A stretch of DNA of 64,000 nt from Thermohalobacter berrensis (GTDB lineage Bacteria > Bacillota > Clostridia > Tissierellales > Thermohalobacteraceae), in assembly GCF_003609645.1 (NCBI RefSeq), contig NZ_MCIB01000005.1:1-64000 (forward strand). Direction: 5' to 3'. The position numbers and the translations under genes were made by a program. Position 1 is the stretch's first letter, and every line of letters starts with the position of its first letter. This document shows, one piece after another, positions 1 to 64,000 of the stretch. The notes under the pieces were generated by a model. The model did not search any database, was not told the DNA's origin, and was given only the letters and a program-made list of their open reading frames with translations.

Positions 1-17
1 CATGTAGTTAGTAAATA

Positions 18-300
18 CAGTTGCTAGCTTTTGGTTTCTAGTTCTTAGACAAAAAATTTTAGTTTTGCTAAGAGCTGAGAGCAAAGAGCTAGGAACTGCT
101 TTTAATAGCAAGAACTTAGTACGATTGTTTTCTAATCAATAATCTTCATAGCATTACCAAAAACCAACCACTAACCACTAATAACCAAAAACTGCTTTTT
201 AAGTAACGGACATCTTAGGACTTACTTCCATAGCATAGTAACAGACCACAAAGCATTACTACTTAGGTCAAGTAACAATCTTTCAACTGACAATAACAAT
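18..300 (+). repeat. Composite intergenic repeat: long hairpin, CCAACCACTAACC module and three GTAACGG units
   Basis: Positions 18-105 form a long imperfect inverted repeat (arms about 33 nt around an AAAAAATTTTAGTTTT loop). Positions 109-198 hold a linker ending in the CCAACCACTAACC module. Units starting GTAACGG or GTAACAG follow at 203, 238 and 272. Positions 18-195 recur almost unchanged at 55888-56075, and the hairpin recurs again at 60783-60870. No gene is visible in 1-389. The repeat ends about 90 nt before spoIIR and points toward it. Confidence 0.8.
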
Positions 301-321
301 TTAACAATTTTATGTAATAAT

Positions 322-351
322 GTTTAAAAAGTACCCTTTCTGTTAATACTA
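322..351 (+). promoter_or_regulatory. Candidate sigma-F promoter of spoIIR
   Basis: GTTTA at 322-326 and GTTAATACTA at 342-351 are separated by 15 nt. The second box fits the forespore sigma-F -10 consensus (GGNNANAHTR) at all but its second base. spoIIR is a classical sigma-F target, so the match is biologically sensible, but it was found by eye only. Confidence 0.45.
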
Positions 352-389
352 TAGTGTGAAGTCATAACTTACTATAAGGAGGAATTAAT

Positions 390-1058
390 GTGAAAATAAA
401 AAGGGTACTTCCTATTTTAGCACTTATATTATTTATTACTTCTGTAATTGGTTATTTTTCATTAAAAGATATATATGAAAACAGAGAAAGCTATAAAGAA
501 AAGCTTATTCGTTTTCATGTAATTGCAAATAGTGATTCTCCTAATGATCAAGCCTTAAAGAGAAGTGTAAGGGATAGAATATTAAAAAAAATAAAGGATA
601 AGTTTAATAAAGTATCATCTATAAATGAAAGTAGAGAAATAATACTAAATAGTCTAGATGATATAGAGTACATAGCAGAAAATGAGGTTAAAAGCTGGGG
701 AAAGAATTACGATGTAAATGTATACTTTGGAGATTATAATTTCCCAACAAAAAGTTATGGGAATTTCACATTACCAGCAGGCAAATATGAAGCTGTCAGG
801 GTAGTTATTGGAGAAGGCAAAGGTGAAAATTGGTGGTGTGTCATGTTTCCTCCCCTTTGTTTCATAGATGTTACCCATGGAATTACTAATCCAAAAGTAA
901 AGAAAGAGCTTAAAGGCCTACTAACAGATGATGAATATAGGATGATAGTAAACGCAAAACAAGGAAAGGACGTACCATTAAAATTAAGATTTAAGGTTGT
1001 AGAGATAATAGAAAAAAGTAAAATGAAGCTTGCAAATATGTTTGTAAGTAAAAACTAA
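390..1058 (+). CDS. spoIIR: Stage II sporulation protein R
   Basis: SpoIIR is the forespore-made secreted signal that triggers SpoIIGA-dependent processing of pro-sigma-E in the mother cell. The 222-residue product has an N-terminal hydrophobic segment (about residues 5-24) and the family hallmark LIRFHVIANSDSPNDQ near residues 39-54. It also has the conserved WWCVMFPPLCF block around residue 150. The start is GTG at 390 behind AAGGAGG; the overlapping ATG at 388 is followed at once by a stop. A candidate sigma-F promoter lies just upstream and a strong terminator follows at 1081. It is monocistronic. Length and motifs are normal for the family. Confidence 0.93.
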   Translation: MKIKRVLPILALILFITSVIGYFSLKDIYENRESYKEKLIRFHVIANSDSPNDQALKRSVRDRILKKIKDKFNKVSSINESREIILNSLDDIEYIAENEVKSWGKNYDVNVYFGDYNFPTKSYGNFTLPAGKYEAVRVVIGEGKGENWWCVMFPPLCFIDVTHGITNPKVKKELKGLLTDDEYRMIVNAKQGKDVPLKLRFKVVEIIEKSKMKLANMFVSKN

Positions 1059-1080
1059 ATATTCAAATTAAAATAAAAAA

Positions 1081-1109
1081 AGTTGAGGTTTTAAAACCTC
1101 AACTTTTTT
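1081..1109 (+). terminator. Intrinsic terminator after spoIIR
   Basis: Perfect inverted repeat (AGTTGAGGTTTT/AAAACCTCAACT) followed by a T run. Confidence 0.85.
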
Positions 1110-1248
1110 GTACTTTTATCCTTATAATCCAATAAATTACAACATCTTATTAGTTGTATATTTACATAATTACTTACAGAAAATATAAAAAAGTTCCTTT
1201 TTAAAAATTAATTTGTTAAACACACATAAGAGGGGAGGACATATAAAG

Positions 1249-1971
1249 TTGAGAAAAATAGTCTTATTTACAAGTGTTTTTGTATTAATAGCTCTTTCTA
1301 TCATGACATTTTATATAAATAATACTACTATAGATACAAGTTCAGAAAAAGTAGCTCAGATGCCTCAAGATTTAACTAGAGTTTTATACTGGGGTACAAG
1401 GGGTGAAGATGTAAAGAGAGTTCAATGGACACTACTTAAATGGGGATATTATGATGGAAGAGTAGATGGAATATATGGAGCCAGAACATATAGAGCAGTA
1501 AGAAGATTTCAAAGAAAGAACGGTTTAGCTGTAGATGGAGTTGTAGGACCGAATACAGCAGCTGCAATGGGATTAAGCTTTGGTCAAAGAAATACTACTG
1601 CAGCTAGGGGTGTAAATCGTAATGATAATGTTTACTTATTAGCAAGGGCTATATATGGAGAAGCAAGAGGGGAACCCTATATAGGTCAAGTGGCAGTAGG
1701 AGCAGTTATATTAAATAGGGTTCAAAATCCTAAATTCCCTAACTCAATTGCCAGTGTAGTCTATCAACCAGGTGCCTTTACTGCGGTAAGTGATGGGCAG
1801 ATTAATCTCTCACCAGATGACACTGCTTTAAGGGCAGCAAGGGATGCATTAAATGGATGGGATCCAACTTATGGCTGTCTTTATTACTGGAATCCGGCTA
1901 AAGCTAGGAGTCCGTGGATATGGACAAGAAAAGTTGTCTTAAAAATAGGTAAACACTGGTTTGGAATATAG
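1249..1971 (+). CDS. sleB: Spore cortex-lytic cell wall hydrolase SleB
   Basis: SleB is a lytic transglycosylase that degrades spore cortex peptidoglycan during germination. The product has a signal-anchor helix (residues 4-22), a PG_binding_1 domain (about 45-105, with the WGYYDGRVDGIYGARTYRAV core) and a C-terminal Hydrolase_2/SleB domain. The catalytic Glu is expected in the YGEARGE motif. A TTG at 1213 is in frame, but TTG at 1249 directly follows AGGGGAGG and begins a normal signal sequence, so I chose 1249 (240 residues). It is followed at once by the ypeB-like gene, the conserved sleB-ypeB pair. Confidence 0.9.
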   Translation: MRKIVLFTSVFVLIALSIMTFYINNTTIDTSSEKVAQMPQDLTRVLYWGTRGEDVKRVQWTLLKWGYYDGRVDGIYGARTYRAVRRFQRKNGLAVDGVVGPNTAAAMGLSFGQRNTTAARGVNRNDNVYLLARAIYGEARGEPYIGQVAVGAVILNRVQNPKFPNSIASVVYQPGAFTAVSDGQINLSPDDTALRAARDALNGWDPTYGCLYYWNPAKARSPWIWTRKVVLKIGKHWFGI

Positions 1972-1988
1972 GCTTGGAGGTGAAAAAA

Positions 1989-3359
1989 ATGGAAAACAAT
2001 AGATGGATATTACCTATAGTACTTGCAGTTGCATTAGTTTTTGCAGGAGTTTGGGGATACAATGAGTATCAACAGAAAAATGATTATAAGGTAATGCTTA
2101 ATAACGAATATCAAAGGTTATTCTATGATATGAAGGATAATATTGAAAATGTGCAGGTTTCTCTTTCAAAGGCCCTTTTATCAAAATCTAGAGAGCAGAA
2201 TGTAGTTTTATTATCACAGATATGGCAACAATCTATGGAAGCACAGGAGAAACTTTCACAATTACCCATAAGACATAAGGATTTATCAAAAACACAGAAA
2301 TTTTTAAACCAAGTAGGTGATTATGCCTTTGCCCTATTACAGGAACATTTAGATGGAAAGTCTTTAAGTAGTAAACAAAGGCAATCTCTGTTTCAGCTAC
2401 AGGATTATACTGCATATTTATCTAAGGAATTAACTAATATCCATAATAAGCTTATGACGGGAAAACTTAATTTTAACGCTGTAAGAAGGAGAGAAGATAA
2501 GGAATTAGATAAGACAAATGAAAAAATGCTAGATGCAGACCTTACAAAATTTGAAGAAAAGATATCTAATAATTATCCTGAACTAATATATGATGGACCC
2601 TTTGCTGATCAAGTATTAAAGGTAAAACCGAGGGGTTTAGGAAAAGGAAAAGTTAATGCTAACCAAGCAAAAGAAATAGCTTCAAATTTTATTGGAAGTA
2701 AAAAAACTAGAAAAATTACATCTTTTGAAGAAGGTCAAAATATGAAAGCGGCTGATATACAGTCTTATACATTCAGTATAGCACCAGAGAATGAAGAAAA
2801 AGAAAGGGCAATATATATATCTGTAAGTAAAACAGGTGGCAAAGTTGTATGGATGGTAAATCCAAGGCCTGTAAATAATCCTAAAATCTCTGTTAAAGAG
2901 GCAGAAAAAAATGCTAAGAAATTTTTAGATGAAAAAGGATACAAAAACATGGAACCAAATTACTCTCTTAAATATGATGGAATTGCATTATTTAACTTTG
3001 CTTATAAAGAAGATGATGTAACTGTTTATGCTGATAATATAAAAGTAAAGGTTGCTTTAGATAATGGAGAAATTGTGGGTTTTGATGCTGCTGCATATCT
3101 AAAGAGTCATTATGATAGAGATATTCCAGAACCTAAAATAACAGAAGAAGAAGCAAGGGAAAAGGTAAGGGATGGATTTAATATTGAAAACATAAGGTTA
3201 GCAATGATACCTCTAGAAGGTATAAAAGAGGTCTTATGTTATGAATTTAAAGGAAAATATAAAGGAGCAGATTTTATAATTTACATTAATGCCTTAAATG
3301 GAGAAGAGGAAAAGATATTAAAAGTTATTAGAAATGAAAATGGAACACTTATGATATAA
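1989..3359 (+). CDS. ypeB: Germination protein YpeB
   Basis: YpeB is needed for localisation or stability of SleB in the spore. The product (456 residues from ATG 1989) has an N-terminal membrane anchor (about residues 6-24), a helical region, and repeated PepSY-type segments in the C-terminal half (about residues 215-450, with KEAEKNAKKFLDEKGY and EEEAREKVRD-like helices). An in-frame TTG at 1974 lies inside or before the ribosome binding site TTGGAGG, so ATG 1989 is preferred. It is translated 17 nt after the sleB stop and is almost certainly co-transcribed with it. Confidence 0.88.
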   Translation: MENNRWILPIVLAVALVFAGVWGYNEYQQKNDYKVMLNNEYQRLFYDMKDNIENVQVSLSKALLSKSREQNVVLLSQIWQQSMEAQEKLSQLPIRHKDLSKTQKFLNQVGDYAFALLQEHLDGKSLSSKQRQSLFQLQDYTAYLSKELTNIHNKLMTGKLNFNAVRRREDKELDKTNEKMLDADLTKFEEKISNNYPELIYDGPFADQVLKVKPRGLGKGKVNANQAKEIASNFIGSKKTRKITSFEEGQNMKAADIQSYTFSIAPENEEKERAIYISVSKTGGKVVWMVNPRPVNNPKISVKEAEKNAKKFLDEKGYKNMEPNYSLKYDGIALFNFAYKEDDVTVYADNIKVKVALDNGEIVGFDAAAYLKSHYDRDIPEPKITEEEAREKVRDGFNIENIRLAMIPLEGIKEVLCYEFKGKYKGADFIIYINALNGEEEKILKVIRNENGTLMI

Positions 3360-3418
3360 AGAAATTTACAATTAATGATTTGTAATAAACAATTAACAAT
3401 TACAAAAAAATTGAGAAT

Positions 3419-3454
3419 TGGAAGGCCAACGGGATTGGCCTTCCAATTTTTTTT
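3419..3454 (+). terminator. Terminator after sleB-ypeB
   Basis: Strong hairpin TTGGAAGGCCAA/TTGGCCTTCCAA followed by an eight-T run. Confidence 0.9.
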
Positions 3455-3538
3455 ATTTCCAAATTTCGCTATTGGATATTTATATTTGTTTTCATATAAT
3501 ATAAAATAGGATTAGTATGTAAAGAGGAGGCTAAATTA

Positions 3539-4351
3539 ATGGATAATAGGCCTATAGGAGTATTTGATTCAGGTATAGGAGGACTTACAGTTTTAAAGGA
3601 AATAATGGAGCAATTACCAGATGAAGATATAATATATTTTGGAGACACTGCAAGAATACCATATGGAACAAGATCAAAGGAAACTGTTATAAAATATTCC
3701 TTTCAGTGTATAAAATTTTTATTAAGTAAGAATATAAAGGCTATTGTAGTAGCATGTAATACTGCAAGTGCCATAGCGTTAGATGAGGCTGTTAAAGCCT
3801 TTGATATACCTATTATAGGAGTTATAGAGCCAGGTGCAAAGGCTGCCCTTTCTTCCACAAAGAATAAAAAAATAGGTGTAATAGGAACATCAGGAACAAT
3901 TAATAGTGAGGCATATCAAACAAGAATAAGAAATATGGATAAGTCTATGGAGGTAATAGGTGTTTCATGTCCCCTTTTTGTTCAGATTGTAGAAGAAGGA
4001 TGGGAAGATACTGATATAGCTAAGATGACAGCAGAAAAATATCTTTTAGATTTAAAGGAGCATAATGTAGATACTCTAGTTTTAGGATGTACCCATTATC
4101 CTATATTAAGGTATACCTTAAGTAAGGTTATGGGAGACAATGTAACCTTAGTTAATCCTGCCTTTGAGACTGCAAAGGCTGTAAAGGAGATGCTAAGAGA
4201 GAAAAATCTATTAAATAATAAAAAAATAGAAGAAAAACCAACATATAGTTTTTATGTTAGTGATGATCCTGAAAAATTTAGAAGGATTGGTGGAAACTTT
4301 CTAAGAAAAGAAATAAGAAACATACAAAAAGTCGATATAGAAAACTTATAG
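3539..4351 (+). CDS. murI: Glutamate racemase
   Basis: Interconverts L- and D-glutamate, supplying D-Glu for peptidoglycan. The 270-residue protein is the usual length. The two catalytic cysteines are visible as VACNTAS (Cys73) and LGCTHYP (Cys184), and the N-terminal DSGIGGLTVLKE motif carries the conserved Asp. An AGAGGAGG ribosome site precedes the ATG. It heads a likely operon with the DUF1934 gene (16 nt downstream) and the ArgS-like gene. Confidence 0.95.
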   Translation: MDNRPIGVFDSGIGGLTVLKEIMEQLPDEDIIYFGDTARIPYGTRSKETVIKYSFQCIKFLLSKNIKAIVVACNTASAIALDEAVKAFDIPIIGVIEPGAKAALSSTKNKKIGVIGTSGTINSEAYQTRIRNMDKSMEVIGVSCPLFVQIVEEGWEDTDIAKMTAEKYLLDLKEHNVDTLVLGCTHYPILRYTLSKVMGDNVTLVNPAFETAKAVKEMLREKNLLNNKKIEEKPTYSFYVSDDPEKFRRIGGNFLRKEIRNIQKVDIENL

Positions 4352-4367
4352 AGAAAAGGGTGATAAT

Positions 4368-4784
4368 ATGAAGGAAGTTACTCTAAAGATAAAGGGAACA
4401 CAGACTAATTCTGAAGGAGAAGAAAATACCATAGAACTGGTTACAGAAGGGAAATTTTATAAAAAAAATGATACCTATTATATTATATATGATGAGTCTG
4501 AAATATCTGGCATGGAAGGCTCTACAACTACTCTAAAGATTGAAGATGATAAAGTTCTAATGCAAAGATTTGGAACTAGCAAATCTAAGTTGGTATTTGA
4601 AAAGGGAAAAAAGCATAAATCTCAATACCATACTGCCTATGGAAATATGGATATAGAGGTTATAACAAATAGTATGGATATAAAGATATCTGATTCTGGT
4701 AAAGGAAAAATTGATTTATCATATAGAATAAATCTATCTAATCTGGTTGAGAGTTTAAATGAGTTAAAGATTAGTATAATGTAG
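4368..4784 (+). CDS. DUF1934 / YwiB-like beta-barrel protein
   Basis: A 138-residue soluble protein rich in beta-strand patterns, with the family signature YYIIYDESEISGMEGSTTT near residues 34-52 and a YGNMDIEV segment. It matches the DUF1934 (YwiB) family, whose function is not established. In many Firmicutes the gene sits next to argS; here it precedes an ArgS-like gene by 10 nt, so the linkage is conserved. Recognised from memory of the family. Confidence 0.8.
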   Translation: MKEVTLKIKGTQTNSEGEENTIELVTEGKFYKKNDTYYIIYDESEISGMEGSTTTLKIEDDKVLMQRFGTSKSKLVFEKGKKHKSQYHTAYGNMDIEVITNSMDIKISDSGKGKIDLSYRINLSNLVESLNELKISIM

Positions 4785-4794
4785 GTGTTAAAGA

Positions 4795-5865
4795 ATGAAG
4801 GATTTAATTGAAATTTTTAAGAAATCTATAAAAAAGCAATTAGAAACAAAGGGAATATATACAAATATAGATTTTGATATTACAGTTCCAGATAATAAGA
4901 AACATGGCAACTTAACTACTAATATAGCCTTTAAACTTGCTCCCTATGAAAAAAAGGCACCTATGGATATAGCATCTCTTCTTGTGGAGAACATTAAAAG
5001 GGATAATTTAAAAGTTTCAAAGATAGATATAGTAAAACCGGGGTTTATTAATTTCTTTTTAGAGGAAAAATGGATTATTGAAATTGGTAATATTATTCTG
5101 GAGAAAGGTGTAAATGTCTTAAGTAGACAAGGAGATAGTTATTTAATAGATGTTAAGTTAGATAATAGTGTTAACAATAATAGAAAAACTAGGGCTAAAT
5201 CCTTTGCTAATATATTAAAGACAATCTTAGAAATTAAAGGGAATAGGGTTGTATTTAATAAAGAAGAGGAAAAAGATATTGAAAAGATTACAGTAACTAC
5301 CCATATAAATAAAGATTATATAGACCCAGAGAAGAAAGTCATAAATATAGCTGATATGATATTAACCAAAGATGATAGTATAGTAGATAAAGACGTTGAG
5401 GAACTATTTACTAAATCAGAGATAAACCTTTGGGCCCTTTCCAAAACATATTCAACAGATGTACAGATTCCCCTAGGTTCAGCCTTTATAAATAATACTG
5501 ACAATCTATTTTTCTTTATAGAATATCCATATAAAAGGGCTTTAGACGTTTTAAATATTATGGAAAGGGAAGGCTATTCAGTTGAAAAGTTTAAAACAGA
5601 TGAAATGATATTTAATTTGCCACAAGGTAAAGACCTTATATTTAAAATATTAGGGTTTGAGGAAAGTGTAGATAAAGCTATTGAATTTAGAGAACCATAT
5701 AAAGTATTTAATTTTATTTATGAAATGGCCTGCCTTTTTTACAATTATAATAATTTACTTCAGCTAAAAAGTTATTCAGAAAAAGAGATTATGGGTAATC
5801 TTTATATACTAAAAGTATTTAGTAAATTTTACGGTGAACTTATTAAAAGCATAATTGATGGATAA
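4795..5865 (+). CDS. Degenerate arginyl-tRNA synthetase-like protein lacking the catalytic signatures
   Basis: 356 residues against roughly 550 for true ArgS. The N-terminal 90 residues look like the ArgS N-terminal (Add-1) domain, ending in VKPGFINFFL. The C-terminal about 130 residues look like the DALR anticodon-binding domain (FFFIEYPYKRALDVLNIM and EPYKVFNFIYEMACLFYNYNN). Between them, where ArgS has its ANPTGPLHVGH-type HIGH motif, the sequence reads NSVNNNRKTRAKS, and no KMSKR-like loop is visible. Most of the Rossmann core is missing, so aminoacylation is very unlikely. The frame is intact, arguing for a retained non-catalytic role (tRNA binding?) rather than fresh decay. A real argS must lie elsewhere. 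Confidence 0.75.
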   Translation: MKDLIEIFKKSIKKQLETKGIYTNIDFDITVPDNKKHGNLTTNIAFKLAPYEKKAPMDIASLLVENIKRDNLKVSKIDIVKPGFINFFLEEKWIIEIGNIILEKGVNVLSRQGDSYLIDVKLDNSVNNNRKTRAKSFANILKTILEIKGNRVVFNKEEEKDIEKITVTTHINKDYIDPEKKVINIADMILTKDDSIVDKDVEELFTKSEINLWALSKTYSTDVQIPLGSAFINNTDNLFFFIEYPYKRALDVLNIMEREGYSVEKFKTDEMIFNLPQGKDLIFKILGFEESVDKAIEFREPYKVFNFIYEMACLFYNYNNLLQLKSYSEKEIMGNLYILKVFSKFYGELIKSIIDG

Positions 5866-5947
5866 AATATTAATAATTTTGTTACGAATTTGCAAATAAA
5901 TCTAATTAATGTTAACATAATATTGTACGAAGATTAACATAGTTGAT

Positions 5948-5983
5948 TAAAAGGGAACAGAAATATTTCTGTTCCCTTTTTAT
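5948..5983 (+). terminator. Terminator after the murI operon
   Basis: AAAAGGGAACAG/CTGTTCCCTTTT hairpin followed by TTAT, 80 nt after the ArgS-like stop. Confidence 0.85.
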
Positions 5984-5990
5984 ATAAATT

Positions 5991-6014
5991 GAAACGGGAA
6001 CCGGTTCGTGTTTC
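5991..6014. repeat. GAACCGGTTC-type palindrome
   Basis: Short palindrome GAAACGGGAACC/GGTTCGTGTTTC. Relatives with a GAACCCGGTTCG or similar centre occur at 14158, 43022, 46955 and 60952, all intergenic. Confidence 0.7.
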
Positions 6015-6135
6015 GTATTTGGAAAATTATTACATAACAATATTTACACATTAGGGATTAAATAAATGCATTTTAATGTATAGTTAATAGCTATATGTAA
6101 AAAATAAAAACAAAAAGTTTGGGGAGTGATTTAAC

Positions 6136-7383
6136 ATAGAAAGGTTATATAAAGATATTGAATTATGGAAAAATGTCAGTGAAGATGAATGGAATGATTG
6201 GAAATGGCAACTTAGGAATAGAATTACTGATGTTGAAGCTTTAAAAAAGATTGTAAACTTAACTGAAAGGGAAGAAAAAGAAATAAAGGAAACACTTCAA
6301 GTATTTAGAATGGGTATTACTCCTTATTATGCAAGCCTTATGGATAAAGATGAGCCTAATTGTCCTATAAGAAAACAGGCAGTTCCAACCATTATGGAAA
6401 CATATGAAAAGAAGATGGATATGGAAGACCCCCTTTACGAAGAAAAGGACTCACCAGTAGAAGGACTAACCCACAGATATCCAGATAGAGTATTACTACT
6501 TATAACAGACCAATGTTCCATGTATTGTAGACACTGTACAAGAAGAAGATTTGCTGGACAAAATGATGCTTCAGTGCCAATGGAAAGAATTGAAAAGGCA
6601 ATAGATTATATAAGAAATACACCAAAGGTTAGGGATGTACTTCTTTCAGGTGGAGATGCCCTTTTAATTTCAGACGAAAGGCTTGAAGCAATCATTAAGA
6701 AGTTAAAGGAAATACCTCATGTTGAAGTTATAAGAATAGGAACACGTACACCAGTTGTACTTCCTCAAAGAATTACAGAAAATCTGGTAAACATGCTTAA
6801 AAAATATCATCCAATATGGTTAAATACACATTTTAATCACCCTAAGGAATTAACTAAAGAATCCAAGAGAGCAATAAAGATGCTAGCTGATGCAGGTATA
6901 CCGCTGGGCAATCAATCTGTTTTATTAAGGGGAATAAATGATTCTGTTCACATAATGAGGGACCTAGTCCATAAGTTGGTCCAAATAAGGGTTAGACCAT
7001 ACTATATATATCAATGTGATTTATCAGTTGGATTAGAGCATTTTAGAACACCTGTGTCAAAGGGAATAGAAATAATAGAAGGATTAAGGGGACATACATC
7101 AGGTTTTGCAGTGCCAACCTTTGTTGTTGACGCACCAGGTGGTGGAGGTAAGATACCTGTAATGCCTAACTATGTTTTATCTATGTCTCCTAATAAAGTG
7201 GTATTAAGAAACTATGAAGGAGTAATTACAACATATACGGAACCAAAAGAATATAAACCTGAACAGCACGTAGTAGATCAAAATAAAGAAAAGCTAACTG
7301 GTGTAGCAGGATTATTGCAAGGTAATAATAGATCACTAAAACCAACAAAGCTTAAAAGAAGAGAAAGAAGGGAAAACTATTAA
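6136..7383 (+). CDS. kamA: L-lysine 2,3-aminomutase, apparently starting at ATA
   Basis: Radical-SAM, PLP-dependent enzyme converting L-lysine to L-beta-lysine (lysine fermentation or beta-lysine osmolyte synthesis). The first ATG in frame (6310) would delete about 58 conserved residues. Coding continues upstream through [12 protein letters not shown], matching known KAM N-termini, back to an in-frame TGA at 6127. No ATG, GTG or TTG gives this extension; the best start is ATA at 6136, nine nt after GGGGAG. That gives 415 residues (family about 416), with the cluster cysteines CSMYCRHC at 127/131/134 and the PLP lysine at 339 (PGGGGK). Isolated from other lysine-fermentation genes. Confidence 0.88.
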
Positions 7384-7403
7384 AAAGCGAGGAAAACTCG
7401 CTT
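7384..7403 (+). terminator. Hairpin after kamA
   Basis: AAAGCGAG/CTCGCTTT stem with a four-base loop directly after the stop; the T run is weak. Confidence 0.55.
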
Positions 7404-7466
7404 TCGCCTTTACTATATATAATAGATTAATACTATAACAAATATACTTTCTTACGCAATAAATAA

Positions 7467-7494
7467 AGGACAAAGGGTAAAAACTTTGTCCTTA
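7467..7494 (-). terminator. Terminator after proA
   Basis: Inverted repeat AAGGACAAAG/CTTTGTCCTT just beyond the proA stop. On the minus strand it is followed by a TTTATTTA stretch. Confidence 0.65.
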
Positions 7495-7497
7495 TAT

Positions 7498-8745
7498 TTA
7501 TTCTCTAATTTGGCCATCACCGTATATTACATATTTAGTTGAAGTTAATTCCTTTAATCCCATAGGTCCCCTTGCATGAAGCTTTTGTGTACTTATACCT
7601 ATTTCAGCACCAAAACCAAACTCAAAACCATCTGTAAATCTTGTTGAAGCATTTACATAAACAGCTGCTGCATCTACTTCATCTAAGAATTTCTGAGCAT
7701 TTGAATAATTCTCAGTTACAATAGCCTCTGAATGCTTAGTACCATATGTGTTTATATGGGAAATGGCTTCATCTACAGAATCTACAACCTTTACAGCTAT
7801 AATATAATCTAGATATTCTGTAGACCAGTCATCATCAGTAGCGTTTATAACTTCAGGGATAATTTCCTTAACCCTTTCATCTCCTCGAACCTCTACATTC
7901 ATTTCTTTGAATTTTTCATACATTTTTGGCAGGAACTTATCTGCTATATCTTTATGAACTAGTAAACTTTCTGCTGCATTACATACACCAGGTCTTGAAG
8001 TTTTAGCATTAAGTGTAATAGCTACAGCCTTATTAATATCTCCACTTTCATCTACATAGATATGGCAATTTCCAACACCAGTCTCTATTACTGGTACAGT
8101 ACTATTTTGAATTACTGCTTGAATTAGTCCTGCACCACCCCTTGGAATAAGGAGATCAAGATATTTGTTTAACTTCATTAATTTTACTGCTGTTTCTCTA
8201 TTAGTATCCTTTATAAGCTGAATAGCTTCCTTTGGAACTTCACACTCTTTTAATACATCTTGAAGAATCTCTACAAGGGCAATATTAGAATTTATGGCTT
8301 CCTTTCCACCCCTTAAAATTGATGCATTTCCTGATTTTAAACATAGACCAAAAACATCAACTGTTACATTAGGTCTTGCTTCATATATAATTCCAATAAC
8401 TCCAATAGGTACTCTCTTTTTACCTATAGTAATTCCATTAGGTCTTTTCCACATAGATATTACTTCTCCAATGGGATCTTCTAATTGAGCAATCTGTTCT
8501 AAGCCTTCAGCTATAGATTTTATTCTTTTTTCGTTAAGGGTTAATCTATCTAAAAGGGCTCCTTTTATCCCATTTTCCTTAGCTTTAGCTAAATCCTCCT
8601 CATTTGCTTTTATTATTTTATCCTTATTTTCTACTAAAGCCTTTGCAGCTTTTTTTAATACTTTATTTTTATCATCAGCAGATAGTTTTGCTAAAGCATA
8701 ACTTGCCTCTTTGGCATTTTGACCTATAATTTCAAGATTATCCAT
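7498..8745 (-). CDS. proA: Gamma-glutamyl phosphate reductase
   Basis: Second step of proline synthesis: NADPH reduction of glutamyl-5-phosphate to the semialdehyde. 415 residues, the usual length, with an aldehyde dehydrogenase-type fold. RPGVCNAAESLLVH carries the catalytic Cys, and VPVIETGVGNCHIYVD and FGFGAEIGISTQKLHARGPMGL are recognisable family blocks. The ribosome site is TGGGGGAG upstream of the ATG. It lies downstream of proB but is separated from it by about 400 nt of palindromes and repeats rather than by the usual tight spacing. Confidence 0.95.
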   Translation of the reverse strand: MDNLEIIGQNAKEASYALAKLSADDKNKVLKKAAKALVENKDKIIKANEEDLAKAKENGIKGALLDRLTLNEKRIKSIAEGLEQIAQLEDPIGEVISMWKRPNGITIGKKRVPIGVIGIIYEARPNVTVDVFGLCLKSGNASILRGGKEAINSNIALVEILQDVLKECEVPKEAIQLIKDTNRETAVKLMKLNKYLDLLIPRGGAGLIQAVIQNSTVPVIETGVGNCHIYVDESGDINKAVAITLNAKTSRPGVCNAAESLLVHKDIADKFLPKMYEKFKEMNVEVRGDERVKEIIPEVINATDDDWSTEYLDYIIAVKVVDSVDEAISHINTYGTKHSEAIVTENYSNAQKFLDEVDAAAVYVNASTRFTDGFEFGFGAEIGISTQKLHARGPMGLKELTSTKYVIYGDGQIRE

Positions 8746-9147
8746 ATTAACTCCCCCATTTCTAATTTTAAAAGTCTTGTATCGTGTTTTGTGATTACTT
8801 CTAAGAAGTCTAGCCTTTGATGTCCGTTACCCAAAACTCAGTTTTTGGTGGTTAGTGGTTGGTGGTTGGATAGCGTTGTTGAGGGATTCGTAATCCCTCA
8901 ACCTAAGGGCAACCCATTAAAATGTACCTACTTTTTATTGCTCTTCATTCACTTTTATTTTCTATTACTAACTACTAACAAATTCAATTTTTAATTTCTT
9001 TTCGTCTTTTCCCCGTGCAACTTGGGGACAGGTCTTAGTTTCACTACGTTCAACGATAAATCTGTCCCCCTCTTTCACTTCAATTTTCCATTTTACATTT
9101 TTAATTTCTTTAATTGTCCATTGTCAATTGTAAATTCTCAATTGTCT
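8746..9147 (-). repeat. Composite repeat block between proB and proA
   Basis: Read on the minus strand this holds, in order: an AATTGACAATT-type AT-rich stretch, a GGGGACAG/CTGTCCCC palindrome (9023-9070), a TTGAGGGATT/AATCCCTCAA palindrome (8879-8901), a CCAACCACTAACC module, and a single GTAACGGAC unit (about 8800-8830) immediately upstream of proA. This is the same module order found on the plus strand elsewhere, here inverted along with its downstream gene. No gene seen. Confidence 0.75.
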
Positions 9148-9948
9148 TTATTGGTCTTTAGATAAAAATAAAGTTCCAACTTCTTTACCTTCTAAAATAT
9201 CATAAATAATGTTAGGATTTTTTCCATTAGTTATTACTGTATTAATATTAGATCTGTAGCAAATTTTTGCAGCTAAAATTTTAGTTATCATACCACCTGT
9301 TCCAAAGGCTGTACCCGCACCACTAGCACTCTTTTCAATATCTTCTGTTATGCTGTCAACCACATGAATTATTTGAGCCGATGGGTCTTTTCTTGGATCA
9401 TCAGTATATAATCCATCAATATCTGATAGTAAAATTAAAATATCTGCACCTATTAGGGTTGCAACAGTTGCAGAAAGGGTATCGTTATCTCCAAATTCAA
9501 TTTCATCTGTTGCAACAGTGTCATTTTCATTAACTATTGGAATTATTCCCATATTTAAAAGGGTATTAAAAGTGTTTATTGCATTTTTCTTAGTAAGTGG
9601 ATTGTCTGTAACTGCTTTAGTTATAAGGATCTGCCCAACTCTCTGATTATATTCTCCGAAAAACTTTTGGTATATTCTCATTAATATAGCTTGACCTATG
9701 GAAGCTGCTGCTTGCTTATCAGGTAAATTTTCTGGTCTTTTTGCAAGCCCAAGATTTTCTGAGCCCACTGCTATAGCACCAGATGACACTAAAACTACAT
9801 CTTTCCCTTGGTTTCTAAGGGTTGATATAACCCTTGTAAGCTTATCAATCCTAAAAAAATTAAGTTTTCCATTTGGATAAGTAAGTAAAGATGTTCCTAC
9901 TTTTATTACTATAGTATTAGCTTTTTTAAGATGCTGTCTATAATCCAT
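9148..9948 (-). CDS. proB: Glutamate 5-kinase (short form without PUA domain)
   Basis: ATP-dependent phosphorylation of glutamate, the committed step of proline synthesis. The 266-residue amino-acid-kinase domain is complete: KVGTSLL near the N-terminus, VSSGAIAVG, IPIVNENDTVATDEIEFGDND in the middle and GTGGMITK(I)LAA toward the C-terminus. The roughly 100-residue C-terminal PUA domain of the enterobacterial enzyme is absent, as in other short ProB forms. An AAGGAAAGGGAAGG purine run precedes the ATG. Likely co-transcribed with proA despite the repeat-filled gap. Confidence 0.93.
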   Translation of the reverse strand: MDYRQHLKKANTIVIKVGTSLLTYPNGKLNFFRIDKLTRVISTLRNQGKDVVLVSSGAIAVGSENLGLAKRPENLPDKQAAASIGQAILMRIYQKFFGEYNQRVGQILITKAVTDNPLTKKNAINTFNTLLNMGIIPIVNENDTVATDEIEFGDNDTLSATVATLIGADILILLSDIDGLYTDDPRKDPSAQIIHVVDSITEDIEKSASGAGTAFGTGGMITKILAAKICYRSNINTVITNGKNPNIIYDILEGKEVGTLFLSKDQ

Positions 9949-10049
9949 AAACCTTCCCTTTCCTTTAAATATTAAAACTACTTAAAAAATATTAAAATTT
10001 ATTAATAATTATAACTGTTTTGTATCTATAATACAAGGAAAAATAAAAA

Positions 10050-10074
10050 GTTGATGGATTACGAATCCATCAAC
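10050..10074. repeat. GTTGATGG palindrome, possible terminator
   Basis: GTTGATGGATT/AATCCATCAAC separated by ACG. Same family as 8879, 43264, 43513, 47004, 49760 and 58586. It lies just downstream of the 10099-10653 minus-strand gene and could terminate it. Confidence 0.65.
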
Positions 10075-10098
10075 AACATTTTCACATTTTCAATTGTT

Positions 10099-10653
10099 TT
10101 AATGTGTCTCTTCCCATTTATCTAATTTTTCCATTACAAGATCATATGTTTTATTACAGACTTCTGGTAGTCCACCTAATATTTTCTTTGCTTCATTAAA
10201 TCCCTTATCAATTGCTGCTTTTAACTCTGGAATCTTATCTTTATTTCCTCCAGATAAGGCCATTGCAAAATCAACAATTCTATCACTTACAGCCTCTGGA
10301 CTTAATGGTCCATCTTTTGATATTAATTTAGCCGCATCTTCCTGAGTATTTTTATTAATTATTACTTCTTTTTCAATATTTATTACGAAGTCTATACTAT
10401 ATCCTTGGCGCACTATTAAATTTTCAACAGCCTTTCTTAATGCTGAATATGCTCTATTACTTTCCTCTTTTAATTTTTTTATTAGCTTTTCATTATAATA
10501 GAATTTTGGATTAGAATATGTTGCTTTTTTAAAATTATCTCCTTTTTCATATCTATCTTTTTTCTCTTTAGGATTATTTTTTGATTTAGGACTTTTCATT
10601 GGTTTTTTTATTCTGCTTATCATTGGGGTATTTTGGTTAGATTGTATTCTCAT
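10099..10653 (-). CDS. Hypothetical protein, DUF5610-like C-terminus
   Basis: 184 residues from the ATG at 10653, which follows ATAGGAGGGG; a longer in-frame start at 10683 has no comparable ribosome site. The N-terminal 55 residues are basic, polar and probably disordered. The C-terminal half (about 105-180) contains PEAVSDRIVDFAMALSGG, LKAAIDKGFNEAKKILGGLP and TYDLVMEKLDKWEE. From memory this resembles DUF5610, a domain without assigned function, but I cannot verify it. There is no signal peptide or membrane segment. Confidence 0.6.
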   Translation of the reverse strand: MRIQSNQNTPMISRIKKPMKSPKSKNNPKEKKDRYEKGDNFKKATYSNPKFYYNEKLIKKLKEESNRAYSALRKAVENLIVRQGYSIDFVINIEKEVIINKNTQEDAAKLISKDGPLSPEAVSDRIVDFAMALSGGNKDKIPELKAAIDKGFNEAKKILGGLPEVCNKTYDLVMEKLDKWEETH

Positions 10654-10754
10654 AAAATCCCCTCCTATAATACATATCGTCACAAAATTCAGAAAACTTG
10701 AATTTGTTGTTTTATATAAAATTTATTATAGGAGAAATTTACATATTCACTAAT

Positions 10755-11267
10755 CTATATAAGCTTATTAACCTCTTCTAATGCTTTATCATAATCAGGA
10801 TGTTTTGTTATTTCATCTACATACTCTACATATCTTACAATATTATTTTCATCTATAACTACAACTCCCCTACTTAACAATCTTAACTCTTCAATTAAAA
10901 ATCCATAGGCTATACCAAAGGATGCTTCTCTATGGTCAGATAAAGTTATAGCATTATCTATTCCCTTTGATGCACAGTATCTATCTAATGCAAAGGGTAA
11001 ATCCATACTTATAGTAATAACTACAGTATCCTTAAGCTTTGAAGCCTCTTCATTAAATCTCATAGTCTGTAAATCACAGACTTTAGTGTCTATAGATGGT
11101 ACAACACTTATAAGTTTTATTTTACCTTCCATATCTCCTAAACCAAAGGGTTTTAGGTCTTTAGTTAAAGCCTTAAAATCAGAGGCTTTATCCCCTACTT
11201 TTATTTCCTTTCCAACTAAGGTTAATGGGTTACCATTCATGGTTATTACACCTTTTCTCTTTTCCAT
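10755..11267 (-). CDS. tpx: Thiol peroxidase (atypical 2-Cys peroxiredoxin)
   Basis: Reduces hydrogen peroxide and organic peroxides at the expense of thioredoxin. 170 residues. The peroxidatic Cys is in PSIDTKVCDLQT and the resolving Cys in DRYCASKGI, the usual Tpx arrangement; the opening NPLTLVG and LSDHREASFGIAYGF segments also fit. The start is supported by GGGAGGAA about 6 nt before the ATG. Divergent from ppdK, with about 190 nt between them for both promoters. Confidence 0.93.
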   Translation of the reverse strand: MEKRKGVITMNGNPLTLVGKEIKVGDKASDFKALTKDLKPFGLGDMEGKIKLISVVPSIDTKVCDLQTMRFNEEASKLKDTVVITISMDLPFALDRYCASKGIDNAITLSDHREASFGIAYGFLIEELRLLSRGVVVIDENNIVRYVEYVDEITKHPDYDKALEEVNKLI

Positions 11268-11455
11268 ATATATTCCTCCCTATTAAATATTTGCCTTTAA
11301 CATGACAAAATTGTATTCATCTGGTTACTTTACAATATACCCCTTTTACAAAAGAGTAAACCAAATATTGGATTTTACTTTAAAAAGCGTAACCTAAACA
11401 ATTTTGGGTAAATTTATTTATATATAATATCTACAAAGGCTAAGGGGGAGTTTGT

Positions 11456-14092
11456 ATGGGAAAATACGTATATCAATTTGAAGAAGGAAAAAAGGAGATG
11501 AAGAACCTTTTAGGTGGTAAGGGGGCAAATCTTGCTGAGATGACAAATATAGGACTACCAGTACCTCCTGGGTTTACTATCACTACTGAAGCCTGCAAAT
11601 ACTTTTTTGAAAATAATGAACAAATAACTGATGAATTAGAAAAGGAGATACTTAAAAATATTGCTAAAATTGAAAAGAAGACAGGAAAGAAATTTGGAAA
11701 TAGCAAAAACCCACTATTAGTTTCTGTAAGGTCTGGAGCACCTGTATCTATGCCTGGAATGATGGATACAATACTTAACCTAGGACTTAATGATGATTCT
11801 ATTAAAGGTATGGCAAAACTAACAAACAATCCTAGATTGGTTTATGATAGCTATAGAAGGCTTATACAAATGTTTGGAGATGTAGTAATGAAAGTACCTA
11901 AAGAAGAGTTTGATAATATCTTAGAAAGTATAAAGAAAAGGGAAGGCTTTAAAAGCGATATTGAGTTAAATGTAGACCATCTTAAGGAGATAATTTCAGA
12001 ATATAAGAGGATTTTTAAGAAATTTTCAGGTATTGATTTTCCACAGGAGCCTAAAGTTCAACTTCTTATGGCAGTTAATGCAGTATTTAAGTCATGGCAA
12101 AACCCAAGAGCAATATCCTATAGAAACATTAGTAAAATTCCACATGATTTAGGTACTGCAGTAAATATTCAGACAATGGTATTTGGCAATATGGGGGATA
12201 ACTCTGCAACAGGTGTTATGTTTACTAGAAACCCTTCTACTGGTGAGAAAAAATTATATGGGGAATTTTTAATAAATGCCCAAGGGGAAGATGTAGTTGC
12301 TGGAATAAGAACACCTCAGCATATAGATGAAATGAAGAATGTCCTACCAGAAAATTATAATGACCTTAAAAAGATATCGAATACTTTAGAAAGTCATTAT
12401 AAGGATATGCAGGATATAGAGTTTACTATAGAAAATGGGAAGACCTTTATACTTCAGACAAGAACAGGTAAAAGGACAGCAGAGGCAGCAGTAAATATTG
12501 CTGTAGATATGGTTAATGAAGGGCTAATTGATAAAAAAACAGCTATAATGCGAATAGACCCAAAGGCTATAGAACAGCTTTTACATCCAATATTTGATAG
12601 TAAAGAACTAGAAAAGTCTAAGGTGATTGCTAAAGGATTAGCAGCATCACCAGGGGCAGCTACAGGAAGGGTATATTTTACCTCAGTTGATGCAGTTGGA
12701 GCTGCTAAAAAAGGAGAAAGGGTAATATTAGTTAGAAAGGAAACATCCCCTGAAGATATTGATGGTATGGCAAAGGCAGAAGGATTTTTAACATCTAGAG
12801 GAGGAATGACTTCCCATGCTGCAGTTGTTGCAAGACAGATGGGAAAATGCTGTATTGCAGGCTGTGGTGATATAGAGGTTGAAGAGCATAATAATAGATT
12901 TATTGCAGGAGAAGAAATAATTAAAGAAGGGGATTATATTTCTCTAGATGGAAATACAGGAAAAGTGTATAAGGGAAAAATAAAGACTACAATACCTGGC
13001 CTTAGTGGTAACTTTAATACACTTTTAGAATGGACAGATAACTTTAGAAGGTTAGGTGTTTGGGCTAATGCAGATAAGGCAGCAGATGCTAAAAAGGCCT
13101 TAGACTTTGGGGCTGAAGGAATTGGTCTTTGTAGAACTGAGCATATGTTTTTTGATGATGAAAGGATAAACTATGTAAGAAGAATGATAATAGCTAAGGA
13201 TACAAACGAAAGAATTAAAGCCCTAGACAAACTATTTACATTCCAAAAAGATGATTTTAAAAGCTTATTTGAAACTATGAAGGACAAGCCTGTTATCATA
13301 AGATTATTAGATCCACCTTTACACGAGTTTTTACCACAGGATGAAAAGGGAATAAAAGAGCTTTCTAAAGAGCTTAATGTGGATTTTAGTAAATTAAAGT
13401 ATACAGTTGAAAAACTAAAAGAGTTTAATCCTATGTTAGGCCATAGGGGTTGTAGGCTAGGAATAACCTATCCTGAAATATATGAAATGCAGACTAAGGC
13501 AATTATAGCTGCAGCAGTTGAAGTTAAAAGGGGAAAAGATGTAGATGTAAAACCGGAGATAATGATACCGCTAGTTGGGATAGATAAAGAGATTAAAGAA
13601 ATTAGAGATAGGGTAACAGAGATAGCAGATACTATCATATCAGAATCAGGTATTAGATTAAAATATAAAGTAGGTACTATGATAGAGGTACCTAGAGCTA
13701 GCCTAGTAGCTGATAAAATAGCAGAATATGCTGACTTTTTCTCCTTTGGAACTAATGATTTAACTCAGATGACCTTTGGCTTCTCTAGGGATGATGCAGG
13801 AAAATTCCTTACTATATATAGAGAAAATGGAATATTAGAAGAAGATCCATTTACAACTATAGATGAAAATGGTGTAGGGAAACTTGTAAAAATGGGAGTA
13901 GAACTTGGTAGAAGTGTAAAACCTGATATAGTAGTTGGAATATGTGGAGAACACGGTGGAGACCCTAAGTCTATAGAATTGTGTAATAGAATAGGATTAA
14001 ATTATGTATCCTGCTCACCATATAGAGTTCCTGTAGCAAGATTAGCTGCAGCACAAGCTGCTATAATGGAAGATATTGAAATTGAAAATTAA
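11456..14092 (+). CDS. ppdK: Pyruvate, phosphate dikinase
   Basis: Interconverts pyruvate, ATP and Pi with PEP, AMP and PPi; anaerobes use it for glycolytic PEP/pyruvate flux or for gluconeogenesis from amino acids. 878 residues, full length. Domains in order: ATP-grasp nucleotide-binding (residues 1-340, LGGKGANLAEM and VSVRSGAPVSMPGMMDT), the phosphohistidine swivelling domain (GGMTSHAAVVAR, His454) and the PEP/pyruvate TIM barrel with IRLLDPPLHEFLP and the catalytic Cys830 in GICGEHGGDP. Start ATG behind AAGGGGGAG. Monocistronic and convergent with an SLH gene. Confidence 0.97.
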   Translation: MGKYVYQFEEGKKEMKNLLGGKGANLAEMTNIGLPVPPGFTITTEACKYFFENNEQITDELEKEILKNIAKIEKKTGKKFGNSKNPLLVSVRSGAPVSMPGMMDTILNLGLNDDSIKGMAKLTNNPRLVYDSYRRLIQMFGDVVMKVPKEEFDNILESIKKREGFKSDIELNVDHLKEIISEYKRIFKKFSGIDFPQEPKVQLLMAVNAVFKSWQNPRAISYRNISKIPHDLGTAVNIQTMVFGNMGDNSATGVMFTRNPSTGEKKLYGEFLINAQGEDVVAGIRTPQHIDEMKNVLPENYNDLKKISNTLESHYKDMQDIEFTIENGKTFILQTRTGKRTAEAAVNIAVDMVNEGLIDKKTAIMRIDPKAIEQLLHPIFDSKELEKSKVIAKGLAASPGAATGRVYFTSVDAVGAAKKGERVILVRKETSPEDIDGMAKAEGFLTSRGGMTSHAAVVARQMGKCCIAGCGDIEVEEHNNRFIAGEEIIKEGDYISLDGNTGKVYKGKIKTTIPGLSGNFNTLLEWTDNFRRLGVWANADKAADAKKALDFGAEGIGLCRTEHMFFDDERINYVRRMIIAKDTNERIKALDKLFTFQKDDFKSLFETMKDKPVIIRLLDPPLHEFLPQDEKGIKELSKELNVDFSKLKYTVEKLKEFNPMLGHRGCRLGITYPEIYEMQTKAIIAAAVEVKRGKDVDVKPEIMIPLVGIDKEIKEIRDRVTEIADTIISESGIRLKYKVGTMIEVPRASLVADKIAEYADFFSFGTNDLTQMTFGFSRDDAGKFLTIYRENGILEEDPFTTIDENGVGKLVKMGVELGRSVKPDIVVGICGEHGGDPKSIELCNRIGLNYVSCSPYRVPVARLAAAQAAIMEDIEIEN

Positions 14093-14114
14093 AAATAAAA
14101 AATGGAAAAAACTG

Positions 14115-14186
14115 GTGAAAAACGGGGACGGTTCTGTTTTTCACAAATGTAAAAAAATTGAAACGCGAACCCGGTTCGCGTTTCAA
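14115..14186. repeat. REP-like half element plus GAACCCGGTTCG palindrome between convergent genes
   Basis: 14120-14145 carries the GGGACGGTTCT...TTTTTCA motif shared with the RAYT-flanking elements. 14158-14186 is a near-perfect TTGAAACGCGAAC/GTTCGCGTTTCAA palindrome that could serve as a bidirectional terminator for ppdK and the opposing SLH gene. Confidence 0.65.
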
Positions 14187-14759
14187 TTAATATTTTTTAT
14201 TTAATTTAATTAGTAAGCTATTATCCACTAATACAAAGACATCTCCTCTTGGGATTTTGGCTTCAGCTGGGATAACCATATTATCTACAATCCCCAATTC
14301 TGTAGCTTTATCTATATAGTTTAAAGGCCATTCTTTATCTTTATCCAGTGATTTATCATATCCTAATATTCTAACTAATACTGCTAATACTTCATCATAA
14401 GAAATTTTTCTGTCAGGTTTGAAGGTTCCATCTCCATACCCGTTTAACAATCCTTCTTCTACAGCAATATTTATATATTTTGAAGCCCAATGCTCTTTAG
14501 TTACATCACTAAATATTGTATCTTTTTCATAGCTTTCTATATCATACTGTTTAGGTAAAAGTCTAACTATTAATGCTGTAAACTCAGCCCTTGTTATTAA
14601 ATTTTCAAGTTTTAATGAACCATCTTCATAGCCTGTAACTATTCCTAATGCTAATAGTTTTTCAGCAGATTCCAGTTGTTGAGCATTTTCTACAGCCAAA
14701 ACTGTACTAGTAAAAATAAGTAGCAAAATCAGTAGAACACTAAAAAGCTTTTTATGCAA
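14187..14759 (-). CDS. Small SLH-domain surface protein
   Basis: About 190 residues made almost entirely of three S-layer-homology segments (about 25-75, 85-135 and 140-185), behind a signal peptide (HKKLFSVLLILLLIFTSTVLA). SLH triplets bind pyruvylated secondary cell-wall polymers. I chose the TTG at 14759 as start because it follows GGAGGTGG by 5 nt and begins a typical signal peptide. The ATG at 14777 lies upstream of that ribosome site and inside a hairpin. Last gene of the minus-strand surface cluster. With no other domain, it may be an accessory cell-wall binder. Confidence 0.75.
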   Translation of the reverse strand: MHKKLFSVLLILLLIFTSTVLAVENAQQLESAEKLLALGIVTGYEDGSLKLENLITRAEFTALIVRLLPKQYDIESYEKDTIFSDVTKEHWASKYINIAVEEGLLNGYGDGTFKPDRKISYDEVLAVLVRILGYDKSLDKDKEWPLNYIDKATELGIVDNMVIPAEAKIPRGDVFVLVDNSLLIKLNKKY

Positions 14760-14761
14760 AA

Positions 14762-14801
14762 TTTCCACCTCCGACATTTTTAATTATATCAGAGGTGGAA
14801 A
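14762..14801 (-). promoter_or_regulatory. Hairpin that would pair with the ribosome binding site of the small SLH gene
   Basis: A perfect 10-bp inverted repeat (14762-14771 against 14792-14801, 20-nt loop). On the minus-strand transcript the 3' arm GAGGTGGAAA contains most of the Shine-Dalgarno for the TTG start at 14759. It lies right after the stop of the upstream cohesin-SLH gene, so it could attenuate read-through or limit translation. Confidence 0.6.
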
Positions 14802-14828
14802 AACAATAATATTTCAATTTAATTACAA

Positions 14829-16196
14829 TTAGATTACTTCCATAATCTTCAACATATCAATAATAATTTTACACATTTCAGCCCTTGTTACATAGTTATT
14901 AGGTCTAAAGGTATTATCTTTATAACCTTTTATTAAACCTAGGGAAGAAAGCTTGTCTACACTTTCTCTACCCCATTTAGGTATATTTTCGTAATCTGAG
15001 AAAACTTTACTGTTTTTATTTGAATCATAGTCTTTAAGTATTTTATTTAGCATGGAAGCCAATTCTAATCTTGTAATATATCTATTTGGCTTAAATGTAT
15101 TGTCACTATATCCTTTTATAATCCCTTCAGCTACCAACTTATTTATATGACTCTTACACCAATGGGGAATGGAAGTTTTATCTTTAAAAGACTTAAGGTT
15201 ATCTTCTTTATCTAAACTAAGGGCTAGAGAAAACACCTTAGCCACTTCACCTCTAGTTATAGGTCTATTGGGTTCAAAGTTAGTCTTATTTACACCATTT
15301 ACATAACCTAAAGAAGTTATATATTGGATATAATCCTTTGCCCAGTTATCTTTAATATCTGTGTAATCTTTATAGTTTTTATTTTCCAGAATTGCAAACA
15401 TATCATAGGGTTTTACCGAGCCTGTAATAAGTTCACCTTCAATTTTCCCTCCAAGGTAAATCCATTCTTCTCTATCATCATTATAGTAATAGATACCTAA
15501 GGGCTTACTTTTCATATTTTCTTTAATTTTAAATGAAAGCTTTAATTTTTCATTAATCTTATTATTGTATTCTATTTTGTATATGTTGTATGGTGTGTCT
15601 TTAGTTTCAGTAATCATACTAACTGTTAAATCTGACCTGTTCATGTCTTTAGGTAATTGTAATGTCATGTCTTTTACTTTTATAACATCATTTTTTCTCT
15701 TTGAAGAGGTGGAAAAATCTCTAATTTTAATAGAGGTATCTTTTATATTATGTTTTAGCTTTGCACCATCCCTTTTAAGTAGAAGGCTTTTTTCTATTGT
15801 TATATTCGTAAGGCCCTTTTTTATAGACTTAAAATTTACTGTGCCAATTATTGTGTCTTTATTTAAGGTATTCTCATCACCTACAAGGGTATATAGAATT
15901 TCTATTATCCCATTATCGTTATCTATAGTATTCCTTGCCTGAAAGTGTTCTTTATTAAGGAGTTGTTCTCCAATTTTAACCTCTTTGGTATTAGCATTAA
16001 TATATTTAGGGTCAAACCTTAACTTAATGTGGATACCATATATATTAGATATATTTTCTGTTTCTATTTGTAGGTTAAAATTATGATTAATTTTTAAGGT
16101 AGAATTCTGTACATTAAGTTTTAATATTCCTGTATCAGAAGCATAGGCAATATTACATGTAAGTACTAATATTAATATAATCAGAATCTTTTTCAT
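14829..16196 (-). CDS. Cohesin-SLH surface anchor protein
   Basis: 455 residues: signal peptide (1-19); a cohesin-type beta domain (about 20-150, with NISNIYGIHIKLRFDPKYI and GTVNFKSIKKGLTNI patterns); a beta linker (about 165-275); then three SLH segments (about 280-450: DIKDNWAKDYIQYITSLG, IPHWCKSHINKLVAEG, IPKWGRESVDKLSSLG). This is the architecture of a cell-wall-anchored cohesin receptor, which in cellulosome biology binds dockerin proteins. The two genes transcribed just before it both encode dockerins. Start ATG behind AGGGGA. Cohesin assignment is by pattern, not by search. Confidence 0.8.
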   Translation of the reverse strand: MKKILIILILVLTCNIAYASDTGILKLNVQNSTLKINHNFNLQIETENISNIYGIHIKLRFDPKYINANTKEVKIGEQLLNKEHFQARNTIDNDNGIIEILYTLVGDENTLNKDTIIGTVNFKSIKKGLTNITIEKSLLLKRDGAKLKHNIKDTSIKIRDFSTSSKRKNDVIKVKDMTLQLPKDMNRSDLTVSMITETKDTPYNIYKIEYNNKINEKLKLSFKIKENMKSKPLGIYYYNDDREEWIYLGGKIEGELITGSVKPYDMFAILENKNYKDYTDIKDNWAKDYIQYITSLGYVNGVNKTNFEPNRPITRGEVAKVFSLALSLDKEDNLKSFKDKTSIPHWCKSHINKLVAEGIIKGYSDNTFKPNRYITRLELASMLNKILKDYDSNKNSKVFSDYENIPKWGRESVDKLSSLGLIKGYKDNTFRPNNYVTRAEMCKIIIDMLKIMEVI

Positions 16197-16211
16197 TTTT
16201 AAATCCCCTAG

Positions 16212-17129
16212 CTATTCAGTTAATCTTCTGTTAATAAATATTAGATCAAGTATATCTATTATACCGTCTTTATTTACGTCAAAACTATTGTTTCCAGTAT
16301 TTCCATATTCATTTGCAGTAAGGACTAAGTCTTCGAGGCTTACAATACAATCATTATTAACATCACCTTCAACTGTAAGCTCTGATATTACATTTTCAGT
16401 CTGTCCATCTATAATAGTAATATCTTGACTATACTCATAGTATCCATCACATTTAATATTTAAAGTATAATTTCCTTCTACCAAGTTGTTTATATTAAAG
16501 ACTCCATTAGAGTCAGCTGTGGTAGTAACAATACTCTCTCCTTTAACTACCTCTACTGTTGCATTACTAATAGGGCTATTATTACTATCGGTTATTGTTC
16601 CAGATACACCACCAGTTCCGAGAACTGTATAATTAATACTATTTGAAGTAAATGTAACTTCATTAAGGGTCATATTTAAATCTTCAGTGACTAATATACT
16701 TTCACTTCCTATTGATATAGTGCTACTTCCCTTTTTAAGGGCTTTAAAAGTTATAGTTCCAATAGTTTGACTACCAGATAAGGGGGCTATGTTTTTATCT
16801 AAACCAAAAACTAATAAAACACTGCCTTCACTATCTTTTAGACTAGTGTTAGTTATACCTTCTAAACTAGTAAAATCGGTTGTATCCTGAAGGTTTAATG
16901 TCTTCCCTTCTACCTGTAACAAAGTACTATCATAATTTATTACTATATAACCACCAACAAGGTTATCTATATTATCAACAGTAATATCAACTGTAAAAGT
17001 TTCCTGAGGCTTTAAAGATGATAGGTCACCTGATGATAATTGGACAGAAGCTTCTTGTGCATAAGTTAAAGCAGGAAAACAAAATGTTAGTGAAATTAGA
17101 ATAAAAAAGTAAATAAATTTTTTAGCCAT
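16212..17129 (-). CDS. Cohesin-dockerin adaptor protein
   Basis: 305 residues: signal peptide (1-24); a cohesin-like domain (about 26-155, NIDNLVGGYIVINYDSTLL and GTITFKALKKGSSTI); a carboxypeptidase-regulatory-like beta-sandwich (about 160-245, SGTITDSNNSPISNATVEV); and a C-terminal dockerin with two F-hand calcium loops (DVNNDCIVSLEDL and DVNKDGIIDILDL). Having both a cohesin and a dockerin lets it link a dockerin enzyme to a cohesin anchor. Its ATG follows the upstream stop with no gap, behind GGAGG, so it is translationally coupled to the beta-helix gene. Confidence 0.85.
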   Translation of the reverse strand: MAKKFIYFFILISLTFCFPALTYAQEASVQLSSGDLSSLKPQETFTVDITVDNIDNLVGGYIVINYDSTLLQVEGKTLNLQDTTDFTSLEGITNTSLKDSEGSVLLVFGLDKNIAPLSGSQTIGTITFKALKKGSSTISIGSESILVTEDLNMTLNEVTFTSNSINYTVLGTGGVSGTITDSNNSPISNATVEVVKGESIVTTTADSNGVFNINNLVEGNYTLNIKCDGYYEYSQDITIIDGQTENVISELTVEGDVNNDCIVSLEDLVLTANEYGNTGNNSFDVNKDGIIDILDLIFINRRLTE

Positions 17130-18482
17130 CTATTCATCCTCCCTAAATCTTAAAATAATAAGAATATCCAATAAATCAATTTTGCCATTTCTATTAAAGT
17201 CATATTTATCTCTCCAGTTAACATCTGTACTATCTAACCCAAATGCATTAGATACCTCTGATATATCTAAATTATCTACATTAGCATCATTATTAACATC
17301 AAGCAAATTAGAGTTGTATTTAAGCTCAGTATTAATGTTAATATCTTCATTATGTATATATACTTCCTTTGCTACAGTATTGTAGCCATTGTTTTGAAAG
17401 GTTAAAGTATAGTTGTTAGGGCCTAAATTATTAAAGGAGAAAAGCCCATCCCTGTCAGTATATGTACTGTCAATCCTACTCCCATCCAAAAAAAGATTTA
17501 CATCAATTCCTCCATGGTTAAAGGAATTCTTTAAAGATACTTGCCCTTCTATAATGTTTCCACCAGAAAAATGGATAAAGTTTTCATCTAAAGCCCATTT
17601 ATCATAGATAATGTTACCATTAAAGACTGAGCTACCATCTATAGAAGGACCATCCTCACTATTCCACCAATTATAGTTAAGGTTAAGGGTATTTTGTGTA
17701 TCTCTATTGTAGATATAATAAGTTGGTGCAAGGAATTTATTGTGTGAAATGTTGAGATTTGATGTAGAAAAGTCATTAAAATCAAAAATAACCTTGTTTC
17801 CATCAAAGATGTTATCCTTTACTTCTATTTGGCTATCTGAAGCCCCTTGAATCTCTATACCACTATCATTAAAAACATTGCCATTGATATATAAATTGCT
17901 TCCATTAGAATTTCTTACTTCTATACCTTCAACGGAAAATGAAGAATTAACAAAGGATATAGAGCCATTAGCATTATATGAAAAATCTATAACAGGTCCT
18001 TTAGGATTAAAGGAACAATTAGTAACTGTTATATCTACATCTTCATTAGCTTGTGAGTTTTTTATAACAAGGGGGTCAGAGTAAGAAAAGGATACATCTT
18101 TTAGATTAAGATATGGTGAATAGCTTTCTATAATCCTTTTATCAATACTAGATTTAAAGTGGATATTTTCTATGGTAAGGGATGAATTGGACAGTACTTC
18201 TATTAAAAGGTAGGTATCATTTTTGCATCCAATAACAGGAGTTCCATCTATTCCAATAATACTTACAGATTTATCTATTTGAGCTTTTTCAAAAGCGTAA
18301 AATCCACCACTATCTCTAATATAGATAGTTCCTCCATCTGCTACAGCATTTAAGGCATCATTTAATGTTTGATAATCATCGGGTATAGTTACGTAGTTAT
18401 TGGCAGAATAGCCTATGTTAAAGGTGATAACTATTAGTAAAATTGATATAAAAATAAGTAATATCCTTTTTGAACCTATCAA
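17130..18482 (-). CDS. Parallel beta-helix protein with C-terminal dockerin
   Basis: About 450 residues: signal peptide; a right-handed beta-helix with repeated N-rich rungs (about 30-300; NSSLTIENIHF, NGSISFVNSSF, NGSNLYINGNVF, DSQIEVKDNIF); a carboxypeptidase-regulatory-like module (about 310-390); and a dockerin (DVNNDANVDNLDI and DFNRNGKIDLLDI). Such helices are common in polysaccharide lyases and adhesins, but I see no catalytic signature, so the activity is unknown. GTG at 18488 touches the ribosome site AGGAGG; TTG at 18482 (5 nt spacing) is the better start. First gene of the cohesin/dockerin operon. Confidence 0.8.
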   Translation of the reverse strand: MIGSKRILLIFISILLIVITFNIGYSANNYVTIPDDYQTLNDALNAVADGGTIYIRDSGGFYAFEKAQIDKSVSIIGIDGTPVIGCKNDTYLLIEVLSNSSLTIENIHFKSSIDKRIIESYSPYLNLKDVSFSYSDPLVIKNSQANEDVDITVTNCSFNPKGPVIDFSYNANGSISFVNSSFSVEGIEVRNSNGSNLYINGNVFNDSGIEIQGASDSQIEVKDNIFDGNKVIFDFNDFSTSNLNISHNKFLAPTYYIYNRDTQNTLNLNYNWWNSEDGPSIDGSSVFNGNIIYDKWALDENFIHFSGGNIIEGQVSLKNSFNHGGIDVNLFLDGSRIDSTYTDRDGLFSFNNLGPNNYTLTFQNNGYNTVAKEVYIHNEDININTELKYNSNLLDVNNDANVDNLDISEVSNAFGLDSTDVNWRDKYDFNRNGKIDLLDILIILRFREDE

Positions 18483-18546
18483 CTTCACCTCCTTTTAACA
18501 AATATAGAAATATTATACTAAATATTGCCAATATTTTGAATACTTT

Positions 18547-18652
18547 CGACAAACTTTTTAACTTATGCAAACCGGGACGGTTCTCTTTTTCACCAATTAT
18601 TCCCAAAACTGAAAAAGAGAACCGTCCCCGTTTTTCAGAAATGTAAAAATTA
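18547..18652. repeat. REP-like palindromic element, copy 1
   Basis: GGGACGGTTCTCTTTTTCA and its complement GAAAAAGAGAACCGTCCC surround a short loop, with fixed outer sequences (TCGACAAACTTTTTAACTT left, TTTTTCAGAAATGTAAAAA right). An almost identical 100-nt copy lies at 22038-22146 beside the RAYT gene. It fills most of the gap between the surface operon and the adaptor gene; nothing else is evident in 18489-18799. Confidence 0.85.
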
Positions 18653-18799
18653 GGAATCAAACATTTCATTTTGTGAACTATATCACTAATTTTAAAACCA
18701 TATAAAGGGTTTATATACAATTTTTATTTCATTTTGTTTTATTTTCCTATTTACAGGGTATCAATACTAAACAATATATTACTCTGAAAGGAGATTACT

Positions 18800-20008
18800 A
18801 TGAAATTAAATACTAAAGTGTTAATTATAACTATAGTACTTGGCATAACAATATTTTTATCATTCCTATTTATAAATGGTTTTGCTTTTACTAAATCTGT
18901 AGAAGCATATGAAGTTACTAAAAAGGATGTTTTAAATACTATAATTACAAATGGCAAGATTGTACCAAAGAAAACTATAGACATTAAATCACCTATATCA
19001 GGACATATAAAAAATGTATTTGTCAAAGAGGGAGATTTAGTTACTAAAGAAGATACTATTATTACCTTTGATAAGAGAGAAATAACAAGGAAAGTAGAAG
19101 AAGCCAGAGTATCTAAGGAATTATTTGAAATCTCATTAGAGAAGTTGCTTGAATATAGCTATAAATCTGCATTAGAGGAGTTAAAGATAGTAGAATTAAA
19201 TAAAAAAGAACAGGAAAATGAAATAGAAAGATTATCAGTACTTTTTGAAAATGGTGCTATTTCATCTAAGGAATACGAAAAATTTCTAAACCAGTATGAG
19301 CAAATTAAGGCAAAATATAACTTAGCAAAAATGAAGGTTGAAAATTTGCAAAGTAATGGAATACAAGCTAAGGAGCTTAGGGCAAAAATAAAACAGGCAA
19401 ATACTATCTTAGAAAGTACTAAATTATTAAAGGCTAAATATGACATCAAAGTTCCATTTAAAGGAAATATATCTAAACTTTATTCTAAAGAAGGCCTATT
19501 TGTAACTGTTGGAGAAAGTCTCGTGACATTAGAAGATTTAAGGGAATTATATGTAGATATTCAATTGGATGAAAGGGAAATTTCATCTCTAAAAATAGGG
19601 CAAAAAGCCTTAATTTCAAGCCAAGCTTATCCTCAACAGAAAATTAATGGTGTTGTAGATTATATCTCCCCTTCAGTAGATGAAAATAGGGGAACTGTGG
19701 ATGTAAAAATAAAGCTAGAAAACCCACCAAATAACTTGAAAACAGGCCTTACAGTTTCAGCAGAAATAATAACTGATAGCATAAAATCTGCTCTAGTAAT
19801 CCCTAAGGACTTTATAGAAAGAGAAGATAATAGTCTCTATGTTTGGACCGTTGATAATATGGATTATGCCATTAAGAAAAAAATTAATGCTAAATTTGAA
19901 ACTATTGATGCTGTAATAGTAGATAAAGGTGTTACAGAAGGTGATATTGTATTAAGACCAAATAATCTTGAAGAAGGACAAAAAGTTAAGGCATTAATAA
20001 AGGAGTGA
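18800..20008 (+). CDS. Membrane-fusion/adaptor protein of a MacAB-like ABC transporter (HlyD family)
   Basis: 402 residues: one N-terminal membrane helix (about 7-28); a split biotinyl-lipoyl-like domain (SPISGHIKNVFVKEGDLVTKED near residues 60-81, completed by DIKVPFKGNISKLYSKEGLFVTVGE); a long coiled-coil hairpin between them (about 90-205); then beta-barrel and membrane-proximal domains (VDIQLDEREI, KTGLTVSAEI). This is the MacA/YknX type, an extracytoplasmic adaptor in monoderms. AAAGGAG precedes the ATG. It begins a three-gene operon with the permease 6 nt downstream and the ATPase overlapping that. Confidence 0.9.
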   Translation: MKLNTKVLIITIVLGITIFLSFLFINGFAFTKSVEAYEVTKKDVLNTIITNGKIVPKKTIDIKSPISGHIKNVFVKEGDLVTKEDTIITFDKREITRKVEEARVSKELFEISLEKLLEYSYKSALEELKIVELNKKEQENEIERLSVLFENGAISSKEYEKFLNQYEQIKAKYNLAKMKVENLQSNGIQAKELRAKIKQANTILESTKLLKAKYDIKVPFKGNISKLYSKEGLFVTVGESLVTLEDLRELYVDIQLDEREISSLKIGQKALISSQAYPQQKINGVVDYISPSVDENRGTVDVKIKLENPPNNLKTGLTVSAEIITDSIKSALVIPKDFIEREDNSLYVWTVDNMDYAIKKKINAKFETIDAVIVDKGVTEGDIVLRPNNLEEGQKVKALIKE

Positions 20009-20013
20009 TATAG

Positions 20014-21237
20014 ATGCCTATTGAGTTTATGCTTTCTTGGAAATTCCTTAAGTCTGGGAAGTTTCAAACAATATTAATACTGTTAGGTATAACTGTAGGT
20101 GTTTCAATATTGGTTTTTATAGGCTCTTTAATTGATGGGTTGCAAAAGGATCTAATTAATAGAACTATAGGAAACTCTCCACATATTGTAATAACATCTA
20201 AGACAGACATTCCTAGGGCACAAATTGAAGGTAATAACATATATAAAAATGTAAAATTATTAAAAGCAAATAATCAAGATAATAATATATCTTCATTTCA
20301 GGACTATAACCAATTAATTATTAAAAATCAAAATGTTAATGTTATTTCTCCTACAGTAACAGCCTCTGGATTCATTAACAAATCAAAAAGTAATAGCCCA
20401 ATTACAATTAAGGGGATCAATTTAGATAAGGCAGATAAAATATACAATGTAAAGGATAGAATTATATCGGGATTACCAATTATATCAGGGAATAATATTT
20501 TAATTGGGAAATCAATAGCAAATGACTTAGAAATTAAAGTTAATGATATAGTAACTGTAACAACCCCAAATGGAAATAGAGATTTATTTACTGTTAGTGG
20601 TATTTTTGACTTAGAAAACGAATCAATAAATAAAACCTGGGCATTAATCGAAATCAATAGAGCTCAGAAGCTATTAAGATTAGATGGTGACATATCATCC
20701 ATTGAAATTCAAGTAAATGAAGTCTTTTCTGCAGAAGATACCTCAAAAAGTCTTGAAAGAGTTTTAAATGAGGATTTCAATGTTGAAAGTTGGCAAGAAA
20801 CTAATGCTCAAATTTTGACAGCTTTAAATAGTCAATCAAGTTCAACCTTATTAATTCAAGTTTTTGTTGTTATAGCTGTAACTTTAGGTATAGCAAGTGT
20901 TTTAGCTATTTCAGTTATACAAAAATCTAGACAAATAGGTATATTAAAGGCAATGGGGATAAAGACAAAAAGTGCCAGTTTTATATTCTTGATTCAAGGT
21001 TTTTTGTTAGGGTTTGTTGGCTCAATTATAGGAAGTGGATTTGGAATGTTATTATCAAAGCTATTTGTAACCTTTGTCAGACAAGATAACGGTGAACCAC
21101 TATTCCCTATAGATATAGACTTAAAACAAATTTTAGTTGTAATATTAATATCTACATTAGCCTCAACCTTTGCAGCAATTGTACCAGCAAGGCGTTCAGC
21201 TAGGCTTAACCCCATTGAGGTGATAAGAAATGGATAA
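20014..21237 (+). CDS. FtsX/MacB-type ABC transporter permease
   Basis: 407 residues with one N-terminal membrane helix (about 19-40), a large extracytoplasmic MacB periplasmic-core-like domain (about 45-270), and three C-terminal helices (about 280-300, 325-350 and 365-390) followed by ARRSARLNPIEVIRNG, the typical FtsX-superfamily tail. MacB-like permeases act as mechanotransmission modules for export rather than as simple channels. The gene ends 8 nt inside the ATPase gene, indicating translational coupling. Substrate (antimicrobial peptide, lipid or other) cannot be told from sequence. Confidence 0.9.
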   Translation: MPIEFMLSWKFLKSGKFQTILILLGITVGVSILVFIGSLIDGLQKDLINRTIGNSPHIVITSKTDIPRAQIEGNNIYKNVKLLKANNQDNNISSFQDYNQLIIKNQNVNVISPTVTASGFINKSKSNSPITIKGINLDKADKIYNVKDRIISGLPIISGNNILIGKSIANDLEIKVNDIVTVTTPNGNRDLFTVSGIFDLENESINKTWALIEINRAQKLLRLDGDISSIEIQVNEVFSAEDTSKSLERVLNEDFNVESWQETNAQILTALNSQSSSTLLIQVFVVIAVTLGIASVLAISVIQKSRQIGILKAMGIKTKSASFIFLIQGFLLGFVGSIIGSGFGMLLSKLFVTFVRQDNGEPLFPIDIDLKQILVVILISTLASTFAAIVPARRSARLNPIEVIRNG

Positions 21238-21985
21238 TTTACTCCAATTAAAAAATATTAAAAAGGTATATGGAACTAAAATAAAAACAGAAGTACTGCA
21301 TGGTTTAAATATATCATTCAAAAAAGGTGAGTTTGTATCTATAATAGGTCAGTCAGGGTCAGGTAAAAGTACACTTTTAAACATAATAGGCACATTAGAT
21401 AAGCCTACAGAAGGAGAAATATTATTTAAGGAAAAAAGATTAAACCACATGAATGGAAAGGAGCTATCAACATTTAGAAATGATAATGTAGGTTTTATTT
21501 TTCAATTTCATTATTTATTACCAGAAGTAAATGTATTAGAGAATGTGTTAATGCCTGCCTGGATTTCTAAAGGTAGAACTCCATCTAAAGATGTTATAAA
21601 AAGGGCTAAAAGACTTATAGAAATTGTAGGTGTAAAGGATAGAATGTACAATAAACCAAATGAACTTTCTGGGGGACAAAGACAAAGAATTGCAATTGCA
21701 AGGGCTCTAATAAATAATCCAGCATTAGTCTTGGCAGATGAACCTACTGGAAATTTAGATAGTGATTCTACCGATAAAGTATATGAACTTTTAAGGGATA
21801 TAAATAAGGAATTTAAATCAACATTTATTATAGTAACCCATGATATGCATATAGCTGCAAAAGCAGATAGGGTTATTGAAATTAAAGATGGTAATGTAAT
21901 TAGAGATGTAAATAACATAGGAAAGAATGAAATTGAATCATTTAAGGATTTTACACCAACCTCATGCTTCTTATGTGAAAAATAG
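21230..21985 (+). CDS. ABC transporter ATP-binding protein, MacB/LolD type
   Basis: 251 residues with Walker A GQSGSGKST, Q-loop FIFQFHYLLPEVNVLENV, signature LSGGQRQR and Walker B LVLADEPTGNLDS, all in order. It powers the permease encoded just upstream. An unusual C-terminal tail after the usual domain end reads FKDFTPTSCFLCEK, placing two cysteines in a CFLC motif that could bind metal or form a disulfide. The ATG overlaps the permease stop region, with GAGGTGATAAG as ribosome site. A strong terminator follows. Confidence 0.93.
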   Translation: MDNLLQLKNIKKVYGTKIKTEVLHGLNISFKKGEFVSIIGQSGSGKSTLLNIIGTLDKPTEGEILFKEKRLNHMNGKELSTFRNDNVGFIFQFHYLLPEVNVLENVLMPAWISKGRTPSKDVIKRAKRLIEIVGVKDRMYNKPNELSGGQRQRIAIARALINNPALVLADEPTGNLDSDSTDKVYELLRDINKEFKSTFIIVTHDMHIAAKADRVIEIKDGNVIRDVNNIGKNEIESFKDFTPTSCFLCEK

Positions 21986-21999
21986 TATATCAATTAGGT

Positions 22000-22036
22000 A
22001 AAAAACCTCTAACTTTATTTGTTAGAGGTTTTTTTA
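22000..22036 (+). terminator. Terminator after the ABC export operon
   Basis: AAAAACCTCTAAC/GTTAGAGGTTTTT hairpin with a T-rich tail. Confidence 0.9.
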
Positions 22037-22037
22037 T

Positions 22038-22146
22038 TCGACAAACTTTTTAACTTATGCAAACAGGGACGGTTCTCTTTTTCACCAATTATTCCCAAAA
22101 CTGAAAAAGAGAACCGTCCTCGTTTTTCACAAATGTAAAAAATAGG
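22038..22146. repeat. REP-like palindromic element, copy 2 (left flank of RAYT)
   Basis: Same element as 18547-18652 with only a few differences. It lies about 95 nt upstream of the RAYT start. The GGGACGGTTCTC arm and its complement form a strong stem. Confidence 0.85.
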
Positions 22147-22239
22147 AATTCTTATGTTTTGTTTAGAAGAAGTAAAGGGTATAAAATAAAGGAAATTGTC
22201 TTTTGTTGTTGAATTATAAAAAGAATAGGAAGTGATTTT

Positions 22240-23040
22240 ATGCCTAGAAGGCCTAGAAAAAGAAGCTCTACAGGTATATACCATGTAATGGAGAGGGGTA
22301 ATCAAAAAAAGAATATTTTTCATGACTATGAAGATAGGCAAATGTTTATTGACATATTAAAGATAAAAAAGATAAAACTTAAATTTACCCTTTATGCCTA
22401 TTGTCTAATGAATAATCACATACATTTACTTATAAACGAAAATTCTGAGGATATATCATATATAATGAAATCTATTAATGTCAGCTATGTTAAATACTAC
22501 AATAAAAAATACAAAAGATGTGGACATCTTTTTCAAGGTAGATTTAAAAGTGAATGTGTGGATAATGAAAGTTATCTTTTATCTGTTTTAAGATATATTC
22601 ACCAAAATCCTGTAGATGCTAGAATAGCTTTAAAGTGTATTGATTATGATTGGAGTAGTTATAAAGAATATATCTATCCTAATAAAAAATCTTATAGTCT
22701 AATAGACAGAAATTTTATATTAAAGCAGTTTTCCACAGATCCATATAAGGCTGTGGATTATTTTAGAGATTTTCACGATCAATCTTCAAATAATCCACAT
22801 CTAGATATTACAGAAAATAAAAATTTATTTATACAAAGCTTAAAAGATGCAGAAGAGTTTCTAGAGAATTATTGTAATGAAAATAATGTAACCCTTAAAT
22901 GGCTAAAAGAACAAGGGAAAAGGGGTAATAGACTTTTATATAATGCTATTTTATTTTTAAAAAACAATTCTTGTCTTACATATGAAGAAATATCAAAAAT
23001 TGTAGGTGTAAGTATATCAACCGTTAGTAGGGTTAAGTAG
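22240..23040 (+). CDS. REP-associated tyrosine transposase (Y1_Tnp, RAYT)
   Basis: A single-strand-DNA nuclease of the HUH/Y1 superfamily. RAYTs cut and join REP-type hairpins. The 266-residue product has the N-terminal RRPRKRSSTGIYHVMERGNQ block, the HUH motif NHIHLLI (about residues 64-70) and the region YIHQNPVDARI that follows the catalytic Tyr helix. It also has an extra C-terminal helix-turn-helix-like tail (LTYEEISKIVGVSISTVSRVK). It sits between a complete REP-like palindrome (22038) and a half copy (23050), a typical RAYT setting. The frame is intact, so it may be active. Confidence 0.9.
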   Translation: MPRRPRKRSSTGIYHVMERGNQKKNIFHDYEDRQMFIDILKIKKIKLKFTLYAYCLMNNHIHLLINENSEDISYIMKSINVSYVKYYNKKYKRCGHLFQGRFKSECVDNESYLLSVLRYIHQNPVDARIALKCIDYDWSSYKEYIYPNKKSYSLIDRNFILKQFSTDPYKAVDYFRDFHDQSSNNPHLDITENKNLFIQSLKDAEEFLENYCNENNVTLKWLKEQGKRGNRLLYNAILFLKNNSCLTYEEISKIVGVSISTVSRVK

Positions 23041-23049
23041 AAAATGGAA

Positions 23050-23130
23050 AATAATGGTGAAAAAGAGAACCGTCCCGGTTTTTCAGAAATGTAATATATT
23101 GGAATTTAAGTTTTTATAGTTTTTTGTCGA
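23050..23130. repeat. REP-like half element, right flank of RAYT
   Basis: GTGAAAAAGAGAACCGTCCC and TTTTTCAGAAATGTAA match the right half of the full elements. The end (TTTTTTGTCGA) is complementary to the left end (TCGACAAA) of copy 2, so the RAYT region has inverted ends. Confidence 0.75.
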
Positions 23131-23181
23131 TTTATATTAATGGAAAAGGAATATAATTACCTCAGGTGGTGATTTACAGTT

Positions 23182-26100
23182 ATGAAATTCTCAATAAAGA
23201 AAATAGTAAGTTATATTATAGTGTTTATGATGATATTTAATCTTTTTCCATGGCAGAATATAGACATATCACTTGCATTAGATGTTGGTGATGCTGAACT
23301 AGGGAAAATTGTTGTTGGTAGAACCTATGATGAAGAATTAAACTTTGACACAATGTATGTAGAATTACATAGGGATGATACTGATACAGGTGATATTTCG
23401 GATGTAAGTGTTTTATATAAAACTGGTGAAGGGGATTTTGAAGAGCTTTCCAACAAAGTTATAGCTATGGAATACTACGTTAAATATGAGCTAACACAAG
23501 AAGAGTTGGCAAACTATGGTGGCTCATTAATGATTAATGGTAAAGAAATTACTGCTAACTTCAGTGGTGTACCAACTGTAAACCAACTTAAAAGGACAAT
23601 TAATGAAGATATAGATGAGGATGAAACTACTCTAAATACTACTGAGTACTATTTTGAAATAACAGATGGAAATAATTTATCTAATCTCTTCCAAGACGAT
23701 GGTGAAGGATTTCACTATACTGTACTATTTGAAAAGTATGGTGCAGGTGTAGATATTGAAGGAGAGGACCCAAGCATAATAGTTGAACATACAAATAACA
23801 CTTTTAAACTAGAAAATCCTCCAAGACCAGGAGATTATGGTTCATATAATCTAGTATTTCAGAAAACAAATGAATCAAGTGGTCAAGACCCAATAGTTGA
23901 AGTAAGACATACATATGTTAAAGCTTTTAGTTTTGTTAAAAATCTAGATATTACTAATCTAAAGATGTATCCTAATATTGGAACTAGAGGAGATACAGTA
24001 AGCTTTACAGGTAATGGTCTTCAATCAGATTATGAGGTATATTTCTTAAAGGAACTGGATGGTACAGATACATATAATGAGAACAATAAAGCACAGTTTG
24101 TAAATTTTGTTAATAATGATGATGGAACATCTACATTAATAGTAGAAGTTCCTCAAAGCCTAGAACTAACTGAGTATTTTGTAATTATAACAGATACTCA
24201 AAATGGTGAGATAATCGGTGAATACACTGTAGAAGATAAATACATTGTAATAGATAGTCAAAAGAAGGCAAGTATCCTTTCTGTAACCCCTATAAGTGGT
24301 CCAGATACTGGGCAATCTGTTGTAATAGAGGGTAAGAATATTAGTACTTTAAACTTTTATGATTTACAATTGGCAGATGGTTATAGTGACTACAGTTATA
24401 CTATTGACCGTTCAGATCCAAATTACTTGGTCATAAAGTATCACGCTCCTGGGGATGAAAATAATACAGAAATATGGGAATACAAAGGTGAAAACTACTC
24501 TATTGAAAAAAGAATATGGGTTAATATAGGACAGCTTCAAGACTTTGAAGATGATCCAGAGTTTTCGGATAACCTAGATAGGCTATTTGTTAATGTTAAG
24601 CTAGATGAAGTAATTACTGAAGAAACTTTAAAGGATGTAATCGTAGGAACAGAAACTAAGTTTATCAATTCAAGTGGTGAAGATGATTATTCATTCTTTG
24701 AAGATGCAAAGCCAGTAGACGGGCAAAAATATACATTTGAACCTAGTAAGAAACAGCCTACAATAACAGAGATAGTTCCTGACAAAGTGCAAGTTGAAAA
24801 TGGACAGATTAAACAGGATACCCTTTTTGCTATATATGGTGAAGATTTTACTATCTATAGAAATACTGATGAGTCAGGTAACGTGGTTATATCATATCCT
24901 ATTGTAAAAATATATGATGATGCCAGCTTAGAATTGGAGATAAATCCTAATGAAGGTACGGTAAGGGATAAAAACGGTAATATTGTACTTGACAGTGATG
25001 GAGCTCCAGTACAACCAGAGATGATTATACTAGAAGGAGATAACATCTTAGATGGTTCATATGGAAATCAGATAGGGTCAAAAATTATTGTTACCATTCC
25101 ACAAGGTGTTATAGTATCGGGACCTGGACCAAAGGATGTTGAGGTTATAAACCCTATAAAAAATAGTACTTCACCAGGTCTTTCATCTAGAGAAGATGAT
25201 ATTATTCAGTTTACTGAACCTTTAGAGAGTCCTGTTATCTCAAGTGTTGAACCAAGTGTAATTACAGTGGATGGCGGAGAAGAAATAGAAATAATAGGTA
25301 GTAACTTCCAAGAGGGTGTAAAGGTATATATAGATGGCAATGAGATACCAAATATTGAACGTCAAGGTGATGGTAAGTCTATTACATTTACAGCACCACC
25401 AAACAGGGAAGCTATTACTCAACTGCAAGTTATCAACCCCGATGGAGGTATGGCTGTACATGAATTTATATATGTAAAGACTTATACTGACCCACAAATT
25501 ACTAGCATTTCCCCAGATGAAGGTATGCTAGAGACATTAGTAATGGCTAAGGGTAATAACTTCTTAAAACCAGACCCTACAGCAACCCATACCACAGAAC
25601 TTGGAATGTATAGGTTAATAGGAAGTAGGATTTTAGTTGATGGTAAAGAGGTAAATGAGTATAACAAAGAAAATGGGAAAATAAAACTGCAATATTATAA
25701 ACCTGAAACTGGAAATGAAATTCTAAAAATTAATAGTAATGAAACATTACAAGTAGCCGATTACTACTATAGTGTTCTTCTTCAAGAATATGATAGCATT
25801 AATGACGAATTAATAGATAATTTTTATACATTAGATATTAGGCCAAATGGAACTATCATATTATCAGATGGAGTTGATGATGAATATACCTTAATTGCAA
25901 CATCAAGCGAAATTAAAGCTGTAAAAAATGGTGGAACTGAAACCTATACTTTAATAGTAGATGAAAGTAATCAGGATTATTCAGAAATTCAATTTAAGGA
26001 TAGTTCAGATACTATTGTTAAGAGGTTAAGACTAAGAACTCCATATAAAATAGAAACTGATGAAAATGGAAACAGTAGAATTACAGGTAATAGAGTAAGG

Positions 26101-29100
26101 GTAATATCTAAAGAGGAAATTCACTTCTATTTTTACGTTGATGATTTAGCACCAGATGGATACTATGATATTACAGTAGTTAATCCAGATACTAAAAGTT
26201 TTACAGTTGAAGATGGATTTAAGTTTTATAGATCACCTGGAAGTAAACCAGAGATTCAAAGTATTGAACCAGACCAAGGTTCTGTAGATGGTGGTTACTT
26301 TATAGAGATTAAAGGAGAAAACTTTAAGGGAGACGGAGATTCAAAGATTAAGGTTTATATAGGAAGTGTTAAGGTAGATAATGAAGATATTGAGTTAAGT
26401 CCAGACAATAAAGTTATAAAGGTAAAGGTCCCAGCCTATCCTGGAGATATAAGGGAAGAGTTGGGAGTAGATAGAAAAACTGTACCAGTTGTGGTTGTAA
26501 ACTATGATGGAGGTAGTGACTATTTAGAAGAAGGTTTTACCTATATTACACCAACTAGTTATCCTTACATAGAAAGGTTAAGCCAATCTGAAGGTAAGGC
26601 AGCTGGTGGTGACTATATACAAATATTTGGTAGGGACTTTAGATTTTATGAACCATATGCAGATACAAATGGAAATGCTAAATGGGATATAGGTGAAGAC
26701 TTTACAGACCTAAATGGTAATGGACAATTCGATAATATAATTTCTATAGGTACAGTTGAAAATCTAAGTGAGGATGATAAGAATATACTACCTAAGGTAT
26801 ATTTTGGAGATACTCAAACAGAGATAATTGATTATGCAGATGGATATCTTTTAATAGAAACTCCCCCTGGAGAAGAGGGAAATGTAGATGTATATATTGT
26901 AAATAATGACCATGGTATTTCAAATACTGTACAATTCACATATAGATTTACTAATCCTCAAATTACTGATGTAGTTCCAAATGAAGGATCAATATTAGGT
27001 GGAGATATTATTAACATACATGGTGATGAGTTTGTAGAAAGTAATATAGAGGTTTTAACTGAAGATGAAAATGGAAATGACATAGTTGAACAAAAAACAA
27101 TGATGCTTGTACGATTTGCAGACATAGAAGAGGATACAAACCTTGAAGATGAAACTTCAGGAACTATAATAAGTGGTAAAACTAATGTAGAATTACCAGG
27201 TGGACTTAATGTAGACTATGATGCTGTTAATGACACTCTTACAGTAGAAATTGAAGAGGGAGATAACTTATATACTAAAACCTATACAGGATATGATGAT
27301 ACAGAAAAATTTATTGATGTAAGTAAATTAAAGGATACTGAAGATTCTTCATATTACGATAAACATGAGTATATCCGTGTTAAAGTTGAAGATAGAAGAT
27401 TAATAGTTGAAAGGGGTTACTCACCCCATGCAATAATCGAATATGAAGGGAAATTACAAGTTGAAATACCTTCATATCACAGTGTTAAAACAGTACCATT
27501 AGTAATAATTAATCCTGATGGACAGCAGGCAGAGGATGAATTTATTTATAAGAGCCCAGATAGTGAGCCATTTATTGAAGATATAACACCTAGAACTGAA
27601 GACCCTATAACTGACGATTCCGGAGAAACTTATTATGCTGTTGAGTCTGTTGTAGATGGTGGCTTGGTTTTTACAATAGAGGGTGGAGACTTTAGAAAAG
27701 GTGTTAAAGTAATGGTTGGAACACAGGAAGCAGAAATATTAAGTAAAAGCTATAATGATGATGAATTAATTGTTAGGGCTCCTGAGGGACGAGAAGAAGA
27801 TATAGATAAAAAGTTTCGTATTATAGTTATAAATGAAGATGGAGGGACTATAGATTCAACAGAAGTCTCAGGATTAAGCTATCCAATATATTATATCTAT
27901 AGGGCAAAACAAACTAACCCAATTATAGAATCTATAACTCCAAACGAGGGAAGTGTATCAGGTGGAGACAGAATTATTATTACTGGTGAAGACTTTAGAG
28001 CATATCCCGATGAAATAGAGGTAAGGATTGGAACTGAAAAAGCAGATATTGACTTTGATGAATCAAGATATGATAAGCTTGTAGTTATCACACCACCTAG
28101 TGACATGTTAGGACCTGTAGATGTTATGGTAAAAAATACAAAGGAGCTAGGAGAAGCAGTACTTAAAAATGGCTTTACCTATTATTCTGACCCAGAAATA
28201 GATAATATATCACCTGATGAAGTAAGCACTAAAGGTGGAGAAAGGGTAACAATAACAGGTGATATGTTTATGGAAGGACTTAGGGTATTTATTGACGATG
28301 AATTGGTTGATGTAACATTTATTGATGAAAACACTATAGAAATAATTACACCTGAAGGAGAAGTGGGAGATAAAGTAGTAAGGATAGAAAATCCAGATGG
28401 AGGTATAGCTACTGGAAACATTAAATATATACTTCCTATACCAGATAAACCAACAGGCTTTAGGGCATATCCTGGACATGAGAGATCTGTTGTACTTAAG
28501 TGGGATGAAGTACCTGAAGCTGAAAGGTATAAGATATACGGGAGAGAAAAGGGCGAAGATGACTATAAGTTTATTGCAGAAACAGATAAGTTAGAATATC
28601 ATCTAAAGGATTTAAAGGAAGATACAAGATACTACTTTAGATTATGGGCAGTTAATGACTATGGTGAGTCACCTGATTATGATTATGAAGCTGTTACTAC
28701 TCTAGAGGAAGACGAAGATGAAGGTGATGATAAATACGAAGAATATAAAGAAGAAATAGATGAAACAGTAATTAAATATACTATAAACGGAGCAGTAATA
28801 GATCTACCTTCAGAATATAGATATAATGAGTATAATATAAACCTATCAGACTTAGGCAATAGGAATATTAATAAGATTCAAATCAATATACCTATTAAGG
28901 CTATTGACGAAGCTAAAGGGTCAGTTAATTTTAAAGATAAAAATGTTAGACTTTATGTTTCACTATACAGTTTAAAGCTTGGTATTCTAAAGTTCCATAT
29001 AAATGATAAAGAAGATGCAAATGTAATTGTAGAAATAACTAAATTAAGCAATAGAGAAAAGGATAGAATTACTAAAAACCTTACTAGAAAAGAAAAGGTA

Positions 29101-29379
29101 ATATCAGAGGCCTATAGTATTAACTTTAGCCTTCAAGATGGAAGAGAGAGGATAAACTTAGAAACAATTGAAACAGCAACATTTGGAATTATGATAGATA
29201 AAGATGAAGTTAATGATGATAGTATTTATTTAGGAAAGTACAACCCAGAAAAAAATAGAATAGAAAAATATGATTACTCAGTTTCTTCAGACTTTGACTA
29301 TGACAGAAGAGAGTTTATACATCTAGTATATGGTGAGATAGATGGAAATGGAAAATTTATAGTTATATATAATAAGTAG
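23182..29379 (+). CDS. Giant secreted multi-IPT/TIG-domain surface protein with Fn3 domain
   Basis: 2065 residues with a signal peptide (about 1-33). I count roughly eleven IPT/TIG-like immunoglobulin folds, each opening with a P(N/D)EGSxxGGxxIxIxGxxF-type motif, near residues 266, 372, 532, 690, 776, 1030, 1134, 1265, 1470, 1587 and 1677. A fibronectin type III domain follows (about 1754-1840), then an acidic linker and a C-terminal domain (about 1860-2065). No SLH or sortase signal is seen, so attachment is unclear; it may ride on the SLH proteins encoded next. The repeat near 1134 carries a DTNGNAKWD/DLNGNGQFD calcium-loop-like insertion. Probably an adhesin or S-layer-associated fibre. 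Confidence 0.85.
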   Translation: MKFSIKKIVSYIIVFMMIFNLFPWQNIDISLALDVGDAELGKIVVGRTYDEELNFDTMYVELHRDDTDTGDISDVSVLYKTGEGDFEELSNKVIAMEYYVKYELTQEELANYGGSLMINGKEITANFSGVPTVNQLKRTINEDIDEDETTLNTTEYYFEITDGNNLSNLFQDDGEGFHYTVLFEKYGAGVDIEGEDPSIIVEHTNNTFKLENPPRPGDYGSYNLVFQKTNESSGQDPIVEVRHTYVKAFSFVKNLDITNLKMYPNIGTRGDTVSFTGNGLQSDYEVYFLKELDGTDTYNENNKAQFVNFVNNDDGTSTLIVEVPQSLELTEYFVIITDTQNGEIIGEYTVEDKYIVIDSQKKASILSVTPISGPDTGQSVVIEGKNISTLNFYDLQLADGYSDYSYTIDRSDPNYLVIKYHAPGDENNTEIWEYKGENYSIEKRIWVNIGQLQDFEDDPEFSDNLDRLFVNVKLDEVITEETLKDVIVGTETKFINSSGEDDYSFFEDAKPVDGQKYTFEPSKKQPTITEIVPDKVQVENGQIKQDTLFAIYGEDFTIYRNTDESGNVVISYPIVKIYDDASLELEINPNEGTVRDKNGNIVLDSDGAPVQPEMIILEGDNILDGSYGNQIGSKIIVTIPQGVIVSGPGPKDVEVINPIKNSTSPGLSSREDDIIQFTEPLESPVISSVEPSVITVDGGEEIEIIGSNFQEGVKVYIDGNEIPNIERQGDGKSITFTAPPNREAITQLQVINPDGGMAVHEFIYVKTYTDPQITSISPDEGMLETLVMAKGNNFLKPDPTATHTTELGMYRLIGSRILVDGKEVNEYNKENGKIKLQYYKPETGNEILKINSNETLQVADYYYSVLLQEYDSINDELIDNFYTLDIRPNGTIILSDGVDDEYTLIATSSEIKAVKNGGTETYTLIVDESNQDYSEIQFKDSSDTIVKRLRLRTPYKIETDENGNSRITGNRVRVISKEEIHFYFYVDDLAPDGYYDITVVNPDTKSFTVEDGFKFYRSPGSKPEIQSIEPDQGSVDGGYFIEIKGENFKGDGDSKIKVYIGSVKVDNEDIELSPDNKVIKVKVPAYPGDIREELGVDRKTVPVVVVNYDGGSDYLEEGFTYITPTSYPYIERLSQSEGKAAGGDYIQIFGRDFRFYEPYADTNGNAKWDIGEDFTDLNGNGQFDNIISIGTVENLSEDDKNILPKVYFGDTQTEIIDYADGYLLIETPPGEEGNVDVYIVNNDHGISNTVQFTYRFTNPQITDVVPNEGSILGGDIINIHGDEFVESNIEVLTEDENGNDIVEQKTMMLVRFADIEEDTNLEDETSGTIISGKTNVELPGGLNVDYDAVNDTLTVEIEEGDNLYTKTYTGYDDTEKFIDVSKLKDTEDSSYYDKHEYIRVKVEDRRLIVERGYSPHAIIEYEGKLQVEIPSYHSVKTVPLVIINPDGQQAEDEFIYKSPDSEPFIEDITPRTEDPITDDSGETYYAVESVVDGGLVFTIEGGDFRKGVKVMVGTQEAEILSKSYNDDELIVRAPEGREEDIDKKFRIIVINEDGGTIDSTEVSGLSYPIYYIYRAKQTNPIIESITPNEGSVSGGDRIIITGEDFRAYPDEIEVRIGTEKADIDFDESRYDKLVVITPPSDMLGPVDVMVKNTKELGEAVLKNGFTYYSDPEIDNISPDEVSTKGGERVTITGDMFMEGLRVFIDDELVDVTFIDENTIEIITPEGEVGDKVVRIENPDGGIATGNIKYILPIPDKPTGFRAYPGHERSVVLKWDEVPEAERYKIYGREKGEDDYKFIAETDKLEYHLKDLKEDTRYYFRLWAVNDYGESPDYDYEAVTTLEEDEDEGDDKYEEYKEEIDETVIKYTINGAVIDLPSEYRYNEYNINLSDLGNRNINKIQINIPIKAIDEAKGSVNFKDKNVRLYVSLYSLKLGILKFHINDKEDANVIVEITKLSNREKDRITKNLTRKEKVISEAYSINFSLQDGRERINLETIETATFGIMIDKDEVNDDSIYLGKYNPEKNRIEKYDYSVSSDFDYDRREFIHLVYGEIDGNGKFIVIYNK

Positions 29380-29381
29380 AA

Positions 29382-29405
29382 AAACGGGGAAATTTTTCCC
29401 CGTTT
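29382..29405 (+). terminator. Hairpin after the TIG protein gene
   Basis: AAACGGGGAAA/TTTCCCCGTTT stem immediately after the stop, without a strong T run. It may be a partial terminator before the next gene. Confidence 0.6.
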
Positions 29406-29450
29406 CACTTAGAGTAATTTAATGCCTTAGGCTAAAAGGAAGGTGTCCAG

Positions 29451-32135
29451 ATGAAAAAAATAATATCTACAGTTCTTGCTATAACCTTAATATTTACAAT
29501 AGTACCTTTAAGCTATAGTATAAGCCTTAATGATGAAAACACCTATGAAGGAATATCAACATATAAAGCACTCTATAATAACATAAACTTCCAAGATATA
29601 GATGAGCACTGGGCAAAGGACTCTATATATAGAATGAGTAGTTTTTCTATAATAAAGGGTATGGGAAATAGTAGGTTTAACCCTGGTGACTATCTTACTA
29701 GAGAAGAGGCTATAGCACTTTTAGTAAGACTTATTGGACTAGAGGATGAAGCCCAAAGGCTTGGAGAGGAATCTATAAATAACCTAGATACAGGTGGATA
29801 TACAATACTTACACCTGGCGACTACTGGGCTAGGGGTTATATAGAAGCTGCCATAAACAATAACATTATTACAGATGAAGAGGTAGATAAAATAACTACA
29901 TTAACAGATGAAGAGGAAAATAACACTGAGATAGAGATAGAAGAAAGAATCATAGACTATGAAATAGACCCAAACCTTACTGATGAACAGCTTACAAACA
30001 TTGAAGACCAATTAAGGGAAAGGGTAGAAAATAGGTATACATGGAAGGAACCAGTAGATAGAGAACAGGTTGCAGTGTGGGTAGCAAGGGTTTTAGATTT
30101 AGAGCCTGTCTATGGACAAGCCCAGCAAAAAATATATAACCTAAATGATTGGGAAGAAATAAATACATTAAATTTACCTATAATTGAAGCACTCCTGCAA
30201 CAGGGAATAATGCAAGGGGATGATAATGGATATTTTAGACCAAAATCTAGCCTAACTAGGGCAGAAATGGCAAAGTTATTAGACAATATATATGAGGATT
30301 TCCTTATAGAGAGAGGATATAGTATAAAATCAGGTATTGTAGAAAGAATAGATACTATTTTCCAGTCTGAAGAAAACACAAATTTAATTAAGAAGATAAT
30401 TAGGACTAACAATGATGATAATACCCTTTCGTATCTGGTATTTCAAGACGCATCAGATGATACGAAAGATAAAGGGTTTATAGTATACAAAAACGGAAAA
30501 CTAACCTTTCCAGATGATATTAAAGAGTATGATTATATAAAGTACTATATAAATCAAAATGGAGAAATAGTATTTGCAGAGGTTTTAAACAATAGATCCT
30601 TTGAGATAGAAGGCTTTATAGAAGAAATAGATGCTGATAAAAACACTATTACAATTAAAAACTATGATGATCAAATATTTAATTTTGAGATTGTTCCTGG
30701 AGCTAATGTTAGAATTAATAACCAAGGGGCAAAACTAAAGGATTTACTTTATGGGCAAGAGGTTACAATCAGAGTTAGTAATGGAAAGGTAACAGATATT
30801 GTAGGATATTTAGATACAGGAGAAGAAGGATATATACATCCTGGAGAAAGGATACATATAGGAAAGGTACTTTATGTTGATACAGAAGATAATGAAATAA
30901 CTTTAATGGAAGATAATCAAGAATTAGATTTTACCATAGAACCCTTCACATCAGTATATAAAGATGGAGTTAATGTAGGTATAGGAGGAGTAAAGGAAGG
31001 AGATATAGTAAGATTAGAGTTTGATGAATACAGAGGCAACAGACCAACTAAGGTATATATATCACAACCAGATAGACAGATTAAGAATCTTTATAAGGCT
31101 ACCTTAAGCTACTTTAACCCTAACAGAAATGAACTAATATTAAAGGATATAAAGTACTATGACCATACAGAATGGAAAGATAAAGGAGAGAATATGAGGC
31201 TTTCACTAGGGTATAATACTGAGATTTATGCTGATGGTATGAAGGTATCTAATAAAAACTTATCAAACCACTTAGGTAAAGAGGTATATATAGCAACTAG
31301 GGATAACTATGGTAAGGAAGAGGCAATGAAGGTTGTTATGAAAAATGGTTATGAAAGAAAATACTATAACACCCTTCAAGATATAGCCTTTGGTGATAGA
31401 AGGCTTAAAGTAGATTATAACGAGGTTTATTTTGATTATAACAGTACTATTATTGTTAAAGACGGAAAACTAGTACACCCGTATAACCTAAGGGAAGATG
31501 ATGAAATATTTGTTGTATCATATGGTAAAGACAATTATACCGCTGCATTTATATCTATAGAAGATATTCAGCCTACTGAGTTAACTGTATATAGGGGTAG
31601 AATAGATGAAATAACACAATATGGATTAGAAATGGATAATTATGATATCCTTGAAGGAACTGAATGGGATTACTCATCTAAGCAAATACCTTTTAATATT
31701 AGTGAAGATACAGAAATAATCGATACAAGGGGCCAAGAGGTTAACAAGGTTACAGTTGATGAGTTTACCAACAGTAGATTCTTAAAGGACGATGATAAAA
31801 GTAATTACTATAAAGAATATGCCTATGCTATTGCCTATGATGATATGATCCTTGCATTAAATATTATAGATAATGATGATGAGGCTCAAGTATTAACAAC
31901 AGGCATAGTAAAGGAAATTGACAGGACAAACTATACCTTAACTATTGAAGATGTGAAGGATTGGAGTAGCTTTAATAACAAATGGAATATAAATAGTTCA
32001 GATATTAACATAAATGTATCTGAAGCACTATTTATTAAGAATAACAAAACAGTAAGTATAAACGATATTCAGGAAAACGACAGCCTATATATACTAAGGG
32101 AAAATAGTAAAGGGTATGTTATTGTAGTGAGGTAG
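29451..32135 (+). CDS. SLH-domain surface protein with repeated beta-barrel modules
   Basis: 894 residues: signal peptide (1-24), then three SLH segments (about 50-100, 115-215 and 230-285). The second is interrupted by an acidic insertion around residues 140-190. The rest is a series of about 70-90-residue beta modules (for example IEGFIEEIDADKNTITIKNYDDQ and IGKVLYVDTEDNEITLMEDN) that also occur in the S-layer protein at 38983. AAGGAAGG precedes the ATG. It directly follows the TIG-protein gene in the same direction and may help display it. Confidence 0.85.
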   Translation: MKKIISTVLAITLIFTIVPLSYSISLNDENTYEGISTYKALYNNINFQDIDEHWAKDSIYRMSSFSIIKGMGNSRFNPGDYLTREEAIALLVRLIGLEDEAQRLGEESINNLDTGGYTILTPGDYWARGYIEAAINNNIITDEEVDKITTLTDEEENNTEIEIEERIIDYEIDPNLTDEQLTNIEDQLRERVENRYTWKEPVDREQVAVWVARVLDLEPVYGQAQQKIYNLNDWEEINTLNLPIIEALLQQGIMQGDDNGYFRPKSSLTRAEMAKLLDNIYEDFLIERGYSIKSGIVERIDTIFQSEENTNLIKKIIRTNNDDNTLSYLVFQDASDDTKDKGFIVYKNGKLTFPDDIKEYDYIKYYINQNGEIVFAEVLNNRSFEIEGFIEEIDADKNTITIKNYDDQIFNFEIVPGANVRINNQGAKLKDLLYGQEVTIRVSNGKVTDIVGYLDTGEEGYIHPGERIHIGKVLYVDTEDNEITLMEDNQELDFTIEPFTSVYKDGVNVGIGGVKEGDIVRLEFDEYRGNRPTKVYISQPDRQIKNLYKATLSYFNPNRNELILKDIKYYDHTEWKDKGENMRLSLGYNTEIYADGMKVSNKNLSNHLGKEVYIATRDNYGKEEAMKVVMKNGYERKYYNTLQDIAFGDRRLKVDYNEVYFDYNSTIIVKDGKLVHPYNLREDDEIFVVSYGKDNYTAAFISIEDIQPTELTVYRGRIDEITQYGLEMDNYDILEGTEWDYSSKQIPFNISEDTEIIDTRGQEVNKVTVDEFTNSRFLKDDDKSNYYKEYAYAIAYDDMILALNIIDNDDEAQVLTTGIVKEIDRTNYTLTIEDVKDWSSFNNKWNINSSDININVSEALFIKNNKTVSINDIQENDSLYILRENSKGYVIVVR

Positions 32136-32722
32136 TACAATTAAAAGAAATTGAGAATTAGAAAATACAGTTGTCAGCTCTTAGTTCTTAGATCTTAGCA
32201 AAAAAGTTTATCGTTGTTCAGGGACGCCCACGTCCCTCAACAACGCTATCCAACCACTAACCACTAATAACCAAAAACTTTTTTTCTAGTAACGGTCCAC
32301 GAAGTCTTACTTCTAAGGTTAAGTAACGGACCTCAACGTTCTAACATCCTAGGTCAAGTAACGGACCGTAAAGGATGTCTATCAGGTCAAGTAACGGACA
32401 TCATAGGCTAGACATCTCTGACTAAGTAACGGACCACAAAGGCTAGACCCATGAGTAAAGTAACGGTCATCGTAGGCTAGACATCCTTGGCAAAGTAACG
32501 GACAACAGAGGCTATCTTCTTAGGTCAAAGTAACGGTCCCCGGAGGCTAGACATCTCTGACTAAGTAACGGACCTCAACGCATCACTACTGAGGTTAAGT
32601 AACGGACATCTAGGACTTATCTTCTCAAGCATAGTAACGGTCCTCAAAGCATTACTACCTAGGTCAAATAACGGATATCTTCTCTGGTCTAAGAGTAACT
32701 AAAAAACACTGGAGGTTTTGAC
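32136..32722 (+). repeat. Composite repeat with an array of 11-13 GTAACGG units (array B)
   Basis: Modules in order: a hairpin remnant (32165-32205), a GGGACGCCC/ACGTCCC palindrome flanked by GTTGTT/AACAAC (32213-32243), the CCAACCACTAACC module (32250-32280), then units starting at 32289, 32323, 32358, 32391, 32426, 32460, 32495, 32530, 32565, 32599 and 32634, with degenerate ones near 32668 and 32694. The array ends within 30 nt of the next start codon. No gene seen. Confidence 0.9.
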
Positions 32723-34213
32723 ATGCATAAGGTAATAACCCTACTTATAGCAATTACATTATTACTTCAACCATTATTTATATATGCACAGATAAATAAT
32801 GCAGGGTTTGAAGGTGGAATACACAAAAACGAGATGGATAACAAAGATACTAAAAAATATAAAGAGGTAATATTCTTAACAGGAGAGCCTATATTATTAG
32901 AAGGAACTGTTGAAATGGATATAGATGATGATACCCTTGAATATGAATATGAGCTAACTAATAGTGATGGAACAGTAACCCTTGAAAGGGAGATAGAATT
33001 AGAGAGAATAATTGAAGAGGATTCTAAACAAAGACAGGTAGTTGAAGTAAACAATATAACAGACTATGATGAAGAAATTACTATAACTGATGGTGATGAA
33101 GAAACAATATATACCCTTGTTGACTATCAATTCCATAATTCCACAATAGATGATAAACAGCCAGTTATTGATTTTTACAAAGGTGACTGGCTAGGAACAA
33201 AAACATACTCAATAAATGAAAATGAAGGACAGGTTACAGTAGAAATAACAGGTAACATATATGGCTATGGTCAATATTGGGGAGCTACAGAAACCCAAAA
33301 AATACATAAAGATATAAACTATAGCTTTGATACAGATGATAGTTCTATTGAATGGTATGGTTATGCAGATATAGATGTATCCTTTAACAGAACAAAGGAG
33401 ATGGAATATTTTAAAAATCTCCCTTATCAGACAAGCTTTCGAGATGGATATACCCTTACAGAACAAGAAGAAACAATAATGAAATACTCATATAACCTTC
33501 CAGTTATAAACAATGGAGAAGTAGAGGAACAAATTAGAAATCAGGGAGAAGGAGTAGAAAGGTTTGAAACCCTACCTACTAGAAAAAAACTGTATATACC
33601 TAGATATCAAGATATAAAAGGACATTGGGCAGAATGGGATATAAAGCGTTTAGCAGGTCTTAAAGTAGTAGATGGAAGTGTAAAATTCTATGGGCCAGGA
33701 CTTCACACAAAGAGAATAGATTTTGCTAAATGGATAGTAAAGGCAATGAATTTAATTGAAGAAGAACAGGTTGAAAGGTCATATGTAAAACCAGAGGCTA
33801 AGCCAGAGTTTTTTAAAGATATACCAAGGGAACACCCAGACTATGACTATATAAGGGCAATAAAGGAAAAGGGTATAATGAACGGAGTCGGTGATAATAA
33901 GTTTTTACCTGAGGGAAATCTTACAAGGGCTCAAGCAATCACTATAGTAATTAGAACATTAGGACTTGAAAGATTAGCACCAAATCTTCCTTTTAATACT
34001 AGGTTTAAAGATGACCAAGATATACCACTATGGGCTAAAAAGGCAATTTATGTTGCAGACCAAATAGGCTTAGCAGAAGGGACACCAGAAGGATATATAT
34101 ATCCTAATGAATATATGACAAAGGCAGAGGCTGCAGCCTTTTTAAATAGATTCATAACCTACCTTCAAGAAAACCTAAAGAAGGATTATAGGGAAAACAT
34201 TCTAAATTTTTAA
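32723..34213 (+). CDS. SLH-domain surface protein (C-terminal SLH)
   Basis: 496 residues: signal peptide (1-22); an acidic N-terminal beta-rich region (about 40-270) that I do not recognise, rich in Asp/Glu/Thr and with a YGYGQYWGATETQKIHKDINYSF stretch, quoted here only in part as YGYGQYWG; then three SLH segments at the C-terminus (about 294-345, 368-420 and 425-485: IKGHWAEWDI, HPDYDYIRAIKEKGIMNG, IPLWAKKAIYVADQIG). TGGAGG precedes the ATG by 7 nt. It is insulated on both sides by GTAACGG arrays, so it is probably transcribed alone. Confidence 0.82.
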   Translation: MHKVITLLIAITLLLQPLFIYAQINNAGFEGGIHKNEMDNKDTKKYKEVIFLTGEPILLEGTVEMDIDDDTLEYEYELTNSDGTVTLEREIELERIIEEDSKQRQVVEVNNITDYDEEITITDGDEETIYTLVDYQFHNSTIDDKQPVIDFYKGDWLGTKTYSINENEGQVTVEITGNIYGYGQYWGATETQKIHKDINYSFDTDDSSIEWYGYADIDVSFNRTKEMEYFKNLPYQTSFRDGYTLTEQEETIMKYSYNLPVINNGEVEEQIRNQGEGVERFETLPTRKKLYIPRYQDIKGHWAEWDIKRLAGLKVVDGSVKFYGPGLHTKRIDFAKWIVKAMNLIEEEQVERSYVKPEAKPEFFKDIPREHPDYDYIRAIKEKGIMNGVGDNKFLPEGNLTRAQAITIVIRTLGLERLAPNLPFNTRFKDDQDIPLWAKKAIYVADQIGLAEGTPEGYIYPNEYMTKAEAAAFLNRFITYLQENLKKDYRENILNF

Positions 34214-35077
34214 TTTTAATTAAAAATTTAGAATGGAAAATTGAAAATGTAAAATTTAAAATTAGTGAAACGGGGGACAGATCTACCGTTAAACGAAGTG
34301 AAACAGGAGACCTGTCCCCAAGCTTTTAAAAGCAATTGACAATGGACAATTTACAATTGACAATTAAAAGAAAAAAACTAAAAAAAGACCGCATAGCGTT
34401 ACTTACTAGGTTAAATAACAGACCATAAAGTCTAACATCTATGATCAAGTAACGGACACCGAAGGCTAGACATCTCTGACTTAGTAACGGACATCGAAGC
34501 ATAACTTCTTAGGTTTAAGTAACGGACATCAATGTTTTAACATCTTAGGCTAAGTAACAGTCCTCGAAGTTCGGCTTCTTTGGTCAAGTAACGGACAACG
34601 GAGCCTTACTTCTTAGGCATAGTAACGGACCACAGAGTCTCACTACTTAGGCTAAGTAACGGTCATCGTAGATTCTCTTCTAAGGCACAGTAACGGACAT
34701 CATGGGCTTGACCTCATTGACAAAGTAACGGACCTCAACGTTCTAACATCCTAGGTCAAGTAACGGACCATAAAGCATTACTTCATAGGAATAGTAACGG
34801 ACAACAGAGGCTAGACATCATCGGTCAAGTAACGGACAACAAAGCATTACTTCTTAGGCAAAGTAACGGTCCTCGTAGGCTAGACGTCTCTGGCAAAGTA
34901 ACGGACACCGGAGGCTAGACATCTCTGACTTAGTAACGGACATCGAAGCATAACTTCTTAGGTCTAAGTAACGGACCTCAACGCCTTACTCCCTAGGTCA
35001 AGTAACGGTCCTCATAGGCTAGACGGCTTTGGCAAAGTAACGATTAACTTCTTCGGCATAGAAAGGAGCTGAAATTA
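34214..35077 (+). repeat. Largest GTAACGG array, 18-19 units (array C)
   Basis: After a GGGGACAG/CTGTCCCC palindrome (34272-34319) and an AATTGACAATT stretch, units start at 34449, 34484, 34519, 34554, 34588, 34622, 34656, 34690, 34725, 34760, 34794, 34829, 34863, 34898, 34933, 34968, 35002 and 35037, with a degenerate one near 34414. Spacing is strictly 34 or 35 nt. The block 34449-34518 is duplicated at 34898-34967 with two mismatches in 70. The array runs to 40 nt before the ctpA start. No gene seen. Confidence 0.92.
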
Positions 35078-36493
35078 ATGAAAAATATTACTAAAAAGCT
35101 AAGTATCATGTTATTAATTACTCTTCTTATAGCATCAACACCTTTTACCACAGTATACAGTGAAGACAACACAACCGCTAATGAACCAGAATTCATAAAT
35201 AAAAATTTAGATTATATTGAAACAATGATACAAATAATTAAATCTACTTATGCAGGTGAAGTAACGGAAGAGGAATTAATAGAGGGTGCTGTCAATGGTA
35301 TGTTCGATACCCTTGATGAATACAGTGACTACTATACACCTGAAGAGTTCGACCAATTACAGGAAAGCACATCTGGAACATATGTAGGAATAGGAGTACA
35401 TATAACACAGAGGGACGGATATTTAACTATAATAGTCCCATTTGAAGGATCACCTGGTGAGAGGGCAGGCTTAAAACCAGGAGACAAAATTGTTACAGTT
35501 GATGGACAAGATATAACAGGAATGTCAACAAAAAAGGCAGCTAGTTTAATAAAGGGTGAGGCAGGAACAAAGGTGACATTAGGTATTTTAAGGGAAGGAA
35601 ATGCAGAAATACTATACATTGATGTAGTTCGAGAGGTTATAAAAGTAAATCCTATTAAATATGAAGTTTTAGAAGATAATATAGGATATATAAGAATAAG
35701 CCAATTTAATGAAAATACCCTTGAGAATATTACAAAAACATTAGAAGAATTTGATAAAGAAGACATTGAAAGATTGATAGTCGATTTAAGAAATAATCCT
35801 GGTGGATACCTAAATGAAGTAGTTGAGGTTTTAAGGTATTTTGTTCCTGAAGGGCCTATTGTTCATGTAAAGGAGCCAGGAGGGAAAATTCAAACAATAA
35901 AGTCAAACTTAAAAGGGCCAAAATATAAGATAGTTGTTTTAGTTAATGAAGGTAGTGCAAGTGCATCAGAGATATTTGCAGGTGCTATTAAAGATACAGG
36001 TGTAGGTAAAGTTGTAGGAACTGCAACATATGGTAAAGGTACTGTTCAAAGAATTTATCCTCTAGTTGATGGTGGAGCTATTAAAATGACAATAGCAGAA
36101 TATTTTACTCCAAACATGAACAAGGTAAATGGTAAGGGAATTCAACCTGATGTTGTTATTGAGAACAATCCTGTAACTACTATAGATATACCAGAATTAA
36201 AGTACTTAAATAAGGAAAGGAAACTATCAATTCAAACTGTTGGATTAGATGTACTAGCAGCAGAAAAGGCATTAGATCTATTAGGCTATAACTTAGAAAA
36301 AGTTGACGGAGTTTTTGATAAAGAAACATATAATATAGTAAAGAAATTCCAAGCTGATAAAGGGCTATATTCATATGGTGTATTAGATTTTACAACACAA
36401 GATGCTTTAATCAACTCCTTATATGAATACGAACAAGCTAAAGATGTTGATGAGCAACTCCAAAAGGCAATAGAAGTTGTAAAAAGCTTATAG
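35078..36493 (+). CDS. ctpA: Carboxyl-terminal processing protease, S41 family
   Basis: Secreted or membrane-anchored serine protease (471 residues): signal anchor (about 9-28), PDZ domain (about 95-175, YVGIGVHITQRDG and GLKPGDKIVTVDG) and the S41 core with the catalytic Ser in NEGSASASEIFAGA and Lys in TYGKGTVQ. A C-terminal peptidoglycan-binding-like domain (about 390-460) follows, as in clostridial CtpA/CtpB. Relatives process secreted proteins and, in spore formers, take part in sporulation signalling. AAAGGAG precedes the ATG; the upstream repeat array stops just before it. Confidence 0.92.
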   Translation: MKNITKKLSIMLLITLLIASTPFTTVYSEDNTTANEPEFINKNLDYIETMIQIIKSTYAGEVTEEELIEGAVNGMFDTLDEYSDYYTPEEFDQLQESTSGTYVGIGVHITQRDGYLTIIVPFEGSPGERAGLKPGDKIVTVDGQDITGMSTKKAASLIKGEAGTKVTLGILREGNAEILYIDVVREVIKVNPIKYEVLEDNIGYIRISQFNENTLENITKTLEEFDKEDIERLIVDLRNNPGGYLNEVVEVLRYFVPEGPIVHVKEPGGKIQTIKSNLKGPKYKIVVLVNEGSASASEIFAGAIKDTGVGKVVGTATYGKGTVQRIYPLVDGGAIKMTIAEYFTPNMNKVNGKGIQPDVVIENNPVTTIDIPELKYLNKERKLSIQTVGLDVLAAEKALDLLGYNLEKVDGVFDKETYNIVKKFQADKGLYSYGVLDFTTQDALINSLYEYEQAKDVDEQLQKAIEVVKSL

Positions 36494-36839
36494 CTAATAG
36501 TCGATAGTCAATAGTTTTTAGATAATATTAAGGAGGTATTTTTTAGGTGCTTCCTGAAAAATACCTTACACAAAACACGATACACGAAACACGGCTTTAT
36601 TTACTAATGACTAATAGCTAGTGACTAGCGACTACCAAATAATTAGCGCAGACTTTAGTCTGTGCTAATTATTTGGTAAAAATAGTATACTACTCTACAA
36701 ATATTGACATACTTCTATTATTAAGATACAATACTATAGTTATGGAAAATGAAACGGCTTTTTACCACATTTAACTAACGACTAATAGCTAATGACTAGC
36801 GACTAACAACTAATGACTATTAAAAAGGAGGTATCCTAA
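36494..36839. repeat. Intergenic repeats and palindrome between ctpA and pyrG
   Basis: Contains ACTAATAGCTAGTGACTAGCGACTA-type tandem stretches (two blocks, quoted in part as GTGACTAGCGACTA), an AAACACGATACACGAAACACG stretch (seen also near 58640), and an extended palindrome at 36635-36676 centred on GCGCAGACTTTAGTCTG. A sigma-A-like promoter for pyrG follows. No gene seen. Confidence 0.75.
36704..36732 (+). promoter_or_regulatory. Sigma-A-like promoter for pyrG
   Basis: TTGACA (36704-36709), 17-nt spacer, TACAAT (36727-36732), about 110 nt upstream of the pyrG start. I see no run of G at the start site of the type used for CTP-sensing reiterative transcription in Bacillus pyrG. Confidence 0.65.
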
Positions 36840-38444
<1,605 letters not shown>

Positions 38445-38505
38445 TAAAATTTAATTGTAAAAGAAGGAATTTTAATTTTTTTAGAGAATAATATATTATA
38501 TGTGT

Positions 38506-38539
38506 AAAAAAGGACACTAATTAGTGTCCTTTTAATTTT
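38506..38539 (+). terminator. Terminator after pyrG
   Basis: AAAAAGGACACTAA/TTAGTGTCCTTTT hairpin with a T-rich tail. Confidence 0.9.
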
Positions 38540-38580
38540 CCTTGTACATAACAGGTAAGGGGTTAAACGAATATCCGTTG

Positions 38581-38604
38581 TTGACGGACGCCTGCGTCCA
38601 TCAA
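38581..38604. repeat. TTGACGGACG palindrome
   Basis: TTGACGGACGCC/GCGTCCATCAA, related to the GAGGGACGCCC/GTCCCTC palindromes at 32213 and 43135. It is followed by a GACTAGCGACTAA-type stretch to about 38660. Confidence 0.65.
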
Positions 38605-38802
38605 CCAGCGACTAACAACTAATGACTAGCGACTAACGACTAAAGACTGATGACTAATCAAATTGTAATTAACTTGTAATACAAATGTAATGGTAATTAC
38701 TATTAATATCCTATATAATTAGTATTAAGAACAGCAAAATAAAACCTTTATTACAAGTTATTATTCAATGTTACAGTTATGTTACAAAACATTTTACCTC
38801 AT

Positions 38803-38831
38803 TGACTTAAGTATTTCTGCAATGCTATAAT
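38803..38831 (+). promoter_or_regulatory. Strong sigma-A-type promoter of the S-layer gene
   Basis: TTGACT (38803-38808), 17-nt spacer, TATAAT (38826-38831). It leaves a leader of about 145 nt before the ATG at 38983. Confidence 0.8.
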
Positions 38832-38843
38832 TAGGTTTAGAAT

Positions 38844-38916
38844 GCAGGTTTTGTCATCAAAACCTGCTTCTATAAATTCTTAGTTAGGCTGGTTTCGAAG
38901 AAGTTACAGCCTGACT
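38844..38916 (+). promoter_or_regulatory. Structured 5' leader of the S-layer mRNA (two hairpins)
   Basis: Hairpin 1, GCAGGTTTTG/CAAAACCTGC (38844-38867), lies almost at the predicted 5' end. Hairpin 2, GTTAGGCTG/CAGCCTGAC (about 38883-38916), follows. Neither has a T run, so they look like mRNA-stabilising stems rather than terminators. Abundant S-layer transcripts often have long stable leaders. Confidence 0.6.
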
Positions 38917-38982
38917 ACATATTTAACTTCTTCATAAAATTATAAGTAAAAATAAAATTAACAAAAAAGGAGGACATTGATA

Positions 38983-41547
38983 ATGAGAAAGGTATTATCA
39001 GTATTACTAGTACTTTCACTAGTATTTGGAAGCTTTAGTTTCGCATTTGCTGCATCAGACATTGAAGGTCACAAGTATGAAGATGCAGTTAAGAGACTAA
39101 ACGCTTTAGGACTAGTGCAAGGTGATGACAGAGGATTTGCTCCAGACGATACAATTACAAGAGCAGAATTCGCAACACTTGTAGTAAGAGCACTAGGATA
39201 TGAAGAGGTAGCAGAAGTATCAAAAGGTGCTACAAACTTTACAGATGTACCAGCAACTCACTGGGCATCAGGTTATATTAACATTGCTAGCAGTATGGGG
39301 TTAATAAATGGATATGGAGATGGCCAATTTGGACCAGAGGACCAAATCACTTATGAGCAAGCTATAACACTAATGGTAAGAGCATTAGGATATAAGCAAG
39401 ATGCTCTAGATAAAGGTGGATATCCAGTAGGATATATGTTAGTAGCTAAAGATTTAGATATAACTGATGGAATTGATGATGGTGTAGTAGGAGTTCCAGC
39501 TACAAGAGGTATAGTATTTAAGTTAATGGATAACTCATTAACTGTAGACATGATGGTTAAAGAAGGAACTGGTGAAGACGCTACTTGGAAAGTAGAAGAA
39601 GGAAAAACTATATTAGGTGAACTTGGAAATGAAAAAGTAACAGCAAGAGTAGTAGATTTCAATGCTGATGACAATGAAATAACTCTTGAAGGTGAAAAAG
39701 ATGCTTTCATAGTTCCAGAAGGATTTGACTATGAAGCTAACTTTGGATTAGAATTAACTGTATGGGCTAATGGAGATAATGAAGTTCAATTATATGAAGT
39801 TGAAGATGAGCCATTATTTGACGCTGTAGAAATAGATGGAGAAGATGTAGAACTAGTTGCTGCAGAAGAAACTTATGAAGTTGCTGACGATGCTTTAATC
39901 TACGTTAATGGTGAAGAAAAAGATGCACCTGAAGCTGTAGATTATGCAAAAGTAGTATTAAATGATGATGATGAAGTTGTATTCTTTGACGGATATAACT
40001 GGGATGATACTATGGTAGTAGAAGATGTTGATGATGATGTAGTTTATAGCTACAATGATGATGAATTAGATCTTGAAGATTATACTTTAGTTAAAGATGG
40101 AAAAACTGTAGCAGGCGACGAATTAGAAGAAGGAGACATCTTATTCTTTAATGAAGATGCAGAATATGTTGTGGTTTACAATGAAAGTGAAGAAGGAGAA
40201 CTTGAAAGAGTATATACTAACTCATTCAAGTTTGAAGGAGAAGTTTATGACAATTCAAATACAAATTATGATGTAAAATATTTAGATGGTGATGAGCTAG
40301 GTAAAGTAGATGAAGAAGTTCTTGATGCAATGAAAGATGAAGGAGAAGTTGAAATATTCTTCGATTTTGCAGGAAATGCAGTACTAGTAGTTGGTGACCA
40401 AGGCGAAGCAGATACTAGTTCATTCTATGGAGTAGTAAACTATTTTAATGATTACACTGATGATAAATATGACGAAGATTATTATGTATTAGAAGTTTTA
40501 AATGAAGAAGGCGACTTAGTAGAGTATGATTTACTAGCAGATGACTTCACAAATCTTGATAGTTATACTACTGGAGATACTTCTAACTTAATAGAGAAAG
40601 TAGTAAAAGTAACGGTAGATGAAGACGGAGATGTTACAGAAGTTGATGTATTAGCTGATGACGGAACTATTTCAGGTGATGGAATAGAAATAGATGCTGT
40701 TTATGCAGATGGATTTAGACTGAAAGATGATACTATTGTATTCTGGTCTGAAGGAGAAACTAATGTAGAAGATTATGCAGTTATGACTTGGGAAGAAGCT
40801 GCAGATGAATTTAGTAAAGTATTAGCTGCAGACGTATATGCAGAAAACGGTAGAGCAAAAGTATTATTTGTTAGTGATTCAGATGCAGATACTGAAGACA
40901 CTGACTACACTGGTTTAGTAACTAATGTAAGAGAATTAAAATCTGGAGACGTTTGGGAAGTAACTATTGAGATAAATGGAGAAGAATTAGAATATCTAAC
41001 TGATGAAGATGAAGTGACTTCTGTAGGTGACATTGAAGATACAATAGTAACTATTACTGTAGGAAATAAATCAGGTGAAATAAAGAATATAGATGAATCA
41101 CCGAGATCAGCTTCAATAGAAATTGCTGAGTTAAGTACTGCAGATGATACTATAACAGCTACAGTGACAGATGATGTATACGAATTAGTTGATAATACAG
41201 TAATCTATGATAAAACAGATGAATTTGCTGAGCTTTCATTAAGAGACTTAGAAGAAGGAGATATTGTATCTGTATACTTCGTTAACGATGATACTGACAG
41301 ATTCGTTAACTATGTAGTAAGAACTGATTTAGCTCCAGAAACTCCAGAAGATGGAGATACTGTAGACGGAAAAACTTTAGAAGCTATTTATGAAGCAACT
41401 AACACATTAAAAATAGATGGAGAATTATATGAATATGCTGGAGATGTTTCTGAACTTTCAGGTCTTGTAGATTCAGAAATTACATTTAAAACTCAAGAAG
41501 TAAACGGAAAAGTTTACGCATATGATATAGAAGAAGTAACTGAGTAA
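38983..41547 (+). CDS. Likely major S-layer protein with SLH domains
   Basis: 854 residues from ATG 38983 (an in-frame TTG at 38977 is too close to the GGAGGA ribosome site). Signal peptide MRKVLSVLLVLSLVFGSFSF-AFA, then SLH segments (about 22-80, 85-140 and a weaker third to 180). A long, very acidic, threonine-poor region of repeated beta modules follows (EKVTARVVDFNADDNEITLEG, VDENGDVTEV-like patterns). The strong promoter, structured leader, regular codon choice and strong terminator suggest very high expression. Assigning it as the major S-layer subunit is inference. Confidence 0.85.
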   Translation: MRKVLSVLLVLSLVFGSFSFAFAASDIEGHKYEDAVKRLNALGLVQGDDRGFAPDDTITRAEFATLVVRALGYEEVAEVSKGATNFTDVPATHWASGYINIASSMGLINGYGDGQFGPEDQITYEQAITLMVRALGYKQDALDKGGYPVGYMLVAKDLDITDGIDDGVVGVPATRGIVFKLMDNSLTVDMMVKEGTGEDATWKVEEGKTILGELGNEKVTARVVDFNADDNEITLEGEKDAFIVPEGFDYEANFGLELTVWANGDNEVQLYEVEDEPLFDAVEIDGEDVELVAAEETYEVADDALIYVNGEEKDAPEAVDYAKVVLNDDDEVVFFDGYNWDDTMVVEDVDDDVVYSYNDDELDLEDYTLVKDGKTVAGDELEEGDILFFNEDAEYVVVYNESEEGELERVYTNSFKFEGEVYDNSNTNYDVKYLDGDELGKVDEEVLDAMKDEGEVEIFFDFAGNAVLVVGDQGEADTSSFYGVVNYFNDYTDDKYDEDYYVLEVLNEEGDLVEYDLLADDFTNLDSYTTGDTSNLIEKVVKVTVDEDGDVTEVDVLADDGTISGDGIEIDAVYADGFRLKDDTIVFWSEGETNVEDYAVMTWEEAADEFSKVLAADVYAENGRAKVLFVSDSDADTEDTDYTGLVTNVRELKSGDVWEVTIEINGEELEYLTDEDEVTSVGDIEDTIVTITVGNKSGEIKNIDESPRSASIEIAELSTADDTITATVTDDVYELVDNTVIYDKTDEFAELSLRDLEEGDIVSVYFVNDDTDRFVNYVVRTDLAPETPEDGDTVDGKTLEAIYEATNTLKIDGELYEYAGDVSELSGLVDSEITFKTQEVNGKVYAYDIEEVTE

Positions 41548-41554
41548 AAGTGAG

Positions 41555-41587
41555 AAGCGGTGTGGTTTTAACCACGCCGCTTTTTTT
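41555..41587 (+). terminator. Strong terminator after the S-layer gene
   Basis: AAGCGGTGTGGTT/AACCACGCCGCTT stem followed by seven T. Confidence 0.92.
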
Positions 41588-41649
41588 AGTTTAACCAACT
41601 ACAAGTTTACTTTATATATTAAAAGTTTTTTACAATTAATAAAACCTTA

Positions 41650-41703
41650 TTGACATTATATGGGGATTACTATAACATTATATTATACCGACCAGTCAGT
41701 CAA
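41650..41703 (+). promoter_or_regulatory. Promoter region with TetR-like operator
   Basis: TTGACA at 41650-41655 with a poor -10 (TAACAT or TATAAC), followed by ACCGACCAGTCAGTC at 41687-41701, which resembles operators of TetR-family repressors. No tetR gene is visible nearby, so the regulator would act from elsewhere. Confidence 0.4.
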
Positions 41704-41722
41704 CCCCCAAGGAGGTATTATT

Positions 41723-42928
41723 ATGAAGAGAATATTTTCTTTTTTACTTATCTGTACAATGGTCTTATCACTAGTAGCTTCAGGTTATGCTATAGATAAT
41801 AGCAGTGAACAGACTACTGAAACTGAAAAAGAAACAACTGTAAATCAGGAGGAAAAGTCTTTACAAGTAAGACAATTTACTTTAGAGGAAGCTATAAATC
41901 ATGCTTTAGAGCATAATAGAGATTTAAGAATATCAGATATAAGTATAAAAAAAGCAGAAGTTTCATATGATGATGCTATTAGAGTTGTTAAAGATTACAA
42001 TAAAAATAAAGATGAATTAGATAAATATCCTATACCAGCCGAAATGTTAGTTGATAGAAAACTTTTAGAATTAGGCGTTATTGAACGTTCATTGGAATTG
42101 AGTGTAAACTTAGCAAAGTGGAATAAACAGATAAGAGAAAATGAAATAAAGTATAATGTTCAAAAGGCGTATTATGATCTTTTACTTGCTAGAAAGGGTA
42201 TGGAAATAGCTAAGGAAAGCTTAGCCCTTGCTAAAGACCAGTATAACAAAGGTAAAACTATGTATGAACTGGGTACTATATCTAGTCAACAGTTATTAGA
42301 AATGGAATTAGCGGTATCACAGGCCCAATCAGGATACGATGCTTCAAAAATGGGTTATGAGATGCAGAAAATGAATTTTAATAATACACTAGGATTACCA
42401 TTAGACCAAGATGTAGAGTTAATTGATGATATTAAGTATAAAGAGTATGAAGCTATTGATTTAGAAAAATCAATAGAAGATGCGTTTAAAAATAATGCAG
42501 GGTTAAAGGTAGCTAAGGAAAACTATGAGCTTGCAAAACTAACACTAGAAGCTATAAAAGCAAGGTATCCAGAAATCACATACAAGTATAGAGAGCAGCA
42601 AATAAAAGTAGAAGAGGCTGCAAAAAATCTAGAAAATACTAAGGCTATGATTGAAATGGGAGTAAGAAGTGCTTACCTACAGCTTATTACTGCAGAGAAG
42701 CAGATAAAGACATATGAAAAGGCTGTTGAGAAGGCTGAGAGAGCCTTAGAATTGGCTCAGATAAGCTTTGAGTTAGGGCAGAGTACATCTACAGAGGTTA
42801 CACAGGCTAGGATAGCTCTAATGGATGCTAAAAAGAAATTAACAGAGCAAATCCATGCATACAACATGGCATTATTAGACTTTAAATATAGTACAGGGTT
42901 AGGAAAAACGGAAATACCAACATATTAA
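41723..42928 (+). CDS. TolC-like secreted coiled-coil protein
   Basis: 401 residues from ATG 41723, which follows AAGGAGG; the longer frame from 41660 overlaps the promoter. Signal peptide (1-22), then long alpha-helical heptad-rich stretches with the OEP/TolC pattern (FTLEEAINHALEHNRDL near the N-terminus; VQKAYYDLLLARKGMEIAKES; VRSAYLQLITAEKQIKTYEKAVEKAERALELAQ; ending GLGKTEIPTY). TolC proteins form outer-membrane tunnels, yet this organism otherwise looks monoderm, so the protein may span the wall or S-layer space or be a helical scaffold. Monocistronic. Confidence 0.75.
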   Translation: MKRIFSFLLICTMVLSLVASGYAIDNSSEQTTETEKETTVNQEEKSLQVRQFTLEEAINHALEHNRDLRISDISIKKAEVSYDDAIRVVKDYNKNKDELDKYPIPAEMLVDRKLLELGVIERSLELSVNLAKWNKQIRENEIKYNVQKAYYDLLLARKGMEIAKESLALAKDQYNKGKTMYELGTISSQQLLEMELAVSQAQSGYDASKMGYEMQKMNFNNTLGLPLDQDVELIDDIKYKEYEAIDLEKSIEDAFKNNAGLKVAKENYELAKLTLEAIKARYPEITYKYREQQIKVEEAAKNLENTKAMIEMGVRSAYLQLITAEKQIKTYEKAVEKAERALELAQISFELGQSTSTEVTQARIALMDAKKKLTEQIHAYNMALLDFKYSTGLGKTEIPTY

Positions 42929-44100
42929 TTTATTTAATTGACAATTTATGAAAGGCCAAATTATTTGCTTTTCATAATGTTAAATTTTAAATTGTGAATG
43001 TTGAATTAAAGGAAGTTAATGGGAACGATGAACCGGGTTTAGTGTTCCTTATAAATAATTAAAGTAGTGCAGACTTTAGTCTGCGCTTTAATGTTGAGAG
43101 CTAGCAACTGATAGTTAATCCACCCGTTAATGATATCGAGGGACGCCCACGTCCCTCGATTAGTATTACCTAAAACTAAAGGCTAAGAATTTTTTTGCTA
43201 AGAACCATGAACTAATAACCAACAACTGAGAACTAAGCACTAGGAACTGTATTTCCAACCGTTGCTGATGGATTCATAATCCATCAGCTTTTTTAATATA
43301 ATAAATGATAAAACTATATATCAGCTAAAAAACATTAAGCACAAAGGGCGAAAACTTGCCACAACTAAACATTAAATTATTGTTAAAAAACTAATAATAA
43401 ATGGAAACGGTGAATACAACTTACAATTAACAATTTACAATGGACAATAAATCAAATGCGAAAGACTTCGCATTTGATAATGTTAATTTTTAAATTATGA
43501 ATGTTGAATTAGGTTGAGGGATTACGAATCCCTCAACAACGACAAGCAGAAAGACCCAGTCATGACAGCTGCAATGATAGACAGACTTACTCATAAATCT
43601 TATATAGTAAATATGAATGGTAACTCTTATCGAATGAAAGAAACAAAAAGATGGCTTAAAAATCAGCAATAATATTTTCCTATACTAGGGGAAGTTTCAA
43701 TTAAATTTTGGGGGATTTTTCACTTGACAAATACAGTAACGGTCATCGTAGGCTGACGTCCTAGATTAAGTAACGGACATCAGAGCATATCTTCACTGGT
43801 CAAGTAACGGACCTCAACGCATAACTTCTCAGGTTTAAGTAACGGACAGCAAAGGCTAGACATCATTGGCATAGTAACGGACCACAAAGCCTTACCTCTC
43901 ACGCTAACCACCCAATGTAAAAAAATATAAAATAAAGTATTAAAAATCTGCATAAATATAAGAAAAGCATATTAAATATAAAACGATTTTAAATAATTTT
44001 AAAAGTTTAAAACAATGTAAAAAACAAAAAAGATGACACATTCGACTAATTTCTATTATAAAGTATAAATTATTTATATAAAGATTGTTAAAATAGTATC
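42929..44100 (+). repeat. 1.2-kb intergenic mosaic of palindromes plus a five-unit GTAACGG array (array D)
   Basis: Contains a GAACCGGGTT palindrome (43022-43048), a GTGCAGACTTTAGTCTGCGC palindrome (43060-43091), a CGAGGGACGCCC/GTCCCTCG palindrome (43135-43160), hairpin-module remnants (43170-43255), a GCTGATGG/CCATCAGC palindrome (43264-43288), a CAAATGCGAA/TTCGCATTTG hairpin (about 43454-43478), a GTTGAGGG/CCCTCAAC palindrome (43513-43537), the istB remnant, then array units at 43736, 43770, 43804, 43839 and 43874. The remainder to 44100 is AT-rich and featureless. Confidence 0.8.
43541..43672 (+). pseudogene. Remnant of an IS21-family istB ATPase (C-terminal end)
   Basis: About 40 codons in one frame to a TAA at 43670: DPVMTAAMIDRLTHK, then YIVNMNGNSYRMKETKRWL. 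This closely resembles the C-terminus of IstB, the ATP-binding helper of IS21 transposition. There is no upstream remainder; the fragment starts right at a GTTGAGGG palindrome, and no istA or terminal repeat is seen. A decayed insertion sequence. Confidence 0.75.
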
Positions 44101-44121
44101 ATATTTTCGGAAAAGTTATAC

Positions 44122-44150
44122 TTGAAAAAAAATTCAGAAAATTATATAAT
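44122..44150 (+). promoter_or_regulatory. Sigma-A-like promoter of NSS transporter 1
   Basis: TTGAAA (44122-44127), 17-nt spacer, TATAAT (44145-44150), 59 nt before the start codon. The paralogous transporter at 56796 has the same boxes and spacing at 56667-56695. Confidence 0.75.
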
Positions 44151-44208
44151 ATATTTAAATTAATTTTTTTTAACATTTTAACTTTCTAACAATGGAGGGA
44201 GGACTAAT

Positions 44209-45786
44209 ATGTCAAATCAAAGAGAAAATTGGGGGTCTAAGATAGGTCTTATCCTGGCTATGGCAGGTAATGCTATCGGTCTAGGTAACTTCTGGAGATT
44301 CCCGTATCAGGCTGCGTCAAATGGTGGCGGGGCTTTCATGATTCCTTACTTTGCTGCTCTTATTATGATTGGTATTCCTATTATGTTAGTTGAATGGAAT
44401 CTTGGACGTTATGGTGGTAAGTATGGTCATGGTACTATAGGTCCTATGGTATACTTACAAGCTAGAGAAGGTGTCAGTCCAAGAAAAGCTGCTATCATAG
44501 GGGCGTTAGCAGGATCATTTGCTTTTGCAGTAACATTACTTGTTAACTCTTATTACAATCAAATTATAGGTTGGACTTTAGGTTACAGTTTCTTATCACT
44601 TACTGGTGGATACATGGATGAAGCTAAGTCTACTGGTGAAGTATTTGTAGGCTATATTCAAAGTCCAAAGGTATTTATATTCTGGATAATAGCATTAGCA
44701 GGTTTAGGTATTGCTGTAATGCGTGGGGTACAAAAAGGTATCGAGTCTTGGGCAAAATTAATGATGCCAGTACTATACGTATTCGGTATTATACTAGCTA
44801 TAAGAGCGATAACTTTAGGAAGTCCTGTAAATCCAGATTGGTCATCATTTAAAGGATTAAACTACATCTGGAATCCAGACTTTACTAAACTAAACTGGAC
44901 ATCAGCATTAGCAGCTGCAGGACAAATATTCTTTACATTATCAATCGGTATGGGTATTATATGTAACTATGCTTCATACCTAAAACCAGATGATGACGTT
45001 GTAGTTTCATCATTTGCAACTATTTCATTAAACGAATTTGCTGAAATCATACTTGGTGGTACTGCAGTTATACCTATTGCATATGCATTCTTAGGACCTG
45101 AAGGTGTTGGAGCAGGTGTTGGTTTATCATTCATCGCCCTTCCAAACGTATTTAGAGCGATGCCAGCAGGTCAAATATTTGGTGCATTATGGTTCTTACT
45201 ATTATTCTTTGCAGGATTTACTTCTGCAATAGCAATGTATAACTACTTAGTTGCTTTAATGGAAGAAGACTTAGGAGTTCACAGAAAGAAAGCAGCATGG
45301 GTTATATTCTTTGCATATATAATAGTTGGATTACCAGTTGCACTTGAGCCAATATTAACTAAGACTGCTGACCTAGTGTATCTAACAGAGGTAGATAACT
45401 GGGTAGGTGTATATCTACTAATAGTTCTTGGATTCATTGAAGCTGCAACAGCAGGATGGCTAATGGGAGATAGAGCATTAGAAGAGCTAAATAGAGGTGG
45501 ATACTGGAAGATACCATCATGGTTCTTTAACCTATTTGTAAAAGGTATAACACCAATAAGTATAGCTATCCTATTAATATTCTCAACAAAGGATTATATT
45601 GATGCAGGATACTTTAAGTTAATTCCTTCATTTGTTGCTGAAAGTCCTCAATTAGTACCTTGGGTTCAAGGTGCAAGGGTAGTAATCTTTGCTGTACTAA
45701 TTGGAGGTTTCTTACAAGCATACAAATCAATTAAAGATAAATACGGTGAAGAGCTTGAACAAGACAAGGTATTAATTCGTCAATAA
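44209..45786 (+). CDS. Sodium-dependent amino-acid transporter, NSS/SNF family (paralog 1)
   Basis: 525-residue integral membrane symporter of the LeuT-fold neurotransmitter:sodium symporter family. The hallmark N-terminal helix WGSKIGLILAMAGNAIGLGNFWRFPY carries the sodium-site unwound region (quoted in part as NAIGLGNFWRFPY), and further helices follow to about residue 510. Substrate is unknown; amino acids are the usual cargo. A 38-residue MetS-like protein gene follows by 23 nt, as in MetPS-type transporters. A close paralog with the same partner lies at 56796. GGAGGGAGG precedes the ATG. Confidence 0.93.
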   Translation: MSNQRENWGSKIGLILAMAGNAIGLGNFWRFPYQAASNGGGAFMIPYFAALIMIGIPIMLVEWNLGRYGGKYGHGTIGPMVYLQAREGVSPRKAAIIGALAGSFAFAVTLLVNSYYNQIIGWTLGYSFLSLTGGYMDEAKSTGEVFVGYIQSPKVFIFWIIALAGLGIAVMRGVQKGIESWAKLMMPVLYVFGIILAIRAITLGSPVNPDWSSFKGLNYIWNPDFTKLNWTSALAAAGQIFFTLSIGMGIICNYASYLKPDDDVVVSSFATISLNEFAEIILGGTAVIPIAYAFLGPEGVGAGVGLSFIALPNVFRAMPAGQIFGALWFLLLFFAGFTSAIAMYNYLVALMEEDLGVHRKKAAWVIFFAYIIVGLPVALEPILTKTADLVYLTEVDNWVGVYLLIVLGFIEAATAGWLMGDRALEELNRGGYWKIPSWFFNLFVKGITPISIAILLIFSTKDYIDAGYFKLIPSFVAESPQLVPWVQGARVVIFAVLIGGFLQAYKSIKDKYGEELEQDKVLIRQ

Positions 45787-45809
45787 GCTCCTTAAGGAGG
45801 GATAATGGT

Positions 45810-45926
45810 ATGACAGGTGCAGCTTTAGGATTTATGATTACTGTTTGGGCTATAATATTTGTAGCTATTGGTGTTACAATAAATGCATTATTGAAAGGTG
45901 AAGCTAAGAAAAATCAAGCTGAGTAA
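45810..45926 (+). CDS. MetS-like small subunit of NSS transporter 1
   Basis: 38 residues: MTGAALGFMITVWAIIFVAI, then GVTINALLKGEAKKNQAE. A single transmembrane helix with a short basic tail. It resembles the methionine/alanine importer small subunit MetS, which in Corynebacterium is required for activity of its NSS partner. Start ATG at 45810 behind TTAAGGAGGGA; an upstream ATG at 45805 hits a stop. Conserved beside the second transporter (58384), so it is a real gene. Confidence 0.88.
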   Translation: MTGAALGFMITVWAIIFVAIGVTINALLKGEAKKNQAE

Positions 45927-45938
45927 ATATATAAAAGC

Positions 45939-45971
45939 AAAATCTCCATCGTTTTCGATGGAGATTTTGTT
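45939..45971 (+). terminator. Terminator after NSS transporter 1 operon
   Basis: AAAATCTCCATCG/CGATGGAGATTTT hairpin followed by GTT. Confidence 0.8.
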
Positions 45972-46159
45972 AATTATAAAAAGCAAAATATGGTATAATA
46001 AATATAAAAAAGTCTTCTATCAAAACAAAAAATTTCTAAAGTCGACTTTTTTGAAACACATGACGGAAATTATACTTTATATATAATTTTGTCTGATTAT
46101 AATTTCCTATATGTTATTAAATAACAAAAATAGTCTAAAAATTATATAAGGAGGATTAT

Positions 46160-46861
46160 ATGAATACTGAAGAACTAATTGAAATTTTAGATAAGCTAGA
46201 TGATAAAATTAATAAGACTAAGCTAATTACACCTAAAAGGAAAGAAAAGTATTTAAAAAACATATCATCAATAAAAGAAGAATACAAGAGAATAGAGATA
46301 CCTAAAGAAAAAGACTTCGAAAAGGTTTACAAATCTTTAGTAAATAAGGGAAATGAATTAACTAGAGAATTTAGAGTAAATGCAGATTCTAAAGAACTTA
46401 ACGGTAAAATACAATATTACCTAAGATATTTAAAGGCTGCTAAGGGTGACTTCGTTGGAGAAACAGATTATTTAGGGAAATATTTTAGAGTTTATGTTTT
46501 TACTTCCGTTTTATTTTTGGCATTATCTCCTCAATATTATGGATTTATACTACCAGCTATATTTTTTGTACCAATATTCCTTGGTGTAAGAGGTATTAGA
46601 AACAGATCGAGAACTGGTTTCCAATTAAGTTTAGCAGTTATTCCAGTAGCAATAATGACTTCTTCTACATGGATAAGATATGGGTTATATGCCTTATCCA
46701 ATTTTGAAGAAGCATTAGCCAACACAATACAGGCATCTGGTTTATCACCTACTATTGCTAGATTACTAGTAGTAGGACCACCTATTTTAGCAGTTGTTTT
46801 ATTTGCTCTTGCAATATTACAGGGATATAGGGCATATAAAACTAAAGACTTATTCGTCTAA
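46160..46861 (+). CDS. Hypothetical membrane protein
   Basis: 233 residues: a charged, probably helical cytoplasmic N-terminal part (about 1-105, rich in Lys/Glu), then membrane segments at about 111-128, 130-145 (a hairpin), 155-172 and 205-227, ending YRAYKTKDLFV. No family recognised. AAGGAGGA precedes the ATG. It is monocistronic, between the NSS transporter operon and a repeat-filled gap; the neighbours do not suggest a function. Confidence 0.7.
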   Translation: MNTEELIEILDKLDDKINKTKLITPKRKEKYLKNISSIKEEYKRIEIPKEKDFEKVYKSLVNKGNELTREFRVNADSKELNGKIQYYLRYLKAAKGDFVGETDYLGKYFRVYVFTSVLFLALSPQYYGFILPAIFFVPIFLGVRGIRNRSRTGFQLSLAVIPVAIMTSSTWIRYGLYALSNFEEALANTIQASGLSPTIARLLVVGPPILAVVLFALAILQGYRAYKTKDLFV

Positions 46862-47251
46862 TGAATTTATTAGCATCCGTATATCGGGTGCTTATTTAAT
46901 TTCTAGGAACCATTTTTCCCTAATAGAAACTAGCAGCTAGTAAACTGTATTCCTGGAACGCCGAACCCGGTTTATTGTTCCGGTTAACCGTTCCACAACC
47001 GTTGCTGATGGATTCGTAATCCATCAGCTTTGTAAACTATTAGCTAGAAGCCAAAGACTAAGAACTAGGAACTAGTGACTAACAACTGCTTTTTATATTT
47101 TGGTATCAAATGACTATATATGTCGAATAAAATTTATGATATTTTAAATATAGAAAATTTATAAGAAATTTTTTAAAATACCCTACAAAAATGAGACAAG
47201 CCACGAAGGTATATTATGTAAGATTAAAAAAAGCATAGGGAGGTTAGCTTT
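46862..47251. repeat. Intergenic palindromes and repeat remnants
   Basis: Carries a GGAACGCCGAACCCGGTTT palindromic element (46955-46993), a GCTGATGG/CCATCAGC palindrome (47004-47028) and hairpin-module remnants (GACTAAGAACTAGGAACT near 47050-47090). The last 150 nt are AT-rich leader for the next gene. No gene or array units seen. Confidence 0.7.
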
Positions 47252-48664
47252 ATGAAAAAGTTTCAAAGACTGTTTTCTGTACTGTTAGTATTTACTTTAG
47301 TTATAGCTTTACCTTTAGTTGGGTTAGCTAAAAAAGGAAATAAAAAAGATGAAGAAAAAGGTGTGGAAGAAGTTATACAAAACGTATTACAATCTGTTGA
47401 AACAGATGAAGAAGTAGATGAAACTGAAGATATGGAAGAAACTGAAGAAGGACAAGCTATTGATGAAGAGGATGAAGAAGATGTAGACGAAGAAACTGAT
47501 GAATTAGAAGATGAAAATGAAGAAGATGAAGATATTGAAGATGATGAAGAATTAGATAATGAAGAAGATGAGGAAGAAGGAGAACCTAAAGGAAAAGGGA
47601 AAGGATTACATAAACTATGGAAGAAAATAAAAAGGGAACTTAAATTAGAAAGAAAGCAATTAGAGGAAGAAAAAGACAAATTAGAAGAAGAAAAAGATGC
47701 TATTGAAGAGGAGAAAGATAAATTAGAAGATGAAATAGAAAGTCTTAAGGAACAATATGAGGAACTAAAGGAACAGTATGAAGAGGGAGAGCTTGAGGCT
47801 AATCCTGAATTAGTAGCACAATTAGAAGAATTGGCAGCACAAATAAAAGAAATGGAGCAGCAGAAAGAAGAGCTAAAACAACAGATGGAAAATATTAAAG
47901 AGGAAATGAAGTTAAAGGTAAGAAATAGATATTCCAAAAAAGAACTTGAAAGATTAGCAGAAATTTCAGAGATGCTAAAGGCAGAAGATGAAGAACTTAC
48001 AGCTATACCTGTGGAGAATATATTAACAGAAAAGGAAGTAAAGTTTGATACTCCTCCAGTTATAAAGAGGGGAAGAACTTTAGTTCCTGTAAGGGCAATA
48101 ACTGAAGGATTTGGTGCCACTGTTGAATGGAACGGTGAAGAACAAGAAGCAACTATTGTTAAAGGTGAAATAGAAATAGTTTTAAAGGTAGGAGACAATA
48201 CAGCTATAGTAAATGGTGAAGAGATTGAGTTAGATGTACCTTCAAATATCTATAGCAGTAGAACTTATGTACCATTAAGATTTGTACTTGAAAGCTTTAA
48301 ATTGAAAGTAGAGTATGATTCAGAAACAGGAACTATTGAAATTGAAGAGGAAGTAGAAGAAACAGAGGAAGAAAATACTGATGCAGAAGAAGATGTAAAT
48401 ACTGAAGAGACAACTGAAGAAGACACTGATACTGAAGAAACTACAGATACGACTACTGATGAAAATACTACAGAAGAAACTACAACTGACACTAGTGATG
48501 AGACTGTAACAGAAGAGACTACTGACACTGAGGGAACAACTGAAGACAATACTAGTACTGAAGAAACTTCAGAAGAAACAACAACTGATACTACTGATGA
48601 AACTGTAACGGAAGAGACTACTAGTGATACTGATACAGAGACAACTGACAATACAACTAACTAA
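47252..48664 (+). CDS. Secreted acidic protein with copper-amine-oxidase-N domain
   Basis: 470 residues: signal peptide (1-26), an extremely acidic Glu/Asp tract (about 50-112), a basic patch, a long coiled coil (about 130-230, KLEEEKDAIEEEKDKLEDE heptads), a Cu_amine_oxidN1-type domain (about 255-365; GRTLVPVRAITEGFGATVEW and SSRTYVPLRFVLESFKLKV), and a Thr/Glu-rich low-complexity tail (about 365-470). The CAON domain is common on clostridial exported proteins and does not imply oxidase activity. AGGGAGG precedes the ATG. Probably a cell-envelope structural or wall-spanning protein. Confidence 0.8.
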   Translation: MKKFQRLFSVLLVFTLVIALPLVGLAKKGNKKDEEKGVEEVIQNVLQSVETDEEVDETEDMEETEEGQAIDEEDEEDVDEETDELEDENEEDEDIEDDEELDNEEDEEEGEPKGKGKGLHKLWKKIKRELKLERKQLEEEKDKLEEEKDAIEEEKDKLEDEIESLKEQYEELKEQYEEGELEANPELVAQLEELAAQIKEMEQQKEELKQQMENIKEEMKLKVRNRYSKKELERLAEISEMLKAEDEELTAIPVENILTEKEVKFDTPPVIKRGRTLVPVRAITEGFGATVEWNGEEQEATIVKGEIEIVLKVGDNTAIVNGEEIELDVPSNIYSSRTYVPLRFVLESFKLKVEYDSETGTIEIEEEVEETEEENTDAEEDVNTEETTEEDTDTEETTDTTTDENTTEETTTDTSDETVTEETTDTEGTTEDNTSTEETSEETTTDTTDETVTEETTSDTDTETTDNTTN

Positions 48665-48669
48665 TTAAT

Positions 48670-48716
48670 AAAGAAACCAGCACAGAGGGAATACCTTCTG
48701 TGCTGGTTTCTTTATT
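48670..48716. terminator. Bidirectional terminator between convergent genes
   Basis: AAAGAAACCAGCACAGA/TCTGTGCTGGTTTCTTT hairpin with T-rich sides on both strands. It lies between the CAON gene and the stop of the deacetylase gene. Confidence 0.9.
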
Positions 48717-49533
48717 GAGGAGTAACCTTTAATCCTTCGGAATTAAAATATCTATATATCTTGTCCAATAGTTTTTGTGGTGTATCACTTCCATTCACAT
48801 TTATCCTTTTTATTATTAATGAATCATTATTTACATTATTTACTCCTCCTTTAGTAGTTAAAAAAACTTTAAAACCTGCCCTTTTACCTGCATTTAACAT
48901 AACTTTATTTGAGTATCCATAGGGAAAACATAAAATATTGCTATCAATACCCAATCTATTCTTAATGATCATTTTTGAAAGTTTAAAGTCAATAAATAAC
49001 CTATAGTAGTATTGTTCATCTGTTTCATAAGTTCTTTTTTTAAGATATTTATTATGTAGATTATAAGTATGACTTCCTATTTCAATAACGCCAGACTCCA
49101 CCATTTCTTTTGTTTCATCCCAAGTAAAATGGGGATAATTTCCTGGAGTTTCCCCTACTGTTGATACTACAATATTAATATTTCCCTTCATGTTTAATTC
49201 TTTTAAAATAGTATAAGCGTAAACAAAATTGCTTCTATATCCATCATCAAAGGTTATGATTATTGGATTAGGTGGAAGTTTATAATTACTCTCTTTAGCT
49301 TTTACTAGTTCATTGAAGGTTACTGTATTAAAACCAGCTGATTTTAAATAAATCATTTGTTTTTTGAAGTTATCAGGTGTTATTATTACAGAGCTTTTAT
49401 TAGAAGGAAAATCCCTTGCTATGTGATGATAGGTCAAAACAGGGACATAAGTAGTTTCATTAGATGCTAAAACATATGTGTTTATACTAACAACAAATAA
49501 AAGAATAAATAAAGGCAAAGTTAACTTTTTCAT
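48712..49533 (-). CDS. Polysaccharide deacetylase family protein (NodB domain)
   Basis: Secreted carbohydrate esterase 4 protein, 273 residues from the ATG at 49533 (MKKLTLPLFILLFVVSINTYVLA signal peptide, quoted in part as KLTLPLFILLF). GGAGTGAT lies 7 nt upstream; the adjacent ATG at 49536 is also possible, and the longer frame to 49608 has no ribosome site. NodB motifs: ITFDDGYRSNF (metal and catalytic Asp), IEIGSHTYNLH and CFPYG. VLTYHHI at the start is also typical. Likely trims N-acetyl groups from peptidoglycan or a wall glycan. Confidence 0.87.
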   Translation of the reverse strand: MKKLTLPLFILLFVVSINTYVLASNETTYVPVLTYHHIARDFPSNKSSVIITPDNFKKQMIYLKSAGFNTVTFNELVKAKESNYKLPPNPIIITFDDGYRSNFVYAYTILKELNMKGNINIVVSTVGETPGNYPHFTWDETKEMVESGVIEIGSHTYNLHNKYLKKRTYETDEQYYYRLFIDFKLSKMIIKNRLGIDSNILCFPYGYSNKVMLNAGKRAGFKVFLTTKGGVNNVNNDSLIIKRINVNGSDTPQKLLDKIYRYFNSEGLKVTPQ

Positions 49534-49608
49534 CATATCACTCCAATATATACTAAATACCAATAATAAATTGGACAAAAAAGACAAAAATCCTTTTTTA
49601 TTAACCAA

Positions 49609-50558
49609 AAAACAAATATAAAACCAATATCTGATAATTTCCCAGGAAATATTTTTAGTTTCGACAAGAGGTTAATTTAATTTACAATTAACAATTAATG
49701 AAAGGTCAATTTGCTTGCCTTTCATAATGTTAAATTTTAAATTATGAATGTTGAATTAGGTTGAGGGATTACGAATCCCTCAACAACGAAAAATAACAAG
49801 GACTTATTACGATTGTTTTCTAATCAATAATCTTCATAGCATTACCAAAAACCAACCACTACCCACTAATCACCAAAAACTGCATTTAAAATGCAATTGA
49901 GAATGGAAAATTGAGAATTGAGAATTAAAAGAAAAAAAAGACCACGTAGCTTTACTTTTAAGACCAAGTAACGGACCTCGAAGCCTCACTTCTTTGGCTT
50001 AAGTAACGGACCTCATAGGCTAGACGTCTTAGACAAAGTAACGGACATCGGAGCCTTACTACTAAGGTATAGTAACGGACAGCGTAGCATTACTTCTAAG
50101 GCTAAGTAACGGACATCAGAGCATTACAACCTAGGCATAGTAACGGTCCTCATAGGCTAGACGTCTTAGACAAAGTAACGGACATCGGAGCCTCACTACT
50201 AAGGTATAGTAACGGACAACAGCGGCTATCTTCATAGGTTTAAGTAACGGACGTCTTAGACTTACTTCCTAGGTCAAAGTAACGGTCGTCCTAGGCTAGA
50301 CGTCTTAGACATAGTAACGGACATCCTTGCATTACTTCTCAGACAAAGTAACGGACCCCATAGCATAGCTTCCTAGGTATAGTAACGGTCCTCGTAGGAC
50401 AGACTCCTTAGGTCAAGTAACGGACCACGAAGCTCTGCTACTCTGGTTAAGTAACGGTCCTCATAGCCTTACTTCTGAGGTTTAAGTAACGGACTTCCTA
50501 GCTTATCTTCACTGGTCAAGTAACGGACTCCAAAGCATAGCTTCTTAGTCATAGTAAC
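49609..50558 (+). repeat. Composite repeat with 18-unit GTAACGG array (array E)
   Basis: In order: an ATGAAAGG/CCTTTCAT hairpin with AATGTTAAATTTTAAATT-type flank (49690-49757), a GTTGAGGG palindrome (49760-49784), the linker and CCAACCACTA module shared with 109-195 (49797-49880), an AATTGAGAATT stretch, then units at 49968, 50003, 50038, 50072, 50106, 50140, 50175, 50209, 50244, 50279, 50314, 50348, 50382, 50417, 50451, 50486, 50520 and 50554. Block 50003-50071 recurs at 50140-50208 with two mismatches. The last unit runs into the sigma-54 promoter of iadA. Confidence 0.92.
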
Positions 50559-50575
50559 GTGGCATAAAAAATGCA
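50559..50575 (+). promoter_or_regulatory. Sigma-54 (-24/-12) promoter of iadA
   Basis: TGGCATAAAAAATGCA: GG and GC exactly 10 nt apart, with TGGCA at -24 and ATGCA at -12. The initiation site would be near 50587, leaving a leader of about 45 nt to the ATG at 50631. A sigma-54 activator is encoded directly downstream of iadA. Confidence 0.8.
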
Positions 50576-50630
50576 TACTAGAAAAATAGAGAAAAAAAGT
50601 ATATCCTATTATTACAGGAGGAGTGATAAA

Positions 50631-51806
50631 ATGCTAAAACTAATCAAAAATGGAGAGGTATATAGTCCAGATTATTTAGGTAAAAAGGATATTTTAATTA
50701 CTGGCAATAAAATAGGTTACATTGCTGATAATATTGAGGTTCCAAAGGACTTTGCACCAGTTGAAGTCATAGACGCTGAAGGCAAAATAGTTGTTCCAGG
50801 CTTTATTGATTCCCATGTTCATATTTGCGGAGGTGGAGGAGAAGGAAGCTTTAAAACAAGAACTCCAGAAATTCAACTAACTGATATAACTACAGGAGGA
50901 GTTACAACTGTTATAGGGGTATTAGGTACAGATGGAACTACAAGGACTATGACTAATCTATTAGCAAAGGCTAGAGGCTTAGAAGAAGAGGGAATTTCTA
51001 CTTATGTCTTAACTGGATCGTATCAGATACCAGTAAGAACTATAACTGGTAATATTCAAGACGATATAATCCTTATTGATAAGATAATAGGGGTTGGAGA
51101 AATAGCATTATCTGACCATAGATCTTCAGAGCCAACGGTAGAAGATGTTTCAAAATTAGCAGCTCAAGCGAGAGTAGGTGGTATCCTATCAGGAAAAGCA
51201 GGGATTGTAAATATACATATGGGTGACAGTAAAAAGATGTTGGACATACTTTTTAACATAGTAGAGAACACAGAAATTCCTATTAGTCAGTTTATACCTA
51301 CACACATGAACAGGAATCCATACCTTTTTGAAGAGGGAATAAAGTACGCTAAAATTGGAGGATATGTAGATTTTACTACTAGTACAACAGAAAAGTTCCT
51401 AGAAGAAGGAGAAGTTAAATGTAGTAAAGCATTAAAGAGGATGCTTCAAAATGGTGTATCAAAGGAAAACATAACCTTTACTTCAGATGGCCAGGGAAGC
51501 CTTCCTGATTTTGATGAGAATGGGAATTATATAGGACTTCAAGTTGGTAAGGTCACTTCATTATATGAAGCAGTAAGGGATGCTATAGTTGAGGAAGATA
51601 TACCTGTTGAAACTGCTATAAGGGTAATTACATCAAATCCAGCTAATATTTATAAACTAAATACGAAGGGTTATATTAGAGAGAATATGGATGCAGATAT
51701 TGTTCTGCTTAATAAGGATAGTTTAGAGATTGATACTGTCATTGCAATGGGGAAAGTTATGGTAGATAGAGGAGAAGTAAAAGTTAAAGGTACATTTGAA
51801 AAATAA
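50631..51806 (+). CDS. iadA: Isoaspartyl (beta-aspartyl) dipeptidase
   Basis: Amidohydrolase-superfamily zinc enzyme that splits isoaspartyl dipeptides arising from damaged proteins. 391 residues. GFIDSHVHICGGGGEG (HxH metal ligands), THMNRN and SDGQGSLPDFDENG (catalytic Asp) are visible. Where E. coli IadA has the carboxylated bridging Lys (KCAISDHRS) this reads EIALSDHRS, by eye a Lys-to-Glu change. ATG 50631 follows AGGAGGAGTG; an in-frame ATG at 50571 lies inside the sigma-54 promoter and cannot be the start. Co-localised with a sigma-54 activator and a YfcC permease. Confidence 0.9.
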   Translation: MLKLIKNGEVYSPDYLGKKDILITGNKIGYIADNIEVPKDFAPVEVIDAEGKIVVPGFIDSHVHICGGGGEGSFKTRTPEIQLTDITTGGVTTVIGVLGTDGTTRTMTNLLAKARGLEEEGISTYVLTGSYQIPVRTITGNIQDDIILIDKIIGVGEIALSDHRSSEPTVEDVSKLAAQARVGGILSGKAGIVNIHMGDSKKMLDILFNIVENTEIPISQFIPTHMNRNPYLFEEGIKYAKIGGYVDFTTSTTEKFLEEGEVKCSKALKRMLQNGVSKENITFTSDGQGSLPDFDENGNYIGLQVGKVTSLYEAVRDAIVEEDIPVETAIRVITSNPANIYKLNTKGYIRENMDADIVLLNKDSLEIDTVIAMGKVMVDRGEVKVKGTFEK

Positions 51807-51874
51807 AACATATAAAGGAAATTAAAGTTATATCTATAATTATAGATATTAAAAACTAAATTAGGGTGATAGAG

Positions 51875-53911
51875 ATGAAAAAAAGCATTACCCTTGTAGC
51901 AGGAAGTCAGCACACCAAAAATTCATTAGTCAAGCAGCTTAGAGAATATCTTTCAGATGTAGCCAAAATAAAAAGTTATGCAATTGATGAGGGAATTGAC
52001 AATAAAATAAGAGATGAGCTTGTAATAATATCCAGTTTAGCTGCCAAGGATGAGTTAATACAATTGGATAAACTAGACTTAAACTGTGAAATAATTGTTG
52101 CAAATAGAACCATAAGCTATGATCACATCGATGAAATCGTTTTACTGCCACCAGGTACAGATGTTTTATTTGTAAATGATGTAAAAAAATCTACTTATGA
52201 GGGAATTAAAGCATTAGAGAAATTAGGAATAGATTACTTAAACTATATACCATATTATCCAGGAGTAAAGGAGGTTAGGGCTGATATAGATATTGCTATT
52301 ACTCCTGGGGAGGCTGATAAGGTTCCAAGCTATATAAAAAGGGTATATGACATAGGTCCAAGAATTATGGACTTTACTACCATTACTAAAATATTAAATA
52401 AGCTAGGTATATTAGATAAAAGGGCTGGCCAATTTTCCCGAAAATTTCTGAAAAAGATAATCAATATAGCTAAGAGATTGGCACAATTAAATAAAACAAT
52501 TTCAGAACTTAACCAGCACTTAAACCATGTTATAGATGGATTAAACGATGGAGTTTTAGTATATGACAATCAAGGATATATAAGTGTATTTAATGAAAAT
52601 CTTAAAAAGATATTTAATCTACGATTTAGTCAAGCAATAGGAAAGAATCTGAAACAGGTTATATATAATAAAAGTCTTCTAAAGTATTTAATGGATAGAA
52701 GTATAAGTGAAGAAAAAATATTTAATATACATGATACAAAGGTATTAGTAAATAAATTTCAGCTTCCAAATAGTGACTATGTAATTGCAACATTCAAAAA
52801 TGTAAAGGAGACTATTGAAGTAAATGACAGAATAAAAAGAGAGCTTATTAAGAAGGGGTTTTATGCTAAATATACCTTTGATGACATAATAGGGAGTAGT
52901 AAAAAAATAAAAAAGCTAAAGGATATATCGAAAAAGCTTGCAAATACTGATTTAACTATTTTAATCGAAGGTGAGAGTGGAACTGGCAAGGAATTGTTAG
53001 CAAGTGCTATCCATAATGCCTCAAAGAGGAAAAATGGCCCCTTTTTAGCTGTTAATTTTAGTGCCTTACTTAATGAATTAGTTGAAAGTGAACTCTTTGG
53101 CTATGAGGAAGGGGCCTTTACAGGTGCAAAGAAGGGTGGTAAAGAGGGACTATTTGAACAGGCTGATGGAGGCACTATATTCTTAGATGAAATAGGTGAT
53201 ATTTCCCCAAAGGTCCAAGCAAAACTGTTAAGGGTTCTACAAGAAAAAGAGGTCATGAGAATAGGTGGCACTAATATTAAGCCAATAGATGTAAGGATAA
53301 TTGCGGCTACTAATAAAGACTTGTCTAAATTGGTGGATAAAAAAATATTTAGGGAAGACCTATACTATAGACTAAAAATGGGCTATATAAAGGTACCTCC
53401 ATTAAGGGAAAGAAAGGAAGATATCACTCAATTAATAAAGTATTTTATAAAAACTGAAACAAGGGAAGATATAAAAATAGCTGATGAAGTTATTAAAAAA
53501 CTAAAAAAATACGATTGGTATGGAAATGTAAGAGAATTAAAAAATATTTTAAGTTATATGCTTGCAGTAAGGGATAATAACTACATTACACTAAAGGATA
53601 TACCTGACAGGGGGTTTTTTAAAAGAAGAACAACCTCCTTTGATATTAATATAGAGTTAGATGAAGAGCAGAAATTTATCTTGAAAAAAATATATGAGTT
53701 GAATAAACAAGGAAAAGTTGTAGGAAGGGAAAAACTTGCTAAAACCACTAAAGGGACACAATATGAGATGACTAAATACCAAATGAGAGGTAGATTAGAT
53801 AAGCTTGAAAGAATGGGATTAATTATAAAAAAGAAGGGCAAACATGGAACTATTTTAAGCAATAAAGGAGAACAAATCTTAATGGATTTAATGGGTAATA
53901 AAGGTGTTTAA
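51875..53911 (+). CDS. Sigma-54-dependent transcriptional activator
   Basis: 678 residues: an N-terminal sensory domain (about 1-190) reminiscent of PrpR-N/RtcR-type receiver-like folds, a PAS domain (about 215-320, VIDGLNDGVLVYDNQGYISVFN), then the AAA+ domain (about 335-570) with GESGTGKE, the sigma-54 contact loop GAFTGA, GGTIFLDEIGD and RLLR-like RVLQEKEVMRIGG. The C-terminus is not a Fis-type HTH but a winged-helix-like region (about 600-670, MTKYQMRGRLDKLERMGLI). It presumably activates the -24/-12 promoters before iadA and the YfcC gene. A GTG at 51866 is an alternative start. Confidence 0.92.
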   Translation: MKKSITLVAGSQHTKNSLVKQLREYLSDVAKIKSYAIDEGIDNKIRDELVIISSLAAKDELIQLDKLDLNCEIIVANRTISYDHIDEIVLLPPGTDVLFVNDVKKSTYEGIKALEKLGIDYLNYIPYYPGVKEVRADIDIAITPGEADKVPSYIKRVYDIGPRIMDFTTITKILNKLGILDKRAGQFSRKFLKKIINIAKRLAQLNKTISELNQHLNHVIDGLNDGVLVYDNQGYISVFNENLKKIFNLRFSQAIGKNLKQVIYNKSLLKYLMDRSISEEKIFNIHDTKVLVNKFQLPNSDYVIATFKNVKETIEVNDRIKRELIKKGFYAKYTFDDIIGSSKKIKKLKDISKKLANTDLTILIEGESGTGKELLASAIHNASKRKNGPFLAVNFSALLNELVESELFGYEEGAFTGAKKGGKEGLFEQADGGTIFLDEIGDISPKVQAKLLRVLQEKEVMRIGGTNIKPIDVRIIAATNKDLSKLVDKKIFREDLYYRLKMGYIKVPPLRERKEDITQLIKYFIKTETREDIKIADEVIKKLKKYDWYGNVRELKNILSYMLAVRDNNYITLKDIPDRGFFKRRTTSFDINIELDEEQKFILKKIYELNKQGKVVGREKLAKTTKGTQYEMTKYQMRGRLDKLERMGLIIKKKGKHGTILSNKGEQILMDLMGNKGV

Positions 53912-53978
53912 TGGTTGCCAAAATAATGCCAGTTATAATTAAAATATAGAAAGATACTGTAAATCTCCCCTTAAATAG

Positions 53979-53995
53979 TTGGAATGTTATTTGCA
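53979..53995 (+). promoter_or_regulatory. Sigma-54 (-24/-12) promoter of the YfcC-type gene
   Basis: TTGGAATGTTATTTGCA: GG and GC exactly 10 nt apart, with consensus TTGG and TTGC boxes. It lies 37 nt before the start codon, after the activator gene. Upstream TTGCCAAAATAATGCCA (about 53917-53933) could be part of an activator site. Confidence 0.8.
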
Positions 53996-54033
53996 TTAAA
54001 TAATTAAGAAAAAAACTAAGAGGGGGAGATTTG

Positions 54034-55704
54034 ATGGCAACAAAGTCAAAAGAGGTTAAGACCCAAAAGACGATACAGATGCCTGATACTTATGTAATAA
54101 TCTTTTTTGTAGTCTTATTTGCAGCACTACTAACATATTTAGTTCCAATAGGTAGCTTTCAGGTAGATTATAAAGTGTTAGACCCAAGTGACAATCCTAT
54201 TGAAGTTAACTCAGATGGTGAATTTGTTGCAGAAGGGAAAACCTTTTTATTAGACGGAGGAACAGTTTACGATTCAGAGGGTAACGAGATTTTAACAGTT
54301 GAGAAAAAGGCTGTAGATTACAAGGATGAAAGTGGGAAAGTACTTTTTAGAGTTGTTAAAGAGTATGGAGAATATGTTCCAGCTTTAGATGAGAATGGAC
54401 AAAAAATTAAAAAGGGAATACCGCTATTTAAAGGTGGTGGAGGACTAGGAGTTCTAAATTATGCTTTTGAAGGATTAGTTAGTGGTAGTAAATGGGGTTC
54501 AGCAGTAGGAGTTGTGGCATTTATTTTAGTTATTGGTGGAGCTTTTGGTATAATCCTTAGAACAGGAGCGGTTGAAGCTGGTATACTAAAGATGATTCAA
54601 AAGACTAAAGGATATGAAATAGCTATAATACCAGTTTTATTTTTCTTATTTGCATTAGGTGGAGCAGTATTTGGAATGGGTGAAGAGGCTATACCTTTTG
54701 CAATGATAATAGTTCCCCTTGTGATAGCAATGGGGTATGACGCAATAACAGGAATCATGGTAACATATGTTGCTACACAGATAGGTTTTGCCACCTCATG
54801 GATGAATCCTTTTAGTGTGGCAATAGCTCAGGGTGTAGCAGGGGTTCGTGTAGGATCAGGTATGGGATATAGGATATTTATATTTATAATATTTACAGCA
54901 TTAGGTATTGTATATACTATGTGGTATGCTTCAAAGATTAAAAAGGACCCAACAAGGTCAGTATCATATGAATCAGACGCATATTATAGAGAAAATATAA
55001 AGGAAAAGGAAGACATAGAAGTAGACTTTAAGCTTGGTCACACTTTAGTTCTACTTACTATTTTAGGTGGAGTTATTTGGATAATATGGGGAGTTGCAGC
55101 ACATCAATGGTATATACCTGCAATAGCTTCACAGTTTTTTGTTATGGGTCTTATGGCAGGTATAATCGGCGTAGTATTTAAGCTAAACGATATGAAGGTT
55201 AATGATATAGCTTCAGCCTTTAGAGATGGAGCTAAGGATTTAATTGGAGCTGCGTTAGTTGTTGGCATGGCAAAGGGTATAGTCTTAGTTCTTGGAGGAA
55301 GCTCTGCAACAGAACAGACAGTTTTAAATACTATATTACATGCAATGGGTAATGCTATAGATGGTCTTGGTACAGCATTCTCAGCTTGGATAATGTATTT
55401 ATTCCAATCAGTATTTAACTTCTTTGTTGTATCTGGTTCAGGTCAGGCAGCATTAACTATGCCACTTATGGCACCCCTTGCGGAATTAGTAGGGGTATCT
55501 AAACAGGTGGCAGTATTGGCATTCCAATTGGGAGACGGATTTACAAACCTAATAGTTCCTACTTCAGGATGTCTTATGGGAGTATTAGGTGTTGCAAGGT
55601 TAGATTGGAATAAATGGTTTAAGTTCCAAATAAGATTTCAAGGGATACTTTTTGTTTTAGCTTCAATATTTGTTGTTGTAGCAGTTATGATGGGTTATAA
55701 TTAA
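54034..55704 (+). CDS. YfcC/DcuC-family membrane permease
   Basis: About 556 residues, multi-spanning. TM1 is at about residues 20-38 (TYVIIFFVVLFAALLTYLVPIG); a long extracytoplasmic loop (about 40-140) follows; then about eleven helices with GGAFGIILRTGAVEAGI, FALGGAVFGMGEEAIPF and a C-terminal SGSGQAALTMPLMAPLAELVG. The family includes YfcC and related amino-acid or peptide permeases/antiporters. With iadA and the activator next door, uptake or exchange of aspartyl dipeptides or their amino acids is a reasonable guess. Two adjacent ATGs (54031 and 54034) follow GAGGGGGAG; either may start. Confidence 0.87.
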   Translation: MATKSKEVKTQKTIQMPDTYVIIFFVVLFAALLTYLVPIGSFQVDYKVLDPSDNPIEVNSDGEFVAEGKTFLLDGGTVYDSEGNEILTVEKKAVDYKDESGKVLFRVVKEYGEYVPALDENGQKIKKGIPLFKGGGGLGVLNYAFEGLVSGSKWGSAVGVVAFILVIGGAFGIILRTGAVEAGILKMIQKTKGYEIAIIPVLFFLFALGGAVFGMGEEAIPFAMIIVPLVIAMGYDAITGIMVTYVATQIGFATSWMNPFSVAIAQGVAGVRVGSGMGYRIFIFIIFTALGIVYTMWYASKIKKDPTRSVSYESDAYYRENIKEKEDIEVDFKLGHTLVLLTILGGVIWIIWGVAAHQWYIPAIASQFFVMGLMAGIIGVVFKLNDMKVNDIASAFRDGAKDLIGAALVVGMAKGIVLVLGGSSATEQTVLNTILHAMGNAIDGLGTAFSAWIMYLFQSVFNFFVVSGSGQAALTMPLMAPLAELVGVSKQVAVLAFQLGDGFTNLIVPTSGCLMGVLGVARLDWNKWFKFQIRFQGILFVLASIFVVVAVMMGYN

Positions 55705-55726
55705 TATGGTCATGAATACATTTTCT

Positions 55727-55773
55727 AAAAAGGGCATGTAGGTGAATTTTCTACCTATATGCCCTTTTTTATA
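55727..55773 (+). terminator. Terminator after the YfcC-type gene
   Basis: AAAAAGGGCATGTAGGTGAA pairs with a TTCTACCTATATGCCCTTTTTT arm (given here in part: AGGGCAT/ATGCCCT), followed by a T run. Confidence 0.88.
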
Positions 55774-56470
55774 ATACATAGGAAATTATAAACAAATAAA
55801 AATTGAAAATATAAAATGGAAAATTTGTTAGTAGGTAGTAGCATGTAGTTAGTGAAAGTAATAGTTATTAGTGGTGGTGGTTAGTGGTTAGTAAAGTACA
55901 GTTGTTAGCTCTTGGTTCCTGGTTCCTAGACAAAAAATTTTAGTTTTGCTAAGAGCTGAGAGCAAAGAGCTAGGAACTGCTTTTAATAGCAAGAACTTAG
56001 TACGATTGTTTTCTAATTAATAATCTTCATAGCATTACCAAAACCCAACCACTACTCACTAATCACCAAAAACTGCATTTGAAAAGCAATTGAGAATTGA
56101 AAATGGAAAATTGAGAATTAGAAAAGCAAAGACAAAAAACGGACCACGAAGCCTAACGTCTAAGGCTAAGTAACAGACCTCATAGTTTTACTTCTCAGGC
56201 ATAGTAACGGACATCCTAGATTATCTTCTAAGGTTAAAGTAACGGTCTTCGGAGCTTTGCTTCTTTGACACAGTAACGGACGTCTTAGACTTACTTCCTA
56301 GGTTAAGTAACGGACATCCTAGACTCTCTTCTTAGGCAAAGTAACGGTCCTCATAGGCTAGACGTCTCTGGTCAAGTAACGGACATCTAAGACATATCTC
56401 CCTGGAATAGTAACGGACCACAACGCTTTACTTTTAAGACCAAGTAACGGTCCTCCTAGCCTTACTTCAT
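55774..56470 (+). repeat. Composite repeat with 9-10 GTAACGG units (array F)
   Basis: 55888-56075 repeats 18-195 of the window almost base for base (hairpin module, linker, CCAACCACTA module). After an AATTGAGAATT stretch, array units start at 56170, 56204, 56239, 56273, 56307, 56341, 56376, 56410 and 56444, with a degenerate one near 56134. No gene seen. 56471-56660 is AT-rich without visible features. Confidence 0.9.
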
Positions 56471-56666
56471 AGGATTATATAACAATTTTTTAATATATTT
56501 CTTTTCATGTGGAAATAATAGATTTTGTTAATAAAATAATTATTTCTTTTTGGAATCATTTACAAAAATAAACAATTTCATGTTAACAGCATGGAAAATA
56601 AATACTTATATTGTATTATGCTTGAAAATATGGAAATGAACTTCATAAAATTCAGAAAAATTCTAA

Positions 56667-56695
56667 TTGAAAAAAAGTTGAGAAGATTGTATAAT
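56667..56695 (+). promoter_or_regulatory. Sigma-A-like promoter of NSS transporter 2
   Basis: TTGAAA (56667-56672), 17-nt spacer, TATAAT (56690-56695). A TGGCGTGCCA palindrome lies just after, near the expected start of transcription (56701-56710), and could be an operator. Confidence 0.7.
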
Positions 56696-56795
56696 AGTAA
56701 ATGGCGTGCCACAGGCAAACGTTTTTTATCAAATTATTTGTTAACTTAACAAAATTTTTATCAATGTTTTCTATCAACTGAAGGGAGGATTCTTA

Positions 56796-58373
56796 ATGTC
56801 AAACTCAAGAGAAAGTTGGGGATCGAAGGTTGGTCTTATTCTAGCTATGGCAGGTAATGCTATCGGTCTAGGTAACTTCTGGAGATTCCCATACCAAGCC
56901 GCGTCAAACGGTGGAGGAGCTTTCATAATTCCATACTTTATTGCACTTGTAATGATTGGTATTCCTATTATGTTTGTTGAGTGGAATCTTGGACGTTATG
57001 GTGGTAGGTATGGCCATGGTACAATAGGGCCTATGGTGTACTTACAAGCTAGAGAAGGTGTTAATCCTAAGAAAGCAGCTATTATAGGAGCTTTAGCAGG
57101 AGCTTTCGCTTTTGCAGTAACACTATTAGTTACATCATACTACAGCCAAATTATTGGATGGACTTTAGGATATGGTTTCTTATCAATAACTGGAGGTTAC
57201 ATGGATAACTCTGTATCAACTGCAGAAGTATTTGTAAGCTTTATTCAAAGTCCAAGTGTATTTATATTCTGGATACTAGCACTTATAGGAATAGCACTGG
57301 CTGTTATGCGTGGAATTCAAGAAGGTATAGAAACTTGGGCAAAATTAATGATGCCAGTATTATACGTATTCGGTATTGCTTTAGCAATTAGAGCATTAAC
57401 TTTAGGAAGTCCAGTTAATCCAGACTGGTCATCATTTAAAGGATTAAACTACATCTGGAATCCTGACTTTAGTAAATTAAACTGGCAATCTGCAATTGCT
57501 GCTGCTGGTCAGGTATTCTTCACATTATCAATTGGTATGGGTATTATATGTAACTATGCTTCATATCTAAAACCAGATGATGATGTTGTAGTTTCAGCAT
57601 TAGCAACTGTTTCACTTAATGAGTTTGCTGAAATCATCCTAGGTGGTACTGCGGTTATACCTATTGCATACGCTTTCCTAGGACCTGAAGGAATAGATGC
57701 TGGTGTAGGACTTTCATTTATAGCTTTACCAAACGTTTTCAGAGCGATGCCAGCTGGGCAATTATTTGGTGGGTTATGGTTCTTACTATTATTCTTCGCA
57801 GGATTTACTTCAGCTATAGCATTATTCAACTACCTAACTGCTCTAGTTGAAGAGGACTTAGGAATTCCAAGAAAGAAAGCATCATGGATTATATTCTTTG
57901 CATATATAGTAGTAGGAATGCCTATTGCACTTGAACCAATCTTAACAAAAACAGCAGACTTAGTATACTTAACAGAAGTAGATAACTGGGTAGGTGTATA
58001 CCTATTACTAGTTCTTGGATTTGTTGAAGTAGCAGTAGCTGGATGGTTAATGGGAGATAAAGCCTTAGAAGAGCTAAATAGAGGTGGATATTGGAAAGTA
58101 CCAACATGGTTCTATAAAATATTCATGAAGGCAGTAACTCCAATAACAGCTGCTATATTACTAATATTCTCAACAAAGGATTATATTGATGCAGGATACT
58201 TTAAGTTAGTACCTTCATTTGTTGCGGATAAACCACAATTAGTACCATGGGTACAAGGTGCAAGATTAGCTATATTTGCAGTATTAATAGTAGGATTTAT
58301 CCAATCATACATTTCAATTAAGAAGAAATACTCAAAAGAACTTGATGAGAATAGAGTTATAATCCGTCAATAG
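56796..58373 (+). CDS. Sodium-dependent amino-acid transporter, NSS/SNF family (paralog 2)
   Basis: 525 residues, the same length as the product at 44209 and very similar along its whole length (shared NAIGLGNFWRFPY, GTIGPMVYLQAREGV, NYIWNPDF, IALPNVFRAMPAGQ, and TEVDNWVGVYLL). Differences are mostly conservative and concentrated at helix 3-4 and the C-terminus, as expected for an old duplication with some substrate or regulatory divergence. GAAGGGAGG precedes the ATG. A MetS-like microprotein gene follows 10 nt after the stop. Confidence 0.93.
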   Translation: MSNSRESWGSKVGLILAMAGNAIGLGNFWRFPYQAASNGGGAFIIPYFIALVMIGIPIMFVEWNLGRYGGRYGHGTIGPMVYLQAREGVNPKKAAIIGALAGAFAFAVTLLVTSYYSQIIGWTLGYGFLSITGGYMDNSVSTAEVFVSFIQSPSVFIFWILALIGIALAVMRGIQEGIETWAKLMMPVLYVFGIALAIRALTLGSPVNPDWSSFKGLNYIWNPDFSKLNWQSAIAAAGQVFFTLSIGMGIICNYASYLKPDDDVVVSALATVSLNEFAEIILGGTAVIPIAYAFLGPEGIDAGVGLSFIALPNVFRAMPAGQLFGGLWFLLLFFAGFTSAIALFNYLTALVEEDLGIPRKKASWIIFFAYIVVGMPIALEPILTKTADLVYLTEVDNWVGVYLLLVLGFVEVAVAGWLMGDKALEELNRGGYWKVPTWFYKIFMKAVTPITAAILLIFSTKDYIDAGYFKLVPSFVADKPQLVPWVQGARLAIFAVLIVGFIQSYISIKKKYSKELDENRVIIRQ

Positions 58374-58383
58374 GAGGGATAAA

Positions 58384-58503
58384 ATGACAGGAGCAGCGTT
58401 AGGATTTATGCTTACTGTTTGGACAATGATATTTACAGCTATTGGAATTACACTTAATGCTTTACTAAAAGGTGAAGCAAGAAAAAAAGCACAACAACAA
58501 TAA
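58384..58503 (+). CDS. MetS-like small subunit of NSS transporter 2
   Basis: 39 residues: MTGAALGFMLTVWTMIFTAI, then GITLNALLKGEARKKAQQQ. One transmembrane helix and a basic tail. It shares about two thirds of its residues with the microprotein at 45810 and has the same position behind an NSS gene and its own AGGAGGGA ribosome site. Too short for most gene callers but clearly conserved. Confidence 0.88.
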   Translation: MTGAALGFMLTVWTMIFTAIGITLNALLKGEARKKAQQQ

Positions 58504-58510
58504 GACTATA

Positions 58511-58554
58511 AAAAAGCCCTGGTGGAAAATGTTTTCCGTCAGGGATTTTTTATT
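58511..58554 (+). terminator. Terminator after NSS transporter 2 operon
   Basis: CCCTGGTGGAAAA/TTTTCCGTCAGGG stem (one mismatch) followed by a T run. Confidence 0.85.
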
Positions 58555-59115
58555 TAAACAATAAAAATTTAAAATGTTAAATTAGGTTGAGGGATTACGA
58601 ATCCCTCAACAACGATAAAACTTCTAAGAATTACTAAATCACGAAACACAAAACACGATACACGAAACACGCTTTAACAAGTAACGGACAACAGAGGATA
58701 TCTTCTCTGGTCTAGTAACGGACATCTAAGACATATCTCCCCGGAATAGTAACGGACTACGAAGCTTCAGCATCTTAGGTATAGTAACGGACCACAGCGC
58801 ATAACTTCTTGGGCTTAAGTAACGGACATCCTGGCTTGGCTTCTCTGGTCAAGTAACGGTCCTCGTAGGCTAGACGTCCTTGGTAAAGTAACGGTGTTCC
58901 ATTTATCAAAAACTAATAAATATGCATAAATAATCACTTTACAAGCATATAAAAGTTATAACAGGACTTATAAATATCAGAATTTTCAAAACTGATAAAT
59001 CTTGTGGAATGTGAAAGTTCTTCAATAACGTTAAATTAAAGAAGGGAGGGAGTAAACTTAATAGATAATTGCAAAAGAACAAAAACAACATAGAAACTTA
59101 GAAGGGGGATTTTAA
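58555..59115 (+). repeat. Palindrome plus seven-unit GTAACGG array (array G)
   Basis: A GTTGAGGG/CCCTCAAC palindrome (58586-58610) and an AAACACGATACACGAAACACG-type stretch (58640-58670) precede units at 58681, 58715, 58749, 58784, 58819, 58853 and 58888. The unit at 58715 matches the unit at 56376 in array F with one mismatch in 34. 58900-59115 is an AT-rich leader with no further feature noted. Confidence 0.88.
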
Positions 59116-60723
59116 GTGGAAGATTTAGGAATACTTTCTGTAGTACCGCCATTGATGGCTATTATTTTAGCTTTAATTACTAGACAAGTTCTACCGGCTC
59201 TTTTTGTAAGTATATGGATAGGTGCTTCTATTCTAAGTGGGGGAAACATATTTACTGGTTTTGCTAAAACTATTGAGCACTATATAGCAGGTTCTATTGC
59301 AGACGAATGGAATGCAGGTATCATAGCATTTGATATAGGATTAGGTGGAATGATTGGTATTGTTGCAAAATCTGGGGGAGCTAAGGCGATTGCTGAATGG
59401 CTTGGTAAAAAGGCCAAAAATCCAAAGGGCGGACAATTGGCTACATGGACTATGGGACTTGCAATATTCTTTGATGACTATTCAAATACATTACTTGTAG
59501 GAAATACCATGAGACCTCTTACAGACAAGTTAAGAGTATCCCGTGAAAAGTTATCATATATATGTGACTCAACTGCAGCTCCAGTTGCAAGTATGGCCTT
59601 AATTTCAACATGGATTGCATATGAAATGGGGCTTTTAAGAGATGCCTTTACAACTATAGGACTAGATATGAATTCCTATGCTGCTTTTATAAAGTCTATA
59701 CCCTATAGATTTTATAGTATAACTGCACTATTCTTCGTTCTAGCTATTGTTTTACTTGGAAGAGATTTTGGGCCAATGCTTAGAGCGGAAATTAGAGCTA
59801 GATTGACAGGTAAGGTTGTGGGAGATGGAGCAACTCCACTTGCTTCTAAGGAATTAACAGAGATGGAAATAAAAGAGGGTACTCCTTTAAGAACATATAA
59901 TGCCCTTATACCTGTGTTTACTGTAATTTTCATGGTAATATTTGGTTTATACATAAATGGTTACAATGCTATAATGGGTGGTGAAAATACAGAGCTTATA
60001 GCTAGAATTAAGGCAAATCCCCTAGCATTTACATCAGTAAGGGATATTATAGGTAATGCAAATGCTGCTGTTGCAATGATGTGGGCATCCTATTCTGGAA
60101 CTATAGTTGCAATGGTGTTAGTTCTAACCCAAAGGATACTTACATTTAAGGAAGCAGTTGAAGCATGGATTGATGGAGCTAAATCCTTAGTTATTGCCCT
60201 CATGGTTTTAGTTCTTGCATGGAGTATAGGAAGGTTATGTAAGGATTTAGGAACAGCTGATTATCTTGTAAGTATTTTGGAGGGAAATATATCACCTAGA
60301 ATAATTCCTTTAGCCGTATTTATCTTAGGATGCTTGATAGCGTTTTCAACAGGGACATCCTGGGGAACTACTGCAATATTAATGCCTATAGCAGTACCCC
60401 TTGTTTATCATTTAAGTGGTGGAGATACGGGTAGTCTCTTATTTGCCACTATTGGTGCAGTCTTTACAGGGGCAGTATTTGGAGACCACTGTTCACCTAT
60501 ATCAGATACTACAATTATGAGTTCTATGGCTTCTGCTTCAGACCATATTGACCATGTTAAGACTCAAGCTCCTTATGCCATAACAACCGCAGTAATAGCT
60601 GCAGTTGTAGGATATATACCTTCAGCCTTTGGTATCCATCCCTTAATATCAATAATTGTAGGTATAGCCTGTGCCTTTACTGTAGTTAGAGTTGTAGGTA
60701 AAAAGGTTGAAGAAATAGTATAG
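59116..60723 (+). CDS. NhaC-family Na+/H+ antiporter-like permease
   Basis: 535-residue membrane protein with about 11-13 helices. Recognisable family segments: LSVVPPLMAIILALITRQVLPALFVSIWIGA near the N-terminus (quoted in part as PPLMAIILALITRQVLPALF), FFDDYSNTLLVGNTMRPLTD, STGTSWGTTAILMPIAVPL and FGDHCSPISDTTIMSSMASA. NhaC-family members exchange Na+ for H+ or, in some anaerobes, co-transport organic acids or amino acids. Start GTG at 59116 behind AGAAGGGGG. Monocistronic; a repeat array lies upstream. Confidence 0.88.
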   Translation: MEDLGILSVVPPLMAIILALITRQVLPALFVSIWIGASILSGGNIFTGFAKTIEHYIAGSIADEWNAGIIAFDIGLGGMIGIVAKSGGAKAIAEWLGKKAKNPKGGQLATWTMGLAIFFDDYSNTLLVGNTMRPLTDKLRVSREKLSYICDSTAAPVASMALISTWIAYEMGLLRDAFTTIGLDMNSYAAFIKSIPYRFYSITALFFVLAIVLLGRDFGPMLRAEIRARLTGKVVGDGATPLASKELTEMEIKEGTPLRTYNALIPVFTVIFMVIFGLYINGYNAIMGGENTELIARIKANPLAFTSVRDIIGNANAAVAMMWASYSGTIVAMVLVLTQRILTFKEAVEAWIDGAKSLVIALMVLVLAWSIGRLCKDLGTADYLVSILEGNISPRIIPLAVFILGCLIAFSTGTSWGTTAILMPIAVPLVYHLSGGDTGSLLFATIGAVFTGAVFGDHCSPISDTTIMSSMASASDHIDHVKTQAPYAITTAVIAAVVGYIPSAFGIHPLISIIVGIACAFTVVRVVGKKVEEIV

Positions 60724-61112
60724 TAAAGGCAATTGACAAATAGAATAAGTTAGTAGGTAGTAGTTAGTTGTTAGTAAAAATACAGTTATTAGTCCTTAGT
60801 TCCTAGTTCTCAGCTAAAAAAAGTTGTTAGTTTTGCTAAGAGCTGAGAGCGAAGAGCTAGGAACTGCTTTTAAAAGTAACGGACCACGAAGCCTAAACAT
60901 CTTTGGTTTAAGTAACGGACTACAGAGCATATCTTTCCAGGCTAAGAAAAAGGAACAGAGAACCCGGTTCGTCGTTCCGAGAAGCGCAGACTTAGTCTGC
61001 GCTTAATTATTTTCCATAAACTACAAAATAATAAAAATGAATTAACCATTAACCAATAGGGTATCTTTTAAATAAATATATATTAACAAGTCATTAATAG
61101 TGTGGTGGGAGA
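60724..61112 (+). repeat. Hairpin module, 2-3 GTAACGG units (array H) and two palindromes
   Basis: 60783-60870 is the long hairpin module also seen at 18 and 55888. Units follow at 60876 and 60912, the last one breaking off at 60945. Then a GGAACAGAGAACCCGGTTCG-type palindrome (60952-60978) and a GCGCAGACTTAGTCTGCGC palindrome (60982-61004). No gene seen. Confidence 0.85.
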
Positions 61113-62672
61113 ATGTTTAATATTTCTAAAAGAACTTTATCATTAATAATTTCAATTTTAATAGTGGCACTAATTATATCTATACTTATATATTTAGTTA
61201 AAGTAAACCCTGTATATAAGACTATATGGGACAAAATTAAGACTTATCTTGGGATAATACTAACAATATACTCTATCTTTATTGCAACAGTTATATTTCT
61301 AGAAAATAAAAATCCCTCTAAGACTATTGCTTGGCTTTTAATCCTTATTCTTGTTCCAGTGGTAGGGTTTATATTTTATATATTTTTAGGTCATAACATT
61401 AGAAGAAAGATGAAATTTGAAAAGAAAAAATATAGTGACTTTAAACACCTTACTTATGCAGTTGATATCCAAAAAGAACTCTTAAAGGGAACAGATATCT
61501 TTAAAAATGTTGAGGAGAGTTTAGTAAAAAGCAAGTTAATAAACCTACTTCTTAAAGTCTCAAATTCTCCCTTTACGTCAAATAATAGGACTAAAATTCT
61601 TAAAAATGGAGATGAAACCTTTAAGCATATAATTGATGAAATAAAAAATGCTAAGCATCATATCCATATGGAATATTTTATTATAAAAGATGATGATATA
61701 GGGAATAAGATTAGGGAAATTCTAATTGGTAAGGCAAAGGAAGGGGTAAAGGTAAGGGTTATTTATGATGATGTTGGATGTTGGAGATTAAGCAAAAATT
61801 ATATAAATTCATTAAAAGCTTCAGGGGTAGAAATATATCCATTTTATCCAGTTATCTTCCCTGTTTTAAGTAGAGAATTAAATTATAGGAACCATAGAAA
61901 GATTGTTGTAGTAGATGGCAGGGTAGGTTTTATTGGTGGACTAAATATTGGAGATGAATACTTAGGACTTAATCCTAGGCTTGGATTTTGGAGGGATACC
62001 CATATAAAAATTGAAGGAGAAGCAGTATATGGAATACAAAACACATTCCTTAAGGATTGGGAGTTTGTATCAGGCAAATATATTTCAGGGAAAAGCTATT
62101 ATCCTAAGCTTCCTTATTATGGTGAACAAATAATTCAAATTACACCAAGTGGCCCTGATACTGAATGGAGATCGATTATGAAGGCATACTTTACTATGAT
62201 AGCCACTGCAGAGGAAAGGGTCTGGATTGCAACCCCATATTTAGTACCAGAGGATAGTATTAATACTGCACTTATGACTGCTGCCTTAAGTGGTATAGAT
62301 GTAAGAATAATAATACCTAGTAAGCCAGACCATATTTTAGTTTATTGGGCATCAAGGTCAAATATAGAAGATTTATTAAAGGCAGGAGTAAAGATATATA
62401 CCTATGAAAAAGGATTTATACACAGTAAACTACTTTTAGTTGATGGAGAGGTTGCATCTGTAGGAACAGCTAATTTGGATATAAGAAGTTTAGAAATGAA
62501 TTTTGAGATTAACTCTTTTATATATGATAAGGAGGTGGTTAAAGAATTAGAAAAGGACTTTATAGAGGATTTATCCCATAGTAAAGAGGTTATCCTAGAA
62601 GAACATTTAAAGAGAAATATACTTGTTAAATTTAAAGAATCTATAGGTCGACTTCTTTCACCATTACTATAA
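61113..62672 (+). CDS. cls: Cardiolipin synthase (phospholipase D family)
   Basis: Condenses two phosphatidylglycerols to cardiolipin at the membrane. 519 residues: N-terminal helices at about 8-30 and 46-64 and a third at about 68-92 (SKTIAWLLILILVPVVGFIFYIFLG), then two PLD domains. Both HKD motifs are present: NHRKIVVVDGRVGFIGG (about 264-280) and IHSKLLLVDGEVASVGTANLD (about 434-454). The length is normal. GGTGGGAG precedes the ATG. About 90 nt without a terminator separate it from the MotA/ExbB-like gene. Confidence 0.94.
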   Translation: MFNISKRTLSLIISILIVALIISILIYLVKVNPVYKTIWDKIKTYLGIILTIYSIFIATVIFLENKNPSKTIAWLLILILVPVVGFIFYIFLGHNIRRKMKFEKKKYSDFKHLTYAVDIQKELLKGTDIFKNVEESLVKSKLINLLLKVSNSPFTSNNRTKILKNGDETFKHIIDEIKNAKHHIHMEYFIIKDDDIGNKIREILIGKAKEGVKVRVIYDDVGCWRLSKNYINSLKASGVEIYPFYPVIFPVLSRELNYRNHRKIVVVDGRVGFIGGLNIGDEYLGLNPRLGFWRDTHIKIEGEAVYGIQNTFLKDWEFVSGKYISGKSYYPKLPYYGEQIIQITPSGPDTEWRSIMKAYFTMIATAEERVWIATPYLVPEDSINTALMTAALSGIDVRIIIPSKPDHILVYWASRSNIEDLLKAGVKIYTYEKGFIHSKLLLVDGEVASVGTANLDIRSLEMNFEINSFIYDKEVVKELEKDFIEDLSHSKEVILEEHLKRNILVKFKESIGRLLSPLL

Positions 62673-62762
62673 AAAGGATGAATCTTTTTATGAAATATGT
62701 TATGATATTGGTAATTATTGTATTCAACTAAAATTTTTTACAAGAAACAAGGGGGGCTTAAT

Positions 62763-63770
62763 TTGATTAGTCTTATAGGTAAACTTAATCCATTGGCATT
62801 AACAATAATTTCAGTAATTGTAGTAATTTTTATATCTAGCTTTGTAACTACAATTATAATAAGAAAAAGATACAAAAATATTAGTAGTGATTTAAAAGAA
62901 GGTGGGAAGGATAAAGAAGGAAAATACAATCATAATATATTAAATATGATTATTAAAGATTACAAGGGATCTGCAAGGGAAAATCCAAATGAAGTAAATA
63001 CACAAGCAATCATTGAAAAGCATTTTAATACAGAACTTAGGTCTTTACAGTTAGGAGAAAGGTTTGTAAAAAACTCTGTATCATTAATGATAATTTTAGG
63101 GCTTTTAGGTACATTTTATGGTCTTACCCTTTCCATTGGAGAACTAGTTCAGTTGTTAACTGAAAGTGGAAGTACAGAGGTAGTAAATAGTATAAATTCA
63201 ATTGTAGGAGGGCTTATTGATTCTGTACAGGGTATGTCTGTAGCCTTTATAACATCACTATTTGGTATAGCAGCAGCTATAGTTACAACTATTATTAATA
63301 TTATATTTAATATAGAAGATGAAAAAGAGGCATTAATGGTTGAAATTGAGGAATATTTAGATAATGATATAGCCTTATTTTATACTCAAAATAAGGAAAA
63401 GGAGTATTCTTTACTTAATGAGGTCTTAACGTCAAACTTTAACATGTTTTTGGACAAGCTAGATGATAATTTAAATGAAATTATGGATACTACAGGAAAA
63501 AGGCTTTTAACCTCTTCACAAGAGGCTGAAAAATCTACAAAGGCATTACAAGCAAGTATAGAAAAATTTGACGAAGCACTTAAAGACTTTAGAGAAAATA
63601 CAAGGGATTTTTCTGAATTTAACTATAATCTAAGGACAAATATACAAAGAATGAATGTAAGTTTTGCAGACTTAACTGAGGATTTAAGAGACTTTTCTAG
63701 TGTTATATTAAAAGAGCAGGAAGCTAAGAAAGAGCTTGCCAGTGCAATAGAGAAATTATCTCAAAAGTAG
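62763..63770 (+). CDS. MotA/TolQ/ExbB-like proton-channel family protein
   Basis: 335 residues from TTG 62763 (behind AAGGGGGGC; an in-frame TTG at 62718 has no ribosome site). TM1 about 10-32; TM2 about 104-127 (SLMIILGLLGTFYGLTLSI); TM3 about 160-186 (GMSVAFITSLFGIAAAIVTTI). The TM2-TM3 pair matches the MotA/TolQ/ExbB channel domain. A roughly 150-residue helical C-terminal tail follows, longer than in ExbB. The next gene, 12 nt on, encodes a MotB/OmpA-like partner, so the two probably form an ion-driven complex. ZorAB of the Zorya defence system has this layout, but so do other clostridial pairs. Confidence 0.78.
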   Translation: MISLIGKLNPLALTIISVIVVIFISSFVTTIIIRKRYKNISSDLKEGGKDKEGKYNHNILNMIIKDYKGSARENPNEVNTQAIIEKHFNTELRSLQLGERFVKNSVSLMIILGLLGTFYGLTLSIGELVQLLTESGSTEVVNSINSIVGGLIDSVQGMSVAFITSLFGIAAAIVTTIINIIFNIEDEKEALMVEIEEYLDNDIALFYTQNKEKEYSLLNEVLTSNFNMFLDKLDDNLNEIMDTTGKRLLTSSQEAEKSTKALQASIEKFDEALKDFRENTRDFSEFNYNLRTNIQRMNVSFADLTEDLRDFSSVILKEQEAKKELASAIEKLSQK

Positions 63771-63785
63771 AATAGGGGGAGCCTA

Positions 63786-64000
63786 ATGAAAAGGAGAAGA
63801 AGCTTTAAAAAAGAAAGGGAAAATCAAAACTTTTGGCCTTCCTTTACAGATGTTATATCTACTATAGCCCTAATTTTGTTTTTTCTTATGCTCCTTGCAT
63901 ATATACAAAACATAATAACAGGGACTAACCTTGAATATGCTAAAAAACAGCTTGCAAACACACAAAAAGAGCTTGAAGAATCAATGGTTGAAATAAGTAG
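63786..64000 (+). CDS. MotB/OmpA-like membrane protein (5' part, cut by window end)
   Basis: 71 codons visible, open at the window edge. A basic N-terminus (KRRRSFKKERE) and NFWPSFTDVISTIALILFF, a single membrane helix with the Asp typical of MotB/ZorB/ExbD-type stators, lead into a coiled-coil stretch (YAKKQLANTQKELEESMVEIS). An OmpA-like peptidoglycan-binding domain would be expected further on but is not in view. AGGGGGAG precedes the ATG. Partner of the upstream channel protein. Confidence 0.75.
   Translation, partial: MKRRRSFKKERENQNFWPSFTDVISTIALILFFLMLLAYIQNIITGTNLEYAKKQLANTQKELEESMVEIS

Follow-up and report, generated by a model that had tools for sequence, protein, structure and literature searches.

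What would cohesins and dockerins assemble in a genome that offers them a single protein to display and no dockerin-bearing enzyme? Cohesins and dockerins outside cellulosomes have been described from both bacteria and archaea, with roles that are mostly open (PMC9012536). The question is raised by four genes, here P1 to P4, in a 64,000-nucleotide stretch of Thermohalobacter berrensis DNA (the window). A first-pass annotation had read them as consecutive minus-strand genes for beta-helix–dockerin, cohesin–dockerin, cohesin–SLH and SLH proteins, in which a beta-helix protein, an adaptor and a wall anchor could form a chain. The four open reading frames were recovered and their domains were supported, and we give a probability of roughly 0.65 to the reading that P1, P2 and P3 form a closed, two-step, one-cargo surface tether running P1→P2→P3→wall.

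A compact locus among surface-protein genes

All four genes were on the minus strand and spanned 14187–18488 in the window's open reading frame list. P1 (17130..18482), the proposed cargo, encodes a signal peptide, a putative right-handed beta-helix, an X-like (CarboxypepD_reg) module and a dockerin, while P2 (16212..17129), the proposed monovalent adaptor, encodes a signal peptide, a cohesin, an X-like module and a dockerin. P3 (14829..16196), the proposed wall anchor, comprises a signal peptide, a cohesin, a pre-SLH region and three SLH domains, and P4 (14187..14759) comprises a signal peptide and two SLH domains. The signal-peptide-like N-termini of all four proteins were judged by eye. For P1, the TTG at 18482, located after AAAGGAGG, was preferable as a start to the GTG at 18488 of the mechanical list, and P4 probably starts at TTG 14759; an RBS-like stretch was present just before both TTG codons. 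No bases separated P1 from P2, 15 separated P2 from P3, and about 70 separated P3 from P4.

The P1–P2–P3 order was kept in four genera from three families, specifically in the window genome, in G002 from the same family, and in G013 and G014 from two other families of the order. Because the genome's only two dockerins lie in adjacent genes, and because the arrangement recurs in three other genera, it exceeds what chance would produce.

Between P4 and a convergent gene we identified a strong hairpin of 15 pairs with T runs on both strands (14156..14188), likely a terminator common to the two genes. Upstream of P1, the minus strand carried a promoter-like TTCAAA-17-TATAAT (18512..18540), which is a consensus match only, and promoter-like sites in the region showed no enrichment over shuffled sequence. 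An Rfam scan of 10000–24000 returned no match. Additionally, palindromic REP-like repeats of GGGACGGTTCTC were located at 14125-14136, 18574-18628, 22066-22120 and 23065-23076 (seven matches at up to two mismatches, versus 0.72 expected), flanking both the operon and an IS200-like Y1 transposase gene (22240-23040).

Nearby, a giant gene (23182–29379) encodes a 2065-residue protein with seven TIG stretches, and its proximity to the operon marks the window as a surface-protein region. This protein was 50% identical to its counterpart in G013, where the TIG gene is directly divergent from the operon, and a TIG gene was also found near the operon in G002 and beside the beta-helix gene of a further genome, G011. 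A partial open reading frame at the edge of the stretch fetched from G014 appeared TIG-like by eye, but was without a Pfam match.

Two X-dockerins, two cohesins and a proposed wall anchor

PF00404 matched the dockerins of P1 (17154..17300, minus strand) and P2 (16221..16367, minus strand), both above the cut-off in the genome search (34.5 and 29.2 bits) and both again by hmmscan (31.1 and 24.8 bits). Each was directly preceded by a CarboxypepD_reg-like X module: that of P1 (17301..17552; PF13620/PF13715) matched the X module of type II X-dockerins, and that of P2 (16377..16607; PF13620) was identified by Pfam and profile matches. The P1 profile matched the solved type II X-dockerin 2b59_B (E 4.2e-12) and the P2 profile matched 4u3s_B (E 7.5e-13), with X module and dockerin covered in both cases; such X-dockerins terminate several scaffoldins in Acetivibrio cellulolyticus (PMC3413522). 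The P1 dockerin has two complete F-hand calcium loops and, as read from alignments, both loops keep their ligand residues in P1, in P2, and in the orthologues of each. In the P2 dockerin of the window, the linker that joins the calcium loops lacked some seven to eight residues relative to the three orthologues.

The P2 cohesin (16632..17042, minus strand) scored 41.5 bits against PF00963 in the genome search and 41.7 bits as a segment alone. Searches of whole proteins with hmmscan missed the cohesins, evidently due to speed filters, since the isolated P2 segment reaches that score. The cohesin of P3 (15714..16124, minus strand) is divergent, with a type II-like fold, and its segment from the window remained below the PF00963 cut-off. 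Hence, of the modules for which the first-pass annotation had proposed confirmation with PF00963 and PF00404, both dockerins and the P2 cohesin were recovered by Pfam, but the P3 cohesin of the window was not. Orthologous P3 segments, however, exceeded the 24.1-bit cut-off (31.7 bits in G002 and 28.3 bits in G013), and the P3-cohesin profile aligned to that of the P2 cohesin with an hhalign probability of 98.3. Moreover, when an AlphaFold2 model of the P3 segment (pLDDT 73) was compared with the PDB, cohesins made up 50 of the 50 matches listed, at a TM of about 0.8 and with type II on top. From the orthologues that pass Pfam, the alignment to the P2 profile and the match of the modelled fold, the N-terminal module of P3 is judged to be a genuine cohesin. 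That the modules might belong to other beta-sandwich families, named beforehand as a finding that would count against the system, does not apply, as P3 matches cohesins by both profile and fold. For both the P2 and P3 cohesin profiles the best matches were type II cohesins, weakly.

SLH domains were certain by hmmscan in P3 (three domains by Pfam; 14871..15371, minus strand) and in P4 (two domains). P3 therefore joins a cohesin to SLH domains in one exported protein, the composition of an anchoring scaffoldin, and P2 joins one cohesin to one dockerin, the composition of a monovalent adaptor scaffoldin. Anchoring to the wall by SLH domains is plausible in this organism, given the 31 SLH matches in its genome and the presence of a PS_pyruv_trans (CsaB-type) polysaccharide pyruvyl transferase.

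The proposed cargo

Residues 104-252 of P1, within the beta-helix region (17565..18386, minus strand), contained seven LxIxNxxF rung motifs at spacings of 23, 26, 24, 22, 22 and 24 residues; shuffled sequences had a mean of 0.42 motifs and reached seven in 0 of 5000 trials. P1 also has an N-terminal DGGTIYI motif and an NWW...GP end, and together with the rung motifs these features are typical of a right-handed parallel beta-helix. A Pfam search of the P1 beta-helix matched no family, and the single-sequence AlphaFold2 model of P1 was poor (pLDDT 49). With that model, Foldseek returned no significant PDB match and nothing useful from a viral structure library; many of the matches listed were beta-helices, to which no weight is given.

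The first-pass annotation had suggested that a lyase may be displayed. This was abandoned: the beta-helix matched no Pfam lyase family, and residues invariant in the orthologue alignment (N, F, G and W) look structural and include no conserved Asp/Arg/Lys cluster of the type considered for a polysaccharide lyase. We infer that the beta-helix serves as a rod, for binding or structure, rather than as an enzyme.

A closed set in a genome without dockerin enzymes

The genome (2.76 Mb, completeness 100) contained two Dockerin_1 matches, those of P1 and P2, so the search for further dockerins that had been proposed at the outset ended within the operon. One Cohesin match was above the cut-off, that of P2, and the searches of this genome found no cohesin outside the operon, no multi-cohesin scaffoldin, and no dockerin-bearing glycoside hydrolase. 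In G002, G013 and G014, the dockerins and cohesins found were also inside the operon. The P1–P3 system is self-contained. In line with the first-pass annotation, it is not a cellulosome, because no further dockerin or cohesin was found in the genome and each cohesin protein has a single cohesin. The related suggestion of a likely non-cellulolytic organism held as far as the lack of a dockerin-bearing enzyme goes; a GH48 search had no match in this genome but equally none in control genomes, and so does not establish that GH48 is absent.

Conservation, separate module lineages and loss

Orthologues were 34–44% (P1), 33–46% (P2), 32–46% (P3) and 47–58% (P4) identical to the proteins of the window, and P4 came next after P1–P2–P3 in G013 and G014. 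A full-length P1 or a strong P3 cohesin was present in only 4 of the 249 genomes of the order examined. In samples of the class (391 genomes) and of the phylum (398 genomes), both of which include some members of the order, the only full P1 found was the window's own; portions of X-dockerins and a few incomplete beta-helix N-termini were also seen. A back-translated pattern search gave one dockerin-only match in genome contigs, none in viral contigs, and none in plasmids.

Other arrangements were seen at separate loci. Four loci (L064, L065, L072 and L075, from G472, G537, G251 and G267) encode proteins of about 555 residues that end in an X-like module and dockerin and appear cohesin-like by eye at their start; the next gene in each encodes a cohesin-like secreted protein of about 180 residues. 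These genes are possibly another small non-cellulosomal pair. Additionally, L042:6120-7289 and L043:5521-7371 combine cohesin and dockerin in single proteins behind a different N-terminal part, with the dockerin and the RCC1-like repeats of L043:5521-7371 recognised by eye only.

In phylogenetic reconstructions, cohesins were split by gene position into P2 and P3 groups with support of 100/100, and X-dockerins were split likewise into P1 and P2 groups, also at 100/100, in trees whose long branches, chiefly that of G014, make the finer branching unreliable. The splits imply that the ancestor shared by the operons already had two different cohesins and two different dockerins, which have been kept apart since. 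In each of the four genomes, the P2 and P3 cohesin lineages shared only 17-28% identity, and the recognition helices differed between the dockerin lineages (e.g., LIIxLRY in P1 and LIFINRR in P2). Two distinct cohesin–dockerin pairs thus appear, at the level of sequence, to have been maintained through divergence; a set of four genomes is too small to test for co-evolution. These differences also bear on a second way in which the proteins could assemble, namely that P2 self-polymerises, its own dockerin binding the cohesin of the next copy, to form a fibre that starts from P3 and is capped by P1. P2 does have both modules in one chain, and the four modules share a type II-like character, but the differing helices and the low identity between the cohesins better fit two separate pairs, and the repeats inside each dockerin are asymmetrical. 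We consider such a fibre unlikely.

A comparison within one genus exposed a natural deletion. G001 and G002 were 92–96% identical on both flanks, and G001 is without one 3.5-kb stretch, corresponding to approximately bases 5031–8540 of locus L036 in G002. The missing stretch covers P2 entirely, P3 almost entirely and the greater part of P1, of which a 104-residue open reading frame with the start remains. The P1–P2–P3 unit is therefore dispensable and was lost in one piece; the distribution of the operon is patchy. In G011, a homologue of the P1 beta-helix (36% identity) had a divergent TIG gene on one side and a homologue of P4 (47% identity) on the other. There, a Pro/Glu-rich tail replaces the X-dockerin, and P2 and P3 are absent, which suggests that the cohesin–dockerin part is an exchangeable attachment device for the beta-helix.

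Against this background, the locus could be viewed as the vestige of a cellulosome, or as an incomplete cellulosome with enzymes elsewhere, considering that type II cohesins, X-dockerins and SLH anchors are cellulosomal in the solved examples 2b59 and 4u3s. This is highly improbable, in that the genome has no other dockerin, cohesin-bearing proteins have one cohesin each, and the system is conserved in three families (32-46% identity) with calcium loops intact, decay being seen only in G001. It is also quite improbable that free cohesins or dockerins serve in contacts between cells or in capturing dockerin proteins of foreign origin, as an adhesion or scavenging device. P2 and P3 each present a cohesin, scavenging of foreign dockerins has been proposed for Paenibacillus guangzhouensis (PMC11557425), and interactions with bacteria have been proposed for the dockerin/cohesin systems of ANME archaea (PMC9012536). 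Yet the two dockerins equal the two cohesins in number within one operon, and the modules are kept together across genomes and were lost together in G001.

A proposed two-step tether

Returning to the tether, gene order and the two separate module lineages suggest that the P1 dockerin pairs with the P2 cohesin and the P2 dockerin with the P3 cohesin. P3 would be held at the cell wall through its SLH domains and present one cohesin. P2 would dock on P3 by its own dockerin and present a different cohesin, on which P1 would dock in turn, carrying the beta-helix rod outward. The resulting chain would be calcium-dependent and of 1:1:1 stoichiometry, and would stand next to the S-layer and TIG proteins encoded nearby. 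P4, a small SLH protein whose gene accompanies that of P1, may have a role in ordering or capping the wall layer. The chain from beta-helix to adaptor to wall anchor, as first proposed, has gained from the conservation of the genes, from the distinct module pairs that were kept, and from the lack of other dockerins in the genome.

Relation to known systems and meaning

Noncellulosomal cohesin and dockerin proteins were reportedly treated by Peer et al. in 2009. Among the closest known systems is type II cellulosome anchoring in Clostridium thermocellum CipA/SdbA (2b59) and Acetivibrio cellulolyticus ScaA/ScaB (4u3s), with which the operon shares an X module followed by a dockerin of two calcium loops, a type II-like cohesin fold, and a cohesin–SLH wall anchor. 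Unlike those systems, it is without a multi-cohesin scaffoldin and a dockerin-bearing enzyme, has a single non-enzymatic cargo, and has X-dockerins for both of its dockerins. Paenibacillus guangzhouensis likewise has adaptors of one cohesin and one dockerin that are able to dock onto cohesin–SLH anchors, but its set comprises five SLH anchors and 28 monovalent adaptors, many of which are glycoside hydrolase fusions (PMC11557425), in contrast to the one adaptor, one anchor and one cargo here. As in the noncellulosomal proteins of bacteria and of archaea such as ANME, some of which are S-layer-linked, cohesins and dockerins lie outside cellulose degradation; the text consulted on those proteins mentions no single operon with a conserved cargo–adaptor–anchor chain (PMC9012536). 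A census of 305,693 genomes demanded a dockerin–glycoside hydrolase gene alongside one with multiple cohesins (PMC11557425), and would therefore pass over this operon. The component types, namely cohesin–SLH anchors, monovalent adaptors and type II X-dockerins, were known before; what is new is that they form a complete and conserved set for one cargo in genomes that have no dockerin enzymes.

The set, with a single cargo, a single wall anchor and two each of dockerins and cohesins, is small enough for every pairing to be tested, and the deletion in G001 relative to G002 and the G011 beta-helix with another C-terminus provide natural material. For surface display, such a 1:1:1 chain could also add two further type II-like pairs to the building blocks on offer. 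Finally, non-cellulosomal cohesins and dockerins have been known for years, mostly as scattered modules whose partners and roles are not clear, while this operon holds a complete set. We lean slightly towards the view that its two orthogonal pairs, conserved beside the S-layer/TIG locus, would display a single beta-helix protein on the wall of cellulosome-free bacteria, as a modular ornamentation of the S-layer rather than an enzyme scaffold.
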